Origin: Candidatus Alloenteromonas pullistercoris
GTDB lineage: Bacteria; Bacillota_I; Bacilli_A; RFN20; CAG-826
NCBI GenBank assembly: GCA_017694295.1
Contig: JADINA010000033.1
Coordinates: 1-54,077, forward strand
Length of the DNA: 54,077 nucleotides
Direction: 5' to 3'
The notes beneath the pieces were generated by a model. The model saw only the letters and a program-made list of their open reading frames with translations, was not told where the DNA came from and did no database searches. A program made the translations under genes and the position numbers. Numbering within the stretch: position 1 is the stretch's first letter; each line of letters begins with the position of its first letter. Below, piece after piece: positions 1-54,077 of the stretch.

Positions 1-1
1 G

Positions 2-673
2 ACCAGCGCCCGCCACATCCACCTCGATCAGGCCTCATTCGATTACCTGATGGGCGCGAAGGAGGGCGAGCACGCGACCTTGAACGTCCGCAAACCCCTT
101 TCCCAGCCCGGGCAATACGTTTCCGACGTCCGCCTCAACCTCGTCGGACCGGTCAACCCGAAGACCGGCAAACCCCGCGCCATTAATGGCGTCTCGATCC
201 TCGGCCCCCTCAGAAGCAAAAACCAGGTCGAGATCTCGGCCACCGACGCCAGGGCCCTTGGCGTAAGCGCCCCCATTCGCCTCTCCGGCGACGTCAAAGG
301 CAGCGCCCCGATCAAGATCGTCAACCCGGAAAACGGACGCGAGCTTGAACTTGGCGAAGGCGTCATCGTCGCCAAGCGCCATATCCACATGACCCCGGAG
401 GACGCCGAGGCCTTTGGCGTCAAAGACGGCGATTCGGTCTACGTCGCCGTCTCCACCCCGGAAAGGGAGACCATCTTTGGCGACACCATCATCCGCGTCT
501 CGCCCAAATTCTCCCTCGCCATGCATATCGACACCGACGAAAGCAACGCCGCCAACGCCTCCGGCGAGGTCTATGGCCAAATATTGATGTACGAAGATTG
601 CGAATGCGAGGGCCATGAAGAAGGCGGCTGCTGCCATGGGGAAGGCCATTGCTGCCACCACGACAAGCAATGA
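2..673 (+). CDS. pduL: Phosphate propanoyltransferase PduL-type (5' partial)
   Basis: The gene is cut by the window edge; 223 residues are visible, in frame from base 2. PduL is a zinc-dependent phosphotransacylase that interconverts acyl-CoA and acyl-phosphate (acetyl or propanoyl). Both family motifs are present: SARHIHL at the very start of the visible part and AKRHIHM near residue 125; these histidines bind zinc in the known family. The protein ends with an unusual tail of 24 residues holding six Cys and five His, absent from ordinary PduL. No microcompartment shell genes are visible, so a housekeeping acetate/ATP role (the Pta function found in many Bacillota) is more likely than a propanediol organelle. 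Its TGA overlaps the next ATG (ATGA). Confidence 0.9.
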   Translation, partial: TSARHIHLDQASFDYLMGAKEGEHATLNVRKPLSQPGQYVSDVRLNLVGPVNPKTGKPRAINGVSILGPLRSKNQVEISATDARALGVSAPIRLSGDVKGSAPIKIVNPENGRELELGEGVIVAKRHIHMTPEDAEAFGVKDGDSVYVAVSTPERETIFGDTIIRVSPKFSLAMHIDTDESNAANASGEVYGQILMYEDCECEGHEEGGCCHGEGHCCHHDKQ

Positions 674-930
674 AGACCTTCGCCTACACCCCAAGTTCCG
701 TTTGCTCCCGCGCCATGGAAATCGATTACGAGGACGGGAAAATCGTCGATTTCCGGGTCCAGGGCGGCTGCCATGGCAACCTCCAGGGCATCGCCTCCCT
801 CGTAAGGGGGATGGACATCGATGAGGTGATCGCCAAACTGCAGGGCATCGTCTGCCGCGGGTCGCGGAATAAGGCGACCAGCTGCCCCGACCAGTTGGCC
901 AAGGCCCTCATCGCCTTAAAGCAACAATAA
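670..930 (+). CDS. TSCPD-domain protein
   Basis: Small 86-residue protein of the family annotated as 'TIGR03905 TSCPD domain-containing'. It has the family hallmarks GGCHGNLQGI near residue 35 and TSCPD near residue 75; the domain is also found at the C-terminus of some class II ribonucleotide reductases, where the cysteines are thought to bind metal. The biochemical function of the stand-alone form is not established. I chose the ATG at 670 because it overlaps the pduL stop as ATGA, implying translational coupling; an upstream in-frame start would lie inside pduL. A strong terminator follows directly, so this is the last gene of the pduL transcript. Confidence 0.8.
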   Translation: MKTFAYTPSSVCSRAMEIDYEDGKIVDFRVQGGCHGNLQGIASLVRGMDIDEVIAKLQGIVCRGSRNKATSCPDQLAKALIALKQQ

Positions 931-937
931 ACGCCTC

Positions 938-960
938 GGCCTCCTCGGAGGCCTTTTCTT
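938..960 (+). terminator. Rho-independent terminator after the pduL operon
   Basis: Seven-base-pair stem GGCCTCC/GGAGGCC (or six pairs with a CTCG tetraloop) followed by TTTTCTT. It lies 8 nt after the TSCPD stop codon. Confidence 0.85.
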
Positions 961-961
961 G

Positions 962-990
962 TTGTGGAGGAAAGCGGAAGGCGCTATGAT
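962..990 (+). promoter_or_regulatory. Promoter of metK
   Basis: -35 TTGTGG at 962-967, a 17-nt spacer, and -10 TATGAT at 985-990. The predicted start near 997 sits 14 nt before the riboswitch P1 helix. Confidence 0.6.
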
Positions 991-1010
991 AGCCGCACTG
1001 ACGAAAGCCA

Positions 1011-1110
1011 GGCATCAAGAAGCGGCGTCAATGGCGTACCCAGGCCGCTAGCAACTCCGCTATAGCGGTAAGTGCTCGCCATAGCTCCCTTCCCCCGGGA
1101 GAACGATGCC
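1011..1110 (+). promoter_or_regulatory. SAM-I-clan riboswitch (compact variant)
   Basis: The leader of metK folds by eye into the full SAM-I architecture. P1 is GGCATC 1011-1016 with GATGCC 1105-1110. J1/2 reads AAGAA, so ATCAAGA matches the family core. P2 is GCGGC 1022-1026 with GCCGC 1044-1048. P3 is AGC-A-ACT (1050-1056) with AGT-GCT (1071-1076), the covaried form of the conserved GGCAACC...GGUGCC, capped by CCGC/GCGG. J3/4 CGCCA (1077-1081) pairs with TGGCG in the P2 loop (1032-1036), the expected pseudoknot. P4 is CTCCC 1085-1089 with GGGAG 1097-1101, and J4/1 is AAC. P2 is short and shows no GAGGGA-type kink-turn, which points to the SAM-IV or SAM-I/IV-variant side of the clan. No U-run terminator follows, so control of translation is more likely; the anti-SD partner is unclear. 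Confidence 0.88.
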
Positions 1111-1168
1111 AAAAGGAACGACATAGTCTTCCGCCGGCGGGAGAGATTTCGCAGGGCAGGAGATCAAT

Positions 1169-2341
1169 ATGGACAAAGAACAATTCCTCTTCACCAGCGA
1201 ATCGGTTTCCGAGGGCCACCCCGACAAGGTGTGCGACCAAATCGCCGATTCCATCCTCGACGAATGCCTTAGCCGCAACAAATGGGCCCATGTGGCCTGT
1301 GAGGTTTTCGCCACCACCGAATGCCTTGTCATCGGCGGCGAGATAAGCGGGGTATCCGGGGTCGATTACGAAGGCATCGCCCGAGGCGTTTTGCGGCGCA
1401 TCGGCTACACCTCCCCCGAACTTGGGATCGGGGCCGATTCGTGCCAAATCGAGGTCAAAGTCAAGGAGCAGTCGCCGGACATCGCCATGGGCGTTAGGCC
1501 GGAGGACGTGTTGGAGATGGGGGCCGGCGACCAGGGGATCATGTTTGGCTATGCCACCGACGAGTCGGAAGGCTATATGCCCCTTCCCCTCACCATCGCC
1601 CATAAGCTGGTCAGGGTCGCGACCTCGCTAAGGAAAAGCGGCGAGTTCAAGCAAGCCCGGCCGGACATGAAAAGCCAAGTCACCATCGACTATTCGTCGG
1701 GGAAGCCGAGAATCCACACCATTCTCATGTCGATTCAGCATAACCCCGGCGTCGACATGGCTATCTTTCGCGAGTACGTGAAAGCCAACATCATGGACCC
1801 GGTCGCCCGCTCGTTTGGGCTTAACGGGGACTTCCGTTATTTGGTGAACCCGACCGGGGCCTTCGTCATCGGGGGCCCAGCCGGCGACACGGGCTTGACG
1901 GGGCGGAAGATCATCGTCGACACCTACGGCGGGTCTGCCCGCCATGGCGGGGGAGCGTTCTCTGGCAAAGATCCGTCCAAAGTCGACCGCTCGGCTTCCT
2001 ATTACGCCCGCTACATTGCCAAAAACCTCGTGGCCGCCGGGGCCGCGAGCCGGCTTGAGGTCCAGCTTTCATACGCCATCGGGGTCGCTAGGCCGCTAAG
2101 CGTCTCGGTTTCGACGTTTGGGACGAAGAAGGTTTCCGACCAAGCGATCCTAAAGGCCATCGAGACATTCTTCGACGCCCGCCCCGGGGCCATCATCCGC
2201 CAATTCGGGCTGGTCGAGCCTTCTTTCCGCTACGCCGACACCTGCAATTACGGGGCCTTTGGGCGGCCCGACCTCGACTTGCCATGGGAAAAACTCGACA
2301 AAGTCGACGAATTGAAGAAATTCTTCGCCGAAAACGCCTAA
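1169..2341 (+). CDS. metK: S-adenosylmethionine synthetase
   Basis: Makes S-adenosylmethionine from methionine and ATP in the cytosol. At 390 residues it is full length for the family. Signatures visible are HPDKVCDQIADSILDECL near residue 16 (ATP and Mg site), the GAGDQGIMFGYA box near residue 116, and the P-loop-like GGGAFSGKDPSKVDRSA near residue 255. An AGGAG at 1158-1162 lies 6 nt before the ATG. It stands alone behind its own promoter and a SAM-sensing leader, so product feedback is the expected regulation. No clear terminator follows; hpf has its own -10 box. Confidence 0.97.
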   Translation: MDKEQFLFTSESVSEGHPDKVCDQIADSILDECLSRNKWAHVACEVFATTECLVIGGEISGVSGVDYEGIARGVLRRIGYTSPELGIGADSCQIEVKVKEQSPDIAMGVRPEDVLEMGAGDQGIMFGYATDESEGYMPLPLTIAHKLVRVATSLRKSGEFKQARPDMKSQVTIDYSSGKPRIHTILMSIQHNPGVDMAIFREYVKANIMDPVARSFGLNGDFRYLVNPTGAFVIGGPAGDTGLTGRKIIVDTYGGSARHGGGAFSGKDPSKVDRSASYYARYIAKNLVAAGAASRLEVQLSYAIGVARPLSVSVSTFGTKKVSDQAILKAIETFFDARPGAIIRQFGLVEPSFRYADTCNYGAFGRPDLDLPWEKLDKVDELKKFFAENA

Positions 2342-2404
2342 TTCCGCCTTTTTCGCCCATTTTCGTGTAAGGGCTTCCAAAATGCTCTTTCTAGTTTTCG
2401 GAAA

Positions 2405-2439
2405 TGCTATAAAATAATGGCGTAAGCCCTTAGGAGGGG
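2405..2439 (+). promoter_or_regulatory. Extended -10 promoter and RBS of hpf
   Basis: TGC-TATAAA at 2405-2413 forms an extended -10 without a convincing -35. The predicted start is near 2420, followed by a strong AGGAGGGG (2432-2439) 8 nt before the hpf ATG. Confidence 0.5.
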
Positions 2440-2447
2440 CAGTTAAG

Positions 2448-2996
2448 ATGAAATACCAAATTATCGGAAAGAACATCGATGTCACCGATGCTATTCGCAA
2501 CGACATCGAAAAGAAGCTCTCCCGGATGGACAAGTACTTCGTCATCAACGACGACGTCCTTTGCCGGGCCGTCGTCCGAAGCTATTCGGTCGGCGCCAAG
2601 GTCGAGATCACCATCTTCACCAAGCAGATGACTTTCAGGACCGAGGTCAGAGACAACGACCTCTACGCCGCCGTCGACTTTGCCATCGACAAGCTCGAGG
2701 GCCAGATGCGCAAGCTCAAAACCCGCATGGACCGGACCAAGGAAGCCGATTCCCTTGGCAAGGCCCTCGCCTTCGAGAATTTCCTCGAGGAGGAGGGCGA
2801 AGGGGAAGACACCCTCGTCCGCACCAAATCGATCAAGCTCGAGCCGATGACCATCGACGAGGCCATCACCAGGATGGAGGCCCTCGGCCACTCCTTCTTC
2901 CTTTACCTCGACGCCGACGACGGCGAGATCTCCGTCGCCTATAAGCGCCTTGACGGCGGCTATGGCGTCATCCAGGCCGAGAACCAGCTTCGCTAA
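2448..2996 (+). CDS. hpf: Ribosome hibernation promoting factor, long form
   Basis: Long HPF dimerises 70S ribosomes into inactive 100S particles when growth slows. The 182 residues split into an N-terminal HPF/RaiA domain (about 1-100, beginning MKYQIIGKNIDVTDAIR, with the basic helix KLEGQMRKLKTRMDR), an acidic linker, and a C-terminal dimerisation domain (about 125-182: KSIKLEPMTIDEAITRMEALGHSFFLY). This is the usual length of the Bacillota long form; the gammaproteobacterial short form lacks the second domain. It is a single-gene unit with its own promoter and terminator. Confidence 0.95.
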   Translation: MKYQIIGKNIDVTDAIRNDIEKKLSRMDKYFVINDDVLCRAVVRSYSVGAKVEITIFTKQMTFRTEVRDNDLYAAVDFAIDKLEGQMRKLKTRMDRTKEADSLGKALAFENFLEEEGEGEDTLVRTKSIKLEPMTIDEAITRMEALGHSFFLYLDADDGEISVAYKRLDGGYGVIQAENQLR

Positions 2997-3012
2997 GGAA
3001 AGCCGAATAAGG

Positions 3013-3038
3013 GGCCCGGGCAACCGGGCCTTTTCCTT
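3013..3038 (+). terminator. Terminator of hpf
   Basis: Seven-pair stem GGCCCGG/CCGGGCC with a GCAA tetraloop, followed by TTTTCCTT. Confidence 0.9.
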
Positions 3039-3060
3039 CACCCTAAAGGGTGATTCCCCC

Positions 3061-3089
3061 TTGATTAACTTTCCTTTGACACGGATAAT
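3061..3089 (+). promoter_or_regulatory. Probable promoter of the 3189 operon
   Basis: -35 TTGATT 3061-3066, 17-nt spacer, -10 GATAAT 3084-3089. A second TTGACA at 3076-3081 lacks a matching -10, so I prefer the first pair. Confidence 0.45.
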
Positions 3090-3188
3090 ATGGAAGTTGT
3101 CATTCGGCAACCTTTTGTCCTATACCCGTCTGTCGGATAGGACCGACATTGCCCGGGAAGCCGGGAAATAAAGAAGGAAGCGAAACAA

Positions 3189-4055
3189 ATGAACCAAACA
3201 AGCGAAGTCCTGGCCACGTTGATCCATTACAACGTCACCGTCCGGGACACCCTCGAGTATTGCCTTAAGAAGCAAACCTACGATCCAAAGGTCTTCTCGG
3301 AAAAGAAGCGCTCGATCCTCGCCGAGGTCGACCAACACACCCCGCTTAAGGACATCATCGACCACTCCGGGGAAAACGGGGAGAAGTTCGAGAAGCTCAT
3401 CCGCGATTTCTACGCCCAGGTCTATGGCGATGAATCCACCATACTCCACCTCGCCGACGATGGGCTCCGCGTCGATCACAACCAGCATTTGCCGATCTAC
3501 AAAGGCGTGCTCCCGATCCATGAGAACGTCAATTCCATGATTCAGGGCATCCTCCGCGACGCCAAAGGCAAAAACATCGACGTCCAGGAAGCCGAGAAGG
3601 TGTGGAAAAGCGAGGACAAGATGTTCAGGGCGGTCGCCTATTTGACCCTCGTCAACGACCTCATCTCCCTCTTCAACGACTATAACAAAGCCCGCCAGGA
3701 GGCCAAAGGCGCCGAGAGCCCGACCTCGAAGTTCATCACCAACGACATCCAAGCCATCGTCCAGAACATCAACTTCGTCCGCTCCTCGGCCCGCGAGACC
3801 GACGCCGTCTACAAAAACATGGAAGACAAGATCGTCGCCCTCATCGAGGAGATGACCGGAAGGCGCGATCTGCCGGTTGGGAAGAAGTTCCCCGACGTCA
3901 TGAAGGAAACCATCGAGACCATCCAGCTTTACCTCCGCGACGCCGAAGCTTCCTTCCGGGCCGCCTACCCGCCTTTCATTCAGGAGTTGCTTGCCCAGGT
4001 GAAGAAGGACCGGGAGGCCAAGGAAGCGTCCGATTCCGCCTCTAAGCAAGCCTAA
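3189..4055 (+). CDS. Hypothetical helical cytosolic protein
   Basis: I do not recognise the family. The 288 residues are hydrophilic and mostly helix-forming, with no signal peptide, membrane segment or cysteine cluster. Notable stretches are HLADDGLRVDHNQHLPIYKG near residue 87 and a run of amphipathic helices after residue 140; the last 20 residues are charged and Ala/Ser-rich, probably disordered. A good ribosome site (AGAAGGAAG) precedes the ATG. The next gene, a small membrane protein, starts 11 nt downstream, so the two are likely co-transcribed and end at the terminator at 4438. Confidence 0.8.
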   Translation: MNQTSEVLATLIHYNVTVRDTLEYCLKKQTYDPKVFSEKKRSILAEVDQHTPLKDIIDHSGENGEKFEKLIRDFYAQVYGDESTILHLADDGLRVDHNQHLPIYKGVLPIHENVNSMIQGILRDAKGKNIDVQEAEKVWKSEDKMFRAVAYLTLVNDLISLFNDYNKARQEAKGAESPTSKFITNDIQAIVQNINFVRSSARETDAVYKNMEDKIVALIEEMTGRRDLPVGKKFPDVMKETIETIQLYLRDAEASFRAAYPPFIQELLAQVKKDREAKEASDSASKQA

Positions 4056-4066
4056 GAAGGGAAAAA

Positions 4067-4429
4067 ATGAAAACCAAAATCAAGAAAAAGGAAATAGTTT
4101 GGTACTCGATCGCCGGGTTCATCGCCTTCGTTGGGCTCTTCTTCCTGATCCTCGGGATCGTGGGGGAGAACCTCAACGTCCTTTATAGCGACAACTGGAT
4201 TTTGTATTCGGAGCCGCTTTGGCTGTCGAATTGGTCCGGGATGGGCTACCGTTATTGGGGCCTAATCCTCTTCCTCGCCGGATCGCTTCTTGCCATCGTC
4301 TGCCTTAGCGTCTTCGCCAGGGAAACCGATCGCGATAGCGAAAGGGCCAGCAGAAGGGCTCAGCGGCTTGCCATGCAAAACCAAGCCTCCGCCGAAATCA
4401 AAACCGAAGAGGCGCCGGAAAGCAAATAG
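4067..4429 (+). CDS. Small two-TM membrane protein, hypothetical
   Basis: 120 residues with a Lys-rich N-terminus, a first membrane helix at about 9-31 (VWYSIAGFIAFVGLFFLILG) and a second at about 62-82 (RYWGLILFLAGSLLAIVCLS). The segment between them is aromatic and probably outside; the C-terminal 35 residues are charged and cytosolic. AAGGGAAAAA precedes the ATG. It follows the helical protein at 3189 by 11 nt, suggesting the pair forms a membrane-attached unit. No family recognised. Confidence 0.7.
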   Translation: MKTKIKKKEIVWYSIAGFIAFVGLFFLILGIVGENLNVLYSDNWILYSEPLWLSNWSGMGYRYWGLILFLAGSLLAIVCLSVFARETDRDSERASRRAQRLAMQNQASAEIKTEEAPESK

Positions 4430-4437
4430 ACAGTGGC

Positions 4438-4467
4438 GGCGGGGCTTAGGCCTCGCCGTTTTCTTTT
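4438..4467 (+). terminator. Terminator between the 3189 operon and the nitroreductase
   Basis: Eight-pair stem GGCGGGGC/GGCCTCGCC region (4438-4445 with 4450-4457, one G-T pair, loop TTAG), followed by GTTTTCTTTT. Confidence 0.75.
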
Positions 4468-4483
4468 CCAAAAAGGAGATAAC

Positions 4484-5005
4484 ATGGATACATTGCAATG
4501 CATCAAAGCCCGGAGGTCGTGCCGAGCTTTCCTCGATAAGGAAGTCGAGAAAGAAAAAATCGAGAAAGTGGTGGAAGCCGGGCTTTTCGCCCCTAGCGGT
4601 CATAACTCCCAATGCCCCCATATCGCTGTGATCACAGATCTGGGGAAAATTGAGGAGTTAAGCCAACTTAACGCCAAGATCATGGGGACGGATAACGATC
4701 CATTCTATGGGGCGAAGGCCGTTTTGCTCGTCTATTGTGAAGACTTCCCAACCGCTGTGTACGACGGCTCGCTTTGCTTGGGCTACATGCTTCTTGAGGC
4801 AACCGAGCTCGGACTCGCCTCTATTTGGGTCCATCGGGCCAAGGAGGAATTTGAGTCGGAGGAGGGAAAGGCACTTTTCCGGAAGTGGGGGCTCATAAAA
4901 GGGGATGAGCGTTTCATTGGCATCGGACATTGCTGCCTAGGCTATGCCGCCGCCCCGGCAATGGAAAAAGCCATCAAAGCCGGCCGCGTCGCCTATTTGG
5001 ATTAA
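4484..5005 (+). CDS. Nitroreductase family protein
   Basis: FMN-dependent NAD(P)H oxidoreductase fold of 173 residues, a normal length for the short nitroreductases. The FMN-phosphate motif RRSCRAFLDKE lies near residue 10, and APSGHNSQ near residue 37 gives the Ser/Asn flavin contacts. The C-terminus carries the family IGHCCLGYAA segment, where an IALG(Y/W) strand is usual. An AAGGAGAT precedes the ATG at 4484 by the right distance; an in-frame GTG at 4433 would start inside the terminator and is rejected. The next gene starts on its stop codon (TAATG). The physiological substrate cannot be told from sequence. Confidence 0.88.
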   Translation: MDTLQCIKARRSCRAFLDKEVEKEKIEKVVEAGLFAPSGHNSQCPHIAVITDLGKIEELSQLNAKIMGTDNDPFYGAKAVLLVYCEDFPTAVYDGSLCLGYMLLEATELGLASIWVHRAKEEFESEEGKALFRKWGLIKGDERFIGIGHCCLGYAAAPAMEKAIKAGRVAYLD

Positions 5006-5475
5006 TGAAGAAGTCCTTCATATTCCTTGCTTTGCCAGCGTTGCTTTCCGGCTGCTCTTTTGGAGAAAGCCCATCTGCTTCAACTGGCGATATAGGGGAG
5101 AATGCAACAAGCGAATACGAGGAGGAAAACGCCATGAAAGTTGAGGTCAACGGCCACATTTTCGAAGCGGAGCTTTATGAGGGGGAAACCGCTGCGGCGT
5201 TTGCTAGCCTGCTTCCCTTAAGGCTATATATGCAAGAGCTTAACGGCAACGAGAAGTACCATTACCTGAGTTCCCCGCTTCCAAGTGAGCCCGAGATGGT
5301 TGGAACCATTCGGGCGGGCGACATTATGCTCTTTGACTCTTCATGCGTCGTTTTGTTTTACGACTCGTTCGATACCCCTTATTCCTATACCAGGATCGGG
5401 CGGATAAAAGATCCAAGCGGGCTAAAGGAGGCGGTGGGGGAAGGTGATTGCCGGGTAAGCTTTGCGCTTAATTGA
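5005..5475 (+). CDS. Lipoprotein with cyclophilin-like domain
   Basis: 156 residues. The N-terminus MKKSFIFLALPALLSGC is a lipoprotein signal with lipobox LSGC (Cys17), then a Ser/Glu-rich spacer. From residue 46 the sequence (VEVNGHIFEAELYEGETAAA) matches the cyclophilin-like fold domain that begins 'i..ng..f.a.l.dn.taka', usually found as a small secreted or flavodoxin-linked protein of unknown function. The ATG overlaps the nitroreductase stop by one base, so the pair is translationally coupled and probably works together. Exported and anchored on the outer face of the membrane. Confidence 0.75.
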   Translation: MKKSFIFLALPALLSGCSFGESPSASTGDIGENATSEYEEENAMKVEVNGHIFEAELYEGETAAAFASLLPLRLYMQELNGNEKYHYLSSPLPSEPEMVGTIRAGDIMLFDSSCVVLFYDSFDTPYSYTRIGRIKDPSGLKEAVGEGDCRVSFALN

Positions 5476-5663
5476 AATCCGCTTCGTTTGAGTGGGAATT
5501 GCGCTATTTTCGCATTTACCGCATTTGGCTTTATGAAGTTGGTCTTTGTCGAAACGCCTTTTTTCGGTGCATATGGCGTAGGAAAATTTTTTTGCGCGTG
5601 CCCTTATCTTTAGAAAAATCTATTCAAATAATCCCTTTTAGTTTCGCAGAGATTCAAAAAATC
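5476..5663. other. Non-coding gap, AT-rich
   Basis: About 190 nt lower in GC than the surrounding genes. A possible 65-codon frame here has no ribosome site and unlikely composition. I see no RNA structure other than the terminator at its right end. Confidence 0.5.
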
Positions 5664-5699
5664 GAATAAAAAACCCGCTTGGAAGCGGGACGTTTTTCT
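5664..5699. terminator. Bidirectional terminator beside tRNA-Ser(GGA)
   Basis: Stem CCCGCTT/AAGCGGG (5674-5680 with 5683-5689). A T-run follows on both strands: TTTTTTATTC on the minus strand, for the tRNA, and GTTTTTCT on the plus strand, for the lipoprotein unit. Confidence 0.8.
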
Positions 5700-5700
5700 A

Positions 5701-5791
5701 TGGCGGAGGAATAGGGATTCGAACCCTAGCTCCCGGTTAAGAGACTACGAGCTTTCCAAGCCCGCCCCTTCGACCACTTGGGTATTCCTCC
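5701..5791 (-). tRNA. tRNA-Ser (anticodon GGA)
   Basis: Class II tRNA of 91 nt with an encoded CCA (5701-5703). The acceptor stem is GGAGGAA/TTCCTCC, the anticodon arm is CGGGC-TTGGAAA-GCTCG giving GGA, there is a long variable arm, and a GGTTCGAATCC T-loop. It reads UCC/UCU serine codons. Confidence 0.97.
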
Positions 5792-5816
5792 ATTTGCCTT
5801 AAAGAAGGCAAGACGG

Positions 5817-5845
5817 ATTATAGGCTAATGGATGCGTTTTGGTAA
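5817..5845 (-). promoter_or_regulatory. Promoter of tRNA-Ser(GGA)
   Basis: On the minus strand: -35 TTACCA, 17-nt spacer, perfect -10 TATAAT (5822-5817), about 25 nt upstream of the tRNA 5' end. Confidence 0.6.
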
Positions 5846-5983
5846 AGGTTTTTTGAAATGGCGGTTTCAAAGTTTAAGTTGCCTTTGTCTTTGCAAACTC
5901 CCATATAGGCCAAAATCACGTTTGGCCTCTGTTGTTTGAATTGGTGTTTATCGCCAATTGCCTATAAGCCAGGCTGTAGCATT

Positions 5984-5992
5984 TGCTATAAT
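5984..5992 (+). promoter_or_regulatory. Extended -10 of rluD-like gene (leaderless)
   Basis: TGC-TATAAT. With the usual 6-nt gap, transcription starts at about 5999, only 4 nt before the ATG at 6003. There is no ribosome binding site. Confidence 0.7.
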
Positions 5993-6002
5993 CCACCCGG
6001 TT

Positions 6003-6968
6003 ATGAAGGAAATCGTCGTAAGTGCCTCCTCCAACGGGCAGAAAATTGAGAAATTCGTTCGGAAGTACCTATCGGAGGCCCCTCTTGGATATATTTATAA
6101 GGCTTTTAGGAAAAAGGACATCAAAGTCAACGGCCATTGGGTGAAGAAGGATTTTGTGATCCACGAAAACGACGTGGTGAGGATTTACGTCACGGATAAG
6201 CAGCTCGAGGATTTCAAAAAGCCCCGCCCCGTCACCCCTAAGCCATTTCCCTATCGCATCGCCTATGAGGACGAAAACGTCTTGATCGTCGATAAACCCA
6301 AAGGCGTTTTGACATATGGCGACAAAACCGGCGTCAGGGAAACCCTAGGCAACGCGGTCCTCGATTACCTTTGCCTAAAAGGGGAGTTCGACCCAACCTC
6401 GGCTTCCTTCGTCCCCTCCCCGGCCCACCGCCTCGACCGCAACACCTCAGGCCTCATCTGCTATGGCAAAACCGATGCCGGGCTAAAGGCCCTTACCGAG
6501 CTTTTTAAAACCCGGGTCGGGGTCGAGAAGTATTATCTAGCCCTCGTCAAAGGCCATTTCGACGGCGATGGGGGAGACATCGACATCCCCCTTGGGAAAG
6601 ACCCCAATTCCGGTCGGGCCTTCCCTCTTGCTTTGGATAAAGGCGGAAAAACGGCCAAAACCCATTATGACGTCGTCCAGGAGCTTCCGCGCTTCTCGCT
6701 TTTGCGCGTGCGCCTTGAAACGGGCCGGACCCACCAGATCAGGGTCCACTTCGCCTGCATCGGGCATCCGCTTTTGGGGGATGACAAATACGGCGACTTC
6801 GCCCTCAACAAGGAAATCGAAAGCCTAACCGGCCTCGATTCGCAGTTCCTCCACGCCCATGAGCTTTCCTTTGGCGAACTTAGCGGCCCCCTAGCCGGGC
6901 TAACGAACACGAACATCTGCTCCGATTTGCCCGCTGAGCTTCGCGCAGTCATAGCCAAATTATCCTAA
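6003..6968 (+). CDS. RluA-family 23S rRNA pseudouridine synthase
   Basis: Isomerises uridine to pseudouridine in structured RNA, most likely 23S rRNA (RluC/RluD type). The 321 residues have an N-terminal S4 RNA-binding domain (about 1-75) and an RluA catalytic domain with HRLDRNTSG, whose Asp is the catalytic residue, and RTHQIRVHFACIGHPLLGDDKYG-type motif near residue 242-265. I chose the ATG at 6003 because an extended -10 box ends at 5992; a TTG at 5958 would precede the transcript. No Shine-Dalgarno is present. Which uridines are modified cannot be told from sequence; RluC and RluD share this architecture. Confidence 0.9.
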   Translation: MKEIVVSASSNGQKIEKFVRKYLSEAPLGYIYKAFRKKDIKVNGHWVKKDFVIHENDVVRIYVTDKQLEDFKKPRPVTPKPFPYRIAYEDENVLIVDKPKGVLTYGDKTGVRETLGNAVLDYLCLKGEFDPTSASFVPSPAHRLDRNTSGLICYGKTDAGLKALTELFKTRVGVEKYYLALVKGHFDGDGGDIDIPLGKDPNSGRAFPLALDKGGKTAKTHYDVVQELPRFSLLRVRLETGRTHQIRVHFACIGHPLLGDDKYGDFALNKEIESLTGLDSQFLHAHELSFGELSGPLAGLTNTNICSDLPAELRAVIAKLS

Positions 6969-6976
6969 GGCCCATC

Positions 6977-7005
6977 TTGTGATTGTCGATATTGCTATGT
7001 AAGAT
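6977..7005 (+). promoter_or_regulatory. Promoter of pgm
   Basis: -35 TTGTGA 6977-6982, 17-nt spacer, -10 TAAGAT 7000-7005, followed by TGGAGG before the ATG at 7028. Confidence 0.6.
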
Positions 7006-7027
7006 AACTGCGTCTGGAGGCTTTGAT

Positions 7028-8740
7028 ATGGATATCGAGCGGAAATATCGGGAATGGCTTTCCTCAAGCCGGGTCAATGAAGAGGACAAGAAAATCCTTT
7101 TGGCCATGGGCGAGGAAGAGAAAAGCGATGCTTTCTTCAAAGAATGCGAGTTCGGCACCGGCGGGCTGCGCGGCGTGATGGGCCCTGGCACCAACCGGGT
7201 CAACGCCCTTACGATCTCCCGGGTCACCGTCGCCTTTGGGAAATTCCTCCTTTCCTTAAGCCCTGACGCCGCCTCTAGGGGCGTCGTCATCAGCCACGAC
7301 AATAGGCGAAACAGCCGCGAATTCACTTTGCTTTCCTCTCAAATCCTCAATAAAATGGGCTTAAATACCTATATATTCGACGCCCTTCGCCCAACCCCGG
7401 AACTTTCCTTTGGCGTCCGTTACGCCAACGCGATCGGCGGCATCATGATCACCGCCTCCCATAACCCCAAGCAATATAACGGCTACAAGGTTTACGACGA
7501 GACCGGCTGCCAATTGGTCCCCGACGCCATCGCCCCGATGCTTAAGATCCTTTCCGCCCTCCCCGATGAGCTCCATTTCGAGGTCCCCGAGGCCGAGGTA
7601 AAGGGCAAGCAAACCGTCTTTGGCCCCGAGGTCGACGACGAATACGTCCGCCTCGTCATCTCCTGCCAGGAGAACCCGTCCCTCGACAAGAGCCATTTCA
7701 AAGTCGTCTACACCCCCCAACACGGGGCGAGCTACGAATCGGCCATGCGGGTTTTCTCCGAATGCGGGTATTCGATAATTCCGGTTAAGGAGCAATGCGT
7801 CCATGACCCCGACTTCGGCGGAACCAAATCCCCGAACCCGGAAGTCGCCGCCTCCTGGGAGAGGGCTTTGGATTATATGGAGGAAAGCGGCGCCGACCTC
7901 GCCGTCATGACCGATCCCGACGGGGATCGCTGCGGGCTGGCCTACCGTTCCTGTAGCGGCGACATCCGCCGCCTCACCGGCAACCAATCGGCCGCCTTGC
8001 TGCTTGATTACCTGCTTTCTAGCAAAAAGGAGAAGGGCACGCTTCCAGACGATGCCGTCATCTACGACACCATCGTCTCCTCCAGCCAAGCCAGGAGGGT
8101 CGCCGCCTCCTATGGGGTCAAATGCGAATCCTTCCTCACCGGCTTCAAATTCATCGGCGACCGCATCCACCATTACGAGAAGCTCGGGAAAGGACCGACC
8201 TTCGTCTTCGGCTATGAGGAGTCCTATGGCTGCCTAATCAAGCCGTTCGTCCGCGACAAAGACGGCGTTCAGGCCATTTTGCTCTACACCGAGATGGCCT
8301 TATTCCACAAGCTCCATGGCCATACCCTCGATGAGGCTTATGAGCAATTGCAGCGCCGCCTTGGCTACCATTTCACGACCATGAACGATGCCTATTTCGA
8401 GGGGATGGAAGGGGCCGCGACCATGAAGCGCCTTATGGCGGAGCTCCACGAAAAGCCGCTAAAGGAGTTGGCCGACAGGAAAGTCTCCTCCGTCGAGGAT
8501 TACCTTAGCGACCTCATCACCTATTCCGACGGCTCGACCAAGGCGATCGTCGGGCTTCCCAAATCCGACGTCCTCAAATACGTCTTCGCCGATGGCTCGA
8601 CTTTGGCCATCCGCCCAAGCGGGACCGAGCCGAAGATGAAGTTCTACATCGAAACCGTCGGGGAAAAGCCCGATGGCTTGGAGCAAGGGGCCAAATCGAT
8701 ATACGGGGCCATCATGGCCAAGCTCGGCTTGAAGGCCTAA
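7028..8740 (+). CDS. Phosphoglucomutase/phosphomannomutase
   Basis: Alpha-D-phosphohexomutase of 570 residues that moves phosphate between C1 and C6 of glucose (or mannose), feeding glycogen, glycolipid or wall sugar synthesis. Motifs in order are the phospho-serine loop TASHNPKQYNGYK (Ser144), the Mg-binding DPDGDRCG (Asp296/298/300), a GYEESYG sugar-binding loop near residue 400, and the phosphate-binding RPSGTEPKMKFYIE near the end. Length and motif order match the PgcA/ManB type of Bacilli. Its TAA shares bases with the stop of the convergent HAD gene (CTAA), with no terminator between. Confidence 0.95.
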   Translation: MDIERKYREWLSSSRVNEEDKKILLAMGEEEKSDAFFKECEFGTGGLRGVMGPGTNRVNALTISRVTVAFGKFLLSLSPDAASRGVVISHDNRRNSREFTLLSSQILNKMGLNTYIFDALRPTPELSFGVRYANAIGGIMITASHNPKQYNGYKVYDETGCQLVPDAIAPMLKILSALPDELHFEVPEAEVKGKQTVFGPEVDDEYVRLVISCQENPSLDKSHFKVVYTPQHGASYESAMRVFSECGYSIIPVKEQCVHDPDFGGTKSPNPEVAASWERALDYMEESGADLAVMTDPDGDRCGLAYRSCSGDIRRLTGNQSAALLLDYLLSSKKEKGTLPDDAVIYDTIVSSSQARRVAASYGVKCESFLTGFKFIGDRIHHYEKLGKGPTFVFGYEESYGCLIKPFVRDKDGVQAILLYTEMALFHKLHGHTLDEAYEQLQRRLGYHFTTMNDAYFEGMEGAATMKRLMAELHEKPLKELADRKVSSVEDYLSDLITYSDGSTKAIVGLPKSDVLKYVFADGSTLAIRPSGTEPKMKFYIETVGEKPDGLEQGAKSIYGAIMAKLGLKA

Positions 8741-9519
8741 AGGAAAAGCTTTTGTAGCGTCAAGGCGACGCCTTCCTCGGCGTTGCCTTTTTCCGTTCTC
8801 GGGAAGCCTTTTAAGGCCTCCGCTTTGCTATTGGCCATGGCAAAGGGGTGCCCCGAGGCCTTCAATAGGCAATAGTCGTTGGTCGAATCGCCAAAGGCGT
8901 AGCAATTCCCCGCCTCGATGCCATAAAGACTTAATAGTCCCTTCAACGCCGTGGCTTTGTCGCAGTCATCTCTGGTGACCTCGCTATAGGTCGAGCTCGT
9001 CCAGTGGCGGAACATCAAGCCCTTTTCCCTTATTACCGCTTCTTTAAGCTCTTCGTCATGGCGGTGGGGGCAGCGCATCAAAGCGGCCATGACGCCATCC
9101 TCGGGAAGCTTATGGCCGGGCCCGAGGTGGATGCGCATCCCCTCAAAGGGAAAGTAACGGCTGAGGTAATGGTCCTCGATGTAGGAATAGATGTCGGTTT
9201 CGGTTTCAATGGCGAAAGAGGAGAGGAAAGATGAGCAGGTGTGAAAAATGCGGTAAAGGGAATCGATTGGCAGGGTTTTCCGTTCCAAGACGTTAAGCGA
9301 GCAATCGAAGGTTAAAGCCCCGTTATAGCAGATGAGGGCGCAGTCGATGCCTAACTCAAAGCGAAGCTTAAGCATCGACCTACGTGGCCGGCCTGAGGCC
9401 AAGATGATGAGGGAGGTGGGGGAAAGACGGCGCAATACGTCCTTCGTCTTCCTCCCTAGCCGCCCTTGGCTATTTAGCAACGTGCCATCGACGTCGATGG
9501 CGATGGCCCTTTCCATCAT
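8737..9519 (-). CDS. Cof-type HAD-superfamily phosphatase
   Basis: 260 residues, a typical Cof/YkrA-type HAD hydrolase that dephosphorylates small sugar phosphates or cofactors. Motif I is AIDVDGTLL with nucleophile Asp near residue 9, motif II is IILASGRP, and motif III/IV is GDSTNDYCLL near residue 215, with a C2 cap between. It starts 3 nt after the trpS stop, so it is co-transcribed with trpS. Two adjacent ATGs exist (9519 and 9516) and either could be used. The substrate is not predictable. Confidence 0.9.
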   Translation of the reverse strand: MMERAIAIDVDGTLLNSQGRLGRKTKDVLRRLSPTSLIILASGRPRRSMLKLRFELGIDCALICYNGALTFDCSLNVLERKTLPIDSLYRIFHTCSSFLSSFAIETETDIYSYIEDHYLSRYFPFEGMRIHLGPGHKLPEDGVMAALMRCPHRHDEELKEAVIREKGLMFRHWTSSTYSEVTRDDCDKATALKGLLSLYGIEAGNCYAFGDSTNDYCLLKASGHPFAMANSKAEALKGFPRTEKGNAEEGVALTLQKLFL

Positions 9520-9522
9520 TAC

Positions 9523-10503
9523 CTATAATCCGAGCAATCCGACGGCGTTTTGCACCCTTAATAGGGTTTGGTGGGCGATTTGCTTGGCTTTGTCGCGGCC
9601 AGCGCGCAAAACCTCAAGATATTCCCCGGAATCCTTGATGGCTTGGTATTTGGCCTGGAAGGGCTCAAGCTCCTCGATGACGGCATCGGCCACGGCCTTC
9701 TTGAATTCCCCATAACGCGAGGAAGCGAAAATCGCCTCGGCTTGCTCGATGGAAATGTCCTTCATCGAGGCGTAGATGGTAAGGAGGTTGGAGACGCCGG
9801 GCTTGTTCTCCTTGTCGAACTTCACCTCCGACCCGGAGTCGGTGACGGCGCTCATGATCTTCTTCCTCACGGTCTTCATGTCGTCTTTGAGGAAGATGTC
9901 GCCCTTGGGGTCGCTTTTGCTCATCTTCACCAGGGGGTTGGTGAGGCTCATGATCCTTGCCCCGACTTTGTTTATCTTCGTCCTCGGCTCAACCAGCACC
10001 TTCCCATAACGGCCGTTGAAGCGGTTGACCAAATCGCGGGTTATCTCAACGTGCTGGGTTTGGTCTTCGCCGACCGGTACTATATCGGCGTCATATAAGA
10101 CGATGTCGCAGGCCATCAAAACAGGATAGGCGAATAACCCAAGCCCGATGGCGCTTTCCTTGAGCTTGGCGCTTTTCTCCTTGAACTGGGTCATCCGCGA
10201 AAGCTCGCCCATGTAAAGGTAGTTTTGGAGGATGGCGTTAAGCTCGGCGTGCTCGGAGACGCTCGATTGGAGGAAGATGGTCGTCTTCTTGGGGTCGAGC
10301 CCGGAGGCGAGGTAGAAGCAGGCGAGGTCGCGGCTATTCTCCCTTAACTCCTCGGGGTCGATTGGCAAGGTGAGGGCATGGAGGTCGGCGATGAAGATGA
10401 AAACCTCGCCCGAGTCCTGAAAGTCCTTGAAGTGCCTTAGGGCCCCGATGTAGTTGCCAAGGGTCAGCTTCCCGGTTGGCTTGATTCCAGACAATACGCG
10501 CAT
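9523..10503 (-). CDS. trpS: Tryptophanyl-tRNA synthetase
   Basis: Class Ic aminoacyl-tRNA synthetase charging tRNA-Trp; 326 residues is standard for bacterial TrpRS. The ATP-binding HIGH-type motif appears as TLGNYIGA after GIKPTGK at the N-terminus, and the KMSKS motif as KMSKSDPKGDIF near residue 195. A minus-strand TATAAT (10531-10526) and a GGAGGC ribosome site precede the ATG. No T-box leader is present, since only about 30 nt of leader fit. It heads a two-gene unit with the HAD phosphatase. Confidence 0.97.
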   Translation of the reverse strand: MRVLSGIKPTGKLTLGNYIGALRHFKDFQDSGEVFIFIADLHALTLPIDPEELRENSRDLACFYLASGLDPKKTTIFLQSSVSEHAELNAILQNYLYMGELSRMTQFKEKSAKLKESAIGLGLFAYPVLMACDIVLYDADIVPVGEDQTQHVEITRDLVNRFNGRYGKVLVEPRTKINKVGARIMSLTNPLVKMSKSDPKGDIFLKDDMKTVRKKIMSAVTDSGSEVKFDKENKPGVSNLLTIYASMKDISIEQAEAIFASSRYGEFKKAVADAVIEELEPFQAKYQAIKDSGEYLEVLRAGRDKAKQIAHQTLLRVQNAVGLLGL

Positions 10504-10614
10504 AAGATGCCTCCAAATCGCGCCTATTATAAGGCAAAGGCGGAGATTTCGCTTAAAAATGTCGCCTCTAGGCCGATTAATATGAAACTTTGCCCTAAAA
10601 TCCCCTTTTCCCGG

Positions 10615-10623
10615 TGCTATACT
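10615..10623 (+). promoter_or_regulatory. Extended -10 of spx (leaderless)
   Basis: TGC-TATACT. The predicted start is about 10630, 4 nt before the ATG. There is no ribosome binding site. Confidence 0.65.
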
Positions 10624-10633
10624 TTCCTTGGTT

Positions 10634-11074
10634 ATGATTAGGCTTTACACTTCCCCGTCCTGCTCCTCTTGCCGCAAGGTGAAGAAATACTTCGACGACC
10701 ATCAGGTCCCCTATGAGGAGAAAAGCATCTTCTCAGGCGAGCTTTCGACCGAAGACCTCAAGGAGCTGCTTTCCAAATGCGAAAACGGGACCGACGACAT
10801 CATATCCCGCCGGTCGAAGATCGTGCAGGAGAACAACATCGATTTCGACTCGATGACGATATCCGAGCTCATCGAATTCATCAAAAAACACCCTTCGATC
10901 CTCAAAAGGCCGATAATCGTTGATGACCGACGGATACAAGTGGGTTACAATACTGAGGATATCCTTACCTTCATCCCGAAGGCCCGGCAATTGGCCGAGC
11001 TCTTCTGCAATCCAGGCGATTGCGAACGTTACCCCTATTGCGAGCATGCTTGCGATAAGGGCGAGGAGAAATAG
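10634..11074 (+). CDS. spx: Spx-family redox regulator with Cys-rich tail
   Basis: Spx binds the RNA polymerase alpha subunit and redirects transcription during disulfide stress. The ArsC-like fold is clear: LYTSPSCSSCRK with redox pair Cys10/Cys13, GTDDIISRRS near residue 55, and RPIIVDDRRIQVGYN near residue 98, all close to Bacillus Spx. Unusually, the protein continues beyond the normal end (about 131 residues) with four cysteines spaced C-x4-C-x5-C-x3-C at 125, 130, 136 and 140, looking like a metal or Fe-S site. The ATG at 10634 is preferred to a TTG two codons earlier because of the -10 box. A membrane-protein gene follows 24 nt later and is probably co-transcribed. Confidence 0.9.
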   Translation: MIRLYTSPSCSSCRKVKKYFDDHQVPYEEKSIFSGELSTEDLKELLSKCENGTDDIISRRSKIVQENNIDFDSMTISELIEFIKKHPSILKRPIIVDDRRIQVGYNTEDILTFIPKARQLAELFCNPGDCERYPYCEHACDKGEEK

Positions 11075-11098
11075 AGTGAAACTCGGAAAGGCAAGTTC

Positions 11099-11830
11099 AT
11101 GAAAAACAACAAACTGCGCTCCCCCGTCTACCTCATCTTCCTGGTTTTGGCCATGGCGGTGGGGTTTGCCGGTCTTTCTTTGATACTCAAAGACGCCATC
11201 GTGGATTTCGTTAACGGCTATCCGACGGACTCGGCGACCTGGGATTACGTGCTTGAGCTCATCATGCCGCTTTGCATTTCCGTGGGAATCGCCTTAATGG
11301 CTCTGGTCCTCTTGTTCTTTGCCCTCGTTGGGGCCTTTGCCAAATCCGGGGCCGTGATCCTTAGCACCTCGCTTTGCCTCGCTTTGCTTAGTTCGACCGT
11401 CTCCGTTTATTCGATTGGGAAGGCCATCGGCTTTGATTTCCTCGATTTCCAAGCCATCGCCGACGCCTTCTCTTCCGGCGACTTCTCCCTTATGCAGCCG
11501 ATCCTCTTCTTCACGATGGCCATACTGCTCGGCTTCGTCGCCTTCATCGCCCTCATCATTTGCTACAACCGGCCTCGGGGCGGCGCCTCCATCGCCTTTG
11601 GCATCATCTGCTTTGTCTTGGGCCTTGCCACGACCGCCGTCGGCATCCCCTATCTTGACATCATCGATGACCCCTCCGCCTTCATTGAGCTTTCCGTCTT
11701 GCTGGCCATGCTCCCGTATTTGATGCCGGGGCTATTGGGCATCGCCTTGCTTGGCCTTGGCTGCTATAAGCCCAAGGAAGTGGAGCAGGAAGGGGAAGCC
11801 CCGCTCGAAGTCGAGATCAAAGTCGCCTGA
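11099..11830 (+). CDS. Polytopic membrane protein, hypothetical
   Basis: 243 residues with about six predicted membrane helices (roughly 12-32, 53-80, 84-104, 127-152, 158-180 and 190-215) and a short acidic cytosolic tail (KPKEVEQEGEAPLEVEIKVA). No transporter or enzyme motif is recognised. A weak GGAAAGG ribosome site lies before the ATG, 24 nt after spx, so it probably shares the spx transcript. It is followed by a terminator. The link with spx may be only operonic. Confidence 0.75.
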   Translation: MKNNKLRSPVYLIFLVLAMAVGFAGLSLILKDAIVDFVNGYPTDSATWDYVLELIMPLCISVGIALMALVLLFFALVGAFAKSGAVILSTSLCLALLSSTVSVYSIGKAIGFDFLDFQAIADAFSSGDFSLMQPILFFTMAILLGFVAFIALIICYNRPRGGASIAFGIICFVLGLATTAVGIPYLDIIDDPSAFIELSVLLAMLPYLMPGLLGIALLGLGCYKPKEVEQEGEAPLEVEIKVA

Positions 11831-11855
11831 AATATTGTTCTACATACTAAAAAAT

Positions 11856-11883
11856 GGATTCGGCTTGAATCCCTTTTCCTTTA
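11856..11883. terminator. Bidirectional terminator between convergent genes
   Basis: Stem GGATTC/GAATCC (11856-11861 with 11867-11872). CTTTTCCTTT follows on the plus strand and ATTTTTTAGT on the minus strand. Confidence 0.75.
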
Positions 11884-11890
11884 TCCGGGT

Positions 11891-12460
11891 TTACTTAAGC
11901 GCGTCCATGGCCCGGCGGGTCTTGGAGGCTTTCGAGAAGCTGGCTTTGATGCCGAATTTGTGCAAAAGGGTCGAGAGGATGTTCTCCGCGCCCCCGAGGT
12001 TATTGTATTCGAACTCGATCTCGTAATCGGTTTTGCCCGAATAGGTGTTGCGGTCGATCGAGAGTAATCCGCCTTCGTATTCGACGTCGATCCGATCGGT
12101 GGTAAGCGAGGTGAGGATCTTTAAGGTCTTGATGTCGATGTCAAGCATCGTAAGGAACCGGCTCGTGTCGCCTTTGGGGAAGATGCCCTTGGCGGCGAAG
12201 TCGTCGAACTGCTCTTTGCTGATGACGCAGTTTTTCTCTAGTAGCCCCTGCGAAAGCGGGGTCTTCAAAGTCAGTTCGTAGGTCCCGTTTTTCTCCCTGA
12301 TCCGAAGCGCGATCCCCTCTTTGTTGAGGATCCGGTCGTCGGAATCGATGTAGTGGTTGGTTTGGGTGTAGCGGGGCGAGTCGGGGAAGGCCTTGGCCAG
12401 TTTCTTGTAGTCGTCTTGGCTTACGAGGGCCTTGGCTTCTATTTCAATCGCGTTGGACAT
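11891..12460 (-). CDS. CYTH domain protein (triphosphate tunnel enzyme)
   Basis: 189 residues of the CYTH superfamily, which hydrolyses inorganic triphosphate or thiamine triphosphate inside an eight-strand tunnel. The defining ExExK motif is present at the N-terminus as IEIEAKA. Further charged strand pairs (LRIREKN, ELTLKTP, DRIDVEYEGG, DYEIEFEYN) supply the Arg/Lys/Glu residues lining the tunnel. This is the YjbK-type length of Bacilli. AGAGGTG precedes the ATG, and an extended -10 (TGCTATAAT on the minus strand, 12522-12514) lies about 50 nt upstream. Confidence 0.9.
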   Translation of the reverse strand: MSNAIEIEAKALVSQDDYKKLAKAFPDSPRYTQTNHYIDSDDRILNKEGIALRIREKNGTYELTLKTPLSQGLLEKNCVISKEQFDDFAAKGIFPKGDTSRFLTMLDIDIKTLKILTSLTTDRIDVEYEGGLLSIDRNTYSGKTDYEIEFEYNNLGGAENILSTLLHKFGIKASFSKASKTRRAMDALK

Positions 12461-12513
12461 TGTTTCACCTCTTGTTAAATGCTCATTGAAGGCATGGTAT
12501 TATTACCTGGCTA

Positions 12514-12522
12514 ATTATAGCA
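12514..12522 (-). promoter_or_regulatory. Extended -10 of the CYTH gene
   Basis: Minus-strand TGC-TATAAT; the predicted start near 12507 leaves a leader of about 46 nt with a normal ribosome site. Confidence 0.55.
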
Positions 12523-12558
12523 ATGTCCTTTAAAAGGGGATAGGAGGGAAAATCTTCC

Positions 12559-12936
12559 ATGGCCTTCTTGACTCTCGCCAATTCGCTTAATGACTTCCTC
12601 CGGGATTATGGGCTTTACCTCGCCCTTGGGGTCGTTGCCCTCATCCTCATCGTCGCCCTTGCCATCCTTTTGCCCTATTTTCTGAAAAAGGGGAAGGGCA
12701 AAAAGGGCAAAATTGCCTCCAAAGGCGAGTATTTGTCCGCCCTTGGGGGCGAGGAAAACGTCCTGAGTAAGGAACTGAAGGGCTCGCGCATCGTCTTGCG
12801 GCTTGCCGATTATTCGAAAGTCGACAAACAAAAACTGCTTGAGGCCGGGGTCGACGGCTTCATCGAGATGGAGGATAAGCTGACCCTTGTCCTCAAAGGG
12901 GATAGCGAGAAGGTGTATAAGGCGATATTCGGCTAA
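12559..12936 (+). CDS. Membrane-anchored cysteine-free EIIB-like protein
   Basis: 125 residues. One membrane helix (about 19-42) is followed by a Lys-rich stretch and then a domain (about 57-125) that matches the glucose-type PTS EIIB fold: YLSALGGEENV, SRIVLRLADYSKVDKQKLLEAG and LTLVLKGDSEKVYKAIFG correspond to the consensus ALGG-eNI, TRLRv-l-D-skVd-eaLk-lGA, and vQvi-G--ae. The phosphorylated cysteine that precedes TRLR is missing, and the whole protein contains no Cys, so it cannot carry a PTS phosphate. No EIIC or EIIA is nearby. A structural or sensing role is possible. Its stop shares CTAA with maf. Confidence 0.75.
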   Translation: MAFLTLANSLNDFLRDYGLYLALGVVALILIVALAILLPYFLKKGKGKKGKIASKGEYLSALGGEENVLSKELKGSRIVLRLADYSKVDKQKLLEAGVDGFIEMEDKLTLVLKGDSEKVYKAIFG

Positions 12937-13484
12937 AGCCTTTTGCCGAAGACGTGGAAGGCGATGTCCTCAAGCGGCAATCCCATGACGTTGAAATAGC
13001 TTCCCTCGATCTTCTCTATAAGCGGGTAATCGTCTTGTATCCCATAGGCCCCGGCTTTATCCAGCGGCCTGAACTTTTTTATGTAATCGCGGATTTGGGC
13101 TTCGCTAAGGGGGTTGAAGTAAACCGCGGTCGCGACCGAGCGGGTTATCTCCTTGCCTTTTCCTATATAGCAATACCCGGAGACGACGACTTGCCTTTTC
13201 CCTTGCTCGGCATAGAGCATCTTGAAAGCCTCTTCCTCGTCCTTGGGCTTGCCAAGGACCCGATTGGCGAAGATGACGGCCGTGTCGCAGGCTAAGATCT
13301 CGTCGCCAAAATGCTTTTGCAGGCAGGCATAGGCCTTCATTTTGGCTTCCTGAAGGGGCAATTGCTCAGGCGAGACCTGCTTCAAAAGGCTTTCGTCGAC
13401 AAAAGGCGGGTCGATGACGAAAGAAGGCGTTAGGCGGGCGAGCAGCTCTTTCCGCCTTGGTGAGCTTGAGGCGAGGATAAGCAT
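12933..13484 (-). CDS. maf: Maf-family nucleotide pyrophosphatase
   Basis: House-cleaning nucleoside triphosphate pyrophosphatase (dTTP/UTP and modified nucleotides), linked in Bacillus to septum formation and competence. The 183 residues have the substrate-binding SSSPRRKELL at the start and the catalytic CDTAVIFANRVLGKPKDEEEA segment around residue 65-85. It begins 3 nt after the RNase J stop codon, so the two are co-transcribed. The start is the first ATG; no strong ribosome site of its own is visible beyond the coupled upstream sequence. Confidence 0.92.
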   Translation of the reverse strand: MLILASSSPRRKELLARLTPSFVIDPPFVDESLLKQVSPEQLPLQEAKMKAYACLQKHFGDEILACDTAVIFANRVLGKPKDEEEAFKMLYAEQGKRQVVVSGYCYIGKGKEITRSVATAVYFNPLSEAQIRDYIKKFRPLDKAGAYGIQDDYPLIEKIEGSYFNVMGLPLEDIAFHVFGKRL

Positions 13485-13487
13485 GGT

Positions 13488-15158
13488 TTAGGCGTCTAGC
13501 GACATGACGACAGGAAGGACGATCGGGCGGCGGCCGGTTTTCCTTTCGACGTATTTGCCGACGACCGAGCGGATCGAGGTTTTGAGCTCGGCGTAATCGA
13601 CCTCGCCGCTTTCCATTTCGCGCCTCACCTCCTCCTCGGCCCTCATCTGGGCGTGGCGGACGACGTGGGAGGATTCGCTGGCCGCGAAGCCGCGGGGGTA
13701 GATTATCGGCGGGACGACGAGCCCCTTTTCCTTGGACAAGGTCATGATGACGGCGATCATCCCCTCGTTTTTGAGCACGTCGCGCTCGGAGATGGTGGTC
13801 CCGGAGACGCCGTCTAGGTCGTTGCCGTCGATATAGACGTCCTCAGCCGGTATCCGGTTGCCCGTTTTCCTTACTTTGTGGTCATAAAGCTCAAGCATGT
13901 CCCCGTTATCGCAGATGAAGACGTTTTCCTTGGGCATTCCGAGGTCTTTGGCTATGTCGCCGTGAAGCATGAGCATCCTATATTCGCCATGCACCGGCAT
14001 GAAGTAGCGTGGGTTGACTAAGCGCTGCATGAGGCGGAGCTCCTGACGCGATGGGTGGCCGGAGGAATGGAGGGAGAAGGCGATGGAGTTTTGCTTCACG
14101 TCGGCACCTTGCTTGACGAGGTTATTGACCAGCCTATCGACGAGCATCCCGTTGCCGGGGATCGGGTTGGAGGAGAAGACGACCGTGTCGCCGGGGATGA
14201 TCGAGGTGTTTTTGTTGTCGCCTGAGACGATCCGCGACAAAGCGGCCATCGGCTCGCCCTGGCTGCCGGTGCAGATGATGCAGATTTGGTTGAGCTTGTG
14301 GTTGCGGAGCATGCCCTCCTCGATTATCGAGGCGTCGGGGATCTTGATATAGCCGTATTCGCGGGCGATCGACATGACGTTTTTCATCGAGCGGCCCAAG
14401 ATGCAAATTTTCCTATTGTGGGCGACGGCGACCTCGACGACCTGCTGGATGCGGTTGATGTTGCTTGAGAAGGTGGAGACGATGATCCGGCCCGGGGCCT
14501 TCTCGAATATTTCCTCGACGCCGCTGCGGACGTTGGTTTCGCTTGGGGTGTAGCCCTCTAGCTCGGCGTTGGTCGAATCGGCCATGAGCAAATCGACCCC
14601 CTCGATCCCGAGCCTGGTCAGCTTGGCTAGCTCGAATTTGGGGCCGACCGGGGTCAAATCGATCTTGAAGTCGCCGGTTTCGACGATCCTTCCCTGAGGG
14701 GTGTCGATGCAAATGCCGTAGGAATCGGGGATGGAGTGGGTGACGCGGAAGAAGGAGACGGTGAAATCGTCGCCGACTTTTATAACGGAGTTGGTGTCGT
14801 ATTCGACGATCTTGACCGGGTCCTTGATCCGGTTGTCCTCGAGCTTATGGCGGATAAGCGCGGCCGCAAGGCGCGGGGCGTAGATGACCGGGATGTAGAT
14901 GGAGCGGACTAAAAAGGGGATGCCGCCGATATGGTCCTCGTGGCCGTGGGTGATGAAGAGGGCCTTGATCTTCGAGCGGTTGTTCTTCAGATACGTGTAA
15001 TCGGGGATGACGTAATCGACGCCGGGCAAATTGGCTTCCGGGAAACGGACGCCGGCATCGACCATGATGATCGAGCGGTCGGACTCAAAGCAATAGGTGT
15101 TCTTCCCGACTTCCCCGAGCCCTCCGAGCGCGTAAATGCTGATAGGAGAATTGGTCAT
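13488..15158 (-). CDS. rnjA: Ribonuclease J
   Basis: Metallo-beta-lactamase/beta-CASP ribonuclease with endo- and 5'-3' exonuclease activity, central to mRNA turnover in Bacillota. The 556 residues match RNase J1 length. The zinc motif THGHEDHIGG lies near residue 72, later histidines in MPVHGEYRML and HSSGHPSRQE belong to the beta-CASP part, and the C-terminal domain ends in RKTGRRPIVLPVVM. AAGGAAG precedes the ATG. An extended -10 (TGCTATAGT) overlaps a perfect inverted repeat 50-70 nt upstream. Followed by maf on the same transcript. Confidence 0.96.
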   Translation of the reverse strand: MTNSPISIYALGGLGEVGKNTYCFESDRSIIMVDAGVRFPEANLPGVDYVIPDYTYLKNNRSKIKALFITHGHEDHIGGIPFLVRSIYIPVIYAPRLAAALIRHKLEDNRIKDPVKIVEYDTNSVIKVGDDFTVSFFRVTHSIPDSYGICIDTPQGRIVETGDFKIDLTPVGPKFELAKLTRLGIEGVDLLMADSTNAELEGYTPSETNVRSGVEEIFEKAPGRIIVSTFSSNINRIQQVVEVAVAHNRKICILGRSMKNVMSIAREYGYIKIPDASIIEEGMLRNHKLNQICIICTGSQGEPMAALSRIVSGDNKNTSIIPGDTVVFSSNPIPGNGMLVDRLVNNLVKQGADVKQNSIAFSLHSSGHPSRQELRLMQRLVNPRYFMPVHGEYRMLMLHGDIAKDLGMPKENVFICDNGDMLELYDHKVRKTGNRIPAEDVYIDGNDLDGVSGTTISERDVLKNEGMIAVIMTLSKEKGLVVPPIIYPRGFAASESSHVVRHAQMRAEEEVRREMESGEVDYAELKTSIRSVVGKYVERKTGRRPIVLPVVMSLDA

Positions 15159-15209
15159 AATCTGCTTCCTTGTTAAAACGAATGGATTTTATGTCGGCTT
15201 GACGACCAA

Positions 15210-15229
15210 ACTATAGCATAAAATGCTAT
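15210..15229 (-). promoter_or_regulatory. rnjA extended -10 overlapped by an inverted repeat
   Basis: Minus-strand TGC-TATAGT (15218-15210) sits in a perfect repeat ATAGCAT-AAA-ATGCTAT (15213-15229). It may be an operator on the rnjA promoter, or the RNA hairpin at the end of the def transcript. Confidence 0.45.
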
Positions 15230-15265
15230 CGGCATTGCAAGAAAGAGATTGCTGAAAGGGGTTTC

Positions 15266-15808
15266 TTATATCTCGATGGCGTCGCTATAATCGATGGATG
15301 GGTCCTTTTTCCCGATATGGTCGTAGAAAAGGATGCCGTCGAGGTGGTCGATCTCGTGTTGCAAGACGATGGACTCGTACCCCCTGGCGACTATTTTCCT
15401 TTCCTTCCCCGCGATGGCGTCAAACGCCTTCACCGTTATCTTGTAGGGGCGGTAGACGGGGCCGGGGTGGGGCGAATCGACCGAAAGGCAGCCCTCCCCG
15501 CCGGAAAGGTAGGCCATCCTGACGGAGGAGGCGACGATCTTGGGGTTGGCCAGGAGGTGGGTGACCTCCTTCCCGGCTTCCTCGAAATAGACGGCGATCA
15601 TCCTTTTGTTTATGCCGATTTGGGGGGCGGCGAGCCCAACCCCGGAACGGACGCTTGGATGGGATTTCAAAAAATCCGGGTCCTGGCTTTTCTTTAGGTA
15701 ATCAAGCATCTGCTTAAGCGTTTCCCCGTCTTCCTCGGTTAGGGGGAGGGGGACCTCAAGGCAGGGTCGGCGCAAATTGGGGTTGGTGTCTTTGACGATT
15801 TTGAACAT
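15266..15808 (-). CDS. def: Peptide deformylase
   Basis: Removes the N-formyl group from nascent proteins. 180 residues, type 2 (Gram-positive) by its insertions. All three motifs are intact: GVGLAAPQIG near residue 56, EGCLSV near residue 109 (metal-binding Cys), and QHEIDHLDG near residue 153 (HExxH). The gene reads toward rnjA and diverges from ylbF. Its minus-strand TGCTAGAAT ends 8 nt before the ATG, so the mRNA should be nearly leaderless. Confidence 0.96.
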   Translation of the reverse strand: MFKIVKDTNPNLRRPCLEVPLPLTEEDGETLKQMLDYLKKSQDPDFLKSHPSVRSGVGLAAPQIGINKRMIAVYFEEAGKEVTHLLANPKIVASSVRMAYLSGGEGCLSVDSPHPGPVYRPYKITVKAFDAIAGKERKIVARGYESIVLQHEIDHLDGILFYDHIGKKDPSIDYSDAIEI

Positions 15809-15816
15809 ACGCGGTT

Positions 15817-15825
15817 ATTCTAGCA
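15817..15825 (-). promoter_or_regulatory. Extended -10 of def (leaderless)
   Basis: Minus-strand TGC-TAGAAT; the predicted start is 15810, 2 nt before the ATG. Confidence 0.6.
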
Positions 15826-15844
15826 CGGTCTCGCTCCTTCGGTT

Positions 15845-15850
15845 TATATT
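15845..15850 (+). promoter_or_regulatory. -10 box of ylbF (leaderless)
   Basis: TATATT. The predicted start at 15857 coincides with the A of the second ATG; the first ATG (15851) would lie upstream of the transcript. The region is shared with the divergent def promoter. Confidence 0.5.
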
Positions 15851-15856
15851 ATGCTC

Positions 15857-16180
15857 ATGCGAGAATCGACCCGGCTGGACTTGCTTCGCCTGCACTCCGC
15901 CTTAGAGGAAACAAAGGAGAAAGCCGCCCTTGAGGAGGCCGAGAGGGCCTTAGCCAAAGACGAGGAAGCCAACGCATTTTCCCGCCAAGCCAAGGAGATG
16001 GCCAAGCGCTACGCCGATGAGCCGACGGAGGAGAACCTTCGCCTCCTCCACCAGGCCAAGCAAAGGCTCGATGGCTGCAAAGCCGCCATCTTTTACTTTG
16101 AAAAACTAGCTGAGTACCGGTCGGTTTTGGATAAAATCAACGGCCTTTTGCCGCAAATCGGGGGTTTATGCTTCGAATAA
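15857..16180 (+). CDS. ylbF: YlbF-family protein
   Basis: 107-residue helical protein of the Com_YlbF family. In Bacillus, YlbF forms the Y-complex with YmcA and YaaT, which stimulates RNase Y processing of specific mRNAs and thereby competence, sporulation and biofilm. The sequence shows the family's two long helices (LDLLRLHSALEETKEKAALE; EANAFSRQAKEMAKRYADEP). Placement directly before rsmD and coaD matches Bacillus ylbF-ylbG-rsmD-coaD order and supports the call. I start at the second ATG because a TATATT box abuts the first. The end overlaps rsmD by 13 nt. Confidence 0.75.
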   Translation: MRESTRLDLLRLHSALEETKEKAALEEAERALAKDEEANAFSRQAKEMAKRYADEPTEENLRLLHQAKQRLDGCKAAIFYFEKLAEYRSVLDKINGLLPQIGGLCFE

Positions 16181-16710
16181 TCGGCGGGAAGCACCGCAGC
16201 CGGGTGATCCAAACCCCGGATGAAGGCACCGTCCCAACCAAAAACCGGGTCAGGGAAGCCCTTTTCTCGGCCTTGTCCGATCTTCTTCCTCGTGCTTCCG
16301 TCCTCGATCTTTTCGCCGGCTCGGGGGCGCTTGGGATCGAAGCGCTTTCCCGCGGGGCCAAGGAGGCGACCTTCGTCGATAGCTCGCCCATCGCCGCGCG
16401 CATCATCGCCTCCAACCTAAGATTGCTAGGGGAGGAAGGCGAAGTGATTAACTTGGATTACCAACAGGCACTGCAAAGGCTTAAGGGCAAATCCTTTGAC
16501 ATCGTCTTCCTCGATCCGCCCTATGCCCAAAAGGAGTTTTACGGCAAAGCAATCTCATTATTGGAGGAAGGGGGGCTGCTTTCCCCCGGCGCCGCTTTGG
16601 TCATCGAATACGAGGGCGAATGCCCGCTAAGCTTCGATATCGGCTACTCGGCGCGTTATTATAAATATGGCTATACCCGAGTTTGCATCGCCAGGAAGGT
16701 AACGAAATGA
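16168..16710 (+). CDS. rsmD: 16S rRNA (guanine966-N2)-methyltransferase
   Basis: Methylates G966 of 16S rRNA in the 30S subunit. The 180 residues carry the RsmD start MLRIIGGKHRSR, the RVREALFSAL helix, the SAM-binding LDLFAGSGALGIEALSRG near residue 50, and the catalytic FLDPPYA near residue 115. Start and stop overlap its neighbours (13 nt with ylbF, ATGA with coaD), so the three are a coupled operon, as in Bacilli. Confidence 0.95.
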   Translation: MLRIIGGKHRSRVIQTPDEGTVPTKNRVREALFSALSDLLPRASVLDLFAGSGALGIEALSRGAKEATFVDSSPIAARIIASNLRLLGEEGEVINLDYQQALQRLKGKSFDIVFLDPPYAQKEFYGKAISLLEEGGLLSPGAALVIEYEGECPLSFDIGYSARYYKYGYTRVCIARKVTK

Positions 16711-17183
16711 AGAAAGCCGTCTATCCCGGGTCCTTCGACCCCATCACCAATGGCCACCTCGACATATTGACAAGGGCCGCCAAGGTATTCGACCACGTCA
16801 TATTGCTTTTGGCGGTCAACCCCGCGAAGACAAGCGCCTTCACCGTGCAGGAGAGGCTTTTCATGATGAGGGAGGCGACCAAGGATATGCCTATGGTCGA
16901 GGTCGATTTCACCTCCGGCCTCACCGTCGAATACGCCCGCGCCCATGGGGCAAGCCACATCATCCGCGGGCTAAGGGCGGTCACCGACTTCGAATACGAG
17001 TTCCAGTTCGCGGCCGCGAATTCCTTCGTCGACCCATCGATCGACATGGTTTTCTTCATGGCGGGGCAGAAGACCGGCTTCATCTCCTCCTCGACCATCA
17101 ATGAGCTATGGAAAAACGGGGCTGACATCGCCCCGTTGGTCCCCCCTGCAGTATTATCTTGCTACAAAGCCAAGTCACGATAA
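16707..17183 (+). CDS. coaD: Phosphopantetheine adenylyltransferase
   Basis: Adds AMP to 4'-phosphopantetheine, the penultimate step of coenzyme A synthesis. 158 residues. The nucleotidyl-transferase motif GSFDPITNGHLDI (TxGH type) opens the protein and GLRAVTDFEYEFQFA follows near residue 88. The C-terminal signature reads ISSSTINELWKNGADI; family members usually have a basic residue (R/K) where this has Asn, a mild departure. The start is the ATG overlapping the rsmD stop (ATGA). The 3' end overlaps the convergent YfiH-like gene by 9 nt. Confidence 0.94.
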   Translation: MKKAVYPGSFDPITNGHLDILTRAAKVFDHVILLLAVNPAKTSAFTVQERLFMMREATKDMPMVEVDFTSGLTVEYARAHGASHIIRGLRAVTDFEYEFQFAAANSFVDPSIDMVFFMAGQKTGFISSSTINELWKNGADIAPLVPPAVLSCYKAKSR

Positions 17184-17735
17184 GGAGGCTGTGCTTGGGT
17201 TTTCCTCCTTCTCGCCCCGGAGCTTGCTATAAAGCAAATCGGGGTTTTCGAAGGTGTCGTAATCGCCTATTTTGATGTTCTCCATCTCCACCCCAAGCCG
17301 GCGCAGCTCGAGCAAGACGAACACCGGGAGGTCGAGGAAATCGACCCCATCGGTCCTTTTGGCCGCGGCCTGGTAGCCATCGGAAAGCAGCTTTTCGATG
17401 ACCTTGCGCTCGACCGGGCAATGGGAGAAGGTGAGGCAGGGCCCGATGGTGGCCTTGATGTCTTTGACGTTGAGGCCATAGGCGACCAAACTGGCCCTAA
17501 GCGAAGCCAATAAACTCTTGGTCTGTATTTCGTCGAAGCCGATTTTGGCGGCCCCGAAGAGCTTTCCCTCGATACCGAAGAAAAGCGGGACCTCGTCGGA
17601 TGAATGGATGGTGAGCTTTTTTGTTGTGTCGGCGGAGGCGTAATAGCCTTCGACTTCCTCTCCAAGCTCGATGGAATTGCCGCGGGTGGCGGTTTTGACG
17701 CTTAACGCGCCGTTGGTTATTTCAATTTCGTTCAT
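17175..17735 (-). CDS. Degenerate YfiH/YlmD (DUF152) homologue
   Basis: 186 residues against about 250-270 for normal members. The middle and end align with the YfiH/PgeF purine nucleoside phosphorylase/laccase-like family: IKATIGPCLTFSHCPVERKV (IGPsI--cYeV), DFLDLPVFVLLELRRLGVE (yLDL---n--qL--aGV), DYDTFENPDLLYSKLRG (cT------SyRR). The first active-site His is lost with the missing N-terminus, the ADC cysteine is replaced (HSSDEVPLFF), and the HaGWRG histidine is replaced (GAAKIGF). The protein is therefore probably catalytically dead, yet the frame is intact. AAGGAAGAGGG precedes the ATG. Confidence 0.7.
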   Translation of the reverse strand: MNEIEITNGALSVKTATRGNSIELGEEVEGYYASADTTKKLTIHSSDEVPLFFGIEGKLFGAAKIGFDEIQTKSLLASLRASLVAYGLNVKDIKATIGPCLTFSHCPVERKVIEKLLSDGYQAAAKRTDGVDFLDLPVFVLLELRRLGVEMENIKIGDYDTFENPDLLYSKLRGEKEENPSTASLS

Positions 17736-17787
17736 TTCCCTCTTCCTTGCGTTCGCCTTATTTTACTAATATGGCTTTGATAGGGGT

Positions 17788-17812
17788 AGAAGAAAAAGGG
17801 CCGGTTGGGCCC
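17788..17812 (-). terminator. Terminator of the thioredoxin-like gene
   Basis: Minus-strand stem GGGCC/GGCCC with a 5-nt loop followed by TTTTTCTTC. Confidence 0.8.
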
Positions 17813-17828
17813 TTAATCGATATTGGCT

Positions 17829-18725
17829 TTAGCGGACGTAGGCGTCGGAGAAGGGGTTGGCGGCGTCTTCGTCGGTGTGGTTCCACATCTGGAGCAGGAG
17901 GTCGGCCTTCTCGTTGCGGTCGTTGCCCGAAACCCCGAAGAGGACCTCGCTCACGCCCGGGCGGGAGCTATGGAGGTTGAAGGCTTCCTCGGAGAAGTCG
18001 ATGAGCAGGATGGTCGGGACCGAGAAGGCGGAGTGGTCGGCGTTGGTGAAGTTGTCGTAATCGGAGTCGCCGACGCTGGCGTTGATCTTATAGGGGGCCT
18101 CATCGGCAAGGCGGCCGCCGGCTTCCGAGAAGAAGTCGTTGTCGGCGAACTTGTCGAGGTAGCGGACGAAGGCCCGTTGGTCGTCTTCGAGGTCATAGTC
18201 ATCGTCGTTGGTCGAGGACTCGTCGGTGAAGATGGTATACATCGCGAAGGGGCGATCGTCGGATGGGGCGTAGTTGCCGTTCCACCCGTTTTGCAGCGTC
18301 TCGAGGGCCGGCTGCATGGTTTCGCAGTTGTCGCAATCCTCGCTTACGTAGATAAGGAAGAACTTCTCCCCGTATTTCTCAATCGGGTTGACCTCAGCTT
18401 GCTCCATGGCCGCGAGGTAATCGGCGTAGGTGTCGTATTGGTTGTCGAAGTCGCTCCAATCGAGGATGGCCTTGGTGACTTGGTCGGCCTCGGTGTTGAA
18501 CTCGTCGATGTTGTTGGTCTCGCCCTCGAGGCGGAGCTGGTAATCGGCGTAGTAGCGGGAAGCGGAGCCTAGGCCCCAGCTTTGGACCCACTGGGTAATC
18601 CGCGGGATCGAGAAGATGACGGCGAAGATGGCGCCGACGATGAGCAGCGGCTGGACCCAGGCGGTTTCCTTTATCCACCGCCATAGCTTAGTGAAGAATC
18701 CGCCGATTGCTTTCAATATGTTCAT
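17829..18725 (-). CDS. Membrane-anchored thioredoxin-like protein
   Basis: 298 residues. A short cytosolic, Trp-rich N-terminus is followed by a membrane helix at about 23-42 (VQPLLIVGAIFAVIFSIP), and the rest lies outside. A thioredoxin-type active site is seen at KFFLIYVSEDCDNCETMQPALETL (CxxC as CDNC), with a later VPTILLIDF strand holding the expected cis-Pro. An acidic insert rich in Asp (TNDDDYDLEDDQ) interrupts the fold. It may act in extracytoplasmic thiol exchange; partners are not visible. The ATG at 18725 is chosen for its CCGGAGGC ribosome site; an upstream in-frame start would include the operator region. Confidence 0.75.
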   Translation of the reverse strand: MNILKAIGGFFTKLWRWIKETAWVQPLLIVGAIFAVIFSIPRITQWVQSWGLGSASRYYADYQLRLEGETNNIDEFNTEADQVTKAILDWSDFDNQYDTYADYLAAMEQAEVNPIEKYGEKFFLIYVSEDCDNCETMQPALETLQNGWNGNYAPSDDRPFAMYTIFTDESSTNDDDYDLEDDQRAFVRYLDKFADNDFFSEAGGRLADEAPYKINASVGDSDYDNFTNADHSAFSVPTILLIDFSEEAFNLHSSRPGVSEVLFGVSGNDRNEKADLLLQMWNHTDEDAANPFSDAYVR

Positions 18726-18744
18726 GGAATGCCTCCGGAAAGAC

Positions 18745-18778
18745 CTGTTTATTACTAAACAGCGGGTTAATGATACCA
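18745..18778 (-). promoter_or_regulatory. Extended -10 and inverted repeat upstream of the thioredoxin-like gene
   Basis: Minus-strand TGG-TATCAT (18778-18770). The predicted start is near 18763, at the edge of a perfect repeat CTGTTTA-TTAC-TAAACAG (18745-18762), a candidate operator or leader hairpin. Confidence 0.5.
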
Positions 18779-18859
18779 TCGACCCCCATGTGGGGCAACA
18801 ATGGATTTATCCTTTTGCGAAACCCCGAAAATCGCCTTTTATTACTCATGTTTGTTGCC

Positions 18860-18865
18860 TATAAT
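18860..18865 (+). promoter_or_regulatory. -10 of the YitT gene (leaderless)
   Basis: Perfect TATAAT; the predicted start is 18872, 3 nt before the ATG at 18875. There is no ribosome binding site. Confidence 0.6.
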
Positions 18866-18874
18866 GGCCTCGTT

Positions 18875-19924
18875 ATGTTCAAGCGCAGTCTGCAAAGCAG
18901 GATCACCGACTTCCTCTACGACCATTCCAAGCTTAAGGGCACGCTCAACTGGGGTTACGCGGTTTTGCTTTGCACCCTCTCGGCCTTGATCTTCACCATT
19001 GGCTATAAGTTCTTCCTCGTTCCCCGGGATCTTATTACTGAAGCCGATCACTTCCGGCTCGTCTCCGGCGGGGCCTCGGGCGTCTCCCAAACCGTCATCA
19101 TGGCCCTTGAGCTCATCCCCGGGTCCTTTTCCGACCTCATCTCCGAAAACGAGGACTTTGTTTACTCGATACTCTACTTCGCGGTCAACGTCCCAATCGT
19201 CATTCTCGCCTGGTTTGGCATCGGCAAGCGCTTCACCATCATCACCCTCCTCAACATCGTCGAGATTTCCCTTTTCACCAACCTTCTTTCGATTGAGGCG
19301 ATTGAGGATACGATCATCCGCCCGGTATCCCAGTTCATTGATGACTATGGCGGGGGGTTGCTCTCTAGGGCCATCTTCGCCGGCGTCTGCACCGGGCTTT
19401 CAAGCGCCCTCACCTTCAAAGTCGACGCCTCCAGCGGGGGAATCGACGTCATCTCTTATTATATAGCCCTTAAGAAATCGACTTTAGTGGGCAAGTACTC
19501 CGCCTACCTCAACGGCGGCATCCTCATCGTCTACACCATCCTCTCGGCCACGAAGGTGGGGTGGGGCGAGAAAGCCTCTTTGGAAATCGTCTCCTCGGCT
19601 TTGTTCTCCATCATCTACCTGATCGTGACGATGGTCGTCATCGACATGATCAATCTGCGCAACAAGAAGATGAAGGTTGAGGTCGTGACCGACAAGCCCG
19701 AGCTCGTCCAGGTGCTTATGGCCAACATCCCGCATGGGGCGACCATCATCCACGGCGAAGGGGCTTTCTCGGGACAGCAGAAGACGATCATCGAGATGGT
19801 CATCTCCTCCTACGAGGTCAACCAGACCGTCAAGATCATCAGGGAAACCGACCCGGCGACGTTTGTCCAGGTAACCGAGCTAAAGCAGGTTTACGGCCAC
19901 TTCTTCATTAAGCCGATCAAGTAA
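18875..19924 (+). CDS. YitT-family membrane protein (DUF161/DUF2179)
   Basis: 349 residues. A membrane part with five or six helices (about 24-265), including the family's VSGGASGVSQ and VDASSGGIDVISYYIA loops, is followed by a cytosolic DUF2179 domain (about 275-349: VTDKPELVQVLMANIPHGAT). YitT proteins are widespread in Bacillota; their transport or signalling role is not settled. The first 23 residues are a charged cytosolic extension. I chose the ATG at 18875 because TATAAT ends 9 nt upstream. Earlier in-frame starts would lie in the promoter of the divergent gene. A strong terminator follows. Confidence 0.9.
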   Translation: MFKRSLQSRITDFLYDHSKLKGTLNWGYAVLLCTLSALIFTIGYKFFLVPRDLITEADHFRLVSGGASGVSQTVIMALELIPGSFSDLISENEDFVYSILYFAVNVPIVILAWFGIGKRFTIITLLNIVEISLFTNLLSIEAIEDTIIRPVSQFIDDYGGGLLSRAIFAGVCTGLSSALTFKVDASSGGIDVISYYIALKKSTLVGKYSAYLNGGILIVYTILSATKVGWGEKASLEIVSSALFSIIYLIVTMVVIDMINLRNKKMKVEVVTDKPELVQVLMANIPHGATIIHGEGAFSGQQKTIIEMVISSYEVNQTVKIIRETDPATFVQVTELKQVYGHFFIKPIK

Positions 19925-19932
19925 AAGAAAAT

Positions 19933-19959
19933 GGGCCTCGCGGCCCGTTTTTTCCTTTG
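19933..19959 (+). terminator. Terminator of the YitT gene
   Basis: Stem GGGCC-TCGC-GGCCC followed by GTTTTTTCCTTT; it abuts the 3' end of the opposing tRNA gene. Confidence 0.85.
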
Positions 19960-20051
19960 TGGCGGAGAAGCGGGGATTCGAACCCCGGCTGGAGCAGGGC
20001 CCCACTATCAGTTTTCGAAACTGACCCCTTCAACCGCTTGGGTACTTCTCC
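19960..20051 (-). tRNA. tRNA-Ser (anticodon CGA)
   Basis: Class II tRNA of 92 nt with encoded CCA. The acceptor is GGAGAAG/CTTCTCC, the anticodon arm TCAGT-TTCGAAA-ACTGA gives CGA, with a long variable arm and a GGTTCGAATCC T-loop. It reads UCG. Confidence 0.97.
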
Positions 20052-20062
20052 ACGGCCCGCCT

Positions 20063-20091
20063 ATCTTATCACCCGCGACTATATGTTTCAA
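20063..20091 (-). promoter_or_regulatory. Promoter of tRNA-Ser(CGA)
   Basis: Minus-strand -35 TTGAAA, 17-nt spacer, -10 TAAGAT, ending 12 nt before the tRNA. Confidence 0.65.
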
Positions 20092-20244
20092 ACGGAATTT
20101 TAGCCGCTACTTTTTAAGCAGAATTTCTTTGCAAATTGGGCGATAAATGCGCAAAAGCCTCGCTAAATTTGCGTTATTCCCGTTTCTTTTGCTCATTTTC
20201 CTCATGTTCTCATCCTCTTGGAGGATGATAAATCCCCTCCTTTG

Positions 20245-20253
20245 TGCTATCCT
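20245..20253 (+). promoter_or_regulatory. Extended -10 of the GGDEF/EAL-like gene (leaderless)
   Basis: TGC-TATCCT; the predicted start is about 20260, 3 nt before the ATG at 20263, without a ribosome site. Confidence 0.5.
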
Positions 20254-20262
20254 TCCTAGGCT

Positions 20263-21999
20263 ATGTGGGAGAAAACCGTCGAAATCCTCGCTGCCTATTG
20301 GGCCCCGTTGCCAGTCACCATCATCTTGATTGGCGGGGCCATCGGCTTGACTGTGGCTTTTTTCATCTCCCGGTACCGCGACAAAAGATATGCCAAGGCG
20401 ATGGATGAATCGAAGAACGCGGTCGCCATCTTTCTTATTGATTTGAGCGCGGATAAGGTATTGAGCTTCAAGTCGAGCTCGATTGGGAAAATAAAGAAAA
20501 GCAGCGTCTCCGAGTTTTACGCCAATTTCCTCCCCGATGAGCGCCAACGCGTCATAGATTGGATCGAGGCGCTTTTATCCAAAGGCGAATCGGCCCCCGA
20601 TTTCCTTGAGACCGGGGTGGTGTCCAACCCCAAGACGCGAAAACAGTATTTTTATATGCTCCAAGCCGACCACGTCGACAAAAAGCGCCAGGTCATCCAT
20701 TTGGAGCGCCATAAGATCAAATACCTAATCCCCAAAGGCGTCCCGAAGGACTTCAAGGGGCTTAGCAGCGGCAAGGCCGCCCTTGACGCCATCTCCGAAT
20801 GCAAGGGCAAGGGCTTCACCGCCTGCTTCCGCTTCCAATACCGCCGCATCGCCGACAAGGACGAGCCCATCGATCCGATCGTCTGGGCCCACGTCAAACA
20901 AATCATGTACGGCCTTACCCTCAATAGGCGTTACCTGCTTGAGGCCTCGGGCAACGAGCTGCTCGTCGTCGACTTGAAGATATCGTCCAAGACGCAGGCT
21001 ATGTTTTTCGTGAAGTCGTGTCTGGCCTCGGTCAACCGCTACCTATCCCTTTCCGGCTATTTGAGCCGTCTTGACATAAGGATCGGGATGGTGGGGCACC
21101 AATATTATGACGGCAAGGCCGAGGCGATCCTCGATTACGCCCGGAAAACCGCCCAAATAGCCTTCGACGACGAAGACCCGGTCATGGTCTATGAGAAGGG
21201 GAGGAAGTCGCTTAACCCCCTTAACGACGCCGCCTACCGGACCGAGGTCGAACGCATCATCAACGAGAAGAGGCTTCGCTACCAGTTCAGGCCCGTCTAT
21301 TCGGTTAAGTCGAGGCGGGTCATCGCCTATTCCCTGCGCGTCACCCCGACCGACACCTATTTCGATTCGATGGATGAGTTGAAGGACTATGCCACCAGGA
21401 CCGACGACCTCGGCTCGCTTTTCTCCACCGTCGCCCGCAACTCGATGCCGCTATTCATCGCCGAAAGAAGCGACGAGAAGGAGTCGATATTTTTCCCAGT
21501 CCGGGTCGATGAAAGGCCGTATATGCTCACGACCTTCGCCCGCATCCCCAAGGCCAAGACCTCGCGCGTCGTCTTCCTTTACCGCGAATCCGACATAAAA
21601 GCCCATTTTAATCCCCAGCATCCGGGGACGGTTATGGAGGACATGCGCTCGATCAGGGCCAAGGGATACCAAGTCGCCCTTGAGCTTGACGAGGGGGAGC
21701 TTGGCCTCCCCGATTCGGTTTACCACGCCTTCGACTTCTTCGTCTGCGACTTCAACTTCGCCGGCAGCGCCAAAAACATGGACGCCCTGGTAAGAAGCCA
21801 AATGCACGTATTGGTCGAGCGGCTGCTTAAATACGAAAAACCCATCGTCGCCAACGAGGTCGAGGGCTGGCCTTCGCTTGAGCTTCTCGTCCGCAGCGGC
21901 CTTCTCTACATCTCCGCCGAATGCTTCGCCCCCTATTCGGAGATGATTCAGCCCGTCTCCCCCAAATCGATAAAGAAAGTCGACGAATTCCTGCGTTAA
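20263..21999 (+). CDS. Membrane protein with PAS-like and degenerate GGDEF/EAL domains
   Basis: 578 residues. One membrane helix (about 16-37) leads into a PAS-like region (about 45-155), a GGDEF-like region (about 165-310) whose active loop reads SGNEL (229-233) instead of GGDEF, and an EAL-like region (about 325-578) where the EAL site reads YSLRV. The C-terminal EAL landmarks survive in weak form: FFVCDFNFAGS, VANEVEGWPSLELL and AECFAPYSEMIQPVSP. Both catalytic motifs are lost, so this is likely a c-di-GMP-independent structural or sensory protein, or a nucleotide-binding sensor. This reading rests on spaced motif resemblance by eye. It precedes proS by 45 nt. Confidence 0.6.
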   Translation: MWEKTVEILAAYWAPLPVTIILIGGAIGLTVAFFISRYRDKRYAKAMDESKNAVAIFLIDLSADKVLSFKSSSIGKIKKSSVSEFYANFLPDERQRVIDWIEALLSKGESAPDFLETGVVSNPKTRKQYFYMLQADHVDKKRQVIHLERHKIKYLIPKGVPKDFKGLSSGKAALDAISECKGKGFTACFRFQYRRIADKDEPIDPIVWAHVKQIMYGLTLNRRYLLEASGNELLVVDLKISSKTQAMFFVKSCLASVNRYLSLSGYLSRLDIRIGMVGHQYYDGKAEAILDYARKTAQIAFDDEDPVMVYEKGRKSLNPLNDAAYRTEVERIINEKRLRYQFRPVYSVKSRRVIAYSLRVTPTDTYFDSMDELKDYATRTDDLGSLFSTVARNSMPLFIAERSDEKESIFFPVRVDERPYMLTTFARIPKAKTSRVVFLYRESDIKAHFNPQHPGTVMEDMRSIRAKGYQVALELDEGELGLPDSVYHAFDFFVCDFNFAGSAKNMDALVRSQMHVLVERLLKYEKPIVANEVEGWPSLELLVRSGLLYISAECFAPYSEMIQPVSPKSIKKVDEFLR

Positions 22000-22044
22000 A
22001 GCGTCAAAACGTGTATTATTTGCCTTGTGTTGGAGGGTATGGAC

Positions 22045-23493
22045 ATGCCTAACGATAAAATGAATGGAAAGAAAAACGACGCCATAACGAGCCGGGACGA
22101 GGACTTCGCCCAGTGGTATACCGACGTCTGCCGGAAGGCCGAGCTTATGGATTATTCCTCGGTTAAGGGCTTCATCGACTATTTGCCTTATTCCTATGCC
22201 ATCTGGGAGGAGATACAAAGCTATCTCAACCGCCGCTTCAAGGAGCAGGGCTCAAGCAACGTCTACCTCCCGATGATCATCCCCTCCTCATTATTCAATA
22301 AGGAGAAGGAGCATATCGACGGCTTCGCCCCGGAGACCTTGGTGGCCACCATCGGCGGGGGCGAGAAGCTTTCCGATCCCCTCATCATCCGCCCGACCTC
22401 GGAGGTCCTTTTCTCCGACATGTACAAGCGGCTCGTCTCCTCCTATCGCGACCTCCCCAAGATCTACAACCAGTGGTGCTCGGTCGTCAGGTGGGAGAAA
22501 ACGACTCGCCCATTCCTCCGCGGCGCCGAGTTCCTTTGGCAGGAGGGGCATTGCCTTTTCGAGACCGAGGAGCAGGCCAGGGCCAACACCCTCAATATGC
22601 TTGGCGTCTATGACGACCTAGGCCGCGACCTATTGGCCATCCCCTTCGTCAAGGGGCTAAAGACCGAACACGAGAAATTCGCCGGGGCGGTCGCCACCTA
22701 CACCATCGAGGCTTTGATGCATGATGGCAAAGCCCTCCAATCCGGGACCACCCACTACCTGGGGCAGGGGTTCGCCGATGCCTTTGGCATCCGCTTCCTC
22801 GGCCGCAACAACAAGCTTGAGGTCCCCCATCAGACGAGCTGGGGCGTCTCCACTAGGCTAATCGGGGCCATCATCATGGTCCATGGCGACGACAACGGCC
22901 TCGTCTTGCCTCCCCGGGTCGCCCCCATCCAAGTCGTCATCGTCCCCATTAGGCAGGACGCCGAGGGGATATTGGATAAATGCCGCGAGATCGAGAAGAC
23001 CCTTTCCGGCATGGGCATAAGGGTCAAGCTCGACGATTCCGACCATACGCCGGGCTGGAAGTTCGCCGAATGGGAGATGAAGGGCGTCCCCCTTCGGCTT
23101 GAGCTCGGCCCCCGCGATTTGGATGCGGGCAACATTTGCCTTACCAAGCGCGTTAACGGGGAAAAGCGCATCGCCCCCATCGATGAGATTGAGAAGTCCA
23201 TCCCATCGTTGCTCGATGAAATCCACATGGATATGTATAACAAAGCCCTCTCCCACCTTAACGCCCACATCAAGGAAGCCCACGACGTTGAGGAGCTGAA
23301 AAAGATACTCGACGAAGGCGGCTATGCCAAGATGATGTGGTGCGGGGACGAGGAATGCGAGCTCAAGGTGAAGGAAATCACCGGCGGAGGCACCGCCCGC
23401 TGCATCGGCGAGCACGAATCCCCTTTTGGCGAAACCTGCCCTGTATGCGGGAAGAAGGCCGATAAGGTCGTGTATTTCGCCAAGGCCTATTGA
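22045..23493 (+). CDS. proS: Prolyl-tRNA synthetase, archaeal/eukaryotic-type short form
   Basis: Class II synthetase charging tRNA-Pro. At 482 residues it is the ProS type 3 form, without the bacterial editing insertion of about 180 residues. It contains RPTSEV, FLRGAEFLWQEGHCLFET, GTTHYLGQGFADAFGI and HGDDNGLVLPPRVAP, and a C-terminal zinc-type domain with four cysteines (CGDEEC...CPVCG) ending in AKAY. GGAGGG (22032-22037) fits the ATG at 22045; the ATG at 22039 is too close to it. This type is common in Mollicutes and some Bacilli. A terminator follows. Confidence 0.95.
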   Translation: MPNDKMNGKKNDAITSRDEDFAQWYTDVCRKAELMDYSSVKGFIDYLPYSYAIWEEIQSYLNRRFKEQGSSNVYLPMIIPSSLFNKEKEHIDGFAPETLVATIGGGEKLSDPLIIRPTSEVLFSDMYKRLVSSYRDLPKIYNQWCSVVRWEKTTRPFLRGAEFLWQEGHCLFETEEQARANTLNMLGVYDDLGRDLLAIPFVKGLKTEHEKFAGAVATYTIEALMHDGKALQSGTTHYLGQGFADAFGIRFLGRNNKLEVPHQTSWGVSTRLIGAIIMVHGDDNGLVLPPRVAPIQVVIVPIRQDAEGILDKCREIEKTLSGMGIRVKLDDSDHTPGWKFAEWEMKGVPLRLELGPRDLDAGNICLTKRVNGEKRIAPIDEIEKSIPSLLDEIHMDMYNKALSHLNAHIKEAHDVEELKKILDEGGYAKMMWCGDEECELKVKEITGGGTARCIGEHESPFGETCPVCGKKADKVVYFAKAY

Positions 23494-23503
23494 GTTTGGG
23501 TTT

Positions 23504-23537
23504 AGGGGAAGACGCCGCGCTTCCCCTTTTCTTTTTG
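23504..23537 (+). terminator. Terminator of proS
   Basis: Stem AGGGGAAG/CTTCCCCT with an 8-nt loop, followed by TTTCTTTTT. Confidence 0.85.
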
Positions 23538-23585
23538 CCTTCGCCCCCATTTAGGCGATCATCCCCAATCCTTGCTTATTTTTGT

Positions 23586-23613
23586 TTGCTTATAACGGGC
23601 TTTGTTGTAATAT
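23586..23613 (+). promoter_or_regulatory. Probable promoter of tRNA-Ser(GCU)
   Basis: -35 TTGCTT 23586-23591, 16-nt spacer, -10 TAATAT 23608-23613. Confidence 0.45.
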
Positions 23614-23623
23614 AAGCCGGCAC

Positions 23624-23716
23624 GGAGGCGTACCCAAGAGGCCGAAGGGGGCAGGTTGCTAACCTGTTAGGTCGGGTTTACCCGGCGCTCGGGTTCAAAT
23701 CCCGACGCCTCCGCCA
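23624..23716 (+). tRNA. tRNA-Ser (anticodon GCU)
   Basis: Class II tRNA of 93 nt with encoded CCA. The acceptor is GGAGGCG/CGCCTCC, the anticodon arm GCAGG-TTGCTAA-CCTGT gives GCU, with a long variable arm and a GGTTCAAATCC T-loop. It reads AGC/AGU. Confidence 0.97.
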
Positions 23717-23727
23717 TTGCGATTTGA

Positions 23728-23757
23728 AACGACGATCCCAAACGGGTCGTTTTTTCT
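23728..23757 (+). terminator. Terminator of tRNA-Ser(GCU)
   Basis: Outer stem AACGA/TCGTT and inner CCC/GGG separated by a 4-nt bulge, followed by TTTTTTC. Confidence 0.7.
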
Positions 23758-24045
23758 TTTCTAGACTCGCCTCATCCAGGGGTTTCTTTTTCCGTTGACT
23801 AAGGAAGTTGGACATGGCTCTTATAGCTATCTTCACTATCCCATTTTTGCGTTTTCCCTCTTTTTTGCATTCTTTCTTGTATAAATCGGCATATTGGCTG
23901 GCAAAATCGACGATTTTGAATGGTTTTTGCAATGAAACTCCGCAAAATTCAAAGCAATTCTAAGACAAAGCAGGCTTGTTTCCGCCTTCCTTTTTCCTTT
24001 GGAAAGAGAGAAAAAGGGCGGGGCAAAATTGAAACCAATTTTCCG
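23758..24045. other. AT-rich intergenic region
   Basis: About 290 nt, markedly AT-rich. A minus-strand frame from 23932 continues into the terminator and tRNA, has only a TTG start, and is not accepted as a gene. I see no other structure; the right end carries the promoter of the large lipoprotein. Confidence 0.5.
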
Positions 24046-24073
24046 TTGACAATCTTTTTCCCTCTTATATATT
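24046..24073 (+). promoter_or_regulatory. Promoter of the large lipoprotein
   Basis: Perfect -35 TTGACA 24046-24051, 16-nt spacer, -10 TATATT 24068-24073. This is the best consensus promoter in the window. Confidence 0.8.
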
Positions 24074-24100
24074 TAGCCCACCAGAAAGGAACAAAAGCTT

Positions 24101-26461
24101 ATGAACAACAGAAAGCTTCTCATTCCGATGGCCGCCGCCTTGCTCGCCTTGGCCGGCTGCGGGCCATCAGGCTCATCCGATTCCTCGGTAACGGATGGGG
24201 CCTCCTCCTCTCCAGACTCCTCGCTACAGACAAGCGAGGAATCACCTTCCTCTTCTGAGGAAACCATCACCGATTCGCCTGAGGAAAGCGATTCGGAGCA
24301 AACCTCCTCAAGTGAGGTTGCGGATTCCGAAGAATCATCTTCTAGCGACGTCACCGATTCCGAAGAGCCGGTTGGCCCAGAAAAAACGATCGACCAAGCC
24401 CTCCTCGACGAATGGGCTGAAGCCTCAATCGACTTCGCCGGGACCCTAACCGACACCTTGTACACCACCTTGACGGACATCGTCGGGTTTATCGGCAAAA
24501 ACACCTATTCGATGCTTGAGACCGACGGCGAGTATGTTTACGTCGACACTGTTGTATATCGCGAGGAAGGCACCAATTACGCGGCCTATTACTCGCTTTT
24601 GCTCGATAACACGGTCGAGACCCAATATTATGTCGACGGCTACGCCATCTCCGATTTCGACGAATTGGTCTATAATCCATTCGCCCTTTTGACCGAAGCC
24701 GATCTGACCGAAACATCCGAGGGGGTCTATTCGATAGCTTCCGAAAAGCTTTCCGATTTCGGGTATCCGCTTTGCCCCTATGTGCTAGAAAACGTCTCGA
24801 GCATTACCCTGGAAAGGACCGATGACGTCATCGCGCTTGAGCTTATTTCGTCCTATTCGGATTATGGCGAGATTTATAACCTCAACCTCTCCTATGAACT
24901 TAAAATTTCCGAAACCACGGATTTGGCCGTCCCTACGCCCTATGCCCATGAGGATTACCATGACGCAGTCGGCACCGCCTTGACCGCCTGGGACGCTGCC
25001 TTGGGCGGGGAAGGCGATGAAACGGGCTATGTGCTGAATAAGACGCTGACGCCAGTCGATGAGCCGTCCCTTCCCGTCGCCACCAGCCAAACCATCGTCA
25101 CCTCCAACGCCATCCTCATCAAAAACGACGGCGGCATCACCTCCGATAACGATTGGGGCTATGCCGTCTATGACGATGGGGAGGTTTACGAATTCGAGAT
25201 AGTCGATGGAGCGCCGGTCCAAGGCGAAGCCTTAGAAGCCCAGTTGCCCCTTCCCCTCCCCGGGGAGATAGCCCCTGAGCTATTTGAGGAAACCGAAGAA
25301 GAGGGCGTCTATGCCTTCCGCGACGATTCCTTGGCCTTATCCGCCATCATCTGGCTCGTCGAGGATCCGAACCTCCTTTCCCTTATCCAATACTTCGGCG
25401 TCGCCGACAACCTGACCATCACCATTGAAGGCGGGCTTGTCACCGGTTATGCCTTCGATTACATGTCGATGGGCATCGGAAGCTATTACATCGAGCACTG
25501 CGAAGTCGAAATCGCCGAATTCGACACCGCCACCATCGATTACGAGTTCGTCGTCCCCTCGGCTGAGCCAGTCGACCTTTCTACCCTTGCCGGGACCTGG
25601 ACCGGGACGATGATTGCAACCAGCGACGTCTATACCATCGTCATCGGCGAAGATGGGACGGCGACCCTCAATGGGGAAGCAGCGACCATCGAAGGCGAAT
25701 ATGACCGTTGGAACAATCTCGTCGGAACAATCGTAAGCGATACTTACGACCTTGGCTTCGAGTATTACCCGGCCTATGAAGAGATATGGATTTATTCTGA
25801 CGATTATACCGTAAACGTCAGGTTATATAAGGAAACCGGCGGCGTTGAGGATCCGGTAGCGATCCCCGAGGCGATGATCGGGACCTGGCATGCCGAAACA
25901 GTCAGCACCAACATCGAAGGGGCCGATGGGCCGGTTGACCTCATCATCGGCGAAGAGGAAATAACCCTTAACGGCGTTGTCGCCGAGCTGACCGATATAA
26001 GCGAATCCAGCGGCTCGGTTTATGCGACCTTGACCTCCGGCGGTCTCTCCTACGAGTTGACCTATAATCCGGCCCAAGGCGATTGGGGGGCCCAAATCTC
26101 CTTAAGCTATGGCGCGGAGACATCCGATGGCTATGAATACTATAACGCCAACCTAACGCTTGTTGAGGAAGGCGGCGGGGCCATCGAATTGGATCCGCAG
26201 TTGGTTGGGACCTGGGTTGGGATCGACACTAACACCGACGAAGAGCATACCCTCGTCATCAACGCCGACGGAACCGGCACCTTCGATGGTGTCACCTTCG
26301 ATGACCCCATCGAGTTCACAGCATTCCTCCTCGGATATCAAGCCACCTTCACCATAGGCGGGGTCGAATACGAGATCAGCTTCCTTGAAGCCTCGATTGG
26401 CAATCCCTACATGCGCGTGTCCAACGACGACGTCAACGTTGATTGCTATCCGGCCGAATAA
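24101..26461 (+). CDS. Large repeat-containing surface lipoprotein
   Basis: 786 residues. The lipoprotein signal MNNRKLLIPMAAALLALAGC has its lipobox Cys at residue 20. A Ser/Glu/Asp-rich stalk (about 22-95) follows, then a long extracellular part rich in beta strand and aromatic residues. The last 290 residues hold three repeats beginning LAGTWTGTM (about 497), MIGTWHAET (about 593) and LVGTWVGID (about 703), each followed by a VIGEDGTATLNG-like hairpin, resembling lipocalin-like beta-barrel repeats. Ser/Glu stalk lipoproteins of this kind are typical of gut Bacilli. The ligand is unknown. AAAGGA precedes the ATG, and it has its own strong promoter and terminator. Confidence 0.85.
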   Translation: MNNRKLLIPMAAALLALAGCGPSGSSDSSVTDGASSSPDSSLQTSEESPSSSEETITDSPEESDSEQTSSSEVADSEESSSSDVTDSEEPVGPEKTIDQALLDEWAEASIDFAGTLTDTLYTTLTDIVGFIGKNTYSMLETDGEYVYVDTVVYREEGTNYAAYYSLLLDNTVETQYYVDGYAISDFDELVYNPFALLTEADLTETSEGVYSIASEKLSDFGYPLCPYVLENVSSITLERTDDVIALELISSYSDYGEIYNLNLSYELKISETTDLAVPTPYAHEDYHDAVGTALTAWDAALGGEGDETGYVLNKTLTPVDEPSLPVATSQTIVTSNAILIKNDGGITSDNDWGYAVYDDGEVYEFEIVDGAPVQGEALEAQLPLPLPGEIAPELFEETEEEGVYAFRDDSLALSAIIWLVEDPNLLSLIQYFGVADNLTITIEGGLVTGYAFDYMSMGIGSYYIEHCEVEIAEFDTATIDYEFVVPSAEPVDLSTLAGTWTGTMIATSDVYTIVIGEDGTATLNGEAATIEGEYDRWNNLVGTIVSDTYDLGFEYYPAYEEIWIYSDDYTVNVRLYKETGGVEDPVAIPEAMIGTWHAETVSTNIEGADGPVDLIIGEEEITLNGVVAELTDISESSGSVYATLTSGGLSYELTYNPAQGDWGAQISLSYGAETSDGYEYYNANLTLVEEGGGAIELDPQLVGTWVGIDTNTDEEHTLVINADGTGTFDGVTFDDPIEFTAFLLGYQATFTIGGVEYEISFLEASIGNPYMRVSNDDVNVDCYPAE

Positions 26462-26475
26462 GCTAAACAATGCTG

Positions 26476-26508
26476 AAAACGCCCTCCGAAAAGGGGGCGT
26501 TTTCTTTG
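26476..26508 (+). terminator. Terminator of the lipoprotein gene
   Basis: Nine-pair stem AAAACGCCC/GGGCGTTTT followed by TTTCTTT. Confidence 0.9.
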
Positions 26509-26520
26509 TCTGCTTGGTTA

Positions 26521-26643
26521 ATGAAAGCGGTCGCGATGATTGATGCCTCAAAGCCGGTATCGGCCGGGGATGAGTTGAAAATATAAGTCAATCTGTCGAA
26601 AGCCAAGCTGTATGACCCGGTTTCCGAATTGGCTATTAACTAA
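26521..26643 (+). pseudogene. Relic: C-terminal end of a sugar-ABC ATPase (MsmX/UgpC type)
   Basis: In one frame this reads VAMIDASKPVSAGDELKI, a TAA stop at 26584-26586, then VNLSKAKLYDPVSELAIN and a second TAA. The pattern matches the TOBE tail of MsmX/UgpC-family ATPases (v-aRvD--s-vk-Gd-v-l-v-lsk-HlFDp-te-aI). Only about 40 codons remain and the body of the gene is gone. It sits just after the lipoprotein terminator. I judge it the leftover of a deletion that removed a carbohydrate transporter gene. Confidence 0.6.
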
Positions 26644-26828
26644 AGAAGACCGTTACTTATTTTGCTCTTCCTGCTTAGGCGGAATCTTCGCCTTTGGGCT
26701 GCTAACGATTCGTGAGAAGGGGAGTTTTTGCGATTCTTAGTGAAGCATCGGGGGCTTTTGATTTTCGCGATAGGAAAAATGCTTTGCTGATTTCCGGTGC
26801 AAAGCAAACGCCTATCAAGATAGAATGG
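26644..26828. other. Intergenic, no gene seen
   Basis: Contains a weak hairpin AGGCG/CGCCT (26677-26693) followed by TTTGGG, perhaps the old terminator of the relic ABC gene. Two short frames here have no ribosome site or recognisable product. Confidence 0.4.
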
Positions 26829-26884
26829 CCAAACGTGGAAGCAATCTTTGTCCAAACGTGGAAGCAATCTTTGTCCAAATATGG
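26829..26884. repeat. 23-bp tandem repeat, candidate operator array
   Basis: Two perfect 23-bp copies (26829-26851, 26852-26874), then a third partial copy whose core is CCAAATATGG (26875-26884). Each copy starts with a CCAAnnnTGG-type inverted half-site pair (CCAAACGTGG twice). The third core overlaps the -35 position of the following promoter. Confidence 0.7.
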
Positions 26885-26900
26885 AATTACTAGAAAAATA

Positions 26901-26909
26901 TGGTAAAAT
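26901..26909 (+). promoter_or_regulatory. Extended -10 of the DUF4143 ATPase gene
   Basis: TGG-TAAAAT, followed by AAAGGAGGCT and an ATG at 26937. Confidence 0.5.
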
Positions 26910-26936
26910 TTAGGCGAAAGGAGGCTTTAGATTGAC

Positions 26937-28208
26937 ATGGATTTCAGTTACAAGCATCGCATCGCCGATGAGATATTGGTTGGAAAGCTTGCCTCAAAAG
27001 GCGCTGTTTTAATTGAGGGGTTGAAATGGTGTGGCAAGACGACGACGGCAAGAATGCACGCAAAAAGCGTTCTCCTAATGGATGAGGAAAGGCAAAACAA
27101 CATCGCTTTGGCTGATTTTGCCCCTTCCGCCCTCCTTGATGGCGAAACGCCGAGGCTGATCGACGAATGGCAGTTGGCCCCCAAACTTTGGGATGCGGTT
27201 CGTCTCGAAGTCGATAAAAGGCAAAAGATGGGCCAGTTTATTTTGACTGGGTCGACAACCCCCTATTCGAGGGAGGAGATTCATCATAGCGGGACGGGTC
27301 GCTTCACCAGGCTTCTAATGAGAACGATGAGTTTGTTCGAATCGCTTGATTCCAATGGTTCGGTCTCCTTGAAAGGGCTTTTCGAATCGCCATCCCAAAT
27401 CCGGGGCAAGGCGGAAATCGATATAAGAAAGCTTGCCTATCTTGTTTGCCGGGGCGGTTGGCCGATGGCCATCTCCCTAAGCGAAAGCGATTCGCTAAAG
27501 CAGGCATTTGATTACGTCGATGCGCTTATTGAATGGGATTTGAAGCGACTGGGCGGGATATTTTCCAATACCCAGCGCGCCCGAAAGATAATGCGCTGCT
27601 ACGCTAGGCAGCAGGGGACGCAGGTAAGCGACAATAAGCTGCTTGACGATATCGCTTCCGGCGCTTCCGGCGCATTCTCGATAAAAGCATTAGGAACTTT
27701 TCTCGCGGCCTTAAACGACATGTTCGTAATCGAGGAAATGCCAGCCTGGAGCCCAAATCTACGATCAAAAACCGCAATTAGGAAAGCCAACACCCGTTAT
27801 TTCTCAGACCCCTCAATCGCCACGGCTTCCCTAGGCCTAGGCCCCGGCGATTTGCTAAGCGACTTGAATACCTTCGGTTTGCTTTTTGAGGCGTTGGCGA
27901 TTCGCGATCTGCGCATCTACGCCGAAGCGCTTGATGGGAGCGTCTACCATTACCGCGATAAAAGCGGGCTCGAGTGCGATGCCGTAATCCATTTGAGAAA
28001 CGGGAAATACGGCTTGGCGGAAATCAAACTCGGAGGCGATAGGCTTATCGAGGAGGGGGTTAGGAACCTTAAGAAGCTTTCCTCAACCATCGACTTTGAA
28101 AAAATGGGCGCGCCCTCTTTCCTCGCCGTCATAACCGGGGTGGGCGATTACGCGTATATGAATGGCGACGGCGTTTGCATCGTCCCCATCGGGGCGTTGC
28201 GTGATTAA
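26937..28208 (+). CDS. AAA-family ATPase with DUF4143 domain
   Basis: 423 residues. The N-terminal P-loop domain has Walker A GLKWCGKTTTA near residue 29, Walker B RLIDEWQ near residue 72, and the sensor strand FILTGSTTPY. The C-terminal DUF4143 region ends in a PD-(D/E)XK-like pattern (GLECDAVIHLRNGKYGLAEIKLG). These ATPases are common, patchily distributed accessory genes of unknown role, sometimes linked with mobile or toxin loci. The copy stands alone behind three repeats, a sign of specific control. AAAGGAGG precedes the ATG. Confidence 0.88.
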   Translation: MDFSYKHRIADEILVGKLASKGAVLIEGLKWCGKTTTARMHAKSVLLMDEERQNNIALADFAPSALLDGETPRLIDEWQLAPKLWDAVRLEVDKRQKMGQFILTGSTTPYSREEIHHSGTGRFTRLLMRTMSLFESLDSNGSVSLKGLFESPSQIRGKAEIDIRKLAYLVCRGGWPMAISLSESDSLKQAFDYVDALIEWDLKRLGGIFSNTQRARKIMRCYARQQGTQVSDNKLLDDIASGASGAFSIKALGTFLAALNDMFVIEEMPAWSPNLRSKTAIRKANTRYFSDPSIATASLGLGPGDLLSDLNTFGLLFEALAIRDLRIYAEALDGSVYHYRDKSGLECDAVIHLRNGKYGLAEIKLGGDRLIEEGVRNLKKLSSTIDFEKMGAPSFLAVITGVGDYAYMNGDGVCIVPIGALRD

Positions 28209-28303
28209 CTCCCTTCGCCCACGTTCCAAACTCTATTTTCGAAATAGACCCTGTTAAGGTCTTCCGTTTCTTTGGGGTAAAATAAGAAGCGGAGGATACG
28301 AAC

Positions 28304-29605
28304 ATGCAAAAGATAATATGCCCGCACTGCAAAAAGGAATTCGAGCTGCAGGATAAGGATTACCAAGACCTCCTTTCCCAGGTCAGGGGGAAGGAGATGG
28401 AAAGCCAAATCAAATCCCAGGTCCAGGCCATCGAGGCGAAAAAGGAAGCCGACCTCGCCAAAGCCAAAAGCGACTATGAGAAGCGCGAGCTTCTGAATAG
28501 CTCTTCCTACGAAAAGGAAATCAATGAGCTGAAGGCGAAAATCGCCTCCTTTGAGGCCGAGAAGAAGCTGGCCCTAAACGAAGCTGAGCGCAAAAGCCTT
28601 GAGACGATTTCCCAAAAAGACGGCTTGATCAAAGAACTTGAAAGCAAGCTGAAGAACCTCTCGCTTCAAGCCGAAGCGGAAAGGCAAAAGGAGATCTCCG
28701 TTTACAACGAAAAGCTGACCAAAGCCCAATCCGACCTCGCCTTGGAAAGGAAGGCGGGTGAACTTAAGCAAAAGGAATTGGAGCAAACCCATAAGCTTCA
28801 GCTTGAGGCCAAGGAAGAGGAAATAAGGCAATTGAAGGACTTCAAGTCGCGCGAATCGACGAAGATGGTGGGGGAAGACCTTGAAACCTATTGCCATGAC
28901 CAATTCGAGAAAGTCCGGGCCATGGCTTTCCCAAGCGCCGAGTTCGGCAAGGACAACACCGTCTCCGCCTCCGGCTCGAAAGGCGATTTCATCTTCAAAG
29001 ACTTCGACCACGCCATGCCGGATAGGCCCTACATCTCGATAATGTTTGAGATGAAAAACGAGACCGACTCGACCTCGACGAAGAAGAAAAACGAGGATTT
29101 CCTCAAAGAGCTCGACAAGGATAGGAACGAGAAGGGCTGCGAATACGCCGTCTTGGTCTCGATGCTTGAGAAAGACTCCGATTTATATAACCAAGGCATC
29201 GTCGACGTCTCGCACCGTTACCCGAAGATGTACGTCATCCGTCCCCAGTTTTTCATCCCCCTCATCGGGCTGCTCCGCAACGAGGCGAGGAACTCGATTA
29301 AGTATCTTGTTGAGCTTAAGCAAGCAAGGAGCCAAAGCATCGACGTCGTCAACTTCGAGGAGAACCTGCAAAACTTCAAAGACGACTTCTCCCGCAACTT
29401 TGGGCGTGCCAAAGAGAAGTTCGACGCCGCCATCGCGGAGATCGACAAGACGATCGACCACCTCCAAAAGGTCAAGAAAGGCTTGCTCGGAAGCGAGAAG
29501 AACCTGAACATCGCCAACAACAAGATCGACGCGATTACCATCAGAAAGCTCACCAAAAACGCCCCAAGCGTCAAGGAAGCTTTCGACGAGCTTAAAGGCG
29601 ATTAA
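28304..29605 (+). CDS. DUF2130 coiled-coil protein
   Basis: 433 residues. An N-terminal zinc-finger-like CPHCKKEF (residues 6-13) opens a long coiled coil (about 25-185) rich in Lys/Glu/Gln. The C-terminal DUF2130 domain (about 190-370) contains GEDLETYCHDQFEKVR and ASGSKGDFIFKDFDH, with a MFEMKNE strand resembling the core of restriction-like nucleases (D...E-x-K). The family function is unknown. GGAGGATA precedes the ATG, and a TAAAAT -10 lies at 28278-28283. The 95-nt gap before it holds a hairpin TCTATTT/AAATAGA at 28232-28248. Confidence 0.9.
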   Translation: MQKIICPHCKKEFELQDKDYQDLLSQVRGKEMESQIKSQVQAIEAKKEADLAKAKSDYEKRELLNSSSYEKEINELKAKIASFEAEKKLALNEAERKSLETISQKDGLIKELESKLKNLSLQAEAERQKEISVYNEKLTKAQSDLALERKAGELKQKELEQTHKLQLEAKEEEIRQLKDFKSRESTKMVGEDLETYCHDQFEKVRAMAFPSAEFGKDNTVSASGSKGDFIFKDFDHAMPDRPYISIMFEMKNETDSTSTKKKNEDFLKELDKDRNEKGCEYAVLVSMLEKDSDLYNQGIVDVSHRYPKMYVIRPQFFIPLIGLLRNEARNSIKYLVELKQARSQSIDVVNFEENLQNFKDDFSRNFGRAKEKFDAAIAEIDKTIDHLQKVKKGLLGSEKNLNIANNKIDAITIRKLTKNAPSVKEAFDELKGD

Positions 29606-29671
29606 AGCAAAAGGGCCGGTTTTGGCCGACCCAATTTCCTTGCAAAGTTTAAGCGAAAACACGCAAAAGGG

Positions 29672-30670
29672 TTATTTTTGCCCTTCCTTTTCGGCAATCC
29701 GACTTTGGACTTTCCCAATCATGTCGGCGTCATAAAGGCGCTTCGCCTCGATTATCGTCTCGCCAAACGTCTCGGCCGAGGATTTGCCATGGCATTTGAG
29801 GACGAGCTTTTTTATGCCTAGCAGCGGTGCGCACGCCTTCTTGGCGTAATCAAATGGCTTCTTGACGTTGCGAAGCCCCTTCGCCTGGAGCAATGCCCCC
29901 ATCTTAGTTAAGGCGTTTTTGAATATCGCCTCCTTGAATAGGTCGGAGATGAAATAGCAGGCCTCCTCGGTTCCTTTTAAGAAGACGTTGCCGGCGAAGC
30001 CATCGCAGATGACGGCGTCCGCCTCGCCTTTAAGGACGTGGTCGCCTTCGATCGAACCGACGAAGTTGAGCCCGCTTTCCTTCAATAAGGCATAGGCTTC
30101 CTTGCTAAGCTCATTGCCCTTGCCTTCCTCGCTTCCGACGTTCAATAGGCCGATCCGCGGCTTTTCCATCCCAATCGACTCGAGGTAGGTCGAGGCCATG
30201 ATGGCGAATTGGAGGATGTATTCGCTTTTGCAGTCCATGTTGGCCCCGGCGTCCATGACCTTGACCATGCCGCCGGTCCTAGTTGGCAAAGTCGCCATCA
30301 AAGCCGGGCGCGAGACCTCGGGGATCCGCCCGATGCGAAGGATGCCGCCGCTAAGCAAGGCGCCGGTGGGGCCGGCTGAGACCAAGGCCGCGCATTTCTC
30401 GTCGCCGCGAAGCCGCTCAAAGGCCAAGGCCAAGCTTGAATCCGGCTTTTCCTTGAAGAAGGTCGAGGGATGGTCGGTGTTTAGCACGGCGACCGAGGTG
30501 TCGACGATCTCAACCCTTGGCGAAAGCTCGCCAAGCCCTTCCTCGATTTCCTTTTTCGGGCCGAAGGCGACGATGTGCAGCCCGCCCTCCTTGCTTAAGG
30601 CGTATTTAAGGCCCTCAACGCAGGCCTTCGGGGCCAAATCCCCACCTAGGCAATCCAACGCGATATCCAT
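29672..30670 (-). CDS. plsX: Phosphate acyltransferase PlsX
   Basis: Converts acyl-ACP to acyl-phosphate for PlsY, the first committed step of phospholipid synthesis in most Bacillota. 332 residues with DCLGGDLAPKACVEGL at the start, DHPSTFFKEKPDSSLALA near residue 82, VSAGPTGALLSGG near residue 115 and GFAGNVFLKGTE near residue 232. AAAGGAGCG before the ATG at 30670 fixes the start; an upstream in-frame ATG lacks it. In Bacillus plsX lies with fabD and acpP; here it is alone between convergent and divergent neighbours. Confidence 0.95.
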   Translation of the reverse strand: MDIALDCLGGDLAPKACVEGLKYALSKEGGLHIVAFGPKKEIEEGLGELSPRVEIVDTSVAVLNTDHPSTFFKEKPDSSLALAFERLRGDEKCAALVSAGPTGALLSGGILRIGRIPEVSRPALMATLPTRTGGMVKVMDAGANMDCKSEYILQFAIMASTYLESIGMEKPRIGLLNVGSEEGKGNELSKEAYALLKESGLNFVGSIEGDHVLKGEADAVICDGFAGNVFLKGTEEACYFISDLFKEAIFKNALTKMGALLQAKGLRNVKKPFDYAKKACAPLLGIKKLVLKCHGKSSAETFGETIIEAKRLYDADMIGKVQSRIAEKEGQK

Positions 30671-30691
30671 GGAACGCTCCTTTCCGGCCCC

Positions 30692-30720
30692 TTTAGATTG
30701 GGCTTTCAATGGTTTATAAT
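30692..30720 (+). promoter_or_regulatory. Promoter of the 30752 membrane protein
   Basis: -35 TTTAGA, 17-nt spacer, perfect -10 TATAAT (30715-30720). It overlaps the upstream region of the divergent plsX. Confidence 0.6.
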
Positions 30721-30751
30721 ACACCGCGAAGCCCCTTGCGGACTAGTAACC

Positions 30752-31459
30752 ATGAACGGATCAAGCGCGAATAAGGGCCATCCCTACCTTGTCTTGGACT
30801 GCGTTTACCTCCTCTTGCTTTTGCTATGCGCGATCTTGACCGTCAGCATCGATTTCTCCTCCCTCCGACTTGCCTATTCCCTTTTCCTTTTCTTCCTCTT
30901 CGTCGGGCAGTCGCTCCGCCTATTGCCTTATTTATTCGGATTCGCCCCAAGCGAGATAAAGCTCCCGCGCCTATTTGGCTTCTTCCGCCTCCTTGGGCAT
31001 CTGATCGAGGCGATCGGCATCTTTGGCCTCATATATTTGGGCCGCTACCTAAGCGCTGACCTCAAAAGCCTCGTCCCCGATGCCGAGGCGATCGAGGAGG
31101 TGGCCTATCCCAATAGCCTTTACATCTTCATCGGCATGTTCTTCCTCGCCTTCCTCGCCGTATTCCTATTCATCGGCAACAATTCATGGAAGGACGACAA
31201 GCCGAAGCTTTGGGTAAGCCTTTCGCGGTCGCTTTCCCTCTTCGTCCTTTGCTCCCTCGCCTTCGTCCAATACATCCTCATCGACCTCCATTCGACCTTC
31301 TATAGCTCCCTTTCCTATGTCTTCGTTTTTGTTCTCCTTTTCGGGATCGGCAGGCTATTGGCCTCGCTTTTGTCTAGGCGCAACCCCAATTTGCTAGGGT
31401 TATATGGCATCTCGATGATCGGCTGCCTTGGCCTGGCGGCGATCGGCGTCTTAATCTAA
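30752..31459 (+). CDS. Polytopic membrane protein, hypothetical
   Basis: 235 residues with about seven predicted membrane helices spread over the whole length (first at about 12-33, last at about 215-235). There is no recognised family motif. Residues 103-125 form the only sizeable acidic loop (LKSLVPDAEAIEEVAYP). The start at 30752 is chosen as the first ATG after the TATAAT promoter; no clear ribosome site is seen (only GGACTAGTAACC). An inverted repeat ATCGGCG/CGCCGAT (31442-31477) spans the stop codon and may act as a long-loop terminator. Confidence 0.7.
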   Translation: MNGSSANKGHPYLVLDCVYLLLLLLCAILTVSIDFSSLRLAYSLFLFFLFVGQSLRLLPYLFGFAPSEIKLPRLFGFFRLLGHLIEAIGIFGLIYLGRYLSADLKSLVPDAEAIEEVAYPNSLYIFIGMFFLAFLAVFLFIGNNSWKDDKPKLWVSLSRSLSLFVLCSLAFVQYILIDLHSTFYSSLSYVFVFVLLFGIGRLLASLLSRRNPNLLGLYGISMIGCLGLAAIGVLI

Positions 31460-31478
31460 TCCCCTTTAAGCGCCGATT

Positions 31479-31508
31479 TTGCAATGTCACCCCCGTTTTT
31501 GTTATATT
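31479..31508 (+). promoter_or_regulatory. Promoter of the ZIP transporter gene
   Basis: -35 TTGCAA 31479-31484, 18-nt spacer, -10 TATATT 31503-31508. An imperfect repeat GTTCATA-GT-TATAAAC (31525-31540) between promoter and RBS is a possible metal-repressor site. Confidence 0.5.
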
Positions 31509-31556
31509 GATGAAAATGGATTTGTTCATAGTTATAAACGATATTGGAGGGTTGAA

Positions 31557-32348
31557 ATGACGCCTACTTTGATGACGATAATCGGCTTTTGCGTCATTTT
31601 CCTTGCGACTACGGCCGGATCCGCCATGGTGTTTTTCCTCAAAAACGGGATATCCGGAAGGCTTAACACCCTTTTCCTTGGCTTTGCCTCGGGTGTGATG
31701 GTGGCCGCCTCGGTGTGGTCGCTTCTGCTCCCTTCGATTGAGCAGGCGGAGGAGGGGTTTGGGAGGCTTAGCTTCCTGCCTGCCGTCATCGGGTTTCTCC
31801 TTGGTGGGGCCTTTCTCGTCCTCATCGACAAACTCGTTCCCCATATCCATAAGGGGACCAATGAGGAAGAGGGCATCAAAAGCCATTTGGACAAGAAGTC
31901 GAAGCTCTTCCTCGCCGTCACCATCCACAACATCCCCGAGGGGCTCGCGGTCGGGTTGGCCTTTGGGGCGGCCAATTATAGCGGGGCCGATGCGGCCTTC
32001 GTATCCGCGCTTGGCCTCGCCATCGGGATGGCCATCCAGAATTTCCCGGAGGGGGCGGCCGTCTCGCTTCCTTTCTATTCGGCTTCCGGGAGTCGGGGCA
32101 AGGCTTTTCTTTACGGCACTTTAAGCGGGGCGGTCGAGCCGCTTTTCGCCCTTCTTGGCTTTTTCCTAGCCGCCTATGTCTTCGCCGCCCAGCCTTGGCT
32201 GCTTTCCTTCGCCGCCGGGGCGATGATATTCGTGGTAGTCGAGGACCTCATCCCCGACGCCCATCTTTCCGAGCATCCCCATTTCGGCACCTGGGGCGCC
32301 TTGATCGGTTTTGCCCTCATGATGGCCCTCGACGTTGGGCTTGGTTAA
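31557..32348 (+). CDS. ZIP-family divalent metal transporter
   Basis: 263 residues, eight membrane helices expected. The family motifs are clear: HNIPEGLAVGLAFG in TM4 (about residue 123) and QNFPEGAAVSLPF in TM5 (about 161), whose His, Asn, Pro and Glu form the zinc/iron pathway. A cytosolic loop between TM3 and TM4 (HIHKGTNEEEGIKSH) is the usual His-containing variable loop. It most resembles the ZupT/GufA type that imports Zn2+ and other divalent ions. TTGGAGGG precedes the ATG at 31557. Confidence 0.92.
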   Translation: MTPTLMTIIGFCVIFLATTAGSAMVFFLKNGISGRLNTLFLGFASGVMVAASVWSLLLPSIEQAEEGFGRLSFLPAVIGFLLGGAFLVLIDKLVPHIHKGTNEEEGIKSHLDKKSKLFLAVTIHNIPEGLAVGLAFGAANYSGADAAFVSALGLAIGMAIQNFPEGAAVSLPFYSASGSRGKAFLYGTLSGAVEPLFALLGFFLAAYVFAAQPWLLSFAAGAMIFVVVEDLIPDAHLSEHPHFGTWGALIGFALMMALDVGLG

Positions 32349-32628
32349 GAAAAGGCCTCTATTTCCCGTTGACCATAAAACCCATAAATGGCGAAACCCC
32401 TTTTGGCCTTTATTCAGCAAAAAAAGAAGCGGGGCTTCCCGAGTTGTTCATGACGGCTTTTCGCCGTCTTTACGTGGCATGTCTTTGATGCAATCTCGAG
32501 AGTCAACCGCTTCTGCGATTGATCTTCAAACATAGTTATGAAGCGGCCTCGATTTTCCATCTAGCGTGACGCCGTATTCTCGGTTGACCTTTTTTGGAGA
32601 AAAATGATTCGTCCATTGGCGAGATACT
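32349..32628. other. AT-rich stretch downstream of the antitoxin
   Basis: About 280 nt. On the minus strand a 23-codon frame starts as ATGA on the antitoxin stop and ends early; a further 49-codon frame then runs into the terminator at 32419. Neither resembles a RelE/YafQ toxin. A hairpin GACGGC/GCCGTC lies at 32452-32468. Confidence 0.5.
32419..32438 (-). terminator. Minus-strand terminator downstream of relB
   Basis: Minus-strand stem GAAGC-CCC-GCTTC followed by TTTTTTTG. It ends a transcript that would run about 190 nt beyond the antitoxin stop. Confidence 0.7.
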
Positions 32629-32886
32629 TCATTTTCCTAGTTCTTGGTAGGCTATCTTATTTTCATCAAGGAATTTATTTGAAATCCTCTCCACTTCCGC
32701 GTTTGTTGCAGCTTTGGCTCGATCTTGGCGAAGGCTGATGTCGAAAGGGATTCTTTTTTCGCGTACAGCTTGTTGGGCAAAAACCGTGACGGCGGTTGTA
32801 AATGACATGCCCAATTGGCGAAAGAGGTCATCCGCCTCTTTCTTCAAATCCCTATCCATGCGAATGGTTACATTGATATTTGCCAT
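32629..32886 (-). CDS. RelB/DinJ-family antitoxin (orphan)
   Basis: 85 residues matching the RelB/DinJ antitoxins: MANINVTIRMDRDLKKEAD forms the ribbon-helix-helix start, and QQAVREKRIPFDI is the conserved motif just before the toxin-binding tail. Such proteins repress their own operon and neutralise a RelE/YafQ ribonuclease. No toxin gene is recognisable on either side. The gene and surroundings are AT-rich compared with the rest, consistent with transfer. AAGGAGGT precedes the ATG, and a palindrome lies just upstream. Confidence 0.85.
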   Translation of the reverse strand: MANINVTIRMDRDLKKEADDLFRQLGMSFTTAVTVFAQQAVREKRIPFDISLRQDRAKAATNAEVERISNKFLDENKIAYQELGK

Positions 32887-32912
32887 ATATGCGTTGACCT
32901 CCTTGCATTATT

Positions 32913-32926
32913 GAATTATTTAATTC
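32913..32926. promoter_or_regulatory. Palindrome upstream of relB, likely operator
   Basis: GAATTA-TT-TAATTC, perfect 6+2+6, placed 27-40 nt before the antitoxin ATG, where ribbon-helix-helix antitoxins normally bind. Confidence 0.55.
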
Positions 32927-33005
32927 GCACATAATTTTAAATAAGAATTGTTAATCTTCCAAAGTGGATGGGAGGTGGAAACAAATAACCGGATAACTGC
33001 GCCGG

Positions 33006-33045
33006 ACCCCCCGGGGGTATTGAAACCTCGCGCGCGAGGTAATAC
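33006..33045 (+). promoter_or_regulatory. Twin GC palindromes and -10 upstream of the Sel1 gene
   Basis: ACCCCC-C-GGGGGT (33006-33018) and CCTCGCG-CGCGAGG (33026-33039) are perfect palindromes. TAATAC (33040-33045) directly abuts the second and is a plausible -10, giving a start near 33052, only about 6 nt before the ATG. Confidence 0.5.
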
Positions 33046-33057
33046 ACTTCCCTCGCA

Positions 33058-34416
33058 ATGAATTCGCTTAAGCACAAACAAAAGGACATAGCCCCGAAGC
33101 CCCATCTTGCGGAAGGGGAGCTGAAGGCCTATTTGGACCATACAAGCGACAACGAGCTTGAGATCCTTTCCTCCTCGAAAGTCGGCTGCCTTTCCTGCGG
33201 GGCCGTCTATTCAGCCCGCGACGTCCACGATTGGGCCGATGAAGGCGGGAAGATGAAAGCCGTCTGCGCCCATTGCGGGCTCCCGACCGTCGTCGGGGAC
33301 GCATCGGGGCTCAAAATCGACAAAAAATCCTTGGACCGCCTCCGCCGGCAGCCCGGCTACAAAGCCTTCGACGAAAGCAACATCGAGGCCATCCGCGACT
33401 TCTGCGCTCGCTACGCCGAGGGGAAGATCGCCGAGGACGCCAAAAACGAGGAGCTTTTCCTTTTCTACTGCCAAAAGCTTTGCAAGCAGCACGACCCGAT
33501 CGCCATCATGGACCTCGCCGATTTCTATATGCGCGGCGGGATGTCCGGAAAGCCCGATTACGACAAGGCATTAAGCTATTACGAGCTCCCCGAGGTCGCC
33601 TATAGCCCCCTCTCCCTCATCAACAAGGCCATCATCTTCAAAAGGGGATCGGCCAAGCGCAAGCCCAACATCGCCAAATGCTGCGATTCCCTTGAAAAGG
33701 CGGCTTTATTGGGCTCGGTCAAGGCCCGTTACATGCTTTCCGACCTCTACACCGTCGGCGATGGCAAGCGGGAGGACCCCTTCTTCGCCTTCTCGCTTTT
33801 GGAATCCTGCTACAACTTCGCCTATCCGGTTTATCTGAAGAAGGGCTTCGACCCCGACGCCGATTTGGGCGAGATCGCCATCCGCCTCATGCAGCATTAC
33901 TATTACGGCATCGGGACGCCGGTGGACATGGACGCGGCTTTGGCCTTCGCCATGGTCTTCACCTTCTGCCTCGCTTTGAACAAAGGCGAATACTGCGACG
34001 CCGTCCTCGACGAGGTCGACGCCATCCTCTCCGACGTCTCCAAGAAAAGGGGCTACACCTTCGGCGAGCTCGTCCAGGATTACGACACCTTCAACGATTC
34101 GCTCTACCTCATGCCCGAATCGATGCTCAAGCACATCGGCAAGCTCGATTTCAACCAGAAGGAGGGCACGCTTTCGTTTTCCCTCAATTGCCTTTCCCCC
34201 TTCCTGCTCGTCGATTTGGCCAATTTGTCTGTCAAGCGGGTCAACAAAGGGGCGACATTCGTCTTCGACCGCGTCGCCTCCATCCAAATCCAGGAGCCCC
34301 GGACGCCCGTTTCCTTCAACTACTCGATCGCCGAGGATGGGAGCCTTTCCTTTTATCGGCTCGACGAGGATGATCCAATCGCCACCATCTATTTCAAAAA
34401 GGATGGCGAGCAATGA
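33058..34416 (+). CDS. Zinc-ribbon and Sel1/TPR-like repeat protein
   Basis: 452 residues. A zinc ribbon near the N-terminus uses CLSC (Cys44/47) and CAHC (Cys70/73). Residues about 140-320 are Sel1-like helical repeats (DPIAIMDLADFYMRGG; VKARYMLSDLYTVGDGK; IAIRLMQHYYYGIGTPVD). A C-terminal beta-rich domain (about 370-452) has no assigned family. Sel1 repeats scaffold protein complexes. The gene is coupled (ATGA) to a two-gene ABC exporter, suggesting it assists or regulates that exporter. No Shine-Dalgarno is evident before the ATG. Confidence 0.75.
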   Translation: MNSLKHKQKDIAPKPHLAEGELKAYLDHTSDNELEILSSSKVGCLSCGAVYSARDVHDWADEGGKMKAVCAHCGLPTVVGDASGLKIDKKSLDRLRRQPGYKAFDESNIEAIRDFCARYAEGKIAEDAKNEELFLFYCQKLCKQHDPIAIMDLADFYMRGGMSGKPDYDKALSYYELPEVAYSPLSLINKAIIFKRGSAKRKPNIAKCCDSLEKAALLGSVKARYMLSDLYTVGDGKREDPFFAFSLLESCYNFAYPVYLKKGFDPDADLGEIAIRLMQHYYYGIGTPVDMDAALAFAMVFTFCLALNKGEYCDAVLDEVDAILSDVSKKRGYTFGELVQDYDTFNDSLYLMPESMLKHIGKLDFNQKEGTLSFSLNCLSPFLLVDLANLSVKRVNKGATFVFDRVASIQIQEPRTPVSFNYSIAEDGSLSFYRLDEDDPIATIYFKKDGEQ

Positions 34417-36140
34417 CCTCGCTCTCCCCTTTGAAAAAGCATCGCTTCGCCGTTTTGGCTGCCCCGTCTTTGAAGGTCGTCGAATGCGTTTGCGAGCTCA
34501 TCGTCCCCTTTTTGGTGAAAACCATCATCGACGAGGGGCTTAGCGAGGACGGGTCGCGTTATGGGGACGTCGGCTATATCGTCTCCATCGCCCTCATCGT
34601 CCTCGCCTTAAGCGTCCTGGGCTTTCTCGCCACCATGGTCACCCAATATGTCGCCTCGCGCGTCTCAACCGATTATGGCTATGAGCTTCGCAGGGAGGTT
34701 TACCGCCAATTCGGGTCGCTTTCCTCAAGCCAGATAAACGATTACGGCCGTTCCAAGGCCCTTAACCTCCTCAGCTCCGATTCCTTTTCATTGCAAAACG
34801 GCGTCTTCATGTTCATGCGGTTGCTCGTCAGGGCGCCTTTCCTCACCATCGGCTCGATCGTCATGTCCTTCGTCTTGAACGTCTATGCCGGGATCGCCGT
34901 GCTTTCCGCCTTGCTTTTGTGCGCGCTTACCGTCGCCATCGTCATGGCCAAGACCCCGAAAGGCTATGTTGCAGTCCAATCCGGATTAGACGAGCTCACC
35001 AGTTTAGGCGAAGACGGCGTCATGGGCGCAAGGGTGATCAGGACCTTCAACCTGCAGGAAAAATCCAAAGCCGAATTCGCCGCGAAAAGCGAGGAATACA
35101 AAAGGAGGAGCGATTCCCTTTCCTTGGTCAACGCCATCGTAAACCCCCTGACCTTCGGGCTGGTGAACCTCGCCATCGTCGCCGTTTTCTACCTGGGTTC
35201 ATATCAGTTTTCATTCTCTGGCCTCTCCTCGGGCTCGATCGTCGCCATCGTCTCCTTGCTCACCCAGGCTTTGACCGCCCTCATTCAGTTCAGCCGCCTT
35301 GTGACCTCGCTTTCGAAGGCCTTCGCCAGCAAAAGGAGGCTTGACGGCTTCCTGGCCTTGGAAAATTGCCTTAAGGACGGGGAAAGGGACTTGCCTGAAG
35401 TCCAACAGGGGGAAACCCTAATCGAGGCCAAGGGCGTAAGCCTAAGCTATGGCGGGGAATCCAATGCCGTCGATCGCGTCGACTTCCTCCTTCGCAAAGG
35501 CGAAAGGATCGGGATACTAGGGGGGACGGGCTCAGGCAAATCGAGCCTGCTCTCGCTTCTTCTTCGCTTCAATGACCCCAGCGAAGGTGAGCTTTGTTTT
35601 GGCGGAATCCCTTATGCCGAACTCAATTCCGATGACATCCGCGCCCAAATAGCCATCGTCTTCCAAAAGCCCCAGATATTCGAGGGGACGGTTTATTCCA
35701 ACGTCGCCTTAAGCGACCCGGAGATGGGGGAGGAGCGGGTCAATTGGGCTTTGGAGCAGGCGCTTTGCACCGAATTCGCCTCTTCTTACGAAGACGGGAT
35801 GAGCCACCACATCGAGGAAGGCGGGTCCAACCTCTCGGGCGGGCAAAGGCAAAGGATATTGATCGCCCGGGCCTTGGCCTCGCGCCGGAGCATCCTCATC
35901 CTCGACGATTCCACAAGCGCCCTCGACTACAAATCGGATTTGCTCATAAGGCAAAACATCGCCGCCATAAAGGGGATATCGACCATCATCGTCTCCCAGC
36001 GGGCGACTTCGATAAAAGACTGCGACCGCATATACGTCTTCGACAAGGGGGCGATAGTCGGGGTCGGGACGAATGAGGAGCTATTGGAAAGCTGCCCGAT
36101 ATACCGCGAGACGCTTCAAGCCCAGGTGGACCAAAGATGA
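34413..36140 (+). CDS. ABC exporter half-transporter A (degenerate ATP site)
   Basis: 575 residues: six-helix type IV exporter domain (about 1-320) and an ATPase domain (about 335-575). Walker A is GGTGSGKSS, the signature is canonical LSGGQRQRILIARAL, but Walker B ends LILDDSTSALD with Asp instead of the catalytic Glu, and the H-loop reads VSQRATS with Gln in place of His. This is the pattern of the inactive-site subunit in heterodimers such as TM287/288 or BmrCD. ATGA overlaps couple it to the gene on each side. The substrate (drug, peptide or lipid) is not predictable. Confidence 0.93.
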   Translation: MTSLSPLKKHRFAVLAAPSLKVVECVCELIVPFLVKTIIDEGLSEDGSRYGDVGYIVSIALIVLALSVLGFLATMVTQYVASRVSTDYGYELRREVYRQFGSLSSSQINDYGRSKALNLLSSDSFSLQNGVFMFMRLLVRAPFLTIGSIVMSFVLNVYAGIAVLSALLLCALTVAIVMAKTPKGYVAVQSGLDELTSLGEDGVMGARVIRTFNLQEKSKAEFAAKSEEYKRRSDSLSLVNAIVNPLTFGLVNLAIVAVFYLGSYQFSFSGLSSGSIVAIVSLLTQALTALIQFSRLVTSLSKAFASKRRLDGFLALENCLKDGERDLPEVQQGETLIEAKGVSLSYGGESNAVDRVDFLLRKGERIGILGGTGSGKSSLLSLLLRFNDPSEGELCFGGIPYAELNSDDIRAQIAIVFQKPQIFEGTVYSNVALSDPEMGEERVNWALEQALCTEFASSYEDGMSHHIEEGGSNLSGGQRQRILIARALASRRSILILDDSTSALDYKSDLLIRQNIAAIKGISTIIVSQRATSIKDCDRIYVFDKGAIVGVGTNEELLESCPIYRETLQAQVDQR

Positions 36141-37861
36141 AAAGGAAGAGAATCGCCTTGATTTTGCCCTATCTTAAGGGCTCGTATGGGCTGTCTTTGG
36201 CTTGCTTGCTTTTCGCGACCCTCTCGGTTGGGGCGAAGATGGCCATCCCCTTCCTCACCGGCATGGCGATCGACCACCTTGAGGAGGGGAACTTCGACAT
36301 CGCCTATTTGCTTTTCGCCTGCCTTGGGCTATTGCTCGTCGGCTCTTTATTCCGTTACCTATTCGACATGTCGCTTTCCTTCCTTGGCAATAGGGTGGTC
36401 AAGAAAATGCGCGATGAGCTCTATGGCAAATACCTCCGCGCCCCGATTTCCTATATTGACTCCTCCTCCCATGGCGATTTGATCCAGCGGCTAATCGCCG
36501 ACGTGGAAAACGTCCAAACCGGCCTCATCACCGGGGCTGGGGCCCTATTTGAGGGCGTCATCATGATCGTCGCCACCTTGGCGTTTATGTTTTACCTCCA
36601 TTACCTATTGGCATTGCTCGTCGTCTTGTTGACCCCGATATCGGTGGTGGTCAGCAAATTCATCTCAAGCCGGAATAAGCGCTACTTCGCCACCCAAAGC
36701 AAGAAGCGGGGCGTGCTTAACGCCAACGGGCTCGAAAGCATGAACAACCTCGAATCCATAAAGGCCTATGGGCTCTCAGCTAGGCGCGAAAAGGAGCTCG
36801 AGGAGGTTAATCTGGCGGTTACGGACGCCAACTTCAAAGCCTCCTTCGCCGCCTCCTGGATCAACCCCGGGACCAGGTTGGTCAATAACCTCATTTACGG
36901 CCTCGTCATCCTGGTTGGGGCCTATTTGGTCATAGCCGAGGTCGACCTTGGGGTCGCCTTCTCGGTCGGGGCGCTTTCCTCCTTTTTGACCTACGCCCTC
37001 CAGTACATGACGCCATTTAACGAAATCGCCGACGCCGCGAGCGATGTCTTCTACGCCCTAACCTCGCTTTATAGGATCGATGAGGCGCTTTCTTCGCCCG
37101 ATGACCTTGACGAAGGCAAAAAGGAAATAGATGGCTCCATCGATTCGCTTGAGGCCAAAGGCATCGATTTTTCCTACGCCCCGGGGCAAAAGATCATCTC
37201 CAACTTCAACCTCGACGTCTACAAAGGCCATAAAATCGCCTTGGTCGGGCCCACCGGATGCGGCAAGACGACCGTCATCAATCTATTGATGCGCTTCTAC
37301 GACGCCGATAAAGGCGGGTTTTATTTCAACGGCATCGATTCCCGCGAGCTTTCGAAAAAAATGATGCGCAGCCACATCGGCATGGTCCTCCAGGATAGCT
37401 ATCTGAAGCATGGCACCGTCAGGGAGAACATCGCCCTCGCCCGCCCCGAAAGCAGCTTCGAGGAAGTGGTGGAGGCCGCCAAAAAGGCCAGGGCCGACGA
37501 CTTCATCCGCCGGCTACCGCAAGGCTATGACACGGTGGTTGGCAATAATAGCGGACTCTCGATGGGGGAGAAGCAGCTTCTTTGCGTCGCCCGCATCATC
37601 CTCGACGCCCCGGAGATCGTCTTGCTCGACGAGGCGACCTCCAACATCGACTTGCTCACCGAGCTACGGCTTTCCAAGGCCTTCGATGAGCTTATGAAGG
37701 GGAAGACGAGCTTAGTCGTCGCCCACCGCCTCTCGACCATCAAAAACGCCGATTACATCCTCGTCATGAAAAAAGGGGAGATCGTCGAATCCGGAAATTT
37801 CCAGGAGCTTATGGAGCTAAACGGCTTCTTCGCCGAGCTTTATAATTCCCAGCTTTCCTAA
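36137..37861 (+). CDS. ABC exporter half-transporter B (catalytic ATP site)
   Basis: 574 residues, partner of the previous gene. A six-helix membrane domain is followed by an ATPase domain with Walker A GPTGCGKTT, a degenerate signature LSMGEKQLL (normally LSGGQ), Walker B VLLDEATSNID with the catalytic Glu, and H-loop VAHRLST. Its Walker residues plus subunit A's LSGGQ give the single active site; the other site is degenerate on both sides, a clean heterodimer. The stop shares CTAA with the convergent GNAT gene. Confidence 0.93.
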   Translation: MKRKRIALILPYLKGSYGLSLACLLFATLSVGAKMAIPFLTGMAIDHLEEGNFDIAYLLFACLGLLLVGSLFRYLFDMSLSFLGNRVVKKMRDELYGKYLRAPISYIDSSSHGDLIQRLIADVENVQTGLITGAGALFEGVIMIVATLAFMFYLHYLLALLVVLLTPISVVVSKFISSRNKRYFATQSKKRGVLNANGLESMNNLESIKAYGLSARREKELEEVNLAVTDANFKASFAASWINPGTRLVNNLIYGLVILVGAYLVIAEVDLGVAFSVGALSSFLTYALQYMTPFNEIADAASDVFYALTSLYRIDEALSSPDDLDEGKKEIDGSIDSLEAKGIDFSYAPGQKIISNFNLDVYKGHKIALVGPTGCGKTTVINLLMRFYDADKGGFYFNGIDSRELSKKMMRSHIGMVLQDSYLKHGTVRENIALARPESSFEEVVEAAKKARADDFIRRLPQGYDTVVGNNSGLSMGEKQLLCVARIILDAPEIVLLDEATSNIDLLTELRLSKAFDELMKGKTSLVVAHRLSTIKNADYILVMKKGEIVESGNFQELMELNGFFAELYNSQLS

Positions 37862-38391
37862 AATAGACTTTCCGAGCATAGGCCTGTTTTCCTAAACGGC
37901 TTAGCCATCAGCATCAGCGTCTTGTCGGGGAAATCGAGGTCGGTCCCTTCGTCGACGATGAAATAGCCTAGCGAGGAAAAGAAGGACAAAGCCGGTTTAT
38001 TGAAACGGGAAAGGAGGGCGAAATAGCTTCCCTTCCCGAAATAGGAGAGCAAGCCGTTATGGAAGTCGCGGCCTTTATGGCGCCTCCAATAGGCCGGATC
38101 GATGACAAAGGCGTTGAATAAGACGATCCTTTCCCCCGAATAGGAGATTTTCTCAAGCAGGGCCGTCGTCTTCGCCGCGGCATTCGTTTTGAATAGGGGT
38201 TCAAGCGAGTTCGATGCGTCGGCCACCCCGATTAACCTGGCCCCGTCTGCGTAGACGTAAAGCCCGTCCCCTGGCTTGTAATAATGGGAAAAGGGCGGGA
38301 GGCCATCGTATCCCATCCCCTTTTCCGCCCTTCCGAGGAGCTTTTGCACGTTGGGGAGGTCGCTATCCTTCGCTTTGCGCAATCTTTCCAT
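37858..38391 (-). CDS. GNAT-like N-acetyltransferase
   Basis: 177 residues resembling the GNAT fold: an N-terminal MERLRKAKDSDLPNVQKLL start (typical 'lR-a---Dl--i--l'), a central LYVYADGARLIGVADAS strand pair, and FVIDPAYWRRHKGRDFHNGLL, where the acetyl-CoA pyrophosphate loop normally reads Q/RxxGxG/A. That loop is only partly conserved (RRHKGRD), so activity is uncertain. FSSLGYFIVDEG near the end is the common C-terminal strand. The substrate is unknown. It has its own minus-strand TACAAT near 38428-38423. Confidence 0.7.
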   Translation of the reverse strand: MERLRKAKDSDLPNVQKLLGRAEKGMGYDGLPPFSHYYKPGDGLYVYADGARLIGVADASNSLEPLFKTNAAAKTTALLEKISYSGERIVLFNAFVIDPAYWRRHKGRDFHNGLLSYFGKGSYFALLSRFNKPALSFFSSLGYFIVDEGTDLDFPDKTLMLMAKPFRKTGLCSESLF

Positions 38392-38445
38392 AAATGCCTT
38401 GCCTAATTGCCCGCTTCGCCTTATTGTAGCGCAAGAGGCAAACGG

Positions 38446-41400
38446 ATGTTCAAATTTGGCGATAACCTTAAAAACGGGACTAGGGCCCGTTTGAAGTTCG
38501 ACTTTGCCAAAAACGTCGACGCCAACCCCCGGCTCGACGCCGATTTCCTTATCCCGAGGCTATCCCTCTCCGATTCGGTTTTGCTTTTCCCGAGCCTCTT
38601 CAAGATCCCAGAAAGCGACCTAGCCGAACTCGAGGACTTTCACCTCGAGGACTGGGTGATCCTCGCCTATTCGGAAAACGCTAGGGGCGATGTGAAAAAC
38701 GTCTTAATCGCCCATTTGGGCGGGCTTTTGCCGGCTTATTCGGTCCTTTATCCCTCCATGGAGGTGAAGTTTGCCATCAATGAGCCCTTCGCCATCTTGG
38801 CCTCCGGGGCCTTTTATGGCTTTGAGGAGCTTAAAAGGATTTTCGATGAGCCCTCCTATGCCCCTCCACCCTCTTTTCTTAAACCCGCCGCCCGCTTGGC
38901 CTTGCCCATAGATGGCGGGGAAGAAAGCGAAATCGAGCGGGTCCAAGTGGACCGGCCTAGTTTCTCTCCACCTAGCAAGGCTAAGCCCAAAAACCTCGGG
39001 GGATACGCCTATTCGCGGAAAGAAGAGCCGGATGAGGGAGGGTATGATGTCGACGTCAATAGCCTTAAGGCCTCCTTTTCCCCTTCTTCGAAACATAAGC
39101 CCGGGGTCATAAAAGACGCTCCGAAGCTCTCTTTTAAAAAGGCGAAGGCCAGCGTCGACCCCAATTCGTTTAAGCAGCCCTTCGTCGGGCAAAGCAAAGC
39201 CGCCATCCCAAATTTGAACAGTAACCCCAATTTCCGCAAAGGGGGGACCGCGCCCACCCTTGCCAAAAGCGTCCCCCATTACGATTTCAAAGTCGGCTCG
39301 ACCCCGGCCACCGAGCGATTTTTCGCCTTAGCCGGCCCTTTCGCCGATTTGCGGCTGCGCTCCCTAATTGAGGATAGCCTCCGCTACGCCTCCCCCAAGT
39401 TCGCCCAAAATTGCTTTTATTGCCCGGGTTACCCGGAAAAAGGGGATCCGATTTTCGATTTGCTTGCCCATTTCGACATCGACGAATGGGCGGTCCTCGC
39501 CTGCTTGGGGTATGAAAGCGGCGATCCATTCCTCGCCCTTATTTGCCTTAAGGGCAACCCGGACGTCTGCCTTTCCCTTTTAGTCGGCGGGAGGCATAGC
39601 GTCCTCGGCTATTCGCGCAAGGGGATGTTTATAAATGGCAGCGGCTATAAAAACTCCGCCTACTATTTCCGCCTCTATTCCGATGCCAAAGCCAACCTCG
39701 CCAGCAAGGAGGAGGGCAATGTAAAGAAAGAAGAACCCCCTAAGAAGGAGACGGAGCCGGAAAAGGCAATGGAAAGCGTTTTGCCGCATATTGGGGAGGA
39801 AGAAACCGAGGAGGAGGAAATAGACTTCGGGATCGCCGAGCAGCGCCGACTTTTCCAAACCTTCCGCTTCAAAGACGACTGCAAAACCCTCATCGGCAAG
39901 CACCCCGAGGCCGAATCCGAGCTTAGCCGGATTTCCATTGACCTCCTTTCTCTTTCCTCCCCCTCCTTAACGCAGTTCCTTGAGGCCAGGCACAACAAGC
40001 AAATAGACGGCATTTCGAAGTTCCGGCTTAAAAAACCCGCCTATTCGGCCGCCCGCATTTTCTATATCCACGGCTATGACGCCCATCATTACCCTGCCCT
40101 TTCCTCCCGTCTTTTCCTCCCTAGCGACATCATCCTCCTTTCCATTTGCTTCCCCGAGGATCATGACCGGCAAGGGGAGGTCGCCAAAGGGCTAAGCAAA
40201 TACCTCCTTTCCGCCAAATCGGTTTTGCTTGAGAGGTCGCTACTAGAGAAAGGCGGGGGCAAGGTCGATTCGATCGCCTATCCGAGCTATGAGCAATTCG
40301 CCCTCCTCCGCGATCCTTCCTCCCACCCGCCTTTGGCCTTCTTTGGCTCAGCCGGAACGGGGAAGACGATACTTTCGCTGCAAAACTGCCTTGATTTAGG
40401 CGGAATCGGCGACATCATCTACTTAACCTACGAGCCGAGTTTAAGGGATTTCGCGGCCAAAAAGCTTTCCGAGCTTGGGGAGGAAAACGTTAAATGCCTC
40501 ACCTACGCCGAGCTGGCCTTGGATGAGCTTGGACCCTATTTGGTCGAGGGGGAGAACGACTTCCATTCCTTCTTCGCCTCCTATATTTCGGCTAGGCCCA
40601 AATTGGGGAAAACCTTCGCCGCGCTTGGCTCGAGCCTTCCCGATCAGGCCTCGAGGGCCTATTTGTTCTATCGGGGCGTCATAACCGGGTGCCGCGAATG
40701 CGCGGATAGTCCGTCGATGATGTTAAGCTATGAGGAGTTTGCCAAGAAGATGGAAGGGGAGGCGGGGCTCCCGGGCCAATTGCTTCGCCCCCTTTATAGC
40801 CTCGCCCTCGATTACCGCGACCATCTGCTTGAGTCGGGAAGGCAAACCGACAACTCGCTTGCCTGCATGCTTCTTGGCAAAAAAAGGCGGACGCTTGCTT
40901 GCAAGGCCCTCGTCATCGACGAATACCAGGATCTCACCGAGCTGCAGTTTTGGTCGCTTTTGCCTTATCTAGGCGAGCAAAACGCCGCCTCCATCCCCCT
41001 TTACATCTACGGGGACGAGAACCAATGCGTCAACCCGACAATCTTCTCCATCCCCAAGGCCAACGCCGCTTTGCACGATTATTTCCATTACCCAATCGAA
41101 CTTTCCGAGCGCAGCCTCGATGGCTCTTACCGAAGCGGCCCCAATTTGCTTTCCTTCATCAACCGCCTAAAGGACCTCAAGAAGAAATCGATCGGCAGCC
41201 AGCGCCAGGAGCTTGAAACCAAGGAGACGACTTTGCGCAGCGACCAAGACGACCTCTTCGTCGCCTATTTCTCCTTCCATTCCCATTTCGCCTCCATCGT
41301 CGCCATGGCCTTGGAAAGCGATGACGACATCGTCTTCGTCTTCCCCTCCCCGCTAAGCCGCGATAATGCCCTAAAAGGGCTAGACGAGGAATTGAGGCCA

Positions 41401-42180
41401 TACGCCGAGTCCAACTTCCTAACTGTCTCCGAGTCGAAGGGAAGGGAATGGGATTGCGTCGTCCTGGTTGACTTCCTAAGCGAATTCGGGGAGGACTTCG
41501 CCCTCGCCTTGCAAGAAAAATCCGGCCATTCCTCGACGGTCCACCGGATGATGTTCAATCGGCTCTACGTCGGCTTGACCCGGGCCAAAAACCGGATATT
41601 CCTTTTCGAGACGAATCCCCCTGCAAAGTCGGAGGAAGTCGTCTATGGCGGGTTGGAGCGGATCCCCGAGGGCGAACTTCATAGCCTTTTCTGCGGCCAC
41701 GTCGACCCCGACCACTGGATGGCCCATGGGGAGAGGCTATTGCGCGAAGGCGATTACGAAGGGGCCAAGCGGGCCTTCGAGAGGCTTGAGGGCGAAGAGG
41801 GCAAGGAAAGGGCGAGGGTCGCCGGGGAGTATTGCCGATACGAACGGATGTGGGGCAGCCGGAAGCAGGGGCAGAACTTCGAAAGCGGCTATATCGATTT
41901 CCTGCTTTCCCGGCGCGATTACCGCAAGCTCCACGATGTTTATAATCGCCTCAACCTTACCAACAAAGCCCTCTTCCTCGAGACGGCCTTGAATAGGCAT
42001 GAGCCCCGCGACCAGGACATCCTCCCCCTATTCAGGAAGATAGTCGACAAGTCGACCTTCTTGGAGAAATCCACCTTCTTCGAGTTGGCCGCCAGTTGTC
42101 TTTCCCGGCGCTTGCTAGGGGAGATAACGATGGCGAAAATAGCGATAGAGGCAAACAAAAAGGAAAAAGGAGAAAGATAA
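38446..42180 (+). CDS. Giant SF1 (UvrD-like) helicase with duplicated N-terminal domain
   Basis: 1244 residues. The C-terminal half is a UvrD/Rep-type helicase: motif I GSAGTGKT (634-641), motif II VIDEYQDLTE (about 821), GDENQCVNP, SYRSGPNLLSF, VSESKGREWDCVVLVD and motif VI YVGLTRAKNRI (about 1042). After it comes a helical TPR-like tail. The first 500 residues are unlike ordinary UvrD: two copies of one domain (around Trp70 and Trp348) joined by a low-complexity linker, then an acidic linker. Residues about 505-585 resemble a RelE/ParE-type fold, as seen fused to some SF1 helicases. The start at 38446 is the first ATG after an AAGAGG. It is coupled to the two genes downstream. Confidence 0.85.
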   Translation: MFKFGDNLKNGTRARLKFDFAKNVDANPRLDADFLIPRLSLSDSVLLFPSLFKIPESDLAELEDFHLEDWVILAYSENARGDVKNVLIAHLGGLLPAYSVLYPSMEVKFAINEPFAILASGAFYGFEELKRIFDEPSYAPPPSFLKPAARLALPIDGGEESEIERVQVDRPSFSPPSKAKPKNLGGYAYSRKEEPDEGGYDVDVNSLKASFSPSSKHKPGVIKDAPKLSFKKAKASVDPNSFKQPFVGQSKAAIPNLNSNPNFRKGGTAPTLAKSVPHYDFKVGSTPATERFFALAGPFADLRLRSLIEDSLRYASPKFAQNCFYCPGYPEKGDPIFDLLAHFDIDEWAVLACLGYESGDPFLALICLKGNPDVCLSLLVGGRHSVLGYSRKGMFINGSGYKNSAYYFRLYSDAKANLASKEEGNVKKEEPPKKETEPEKAMESVLPHIGEEETEEEEIDFGIAEQRRLFQTFRFKDDCKTLIGKHPEAESELSRISIDLLSLSSPSLTQFLEARHNKQIDGISKFRLKKPAYSAARIFYIHGYDAHHYPALSSRLFLPSDIILLSICFPEDHDRQGEVAKGLSKYLLSAKSVLLERSLLEKGGGKVDSIAYPSYEQFALLRDPSSHPPLAFFGSAGTGKTILSLQNCLDLGGIGDIIYLTYEPSLRDFAAKKLSELGEENVKCLTYAELALDELGPYLVEGENDFHSFFASYISARPKLGKTFAALGSSLPDQASRAYLFYRGVITGCRECADSPSMMLSYEEFAKKMEGEAGLPGQLLRPLYSLALDYRDHLLESGRQTDNSLACMLLGKKRRTLACKALVIDEYQDLTELQFWSLLPYLGEQNAASIPLYIYGDENQCVNPTIFSIPKANAALHDYFHYPIELSERSLDGSYRSGPNLLSFINRLKDLKKKSIGSQRQELETKETTLRSDQDDLFVAYFSFHSHFASIVAMALESDDDIVFVFPSPLSRDNALKGLDEELRPYAESNFLTVSESKGREWDCVVLVDFLSEFGEDFALALQEKSGHSSTVHRMMFNRLYVGLTRAKNRIFLFETNPPAKSEEVVYGGLERIPEGELHSLFCGHVDPDHWMAHGERLLREGDYEGAKRAFERLEGEEGKERARVAGEYCRYERMWGSRKQGQNFESGYIDFLLSRRDYRKLHDVYNRLNLTNKALFLETALNRHEPRDQDILPLFRKIVDKSTFLEKSTFFELAASCLSRRLLGEITMAKIAIEANKKEKGER

Positions 42181-42181
42181 A

Positions 42182-42628
42182 ATGGAAAACGCCGACGACA
42201 AGCTTATCAAAACCCTAGGGGCCTTAGAGTCCCTAGGCGAGGACATATCCTCGATTAGGGAAGCCGAGGAACTATTCTCCGCAAGGATCGAGCAGATGGA
42301 AGACGCGATGGAGGGGCTCCACGCCAAATCCGGCGATCTTAAACGGCAGCTCGACGCCTTTAGCTCACTGCTAGAGAAGGAAGAAGACAACGTCAAAAAA
42401 ATCGAATCGCTTTCCCAAACCTTGGAAAAAGCCGCCAAGACGCTTTCCTCCCTCGATTTAGGGGGATTGGCGGAGCAAACCGAGGCGCTCAATAAGTCCA
42501 TCAAGGGGCTTGAAGAGGCTTTGAAGCAGCTTGACAAAGACGATGAAGCGGGGAAAAAGGAGAAGAAGGGCGGAAAAGCCCCAACGCTTAAAAACGCGCT
42601 CAAGAAAGGGGCGAAGCGCGGGAAATGA
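42182..42628 (+). CDS. Coiled-coil protein, hypothetical
   Basis: 148 residues, almost entirely heptad coiled coil (about 5-122) and then a Lys-rich tail (KKEKKGGKAPTLKNALKKGAKR) that could bind nucleic acid. No signal or membrane segment. It starts one base after the helicase stop codon, using the AAGGAGAAAG inside the helicase end as ribosome site, and its own stop overlaps the next ATG (ATGA). This tight coupling implies that helicase, coiled coil and Vsr-Nudix are made in fixed ratio and probably form a complex. Confidence 0.75.
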   Translation: MENADDKLIKTLGALESLGEDISSIREAEELFSARIEQMEDAMEGLHAKSGDLKRQLDAFSSLLEKEEDNVKKIESLSQTLEKAAKTLSSLDLGGLAEQTEALNKSIKGLEEALKQLDKDDEAGKKEKKGGKAPTLKNALKKGAKRGK

Positions 42629-43605
42629 GCCGCGATCCCGCGATCGTCTCGAAGACGATGTCGCGCATAAAAGGCCGGGACACCGGAATCGAGAGGAAGC
42701 TTCGTCGAAAGCTATCCGAAAAGGGACTTCATTACCTCGTCTGCTCGAAAAAGGCCTTTGGGCATCCGGATATCCTTTTCATTAAGGAGAAGGTCGCCGT
42801 CTTCGCCGATTCGGAGTTTTGGCATGGCTATAACTTCGACGTGGCAAGGGAAAAGATAAAAAGCCACCGCGACTATTGGATAACGAAGATAGAAGGCAAC
42901 ATTAGGCGCGACCAATTGGTCAACAAGACCTTGGAGGGACAAGGCTATAAGGTGATGCGCTTCTGGGGGTTTGAGATTGGTGAGGACCTAGACGCCGTCG
43001 TAAACTCGATCGCCTTGGAAGTGGGGAAAAGGAGAAAGGCCATCGAAGCGGCCACCCATCCAAAAGAGAGGACGACCCTTTCCTATTACGAGAAAGAAGG
43101 CAAGACCCTTTTGCTTTACCGCGACAAGAAGGAAAACGACCTAAACGAAGGCAAATACGTCGGTATCGGCGGCCATATCGAAAAGGGCGAGTCGATCGCT
43201 CAAGCTGCTAAGCGCGAGTTCAAGGAGGAGACCGGGATGGAGGTGACATTGCAGCATTACCGGGGCAAAGTCGATTTCGTTGACCTCAGCCAAAACCCCT
43301 CTTATGCCGAAAGGATGTACCTTTTCCGGGTCGTTGGGGCGAAAGGGGAATTAAGGGAATGCGATGAGGGGGAGCTAGGATACTTCGACACCTCCAAGCT
43401 AAGCAGCCTCCCGATGTGGGAGGGGGACCGATTGTTTTTGCCACTTGTCAACGGAAGTGAAACCTTCCACCTCCTTCTATGCTACGAATCGGGCCGCCTG
43501 GCCTTCTCCATTCCCCTTTCCGATAAAGTCAATTCAAAAAAGAAGGCTATGAAGCGGGGCAAGCAAGGAAAAGGGAAAGGCAAAAAAGAGGAAAAAACCT
43601 CTTGA
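42625..43605 (+). CDS. Vsr-type endonuclease fused to a Nudix hydrolase
   Basis: 326 residues. The N-terminal part (about 1-135) is a very-short-patch-repair endonuclease: MSRIKGRDTGIERKLRRKL (RDT-IE motif), GHPDILF with catalytic Asp49, FADSEFWHGYNF (FWH motif) and WITKIEGNIRRDQ. The cysteines and His of the E. coli Vsr structural zinc site are not conserved. Residues about 150-290 form a Nudix domain with a perfect box, G183-x5-E189-x7-REFKEETGM. A Lys/Gly-rich tail ends the protein. Vsr nicks T:G mismatches; Nudix (MutT-type) enzymes clean damaged nucleotides. No cytosine methyltransferase lies nearby. Confidence 0.88.
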   Translation: MSRDPAIVSKTMSRIKGRDTGIERKLRRKLSEKGLHYLVCSKKAFGHPDILFIKEKVAVFADSEFWHGYNFDVAREKIKSHRDYWITKIEGNIRRDQLVNKTLEGQGYKVMRFWGFEIGEDLDAVVNSIALEVGKRRKAIEAATHPKERTTLSYYEKEGKTLLLYRDKKENDLNEGKYVGIGGHIEKGESIAQAAKREFKEETGMEVTLQHYRGKVDFVDLSQNPSYAERMYLFRVVGAKGELRECDEGELGYFDTSKLSSLPMWEGDRLFLPLVNGSETFHLLLCYESGRLAFSIPLSDKVNSKKKAMKRGKQGKGKGKKEEKTS

Positions 43606-43629
43606 CGGACAAGGCAACTTGTTTAAAAT
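43602..43629 (+). promoter_or_regulatory. Promoter overlapping the Vsr-Nudix stop codon
   Basis: -35 TTGACG 43602-43607, 16-nt spacer, -10 TAAAAT 43624-43629. The predicted start is near 43636. Confidence 0.6.
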
Positions 43630-43635
43630 ACGCAT

Positions 43636-43685
43636 TGCCCTAAGGAGGCCCGACCCCTAGCCCTCCTCGGGGCTTTTTGTTTTAT
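43636..43685 (+). ncRNA. Candidate short RNA or attenuator
   Basis: From the predicted start a transcript of about 45-50 nt runs into a terminator (AGCCC/GGGCT plus a T-run, 43659-43685). GGAGG (43645-43649) could instead pair with CCTCC (43662-43666 region), an alternative fold. It lies between the Vsr-Nudix operon and the next gene. Unproven. Confidence 0.4.
43659..43685 (+). terminator. Terminator after the helicase/Vsr operon
   Basis: Stem AGCCC/GGGCT with a 6-nt loop, followed by TTTTGTTTT. Confidence 0.7.
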
Positions 43686-43693
43686 GCGCAAAG

Positions 43694-43722
43694 TGGTTTA
43701 ATTTACCTCGCTTAACCCGAGG
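43694..43722 (+). promoter_or_regulatory. Extended -10 and leader hairpin of the 43732 gene
   Basis: TGG-TTTAAT (43694-43702), then a hairpin CCTCG/CGAGG (43706-43722) ending 9 nt before the ATG. No Shine-Dalgarno is visible. Confidence 0.4.
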
Positions 43723-43731
43723 TTAGCCATC

Positions 43732-44286
43732 ATGGATATAAAAGTCGATCCGCAACAAAGCTACGAGGAGGGGAAATCCGCCGGCTATTTGCTTTCTTGC
43801 CTCGATAAGTGGGCCAAGTTTTCCTCCGTCCCCGCCAAATTGCTTTTCGCCGCCTTCTCGCTTTTGCCTAAGCAACTTACCCAAGGGGCCTATTTGGACC
43901 TTTCCCTTTCGGTCTTTTGCCGCGTCTTGGATTCGCGTTGCCTATTCGCCGAAGAGCCAAAAAGCCAAATCCCGGATTGGGGCGAGGTTAAGGACGCCCC
44001 CAACAAGGAGGCTTTGAAGTCGCTTGCCGATTTGCTTATCGCCAAGGAATGCCTTGAGCTATCTGAAAAACTTGGGCTTGAGCCGCTAGAATGCCTTTCC
44101 GCCTCCTGCTTCCTCTCCGGCTCCTTTTACGAGGGCATAGCCGATGGGTATATGGAAGAGGGGGAAGGAAAAGCGAAGGCGGTCGAGGCCTTTACCTCCC
44201 TTTATGGGGGAAGCCGGGAAAACAAAGCCCATTTCCAGGAATTGCTATCCGCATTGGAAAGGATTTACCAGGAATCGCAAATATAA
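43732..44286 (+). CDS. Hypothetical helical protein
   Basis: 184 residues, family not recognised. Predominantly helical and soluble, with no signal peptide; hydrophobic stretches such as AKLLFAAFSLLPKQL and PLECLSASCFLSGSFYEG are too short or polar for membrane spans. It ends in an acidic Glu/Gly turn (DGYMEEGEGKAKAVEAF) and a C-terminal helix. Translation start context is poor. It precedes aminopeptidase P by 15 nt, so the two probably form an operon; the link gives no clear role. Confidence 0.7.
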   Translation: MDIKVDPQQSYEEGKSAGYLLSCLDKWAKFSSVPAKLLFAAFSLLPKQLTQGAYLDLSLSVFCRVLDSRCLFAEEPKSQIPDWGEVKDAPNKEALKSLADLLIAKECLELSEKLGLEPLECLSASCFLSGSFYEGIADGYMEEGEGKAKAVEAFTSLYGGSRENKAHFQELLSALERIYQESQI

Positions 44287-44301
44287 AACAGGAGAAAGAC
44301 G

Positions 44302-46050
44302 ATGGAAAAGAAGGAAAACGTTTACGCGAAGCGCCTTGCCGCGCTTAGAAAGGAAATGGGGGAAAAGGGGATCGCCTCGTATTTGATCCTAACAGGCGAC
44401 CCGCACCATTCCGAGATCCCGCTGCCCTTGTTCGCGGCCGAGCGGAAATGGTTTTGCCCCTTTTCCGGGGATAACGCCACCTTGCTAATCACCAAAGACG
44501 AGGCCTTCCTTTGGGTCGACGGCCGCTTCTTCATCTCGGCTAAGCGCGAGCTTGAGGGGACGCCGATAACCCTCATGATGATGGGGGAAAAGGGCGTGAA
44601 ATCGCTTGATGAATTGCTTAGCGAAACCCGTCCCTACCCATTGGCCACCGATTTCTCCATCCTCCCTTTCTCCTCCTATAAGGCGCTTAACTCCCTTGAA
44701 GGGGCGAGGATCGTCGACCAAAGCTTCGCCTACTTGGTCGAAAACGCCCCTAAGTCGGCCTCTGCCCCGTTGTTTGAGCTCCCGCTTGAGCTTTCGGGGG
44801 AGGGAAGCCAAAGCAAGATAGCCCGCTTCAAGGGGCAACTTGGCAAGGCAAAAGCCGCCTTGATAACCACCCTTGACGACGTCGCCTATTTGACCAACCT
44901 CCGGGGAAGCGACATCCCCTATTCGCCTTTGTTTGAGTCATTCCTTTATCTTGGCGAGGATGAAGACGTCCTCTTTGTTTCCCCAAGCCGGGTCCCGAGC
45001 TCTTTTTCTTCTTGCCGCGTCCTCCCGCTTGATGAACTGACCTCCTATTTGAAGCGGCATGCCGAGGTCATGACTTTGCTAGACCCGGAAAGCTGCTCGG
45101 CCTCCCTTGCCTTGCTTTTGCCTAACGCCGTCTTCGCCTCGCTGCCCTCGAAGCTTATGAAGGCGATAAAAAACGATGTCGAGGTAAACAACACGATAAA
45201 GACGCAAATCAAGGACGGTTTGGCCGTTTTTCGCTTTGCGGTAGAGCTAAGCAAGGCCTTAGAAAAAGGCGATGCCGACGAATGGACGCTTTCAGAAAAG
45301 CTCCATGAGCTTAGGGAAAAAGGCGAAGGCTTTATCGAAGAGTCATTTGAGACTATTTGCTCGGTGGGGGAAAACGCCGTCATGATGCATTACGCCCCGA
45401 GCAAGGAAAGCCATAGCCGGATAACCGGGCAAGAGCCATGCCTCCTCCTTGATTCGGGCGGAACCTACTATGGGGGGACGACCGACACCACCAGGACCTT
45501 CCCCCTAAACCCGAGCGAGGAATTCAAAAAAGACTACACCCTCACCCTCAAATCGCTTATTGCCGTCTCCTCCGCCATCTTTTTGCAGGGGGCTGGGTCC
45601 CGGTGCATCGACGGGCTTTCGCGCATCCACATGTGGAAGCAAGGCCTCGATTACAAATGCGGGACCGGCCATGGGGTTGGCTATATGTCCAATGTCCATG
45701 AGGGGCCCAATTCGATCAGATACAAAAGCAACCGCGACTCCGATTGCCCGTTCGCCCCGGGGATGATAACGACCGTCGAGCCCGGGGTGTACAAAGAGGG
45801 CAAATACGGCATCAGAATCGAGAACAACCTCCTTTGCGTCCCCTACGCGGAAACACCTGACGGCGTCTTTTACCGCTTCAAAACCATCACCTACGCCCCA
45901 ATCGCCACCTCCTGCCTCGACTTGTCATTGCTTAACGAGGAGGAGATAAATTGGCTTAACGCCTATCACCAAGAGGTATATGAGGCTCTCTCCCCCCTTG
46001 CCACGGAGGAAGAGCTCCCCTTGCTAAAGGAGATGACCAAGCCCATCTAA
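44302..46050 (+). CDS. Aminopeptidase P (Xaa-Pro aminopeptidase, M24B)
   Basis: Removes an N-terminal residue before proline. 582 residues with the three-domain layout of the long (XPNPEP1-like) form: two creatinase-type domains (about 1-300) and a pita-bread M24 domain. The metal ligands are in LLLDSGGTYYGGTTDTTRTF (two Asp), GTGHGVGYMSNVHEG (His), TTVEPGVY (Glu) and GIRIENN (Glu). GGAGAAAGACG precedes the ATG. Cytosolic. Its TAA shares CTAA with the convergent histidine phosphatase. Confidence 0.95.
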   Translation: MEKKENVYAKRLAALRKEMGEKGIASYLILTGDPHHSEIPLPLFAAERKWFCPFSGDNATLLITKDEAFLWVDGRFFISAKRELEGTPITLMMMGEKGVKSLDELLSETRPYPLATDFSILPFSSYKALNSLEGARIVDQSFAYLVENAPKSASAPLFELPLELSGEGSQSKIARFKGQLGKAKAALITTLDDVAYLTNLRGSDIPYSPLFESFLYLGEDEDVLFVSPSRVPSSFSSCRVLPLDELTSYLKRHAEVMTLLDPESCSASLALLLPNAVFASLPSKLMKAIKNDVEVNNTIKTQIKDGLAVFRFAVELSKALEKGDADEWTLSEKLHELREKGEGFIEESFETICSVGENAVMMHYAPSKESHSRITGQEPCLLLDSGGTYYGGTTDTTRTFPLNPSEEFKKDYTLTLKSLIAVSSAIFLQGAGSRCIDGLSRIHMWKQGLDYKCGTGHGVGYMSNVHEGPNSIRYKSNRDSDCPFAPGMITTVEPGVYKEGKYGIRIENNLLCVPYAETPDGVFYRFKTITYAPIATSCLDLSLLNEEEINWLNAYHQEVYEALSPLATEEELPLLKEMTKPI

Positions 46051-46586
46051 TCCGGGTAATCGTACTTTTTTGCTTCGCAGTTAGCCAAAAGATAGGTTAT
46101 GAACTCCTCGTTTTCCATATTCGGCTCGAAGTAGGCGTTGACGATCCGCGATATGCCCCCATGGGCCACCAAGAGGACGTTGCTCTTTTTGGCTTGCCCT
46201 TTTAGGCTATCTAGGAAAGGAAAGACCCGGGCGGCGACGTCGAGGTAGCTTTCCCCTTTGGGGTAGCGGGCGGCCAACCGCGGCCTTTGCCTAAGGTAGG
46301 CCTCCTCCTTACGCGACTTGCCTTCCAATTCCCCATACCGTTGCTCATGGAGCTCCTTAGCGATATATATAGGCAATCCGTGGAAGGCGTTAATCGCCTC
46401 CGCCGTCTGCCTAGCCCGATGCAAAGGCGAGCAATATATGGCGTCGAACTTTATGTCTTTCAGCTTTAGGGCGATTTGATGGGCTTGCTCTATCCCCACC
46501 TCGTTAAGCGGGGCGTCGATTGAGCCTTGGATGAGGTAGGCCTTGTTGTAATCGGTCTCCCCATGACGGACATAGTAGATGGACAT
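46047..46586 (-). CDS. Histidine phosphatase (phosphoglycerate mutase-like)
   Basis: 179 residues of the branch-1 histidine phosphatase family. YYVRHGETDYN at the N-terminus holds the phosphorylated His, YCSPLHRARQTAEAI is the second substrate Arg motif, and VAHGGISRIV near residue 145 holds the second His. It is shorter than true phosphoglycerate mutases and more like broad phosphatases (PhoE/CobC type). The ATG at 46586 follows AAAGGAAAG; an in-frame upstream ATG lacks this. It is divergent from the alpha-galactosidase gene. Confidence 0.9.
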   Translation of the reverse strand: MSIYYVRHGETDYNKAYLIQGSIDAPLNEVGIEQAHQIALKLKDIKFDAIYCSPLHRARQTAEAINAFHGLPIYIAKELHEQRYGELEGKSRKEEAYLRQRPRLAARYPKGESYLDVAARVFPFLDSLKGQAKKSNVLLVAHGGISRIVNAYFEPNMENEEFITYLLANCEAKKYDYPD

Positions 46587-46641
46587 GTCTTTCCTTTCCC
46601 TCCTTCTTTGGTTTATCCTAATTGGGACGAGAAACCCCATT

Positions 46642-48906
46642 ATGATAAACGTCTTCGGCTCATCTTTCCTGCTTAATTGGGCATCCGCCTCCTATTTGAT
46701 AGATGTCATCGGCTCAAGGGTATGCTGCCTCCATTATGGCGGGAGGATAAGCGAAGAGGACATCGAGGCTCTTAAGCCCGATCTTTCCGTTGTACCAGGA
46801 CGCTCGATCGCCCCTAGCGGGGAGAAGCCGCTAAGCTTTTTGCCGCTGGAGTTCTCCTTCCCTTTCCGGGGCGATTGCCTCGATCCCTCCTTTGAGGGGG
46901 AGAAGGAGGGGAAGGCGTTCGACTTCGCCTATTCCGGATATCGGCTAAACAAAACCCCCGAATCGGTTTTCCCCTATCCCCTTCCTCGCGGCGGCGAGGA
47001 GCTCGTCATCGAGCTTAAAGACGAGGAAAGGCAAGTCGGGTGCGAGCTCCATTACATCGTCTATGAGGAAGGGCTGATTCGTTATTCGAAGATAATCTGC
47101 CTACGTGGCGCGATGTCCATCGACCGCCTTGCCTCCTTCACTCTCGATTTGCCATATGCAAACCAAAAAGGCCTCTTCCTTGCCTCTTCCTGGGGCGATG
47201 AGGCGAAAAAGGAGGTCTTCGATTTGCCGTTAGGGAAAATCGAGGCCAAAAGCCCATTGGGGAGCTCCTGCGACGGGTTCAACCCGTTTTTCGCCTTGCT
47301 AAGCAACAACTGCGATGAGCTTTTCGGGGAAGCCTATGGCTTCAACCTCATCTATTCCGGGTCCTTCGCCTCCTCCTTCTCCCGCGATTCCTTTTCCCGC
47401 CTCCGGATCCAATCGGGCCTAGTCGGCGGGTTGGGCTGGAAGATAAAGGAAGGGGAGGGCTTCGCCTCGCCTTTGGCCTTGCTCACTTATTCGGATAGGG
47501 GGCTAAAGGGGCTAAGGAAAGCCAATAAGGATTTTATAGAGAACCACATCACCCCTCTGCCATTCGCCAAAAAGCCGCGCCCCGTTTCCTTCAATAACTG
47601 GGAGGCGACCTATTTCGATTTCTCCGCCTCGAAGATTAAGAGCCTAGCCGATAAGGCCGCCAAGCTCGGGATCGAGCTTTTCGTCCTCGACGACGGTTGG
47701 TTCGGGAAGCGGGAGGACGATACCTCCTCGCTTGGGGATTGGCAGGAAAACAGGAAGAAGGTAAGGGGCGGGATAAGGAAGCTTTCCGATTACGTCCACA
47801 AAAAGGGGATGAAGTTCGGGCTGTGGTTTGAGCCGGAGATGGTTAGTCCCGATTCTATCCTTTTTAACCAACACCCCGAATACGCCTTTTCCTTTAGGGG
47901 GGAGAAGGCGGTTGGCCGCAACCAGCTGGTGCTGGATTTGACGAATAATGAAGTGGGGGAATACCTATTCGGCGTTTTGGATAAGGCCATCGATGAGTTT
48001 GCCCTTGATTACATCAAATGGGACTTCAACCGCCCACTCTCCGACGTCGACGCCGCCTCGATGCATTCCTACGTGCTTTCGCTCTATTCCCTTTTGCATC
48101 GGCTTACCGAATCCCACCCCGACGTCCTATTCGAAAACTGCGCCTCGGGTGGGAGCAGGTTCGACCTCGGCATGCTTTCCTTTTTCCCTTATGGTTGGGT
48201 AAGCGACGACATCGACTCCTTTGAGCGCGCCCGCATCCAATCATCCTTGACCCTTGGCTACCCTTTGTCGACCTTCTCCAACCACGTCTCGGCCAAGACG
48301 AGCCACCAGCTTTTCCGCAAGACCAGCCTTGGGAGCAAATTCGACGTCGCCTGCCTTGGATGCCTTGGCTACGAGCTTGACCTTTCCGCCTTAAATGGCT
48401 TTGACGAAAAGGAGATAAAAAGCCAAATCGAGTTTTACAAAGCCCATCGTGAGGTTTGCCAATTCGGCGAGGTGGCCGATCTTTCCTCTAACGGGGACTT
48501 CATCCTGCTTTCTAGCCTTGAAAGCGAATCCATCCTCTCCTATTGCGTTTCCCGCATCTCCCCCTCTCCAAAACAGGAAACTCTCCGCATTCCGGGATTA
48601 GGGAAAGAAAGCAAATACAAAGTCAGCGTCCGCCCCGAAAAGCTTGATCTTCTTTCCTTTGGCTCAATGGTCAACCACATCTCCCCGGTTAGGATCAAGG
48701 AAGAGGGGTGCCTAATAAAGCTCATCGCCAAATTCTACCAGCTGCCGATTGAGGAGTTTGCCGTTATCCAATCCGGGCTAAGCCTGCAAAATGCCGGGAT
48801 CTTCCTTGGGCAGCGCTGGGCGGGGAACGGGATATCGAAGCAAACCCGGATCCTCTTCGATTTCTCCGCAAGATGCTACTTAATCGAAAAGATATCCGAA
48901 GATTAA
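46642..48906 (+). CDS. Alpha-galactosidase, GH36
   Basis: Cleaves terminal alpha-1,6-galactose from raffinose-family sugars or galactomannan. 754 residues, normal for GH36 bacterial enzymes: a beta-sandwich N-terminal domain, then the catalytic barrel with LFVLDDGWFGKREDD, FGLWFEPEMVSPDS, the nucleophile Asp in LDYIKWDFNR, ENCASGGSRFDLGML and the acid/base Asp in WVSDDID. No signal peptide, so cytosolic, which implies sugar import; no sugar transporter is next to it. The ATG at 46642 follows a short leader without a Shine-Dalgarno. Confidence 0.95.
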   Translation: MINVFGSSFLLNWASASYLIDVIGSRVCCLHYGGRISEEDIEALKPDLSVVPGRSIAPSGEKPLSFLPLEFSFPFRGDCLDPSFEGEKEGKAFDFAYSGYRLNKTPESVFPYPLPRGGEELVIELKDEERQVGCELHYIVYEEGLIRYSKIICLRGAMSIDRLASFTLDLPYANQKGLFLASSWGDEAKKEVFDLPLGKIEAKSPLGSSCDGFNPFFALLSNNCDELFGEAYGFNLIYSGSFASSFSRDSFSRLRIQSGLVGGLGWKIKEGEGFASPLALLTYSDRGLKGLRKANKDFIENHITPLPFAKKPRPVSFNNWEATYFDFSASKIKSLADKAAKLGIELFVLDDGWFGKREDDTSSLGDWQENRKKVRGGIRKLSDYVHKKGMKFGLWFEPEMVSPDSILFNQHPEYAFSFRGEKAVGRNQLVLDLTNNEVGEYLFGVLDKAIDEFALDYIKWDFNRPLSDVDAASMHSYVLSLYSLLHRLTESHPDVLFENCASGGSRFDLGMLSFFPYGWVSDDIDSFERARIQSSLTLGYPLSTFSNHVSAKTSHQLFRKTSLGSKFDVACLGCLGYELDLSALNGFDEKEIKSQIEFYKAHREVCQFGEVADLSSNGDFILLSSLESESILSYCVSRISPSPKQETLRIPGLGKESKYKVSVRPEKLDLLSFGSMVNHISPVRIKEEGCLIKLIAKFYQLPIEEFAVIQSGLSLQNAGIFLGQRWAGNGISKQTRILFDFSARCYLIEKISED

Positions 48907-48928
48907 GGGCTTTTCCTAAACCCCTTAA
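48903..48928. terminator. Inverted repeat spanning both stops of a convergent pair
   Basis: TTAAGGG (48903-48909) and CCCTTAA (48922-48928) form a 7-pair stem that covers the stop codons of both genes. There is no T-run, so termination is uncertain. Confidence 0.4.
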
Positions 48929-49587
48929 ATGTCGCTTCCTTTGTCTTTGATCTCGTCTTTTATGACCAAAACAAGGTAGCTTAAGGGCAAAAGCAAATAA
49001 AGGAACATCGCGTAATGGATTTCAAACCCGAGGGCAATCGCCCCGGGGAGGATGGCGAAGAGGAAGGAAAGGAAAACATAAGCCAGGGCAATGCCTGATT
49101 TATCCTTTTCCTTGTCTTTGAAGCAGGGCAAGGTAAGCCTAATCGAGCGGATGGGAAGGCTCGCCAACCCCGGGGAAAGAAGGAGGAACGCCTTCAAGTC
49201 GGTTATCTCCCCGAAAGCCCCGGTGAGCCCAATCAAGGCCAAAATGACCCCAAGGCTCGGGAGGGCGGCCTCAACCAAATCGAGGGTTTTCGATTTCTCG
49301 TCGACCCTCGCCTTGCCATCAATCGAGAATAGGCTATAGCCGGTCGAGGCGCAGGAAAGGGAAATCGCGGCGAAGGCGGCAATCGTTATGAGGCAGCCGA
49401 TCGGCATTATCCCGAAAGCGCAGCTAGCAAGCTCGGGGGCCCATTCCTCAAGCAGCCCCTTGGCTAGGCCAAGCAAGGCGATGATGGCGGCGGAAAGAAG
49501 CAGGCAGACGCACCCCAAAACGATGGCGAGCACCCGATACTCGGCTATCCCCCATCCTTGATTTTCCCTTTGCTCTTCCTTTTCCAC
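48925..49587 (-). CDS. Polytopic membrane protein, hypothetical
   Basis: 220 residues with about five to six predicted membrane helices (roughly 19-43, 55-80, 107-128, 131-148, 166-189, 193-212). A cytosolic charged loop (GKARVDEKSKTLDLVE) follows the second helix, and the C-terminus is charged (KDEIKDKGSDI). No motif recognised. It starts 11 nt after the S66 carboxypeptidase gene and is co-transcribed with it, so a link with cell envelope recycling is possible but only by association. Confidence 0.7.
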   Translation of the reverse strand: MEKEEQRENQGWGIAEYRVLAIVLGCVCLLLSAAIIALLGLAKGLLEEWAPELASCAFGIMPIGCLITIAAFAAISLSCASTGYSLFSIDGKARVDEKSKTLDLVEAALPSLGVILALIGLTGAFGEITDLKAFLLLSPGLASLPIRSIRLTLPCFKDKEKDKSGIALAYVFLSFLFAILPGAIALGFEIHYAMFLYLLLPLSYLVLVIKDEIKDKGSDI

Positions 49588-49598
49588 AACTCTCTATT

Positions 49599-50612
49599 TT
49601 ACATATCGAGGTAATCGATGCGCAACAAATCGCCTTCATAGCTTACCCGGGCCTTGGCCCCATTCACCATCGGCATCGATGGGGGCAGATGCCCAAGCGG
49701 GCAATCGAAAAGCAGTGGTATCCCCAAATCGCCGAGGACCGATTTGGCGGCCTGCTTAAAGGAAACGCCGAACATCCTCTCCCCCCAATGCAAAGGCCTC
49801 CCGAACATTATGAGTTTGGCGGATTGGAAATAGAGGGCCTCGCGAAGCTGCCATAATCCCCGCCTGAAGGAGATGGGGTTGAGGTCGCAGGATTCGAGGT
49901 AGAAGATGATGCCTTTATGCTCATCGGAAAAGCTGGCGAATCCATCGAAGCGCGTCCCGACTAGGGTAAGCAGGCAATCGAGGCATCCGCCGATAAGCGT
50001 CCCTTGCCTCGGACCATCGTAGTTAAAGCCCTCGATTTTGCTTATCTTCCGGTAGCTCGTCTTTTTCAAATACGGGTCCTCGGGCTTATTGCCGAATGAC
50101 CATTTTGGGTAGCCAAGAATCGAATTGGCCTCACCCTGAAGCAGCTTTATGGCGTCAAGCTGGTTGAGCCGAAGCGGGTATTCGCAAAAAGATGGGGCGT
50201 TGGGCCCATAGATGGTTTTCACCCCGGAAAGGATGGGGATAAGGAAGCAGAGGTTCGTGTTGTCGGAAAAGCCCATGAACCATTTGGGGGCGCTTTGCCC
50301 AATTAAGGAGAAGTCGACGTAGGGGAGCATCTCGTTCATCAGCTCGCCCCCGCCGACGGAAAGGATCAAATTCACCTCGTCGTCCAAATATGCGTCCATG
50401 AATTCCTTGGCCCGGGCCTTAGGCGAAGCCGAGGCCACCTCGCCGTCGCCCAAATAGACGTTGGGTCCGGTTTTTATTTTGTAGCCTAGCTTAGTCAGGT
50501 TCCTTATGGCTTGCTCGAGCCTGGAGAAGTAGGGCTCGATGTTGACCCCAAAAGAGGGGGCGATCAAGGCGATGGTCGAGCCTGGCGCTAGCTTTGGCGG
50601 GGTTTTGATCAT
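49599..50612 (-). CDS. LD-carboxypeptidase / MccF-like, S66 family
   Basis: 337 residues of peptidase family S66, which trims D-Ala from murein tetrapeptides or cleaves microcin C-type antibiotics (MccF). The catalytic residues can be placed: Ser116 in GFSDNT, Glu240 in FYLESCDLNP and His308 in PLGHLPPSMP. The long insertion around residues 165-190 (YPKWSFGNKPEDP) is typical of MccF-like members. No signal peptide is visible, so it acts in the cytosol. Either murein recycling or antibiotic self-protection is possible. First gene of a two-gene unit. Confidence 0.9.
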   Translation of the reverse strand: MIKTPPKLAPGSTIALIAPSFGVNIEPYFSRLEQAIRNLTKLGYKIKTGPNVYLGDGEVASASPKARAKEFMDAYLDDEVNLILSVGGGELMNEMLPYVDFSLIGQSAPKWFMGFSDNTNLCFLIPILSGVKTIYGPNAPSFCEYPLRLNQLDAIKLLQGEANSILGYPKWSFGNKPEDPYLKKTSYRKISKIEGFNYDGPRQGTLIGGCLDCLLTLVGTRFDGFASFSDEHKGIIFYLESCDLNPISFRRGLWQLREALYFQSAKLIMFGRPLHWGERMFGVSFKQAAKSVLGDLGIPLLFDCPLGHLPPSMPMVNGAKARVSYEGDLLRIDYLDM

Positions 50613-50648
50613 GGTTTTCCTCTTTGCGAATGATAAACCAAGGGAAGG

Positions 50649-50678
50649 AAAGAAAAAAGCACCGCTTGCGGCGATGCT
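50649..50678 (-). terminator. Terminator of the HTH membrane regulator
   Basis: Minus-strand stem AGCATCGC/GCGGTGCT (8 pairs, one T-G) with loop CGCAA, followed by TTTTTTC. Confidence 0.85.
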
Positions 50679-50689
50679 TTGGCTTTTAT

Positions 50690-51436
50690 CTAACGGAGCG
50701 AATTCGGGTCGACGTCGGCGATGGTGTAGGAGCGGTCCGACTTGCTTGAGCTTTCCTCGGTGCTGAGTTCGCTCGATTGCTCGCTTTGCTCGGATTCGCT
50801 TGGGGCTTGGGCGTAGGGGGCCAAATCGAAGTAGCCGGCGTTGGCCATCCCCCCAACCCCGACCCCAACCCCGATGACGAGGCAGGAGAAGACGCCAAGA
50901 AGCGAGGCGTAGAGGGCCTTTTTCCTTTCCGTCCTGATTTGCCCGGAGCGGATGTCGCTGGCGAGGCGGGTGTTCATCATCATCGGATTCGGGTAGAGGA
51001 TCTCGCTGGCCTCGATGCCATATTCGCCTAGTAGGCGGTCGATGATGGTGATTGAGGGGACGGAGTCGCCAAGCTCGTAGGAGCGGAGGCTCCTAATCGA
51101 GGCCCCGATTCGCGAGGCGAAGTCCTTTTGGTGGATGCCCTTGGCGTTGCGGAAGAAGGAAAGCTGGACCGAAACCGTCTGCGGGTCGATGGGCTTATTG
51201 ACGATCTGCGTCTCCTTCTCGCGCCTGGCGAAGAGGTCGTCGAGGCTTAGGCTAAGGGCGTTGGCCAAGCTTGGGGCGACAAGCAGCGAAATCGAAAGGC
51301 GCCCGGATTCGAACTTCGAAAACGCCTGGGGGCTATAGCCGACGTAGCTCGCGAGCTCGGTTTGGGTAAGCCGCAGCGCCTTCCGCCTTCTTTCGACGAA
51401 TTTGCCTAGCGGCTCCTTTTGCTTGTTCTCTTCCAT
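50690..51436 (-). CDS. Membrane-anchored regulator with two XRE-type HTH domains
   Basis: 248 residues. HTH domain 1 (about 11-70: LTQTELASYVGYSPQAFSKF) and HTH domain 2 (about 85-145: IHQKDFASRIGASIRSLRSY) both read as Cro/C1-type. A basic stretch leads to one membrane helix (about 176-197, SLLGVFSCLVIGVGVGVG) and a short Ser/Glu-rich external tail. This would be a DNA-binding protein tethered to the membrane, able to sense an external signal or a proteolytic cut. GAAAGGAGG precedes the ATG. A perfect 18-bp palindrome in the divergent spacer is a candidate binding site. Confidence 0.85.
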   Translation of the reverse strand: MEENKQKEPLGKFVERRRKALRLTQTELASYVGYSPQAFSKFESGRLSISLLVAPSLANALSLSLDDLFARREKETQIVNKPIDPQTVSVQLSFFRNAKGIHQKDFASRIGASIRSLRSYELGDSVPSITIIDRLLGEYGIEASEILYPNPMMMNTRLASDIRSGQIRTERKKALYASLLGVFSCLVIGVGVGVGGMANAGYFDLAPYAQAPSESEQSEQSSELSTEESSSKSDRSYTIADVDPNSLR

Positions 51437-51460
51437 TGGCTTAGCCTCCTTTCCAAGGTT

Positions 51461-51488
51461 GTTATAACCTATGTAGGCGCATTGTAAA
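51461..51488 (-). promoter_or_regulatory. Promoter of the HTH regulator
   Basis: Minus-strand -35 TTTACA, 16-nt spacer, -10 TATAAC. Confidence 0.55.
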
Positions 51489-51499
51489 AGGCAAACGCT

Positions 51500-51517
51500 A
51501 AAAGTTTATAAACTTTT
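51500..51517. promoter_or_regulatory. 18-bp perfect palindrome, candidate operator
   Basis: AAAAGTTTA/TAAACTTTT in the spacer between the divergent HTH regulator and phoH, flanked by GGCAAA and TTTGCC as an outer repeat. Confidence 0.6.
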
Positions 51518-51553
51518 TTGCCTCTTTAAGGCCTTTTCCGGGCCTTGCTTTAG

Positions 51554-51582
51554 TTGCCAAGCGCCTTTTTTGCCCTTATCAT
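51554..51582 (+). promoter_or_regulatory. Promoter of phoH
   Basis: -35 TTGCCA, 17-nt spacer, -10 TATCAT; the RBS GGAGGAAGAG follows before the ATG at 51624. Confidence 0.65.
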
Positions 51583-51623
51583 AAAGCCAATGAGGGAACG
51601 CTTACCCATAGTCGGAGGAAGAG

Positions 51624-52403
51624 ATGGACAATAATTCCTACACCCTTTTCGGCATCGATTTCGGATCCAACCCCGGTCAAAGGGAGTTGATCAGGGAGAT
51701 AAACGAGGATTGCCAGCGCAAGCCGGTCGTCTTCTGCTCCGGCTCGGCCGGGACGGGGAAGACGTTTGCCGCCCTCGCGGCCGCGCTAAGCCTAGTAAGG
51801 GGCAAAGGGGCGAAACGGAAATACAAGACGATCTACTACGTCCGCGAGCCGGTGGAGATCGGGCATCGCCTTGGCTACCTAAAAGGCACCGAGGAGGATA
51901 AATACGCCCCCTATTTGGGACCGCTTCTAGACAATTACCAGCACCTCATGAACAGCGCCCGCAAGGAAGGCTCCATCCCCGATAAGGTCAGGCAGCCGAA
52001 AAGGATAAAGCAGGCGCTTGAGGACGAGGAGATGATGGCCAAACCCTACCAAAAGCTCCCATCCGACATTGTCCCTCTGGCCCCGGAGTTCATGCGCGGC
52101 CGCAGCTTCGAGGACTGCATCATCATCGTCGACGAGGCCCAAAACCTGACCCTAGACGAGATGCAGACCCTCGTCACCCGGATCGGGCGCTTTACCAAGA
52201 TGGTGGTGCTCGGCTCCCCCAACCAAATCGACATCCCGGGGATGGACGAGGAGGACAACGCCTTCCTCATCTCCTACAAGATCCTCGAGCCGACCGGGCT
52301 TGTGGGATTTGTCGAGCTCACCGAGCCGATGCGCTCCTCCTTCGTCGCCGACTTCGACATGCGCTTCGTCGAATATAAGCAGGCCCACCGCAAAGGCAAA
52401 TAG
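51624..52403 (+). CDS. phoH: PhoH-family ATPase
   Basis: 259 residues of the PhoH family, RNA-helicase-like P-loop ATPases tied to RNA metabolism and stress. Walker A is GSAGTGKTFAAL near residue 40, Walker B is CIIIVDEAQNLTLDEMQTL near residue 163, followed by VVLGSPNQIDIPG. It lacks the KH or PIN domains of PhoH-like/YlaK versions, so it is the short core form. The genes either side have their own promoters. Confidence 0.92.
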   Translation: MDNNSYTLFGIDFGSNPGQRELIREINEDCQRKPVVFCSGSAGTGKTFAALAAALSLVRGKGAKRKYKTIYYVREPVEIGHRLGYLKGTEEDKYAPYLGPLLDNYQHLMNSARKEGSIPDKVRQPKRIKQALEDEEMMAKPYQKLPSDIVPLAPEFMRGRSFEDCIIIVDEAQNLTLDEMQTLVTRIGRFTKMVVLGSPNQIDIPGMDEEDNAFLISYKILEPTGLVGFVELTEPMRSSFVADFDMRFVEYKQAHRKGK

Positions 52404-52435
52404 CCTTTTGGGATCTGTACTTGGGGAAGCAACCC

Positions 52436-52444
52436 TGGGATAAT
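52436..52444 (+). promoter_or_regulatory. Extended -10 of the PLD-helicase gene (leaderless)
   Basis: TGG-GATAAT; the predicted start is about 52451, 1 nt before the ATG at 52452. No ribosome site. Confidence 0.55.
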
Positions 52445-52451
52445 CCCGTCA

Positions 52452-54077
52452 ATGGGAGAAATCGGTTTTTATTCAAACGCCTCCTCGCCGCGCTTCCTCG
52501 ATAAGCTGCGCCGTTGCCTTTCGCTTTGCCGCGAATTTTCCTTTTCCGTCTCTTTCGTCAAGCAAAGCGGGCTTTCGCTCATAATGAACGATTTGGAGGC
52601 GGCTTTGCGGCGCGGGGCAAAGGGGTCCTTCATCGCCTCCAGCTACCAGAATTTCACCGACATCGCGGCCTTGGAATCCCTTTTAAGGCTGCAAAAGTCC
52701 TTCCCTTCCTCCTTTTCCTGCCATTTCGATTACGACGATTTCCTCGATGGGGGATTCCACTGCAAAGGCTATTTATTCGCCTACGATAACGATTGCGAGC
52801 TTCTCATCGGGAGCTCAAACCTCACCTCCTTCGCCTTGGAAAGGAACGTCGAATGGGATTTGGGGGCCTCTTCCTCTTTTGAAGCCTATAGGCAGGCCAA
52901 AAGCGAGTTCGCTACGCTTTTCGAATCCACCCACCCCCTCGACGAGGCCCTTATCCGCGACTATGCCGCCAGGCTGGCCTCCTCTTCCTTTCGCTGGGAC
53001 ATGGACTTCGCTTTCGGCGGGAAAAACCTCCCTTCGCCTAACCCCATGCAGCAAAAGGCGTTATCCGAGATCAGGAGATTGCGCCAGCTAGGCGGGAAAA
53101 AGGCCTTGGTCATCGCCGCGACCGGCTCAGGCAAAACCTTCCTCGCCGCCTTCGACGCCTACGACTTTTTGGCCAAGCGGGTGCTCTTCGTCGTCCACCG
53201 CGAGTCGATACTTAAGGAGGCCAAGGCCACCTTCGCCAAGCTATTCAAGGACAAAAGGACATACGGCCTATATACCGGCAACCAAGCCGATCGCGACGCC
53301 GACTTCCTCTTCGCATCCAACCAGATGCTTTGCCGCCATTTAAACGAATTCGACCCTAAGCGTTTCGACTACATCGTCATCGACGAGGTCCACCACGCGG
53401 CCGCCTCCTCCTACAAGGCGATAATCGAGCATTTCCAGCCCGAGTTCCTCCTTGGCCTAACCGCCACCCCCGACCGGATGGACGGCCAGGACGTCTACTC
53501 CCTTTTCGACGACAACATCCCCTATGACCTAAACCTCCGGGAGGCCATCGAAAACGGCTTGGTCGTGCCGTTCCATTATTATGGCTTCAAAGACGAGCAC
53601 CTCGATTATTCCGACCAGGGGTTGGACGGAATCGCCAAGATGATGGCCGACGAGGGCAACGTCGATTTTATAATCTCGAAGATGAAGGAGCATTGGCCAA
53701 GCGGGAAGCTCATGGCCCTCGCCTTCGTCCCCAACGTCGAAACCGCCGAGCGGATGGCCGGGCGGTTTTCCGCCCGCGGGTTTCCCTCAATCCCCCTAAC
53801 CGGGAAATCGTCTTCGATGGAAAGGGAATCCGCCTTCCGCCGCCTCCAAGATGACGACGACCCCCTTTCGATCCTCTTTTGCGTCGATATCCTCAACGAG
53901 GGCGTCGACATCCCGCGGGTCAACATGGTCTTGTTCCTTCGCCCAACCGAATCCAGCACCATCTTCATCCAGCAGCTGGGCCGCGGGCTAAGGAAAAGCC
54001 CGGGGAAGGACCATGTGGTTGTCTTGGACTTCATCGCCAATTCCTATAGGCGGAGCGCCTTCATCCCCCTTGCTTTG
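52452..54077 (+). CDS. PLD-domain DEAD/DEAH-type helicase (3' partial)
   Basis: 542 residues are visible; the gene continues past the window. The N-terminal domain (about 1-170) is a phospholipase-D-like fold with a single HKD-type site (HCKGYLF...GSSNLT). The SF2 helicase follows: motif I ATGSGKT (about 224), motif II VIDEVHH, motif III LTATPDR, and the second RecA domain with FCVDILNEGVDIPR and QQLGRGLRKS. This is the layout of the PLDc-DEXD-DUF3427 helicases often seen in defence islands and restriction-like systems; the C-terminal domain is not visible. Other roles in repair cannot be excluded. Confidence 0.9.
   Translation, partial: MGEIGFYSNASSPRFLDKLRRCLSLCREFSFSVSFVKQSGLSLIMNDLEAALRRGAKGSFIASSYQNFTDIAALESLLRLQKSFPSSFSCHFDYDDFLDGGFHCKGYLFAYDNDCELLIGSSNLTSFALERNVEWDLGASSSFEAYRQAKSEFATLFESTHPLDEALIRDYAARLASSSFRWDMDFAFGGKNLPSPNPMQQKALSEIRRLRQLGGKKALVIAATGSGKTFLAAFDAYDFLAKRVLFVVHRESILKEAKATFAKLFKDKRTYGLYTGNQADRDADFLFASNQMLCRHLNEFDPKRFDYIVIDEVHHAAASSYKAIIEHFQPEFLLGLTATPDRMDGQDVYSLFDDNIPYDLNLREAIENGLVVPFHYYGFKDEHLDYSDQGLDGIAKMMADEGNVDFIISKMKEHWPSGKLMALAFVPNVETAERMAGRFSARGFPSIPLTGKSSSMERESAFRRLQDDDDPLSILFCVDILNEGVDIPRVNMVLFLRPTESSTIFIQQLGRGLRKSPGKDHVVVLDFIANSYRRSAFIPLAL

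Follow-up and report, generated by a model that had tools for sequence, protein, structure and literature searches.

The window, the whole 54,077-nucleotide stretch of DNA that was analysed, is one entire contig (C24) of an 87% complete, 1.42-Mb metagenome-assembled genome of Candidatus Alloenteromonas pullistercoris. Three genes follow one another on its plus strand: gene A (38446..42180, 1244 aa), encoding a UvrD-like helicase; gene B (42182..42628, 148 aa), encoding a putative coiled coil with a basic tail; and gene C (42625..43605, 326 aa), encoding a fusion of a Vsr endonuclease domain with a Nudix domain. Read directly in the sequence, the A/B junction is a 1-nt gap (TAA, A, ATG) and the B/C junction an ATGA overlap, in agreement with the tight coupling described in an earlier sequence-only reading of this DNA. 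That reading had also recognised gene A as an SF1 helicase, gene B as a coiled coil with a basic tail and gene C as a Vsr-Nudix protein, and the profile matches given below bear out all three; it was silent on three further features of gene A, its predicted RelE-fold domain, its N-terminal duplication and its array of short motifs.

Upstream lies a syntenic flank consisting of genes for a Sel1-repeat protein and two ABC transporter proteins (33058..37861, plus strand) and of ORF177 (37858..38391, minus strand), which is acetyltransferase-like by eye only and gave no Pfam match. A terminator-like hairpin with a T run is found after gene C (43659..43674, plus strand); as a single site it is weak evidence, since the hairpin scan returned 21 terminator-like sites against 13.8 expected in shuffles. 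The annotated neighbours of the operon were ordinary genes in a Pfam scan.

Domain structure of the three proteins

Gene A is made up, in order, of an N-terminal domain (NTD1), a motif array, a second N-terminal domain (NTD2), an acidic linker, a RelE-fold domain, the UvrD-like helicase and a C-terminal part. NTD1 (aa 1-135, 38446..38850, plus strand) and NTD2 (39301..39640, plus strand) are two copies of a domain without an assigned family, as supported by profile comparison (probability 97.6%, E = 4.4e-12), and they flank short motifs of the FxxxSxKKPRNL type, namely FSPPSKAKPKNL (aa 173-184, 38962..38997), FSPSSKHKPGVI (aa 211-222, 39076..39111) and FVGQSKAAIPNL (aa 246-257, 39181..39216), all on the plus strand. 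At least two such motifs were counted in 15 of 21 rows and one in the other 6, compared with 0.01-0.07 on average and at most 2 in shuffled sequences, a count that is not independent because the pattern was derived from the same proteins. AlphaFold modelling combined with structure comparison places a predicted RelE/ParE-fold domain (aa 465-592, 39838..40221, plus strand) before the helicase; the assignment comes entirely from the structure model, searches with the sequence giving no match in PDB or Pfam, and NTD2 and the linker are modelled at low confidence.

The helicase core, from motif I to motif VI (aa 634-1048, 40345..41589, plus strand), contains all motifs in order and matched PF13538 (30.4 bits, cut-off 27.4) and PF13245 (27.2 bits, cut-off 25.1). 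HelD and FBH1 were the best PDB profile matches of this half of the protein, but gene A reached only 16.1 of 419 bits against HelD_BACSU and differs from these helicases in its N-terminal architecture. Partial PADLOC matches were obtained to the UvrD-like helicases of Gabija (GajB, 3.4e-13), AbiO (4.7e-9) and Nhi (3.2e-4). The operon does not qualify as a Gabija system, as it encodes no GajA-like nuclease-ATPase and the helicase is instead partnered by a coil and a Vsr-Nudix protein. The possibility that gene A is the genome's own PcrA/UvrD was ruled out by the presence of a separate PcrA-like gene in 27 of the 31 genomes of the genus, that of the window included (480-832 bits, none above the cut-off of 911.2).

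The N-terminal domains of related helicases vary between lineages. Relative to three close kin of the window's genome (G133, G065 and G081), the N-terminal half of gene A is 33-34% identical and gene B 37-39%, compared with 73-74% for the second ABC transporter gene (ABC2); a 184-aa ORF downstream of the operon (33-37%) diverges as fast as the former two. Gene B gave many weak coiled-coil matches of low specificity, and 12 of its last 30 residues are K or R.

Both halves of gene C were recognised above cut-off: the Vsr domain (aa 1-125, 42625..42999, plus strand) by TIGR00632 (100.7 bits, cut-off 97.85) and PF03852 (63.3 bits, cut-off 27), and the MTH1/MutX-like Nudix domain (aa 148-293, 43066..43503, plus strand) by PF00293 (53.6 bits, cut-off 21.1). 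Best PDB matches were the DNA-bound E. coli Vsr (1cw0) for the former and MTH1-type 8-oxo-dGTPases for the latter. E23, D49 and H67 are the equivalents of the catalytic E25, D51 and H69 of E. coli Vsr; in the alignment of 15 relatives every row has E23 and H67 and 14 have D49, the exception being L056, with N in place of D49. The Nudix box GHIEKGESIAQAAKREFKEETGM (aa 183-205, 43171..43239, plus strand) is kept in all 11 fused rows of the alignment. These catalytic residues have been retained although the relatives are only about 50% identical.

Gene C has equivalents of F67-W68 of E. coli Vsr, and E, Y and F at the positions aligned with C66, H71 and C73, the zinc ligands of that enzyme. It further differs from E. 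coli Vsr in its fusion to a Nudix domain and in the lack of association with a C5-methyltransferase. In the Nudix half, W265 and D268 are aligned with W117 and D120 of MTH1, the W and the second D of its base-recognition stretch. Unlike MTH1/MutX-type 8-oxo-dGTP diphosphatases, with which it has the intact Nudix box in common, this domain is part of a nuclease fusion, and its hydrolysis of dNTPs is predicted by similarity only. The MutT equivalog model TIGR00586 was far from reached (20.3 vs 97.9 bits), and of the five best plasmid records matching the Nudix half three are annotated as 8-oxo-dGTP diphosphatase and two carry no annotation there. At the position of H64 in E. coli Vsr, gene C has D62, and functional Neisseria Vsr proteins also carry D there, according to extracts of the Caulobacter VsrA paper (PMC12907096). 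Given this precedent and the conservation of the catalytic residues and the Nudix box, both halves of gene C look active. As judged from family membership, they would act on DNA mismatches and on oxidised dNTPs, and gene C is best read as a putative bifunctional mutation-avoidance enzyme.

Distribution of the fusion, the operon and the helicase-coil pair

The Vsr-Nudix fusion was present in 29 of the 31 genus genomes, among them 12 of the 13 best, and absent from G102 and G424. Six fusions lie too close to a contig end to be placed (G145, G414, G416, G417, G419, G420). Of the remaining 23, 19 adjoin the same ABC-transporter pair and four are in another setting (G109, G121, G423 and G127, the last of which keeps only ORF177). 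A lone Vsr half (47-59% identity) was found in genus g24, where in 7/7 loci fetched it is preceded by the Sel1-ABC-ABC genes known from the window, while other genera of the family carry a lone Nudix half (40-53% identity), with the Sel1-ABC-ABC setting found at none of the eight such loci. Parsimoniously, a Nudix domain joined a lone Vsr at the ABC place, or the fusion lost its Nudix domain in g24; the gene C tree does not discriminate between gain and loss. A scan of genome contigs, which relies on exact short peptides and misses distant copies, returned 49 relatives, 10 of them spanning both domains. Nine of these are genus members and the tenth (L061) comes from a horse faeces metagenome-assembled genome; the fusion may therefore extend beyond the genus, as L061 groups with g24 in the tree.

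Helicase-type A, B and C stand in a row in 15 of the 29 fusion genomes, the window included, although three of these rows are cut by a contig end within A. The three genes thus co-occur elsewhere, a check which the sequence-only reading had proposed and which its operon has passed. Among the other fusion genomes, G414 has B and C only, at a contig end; six have a short gene A without the helicase before C (G127, G139, G017, G044, G094 and G115), with another gene lying before C in G094 and G115; gene A is absent in three (G422, G410, G413); and four were left unclassified for gene A (G121, G145, G420, G423), G121 having A and C on separate contigs, each with other neighbours. The operon can be broken up: at least 9 of the 29 genomes have the Vsr-Nudix gene without an adjoining helicase.

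The helicase and gene C trees share four clades, {G409, G000, G133, G065, G081}, which includes the window's genome (G000), {G417, G109, G419}, {G421, G425} and {G411, G412, G415, G418}. The long-branched G416 joins the second of these in the gene C tree only, and G121 joins the last in the helicase tree only.

Of 296 genomes of the class, 14 were matched by a profile of the helicase half at E < 1e-20. A coiled-coil gene lies directly downstream in 10/10 helicase matches outside the family (seven recognised by weak profile match, three by sequence reading). In genus g49 the pair occupies one chromosomal place in 4/4 genomes fetched, with identities of 62-83% for the helicase and 29-55% for the coil. 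Elsewhere in the family, away from the operon, one pair adjoins PDC-M33A/B/C and methylases, one adjoins TmtA and PDC-S41, one lies behind AddA/AddB-like genes in G044, and short contigs carry two more. The helicase-coil pair predates the window operon, and the fixed place in g49, set against the PDC-M33A/B/C and TmtA/PDC-S41 settings, shows it to be a chromosomal fixture in some cases and a defence-island part in others. No tblastn match to the helicase was found among 50,697 phage records. A scan of IMG/VR for virus-borne copies gave at least one weak relative among the matches listed, and plasmid matches were distant, with no adjoining coil in either of the two inspected.

Repair background of the genus and family

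MutS1 was not found above cut-off in any of the 31 genus genomes. In 29 of them only C-terminal MutS matches were seen, of the size given by MutS2. In the family, MutS1 occurred in 20 of 146 genomes, with one further fragment in G087. Genomes with this Vsr, defined by at least 45% identity over the Vsr half (13 from the genus and 7 from g24; weaker matches in G006, G013, G047 and G096 were excluded), had no MutS1 (0/20 vs 20/126 of those without it; p = 0.076, not significant and drawn from few lineages). As most of the family is without MutS1, its absence has no specific link to the Vsr.

UDG-family genes occurred in 28/31 genus genomes and MutY-level scores (above 270 bits) in 17/31; the window's genome and its near kin G133, G065, G081 and G409 gave only weaker, Nth-level matches in the search for MutY. 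A complete 8-oxo-G pathway is consequently unsupported, MutY being patchy in the genus and missing in the window's clade.

Proposed mutation avoidance and the alternatives

We tentatively favour reading the locus as a mutation-avoidance operon of the chromosome, passed on mainly by vertical descent, whose helicase pair was borrowed, giving this a chance somewhat short of even. The Vsr half would nick T:G and similar mismatches in DNA with no need for a dedicated methylase, and the Nudix half would hydrolyse oxidised purine dNTPs before their incorporation. Where present, the UvrD-like helicase A and its coil partner B could unwind from the nick, after which DNA polymerase would resynthesise the unwound strand. 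The duplicated N-terminal domain and the repeated basic motifs of gene A may form a docking scaffold, while the RelE-fold domain, in the weakest step of the scheme, might regulate the helicase or serve as an RNA- or ribosome-binding module. That A and B assist C, by analogy with a UvrD helicase acting after a Vsr nick, is less certain and is suggested by gene order and co-inheritance; in known very-short-patch repair, according to the same extracts (PMC12907096), a helicase and Pol I take over once Vsr has nicked the DNA.

Mutation avoidance is favoured by the constancy of the fusion (29/31), its ABC setting (19/23) and that of the lone g24 Vsr (7/7), the kept catalytic residues, the MTH1-type and Vsr PDB matches, the genus-wide lack of MutS1 (0/31) and the four common clades. 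Against it stand the genomes without an adjoining helicase (at least 9/29) or in other settings (4/23), the occurrence of helicase-coil relatives in two defence islands, a RelE fold with no obvious place in mismatch repair, the lack in the window's clade of MutY, expected beside an 8-oxo-dGTPase, and L056 with its N for D49. The N-terminal half of gene A and gene B also diverge much faster than ABC2, and proteins involved in conflicts often diverge fast.

This fast change of A and B, together with the RelE fold and a parallel to ARMADA, is why we retain a defence function, although on balance we consider it somewhat unlikely. Here the RelE-UvrD helicase and coil would sense or unwind invading DNA or RNA and the Vsr-Nudix effector would nick DNA and deplete or edit nucleotides, in an ARMADA-like manner. 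A plus C finds its nearest parallel in ARMADA type II. Extracts of the report on that system (PMC12458937) describe an essential protein (ArmD) in which a RelE-like domain precedes a GajB-like UvrD helicase, an arrangement predicted for gene A as well, and a Vsr-type nuclease, predicted to be active, in the same operon on another subunit, the YprA protein ArmC, with each of the four genes needed for antiphage activity. No ArmA, ArmB or ArmC is found next to the window operon, however, and its Pfam-scanned neighbours include no BrxHII-like helicase, PglX-like methylase or YprA helicase. The Vsr here sits on a Nudix protein, a coil partner and a motif array are added, and antiviral action is here a candidate function. 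GajB as the best PADLOC profile of gene A, the lineage-specific N-terminal domains of the helicases and the two family pairs beside PDC-M33A/B/C or TmtA and PDC-S41 also point towards defence. On the other hand, the fusion is too constant in the genus for a typical defence gene, the trees of the helicase and of Vsr-Nudix are largely congruent, the g49 pair keeps one chromosomal place and phage records gave no tblastn match. All that PADLOC returned around the window operon were partial matches to ABC ATPases (mad3, mad8) and, about 10 kb upstream, an ATPase of the DUF4143 type (PDC-S01). The setting, the agreeing trees, the ordinary neighbours and these weak matches led us to reject a mobile defence island at this locus, and defence is kept as a functional rival. 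Of the repair/defence operon that the sequence-only reading had proposed, the repair part fits gene C well and the defence part is unsupported here; the association with defence islands that it had suggested checking applies to the helicase-coil relatives rather than to this operon.

Two independent cassettes under one promoter, with C a stand-alone enzyme of two functions, repair and sanitising, and A-B a separate helicase pair, immune or RNA/ribosome-related, would account for C adjoining a helicase-less A (6 genomes) or no A (3 genomes), for A-B-type pairs without C and for the separate contigs of A and C in G121. We nevertheless find this unlikely, in view of the tight coupling in the window, the same gene order in 15/29 genomes and the gene A N-terminal region that precedes C even where the helicase is missing. 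Vsr elsewhere belongs with C5-methyltransferases, and the locus might be what is left of a dcm-vsr restriction-modification or very-short-patch system that has lost its methylase or keeps it at an unlinked site. The window's genome does encode one C5-methyltransferase, on contig C33, and in Caulobacter the genes of a functional Vsr-methylase pair lie apart (extracts of PMC12907096). None was found among the annotated neighbours of the operon, however, and neither dcm-vsr linkage nor co-distribution was seen: such genes occur in only 11/31 genus genomes against 29/31 for the fusion, and in the family in 8/20 genomes with this Vsr (one of the eight being a fragment with a stop) vs 50/126 without it (p = 1.0). 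We rejected a dcm-vsr relic on this distribution and regard it as very improbable, though single genomes may have an unlinked cognate methylase.

Returning to mutation avoidance, a more specific version appears distinctly doubtful: a MutS-independent pathway of bacteria without MutS1, in which a single protein would clear oxidised dNTPs and also nick mismatches, whether or not 5-methylcytosine is present, and a dedicated motif-tethered RelE-UvrD helicase with its coil would strip off the nicked strand. The sequence-only reading knew of no named system with this content, and literature searches of open-licence papers listed no report of a RelE-UvrD helicase combined with a coil and a Vsr-Nudix protein. 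If correct, mutation avoidance by this operon would unite dNTP sanitising and mismatch nicking, two classical routes of mutation avoidance, in one polypeptide, and would show how bacteria without MutS1 may hold mutation rates low. Beyond this, the locus draws attention to a widespread two-gene family, as yet unnamed, of RelE-fold UvrD helicases and coiled coils, which forms a fixed chromosomal pair in certain genera but belongs to defence islands in others, and so bears on the parts common to repair and immunity.

Genes surrounding the operon

A single full-length PADLOC match was obtained among the ten neighbours scanned, namely a DUF4143/AAA_14 ATPase gene (26937-28208, forward strand) recognised as PDC-S01 with 197 bits. 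Two large forward-strand ORFs, of 578 aa (20263-21999) and 786 aa (24101-26461), had no Pfam matches at a threshold of 1e-5. Behind the Vsr-Nudix fusion (gene C), a 184-aa ORF on the same strand (43732-44286) was without a match in Pfam and NCBIfam searches; its position was kept in close relatives, with 33-37% identity.

Three tRNA-Ser genes differing in anticodon (gga, cga and gct) were located at 5701-5791, 19960-20051 and 23624-23716 and were the only tRNA genes on the 54-kb contig.

A Vsr-Nudix variant

In one relative (locus L056, 6001-6897), the catalytic aspartate of the Vsr domain, D49, was replaced by asparagine, the remainder of the fusion being conserved.

Helicase-coil pairs at other loci

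Genome G044 carried a second pair of helicase and coiled-coil genes (locus L117 on contig C41, 6620-12357), immediately preceded by AddA/AddB-like genes; its helicase has 1776 aa and a more extended N-terminal region. Two further pairs (L118 and L119) resided within candidate defence islands, one containing PDC-M33A/B/C and a D12 methylase, the other TmtA and PDC-S41. Additionally, four genomes of another genus (g49; L189-L192) harboured a RelE-type UvrD helicase and a fast-evolving coiled coil at the same conserved chromosomal site.
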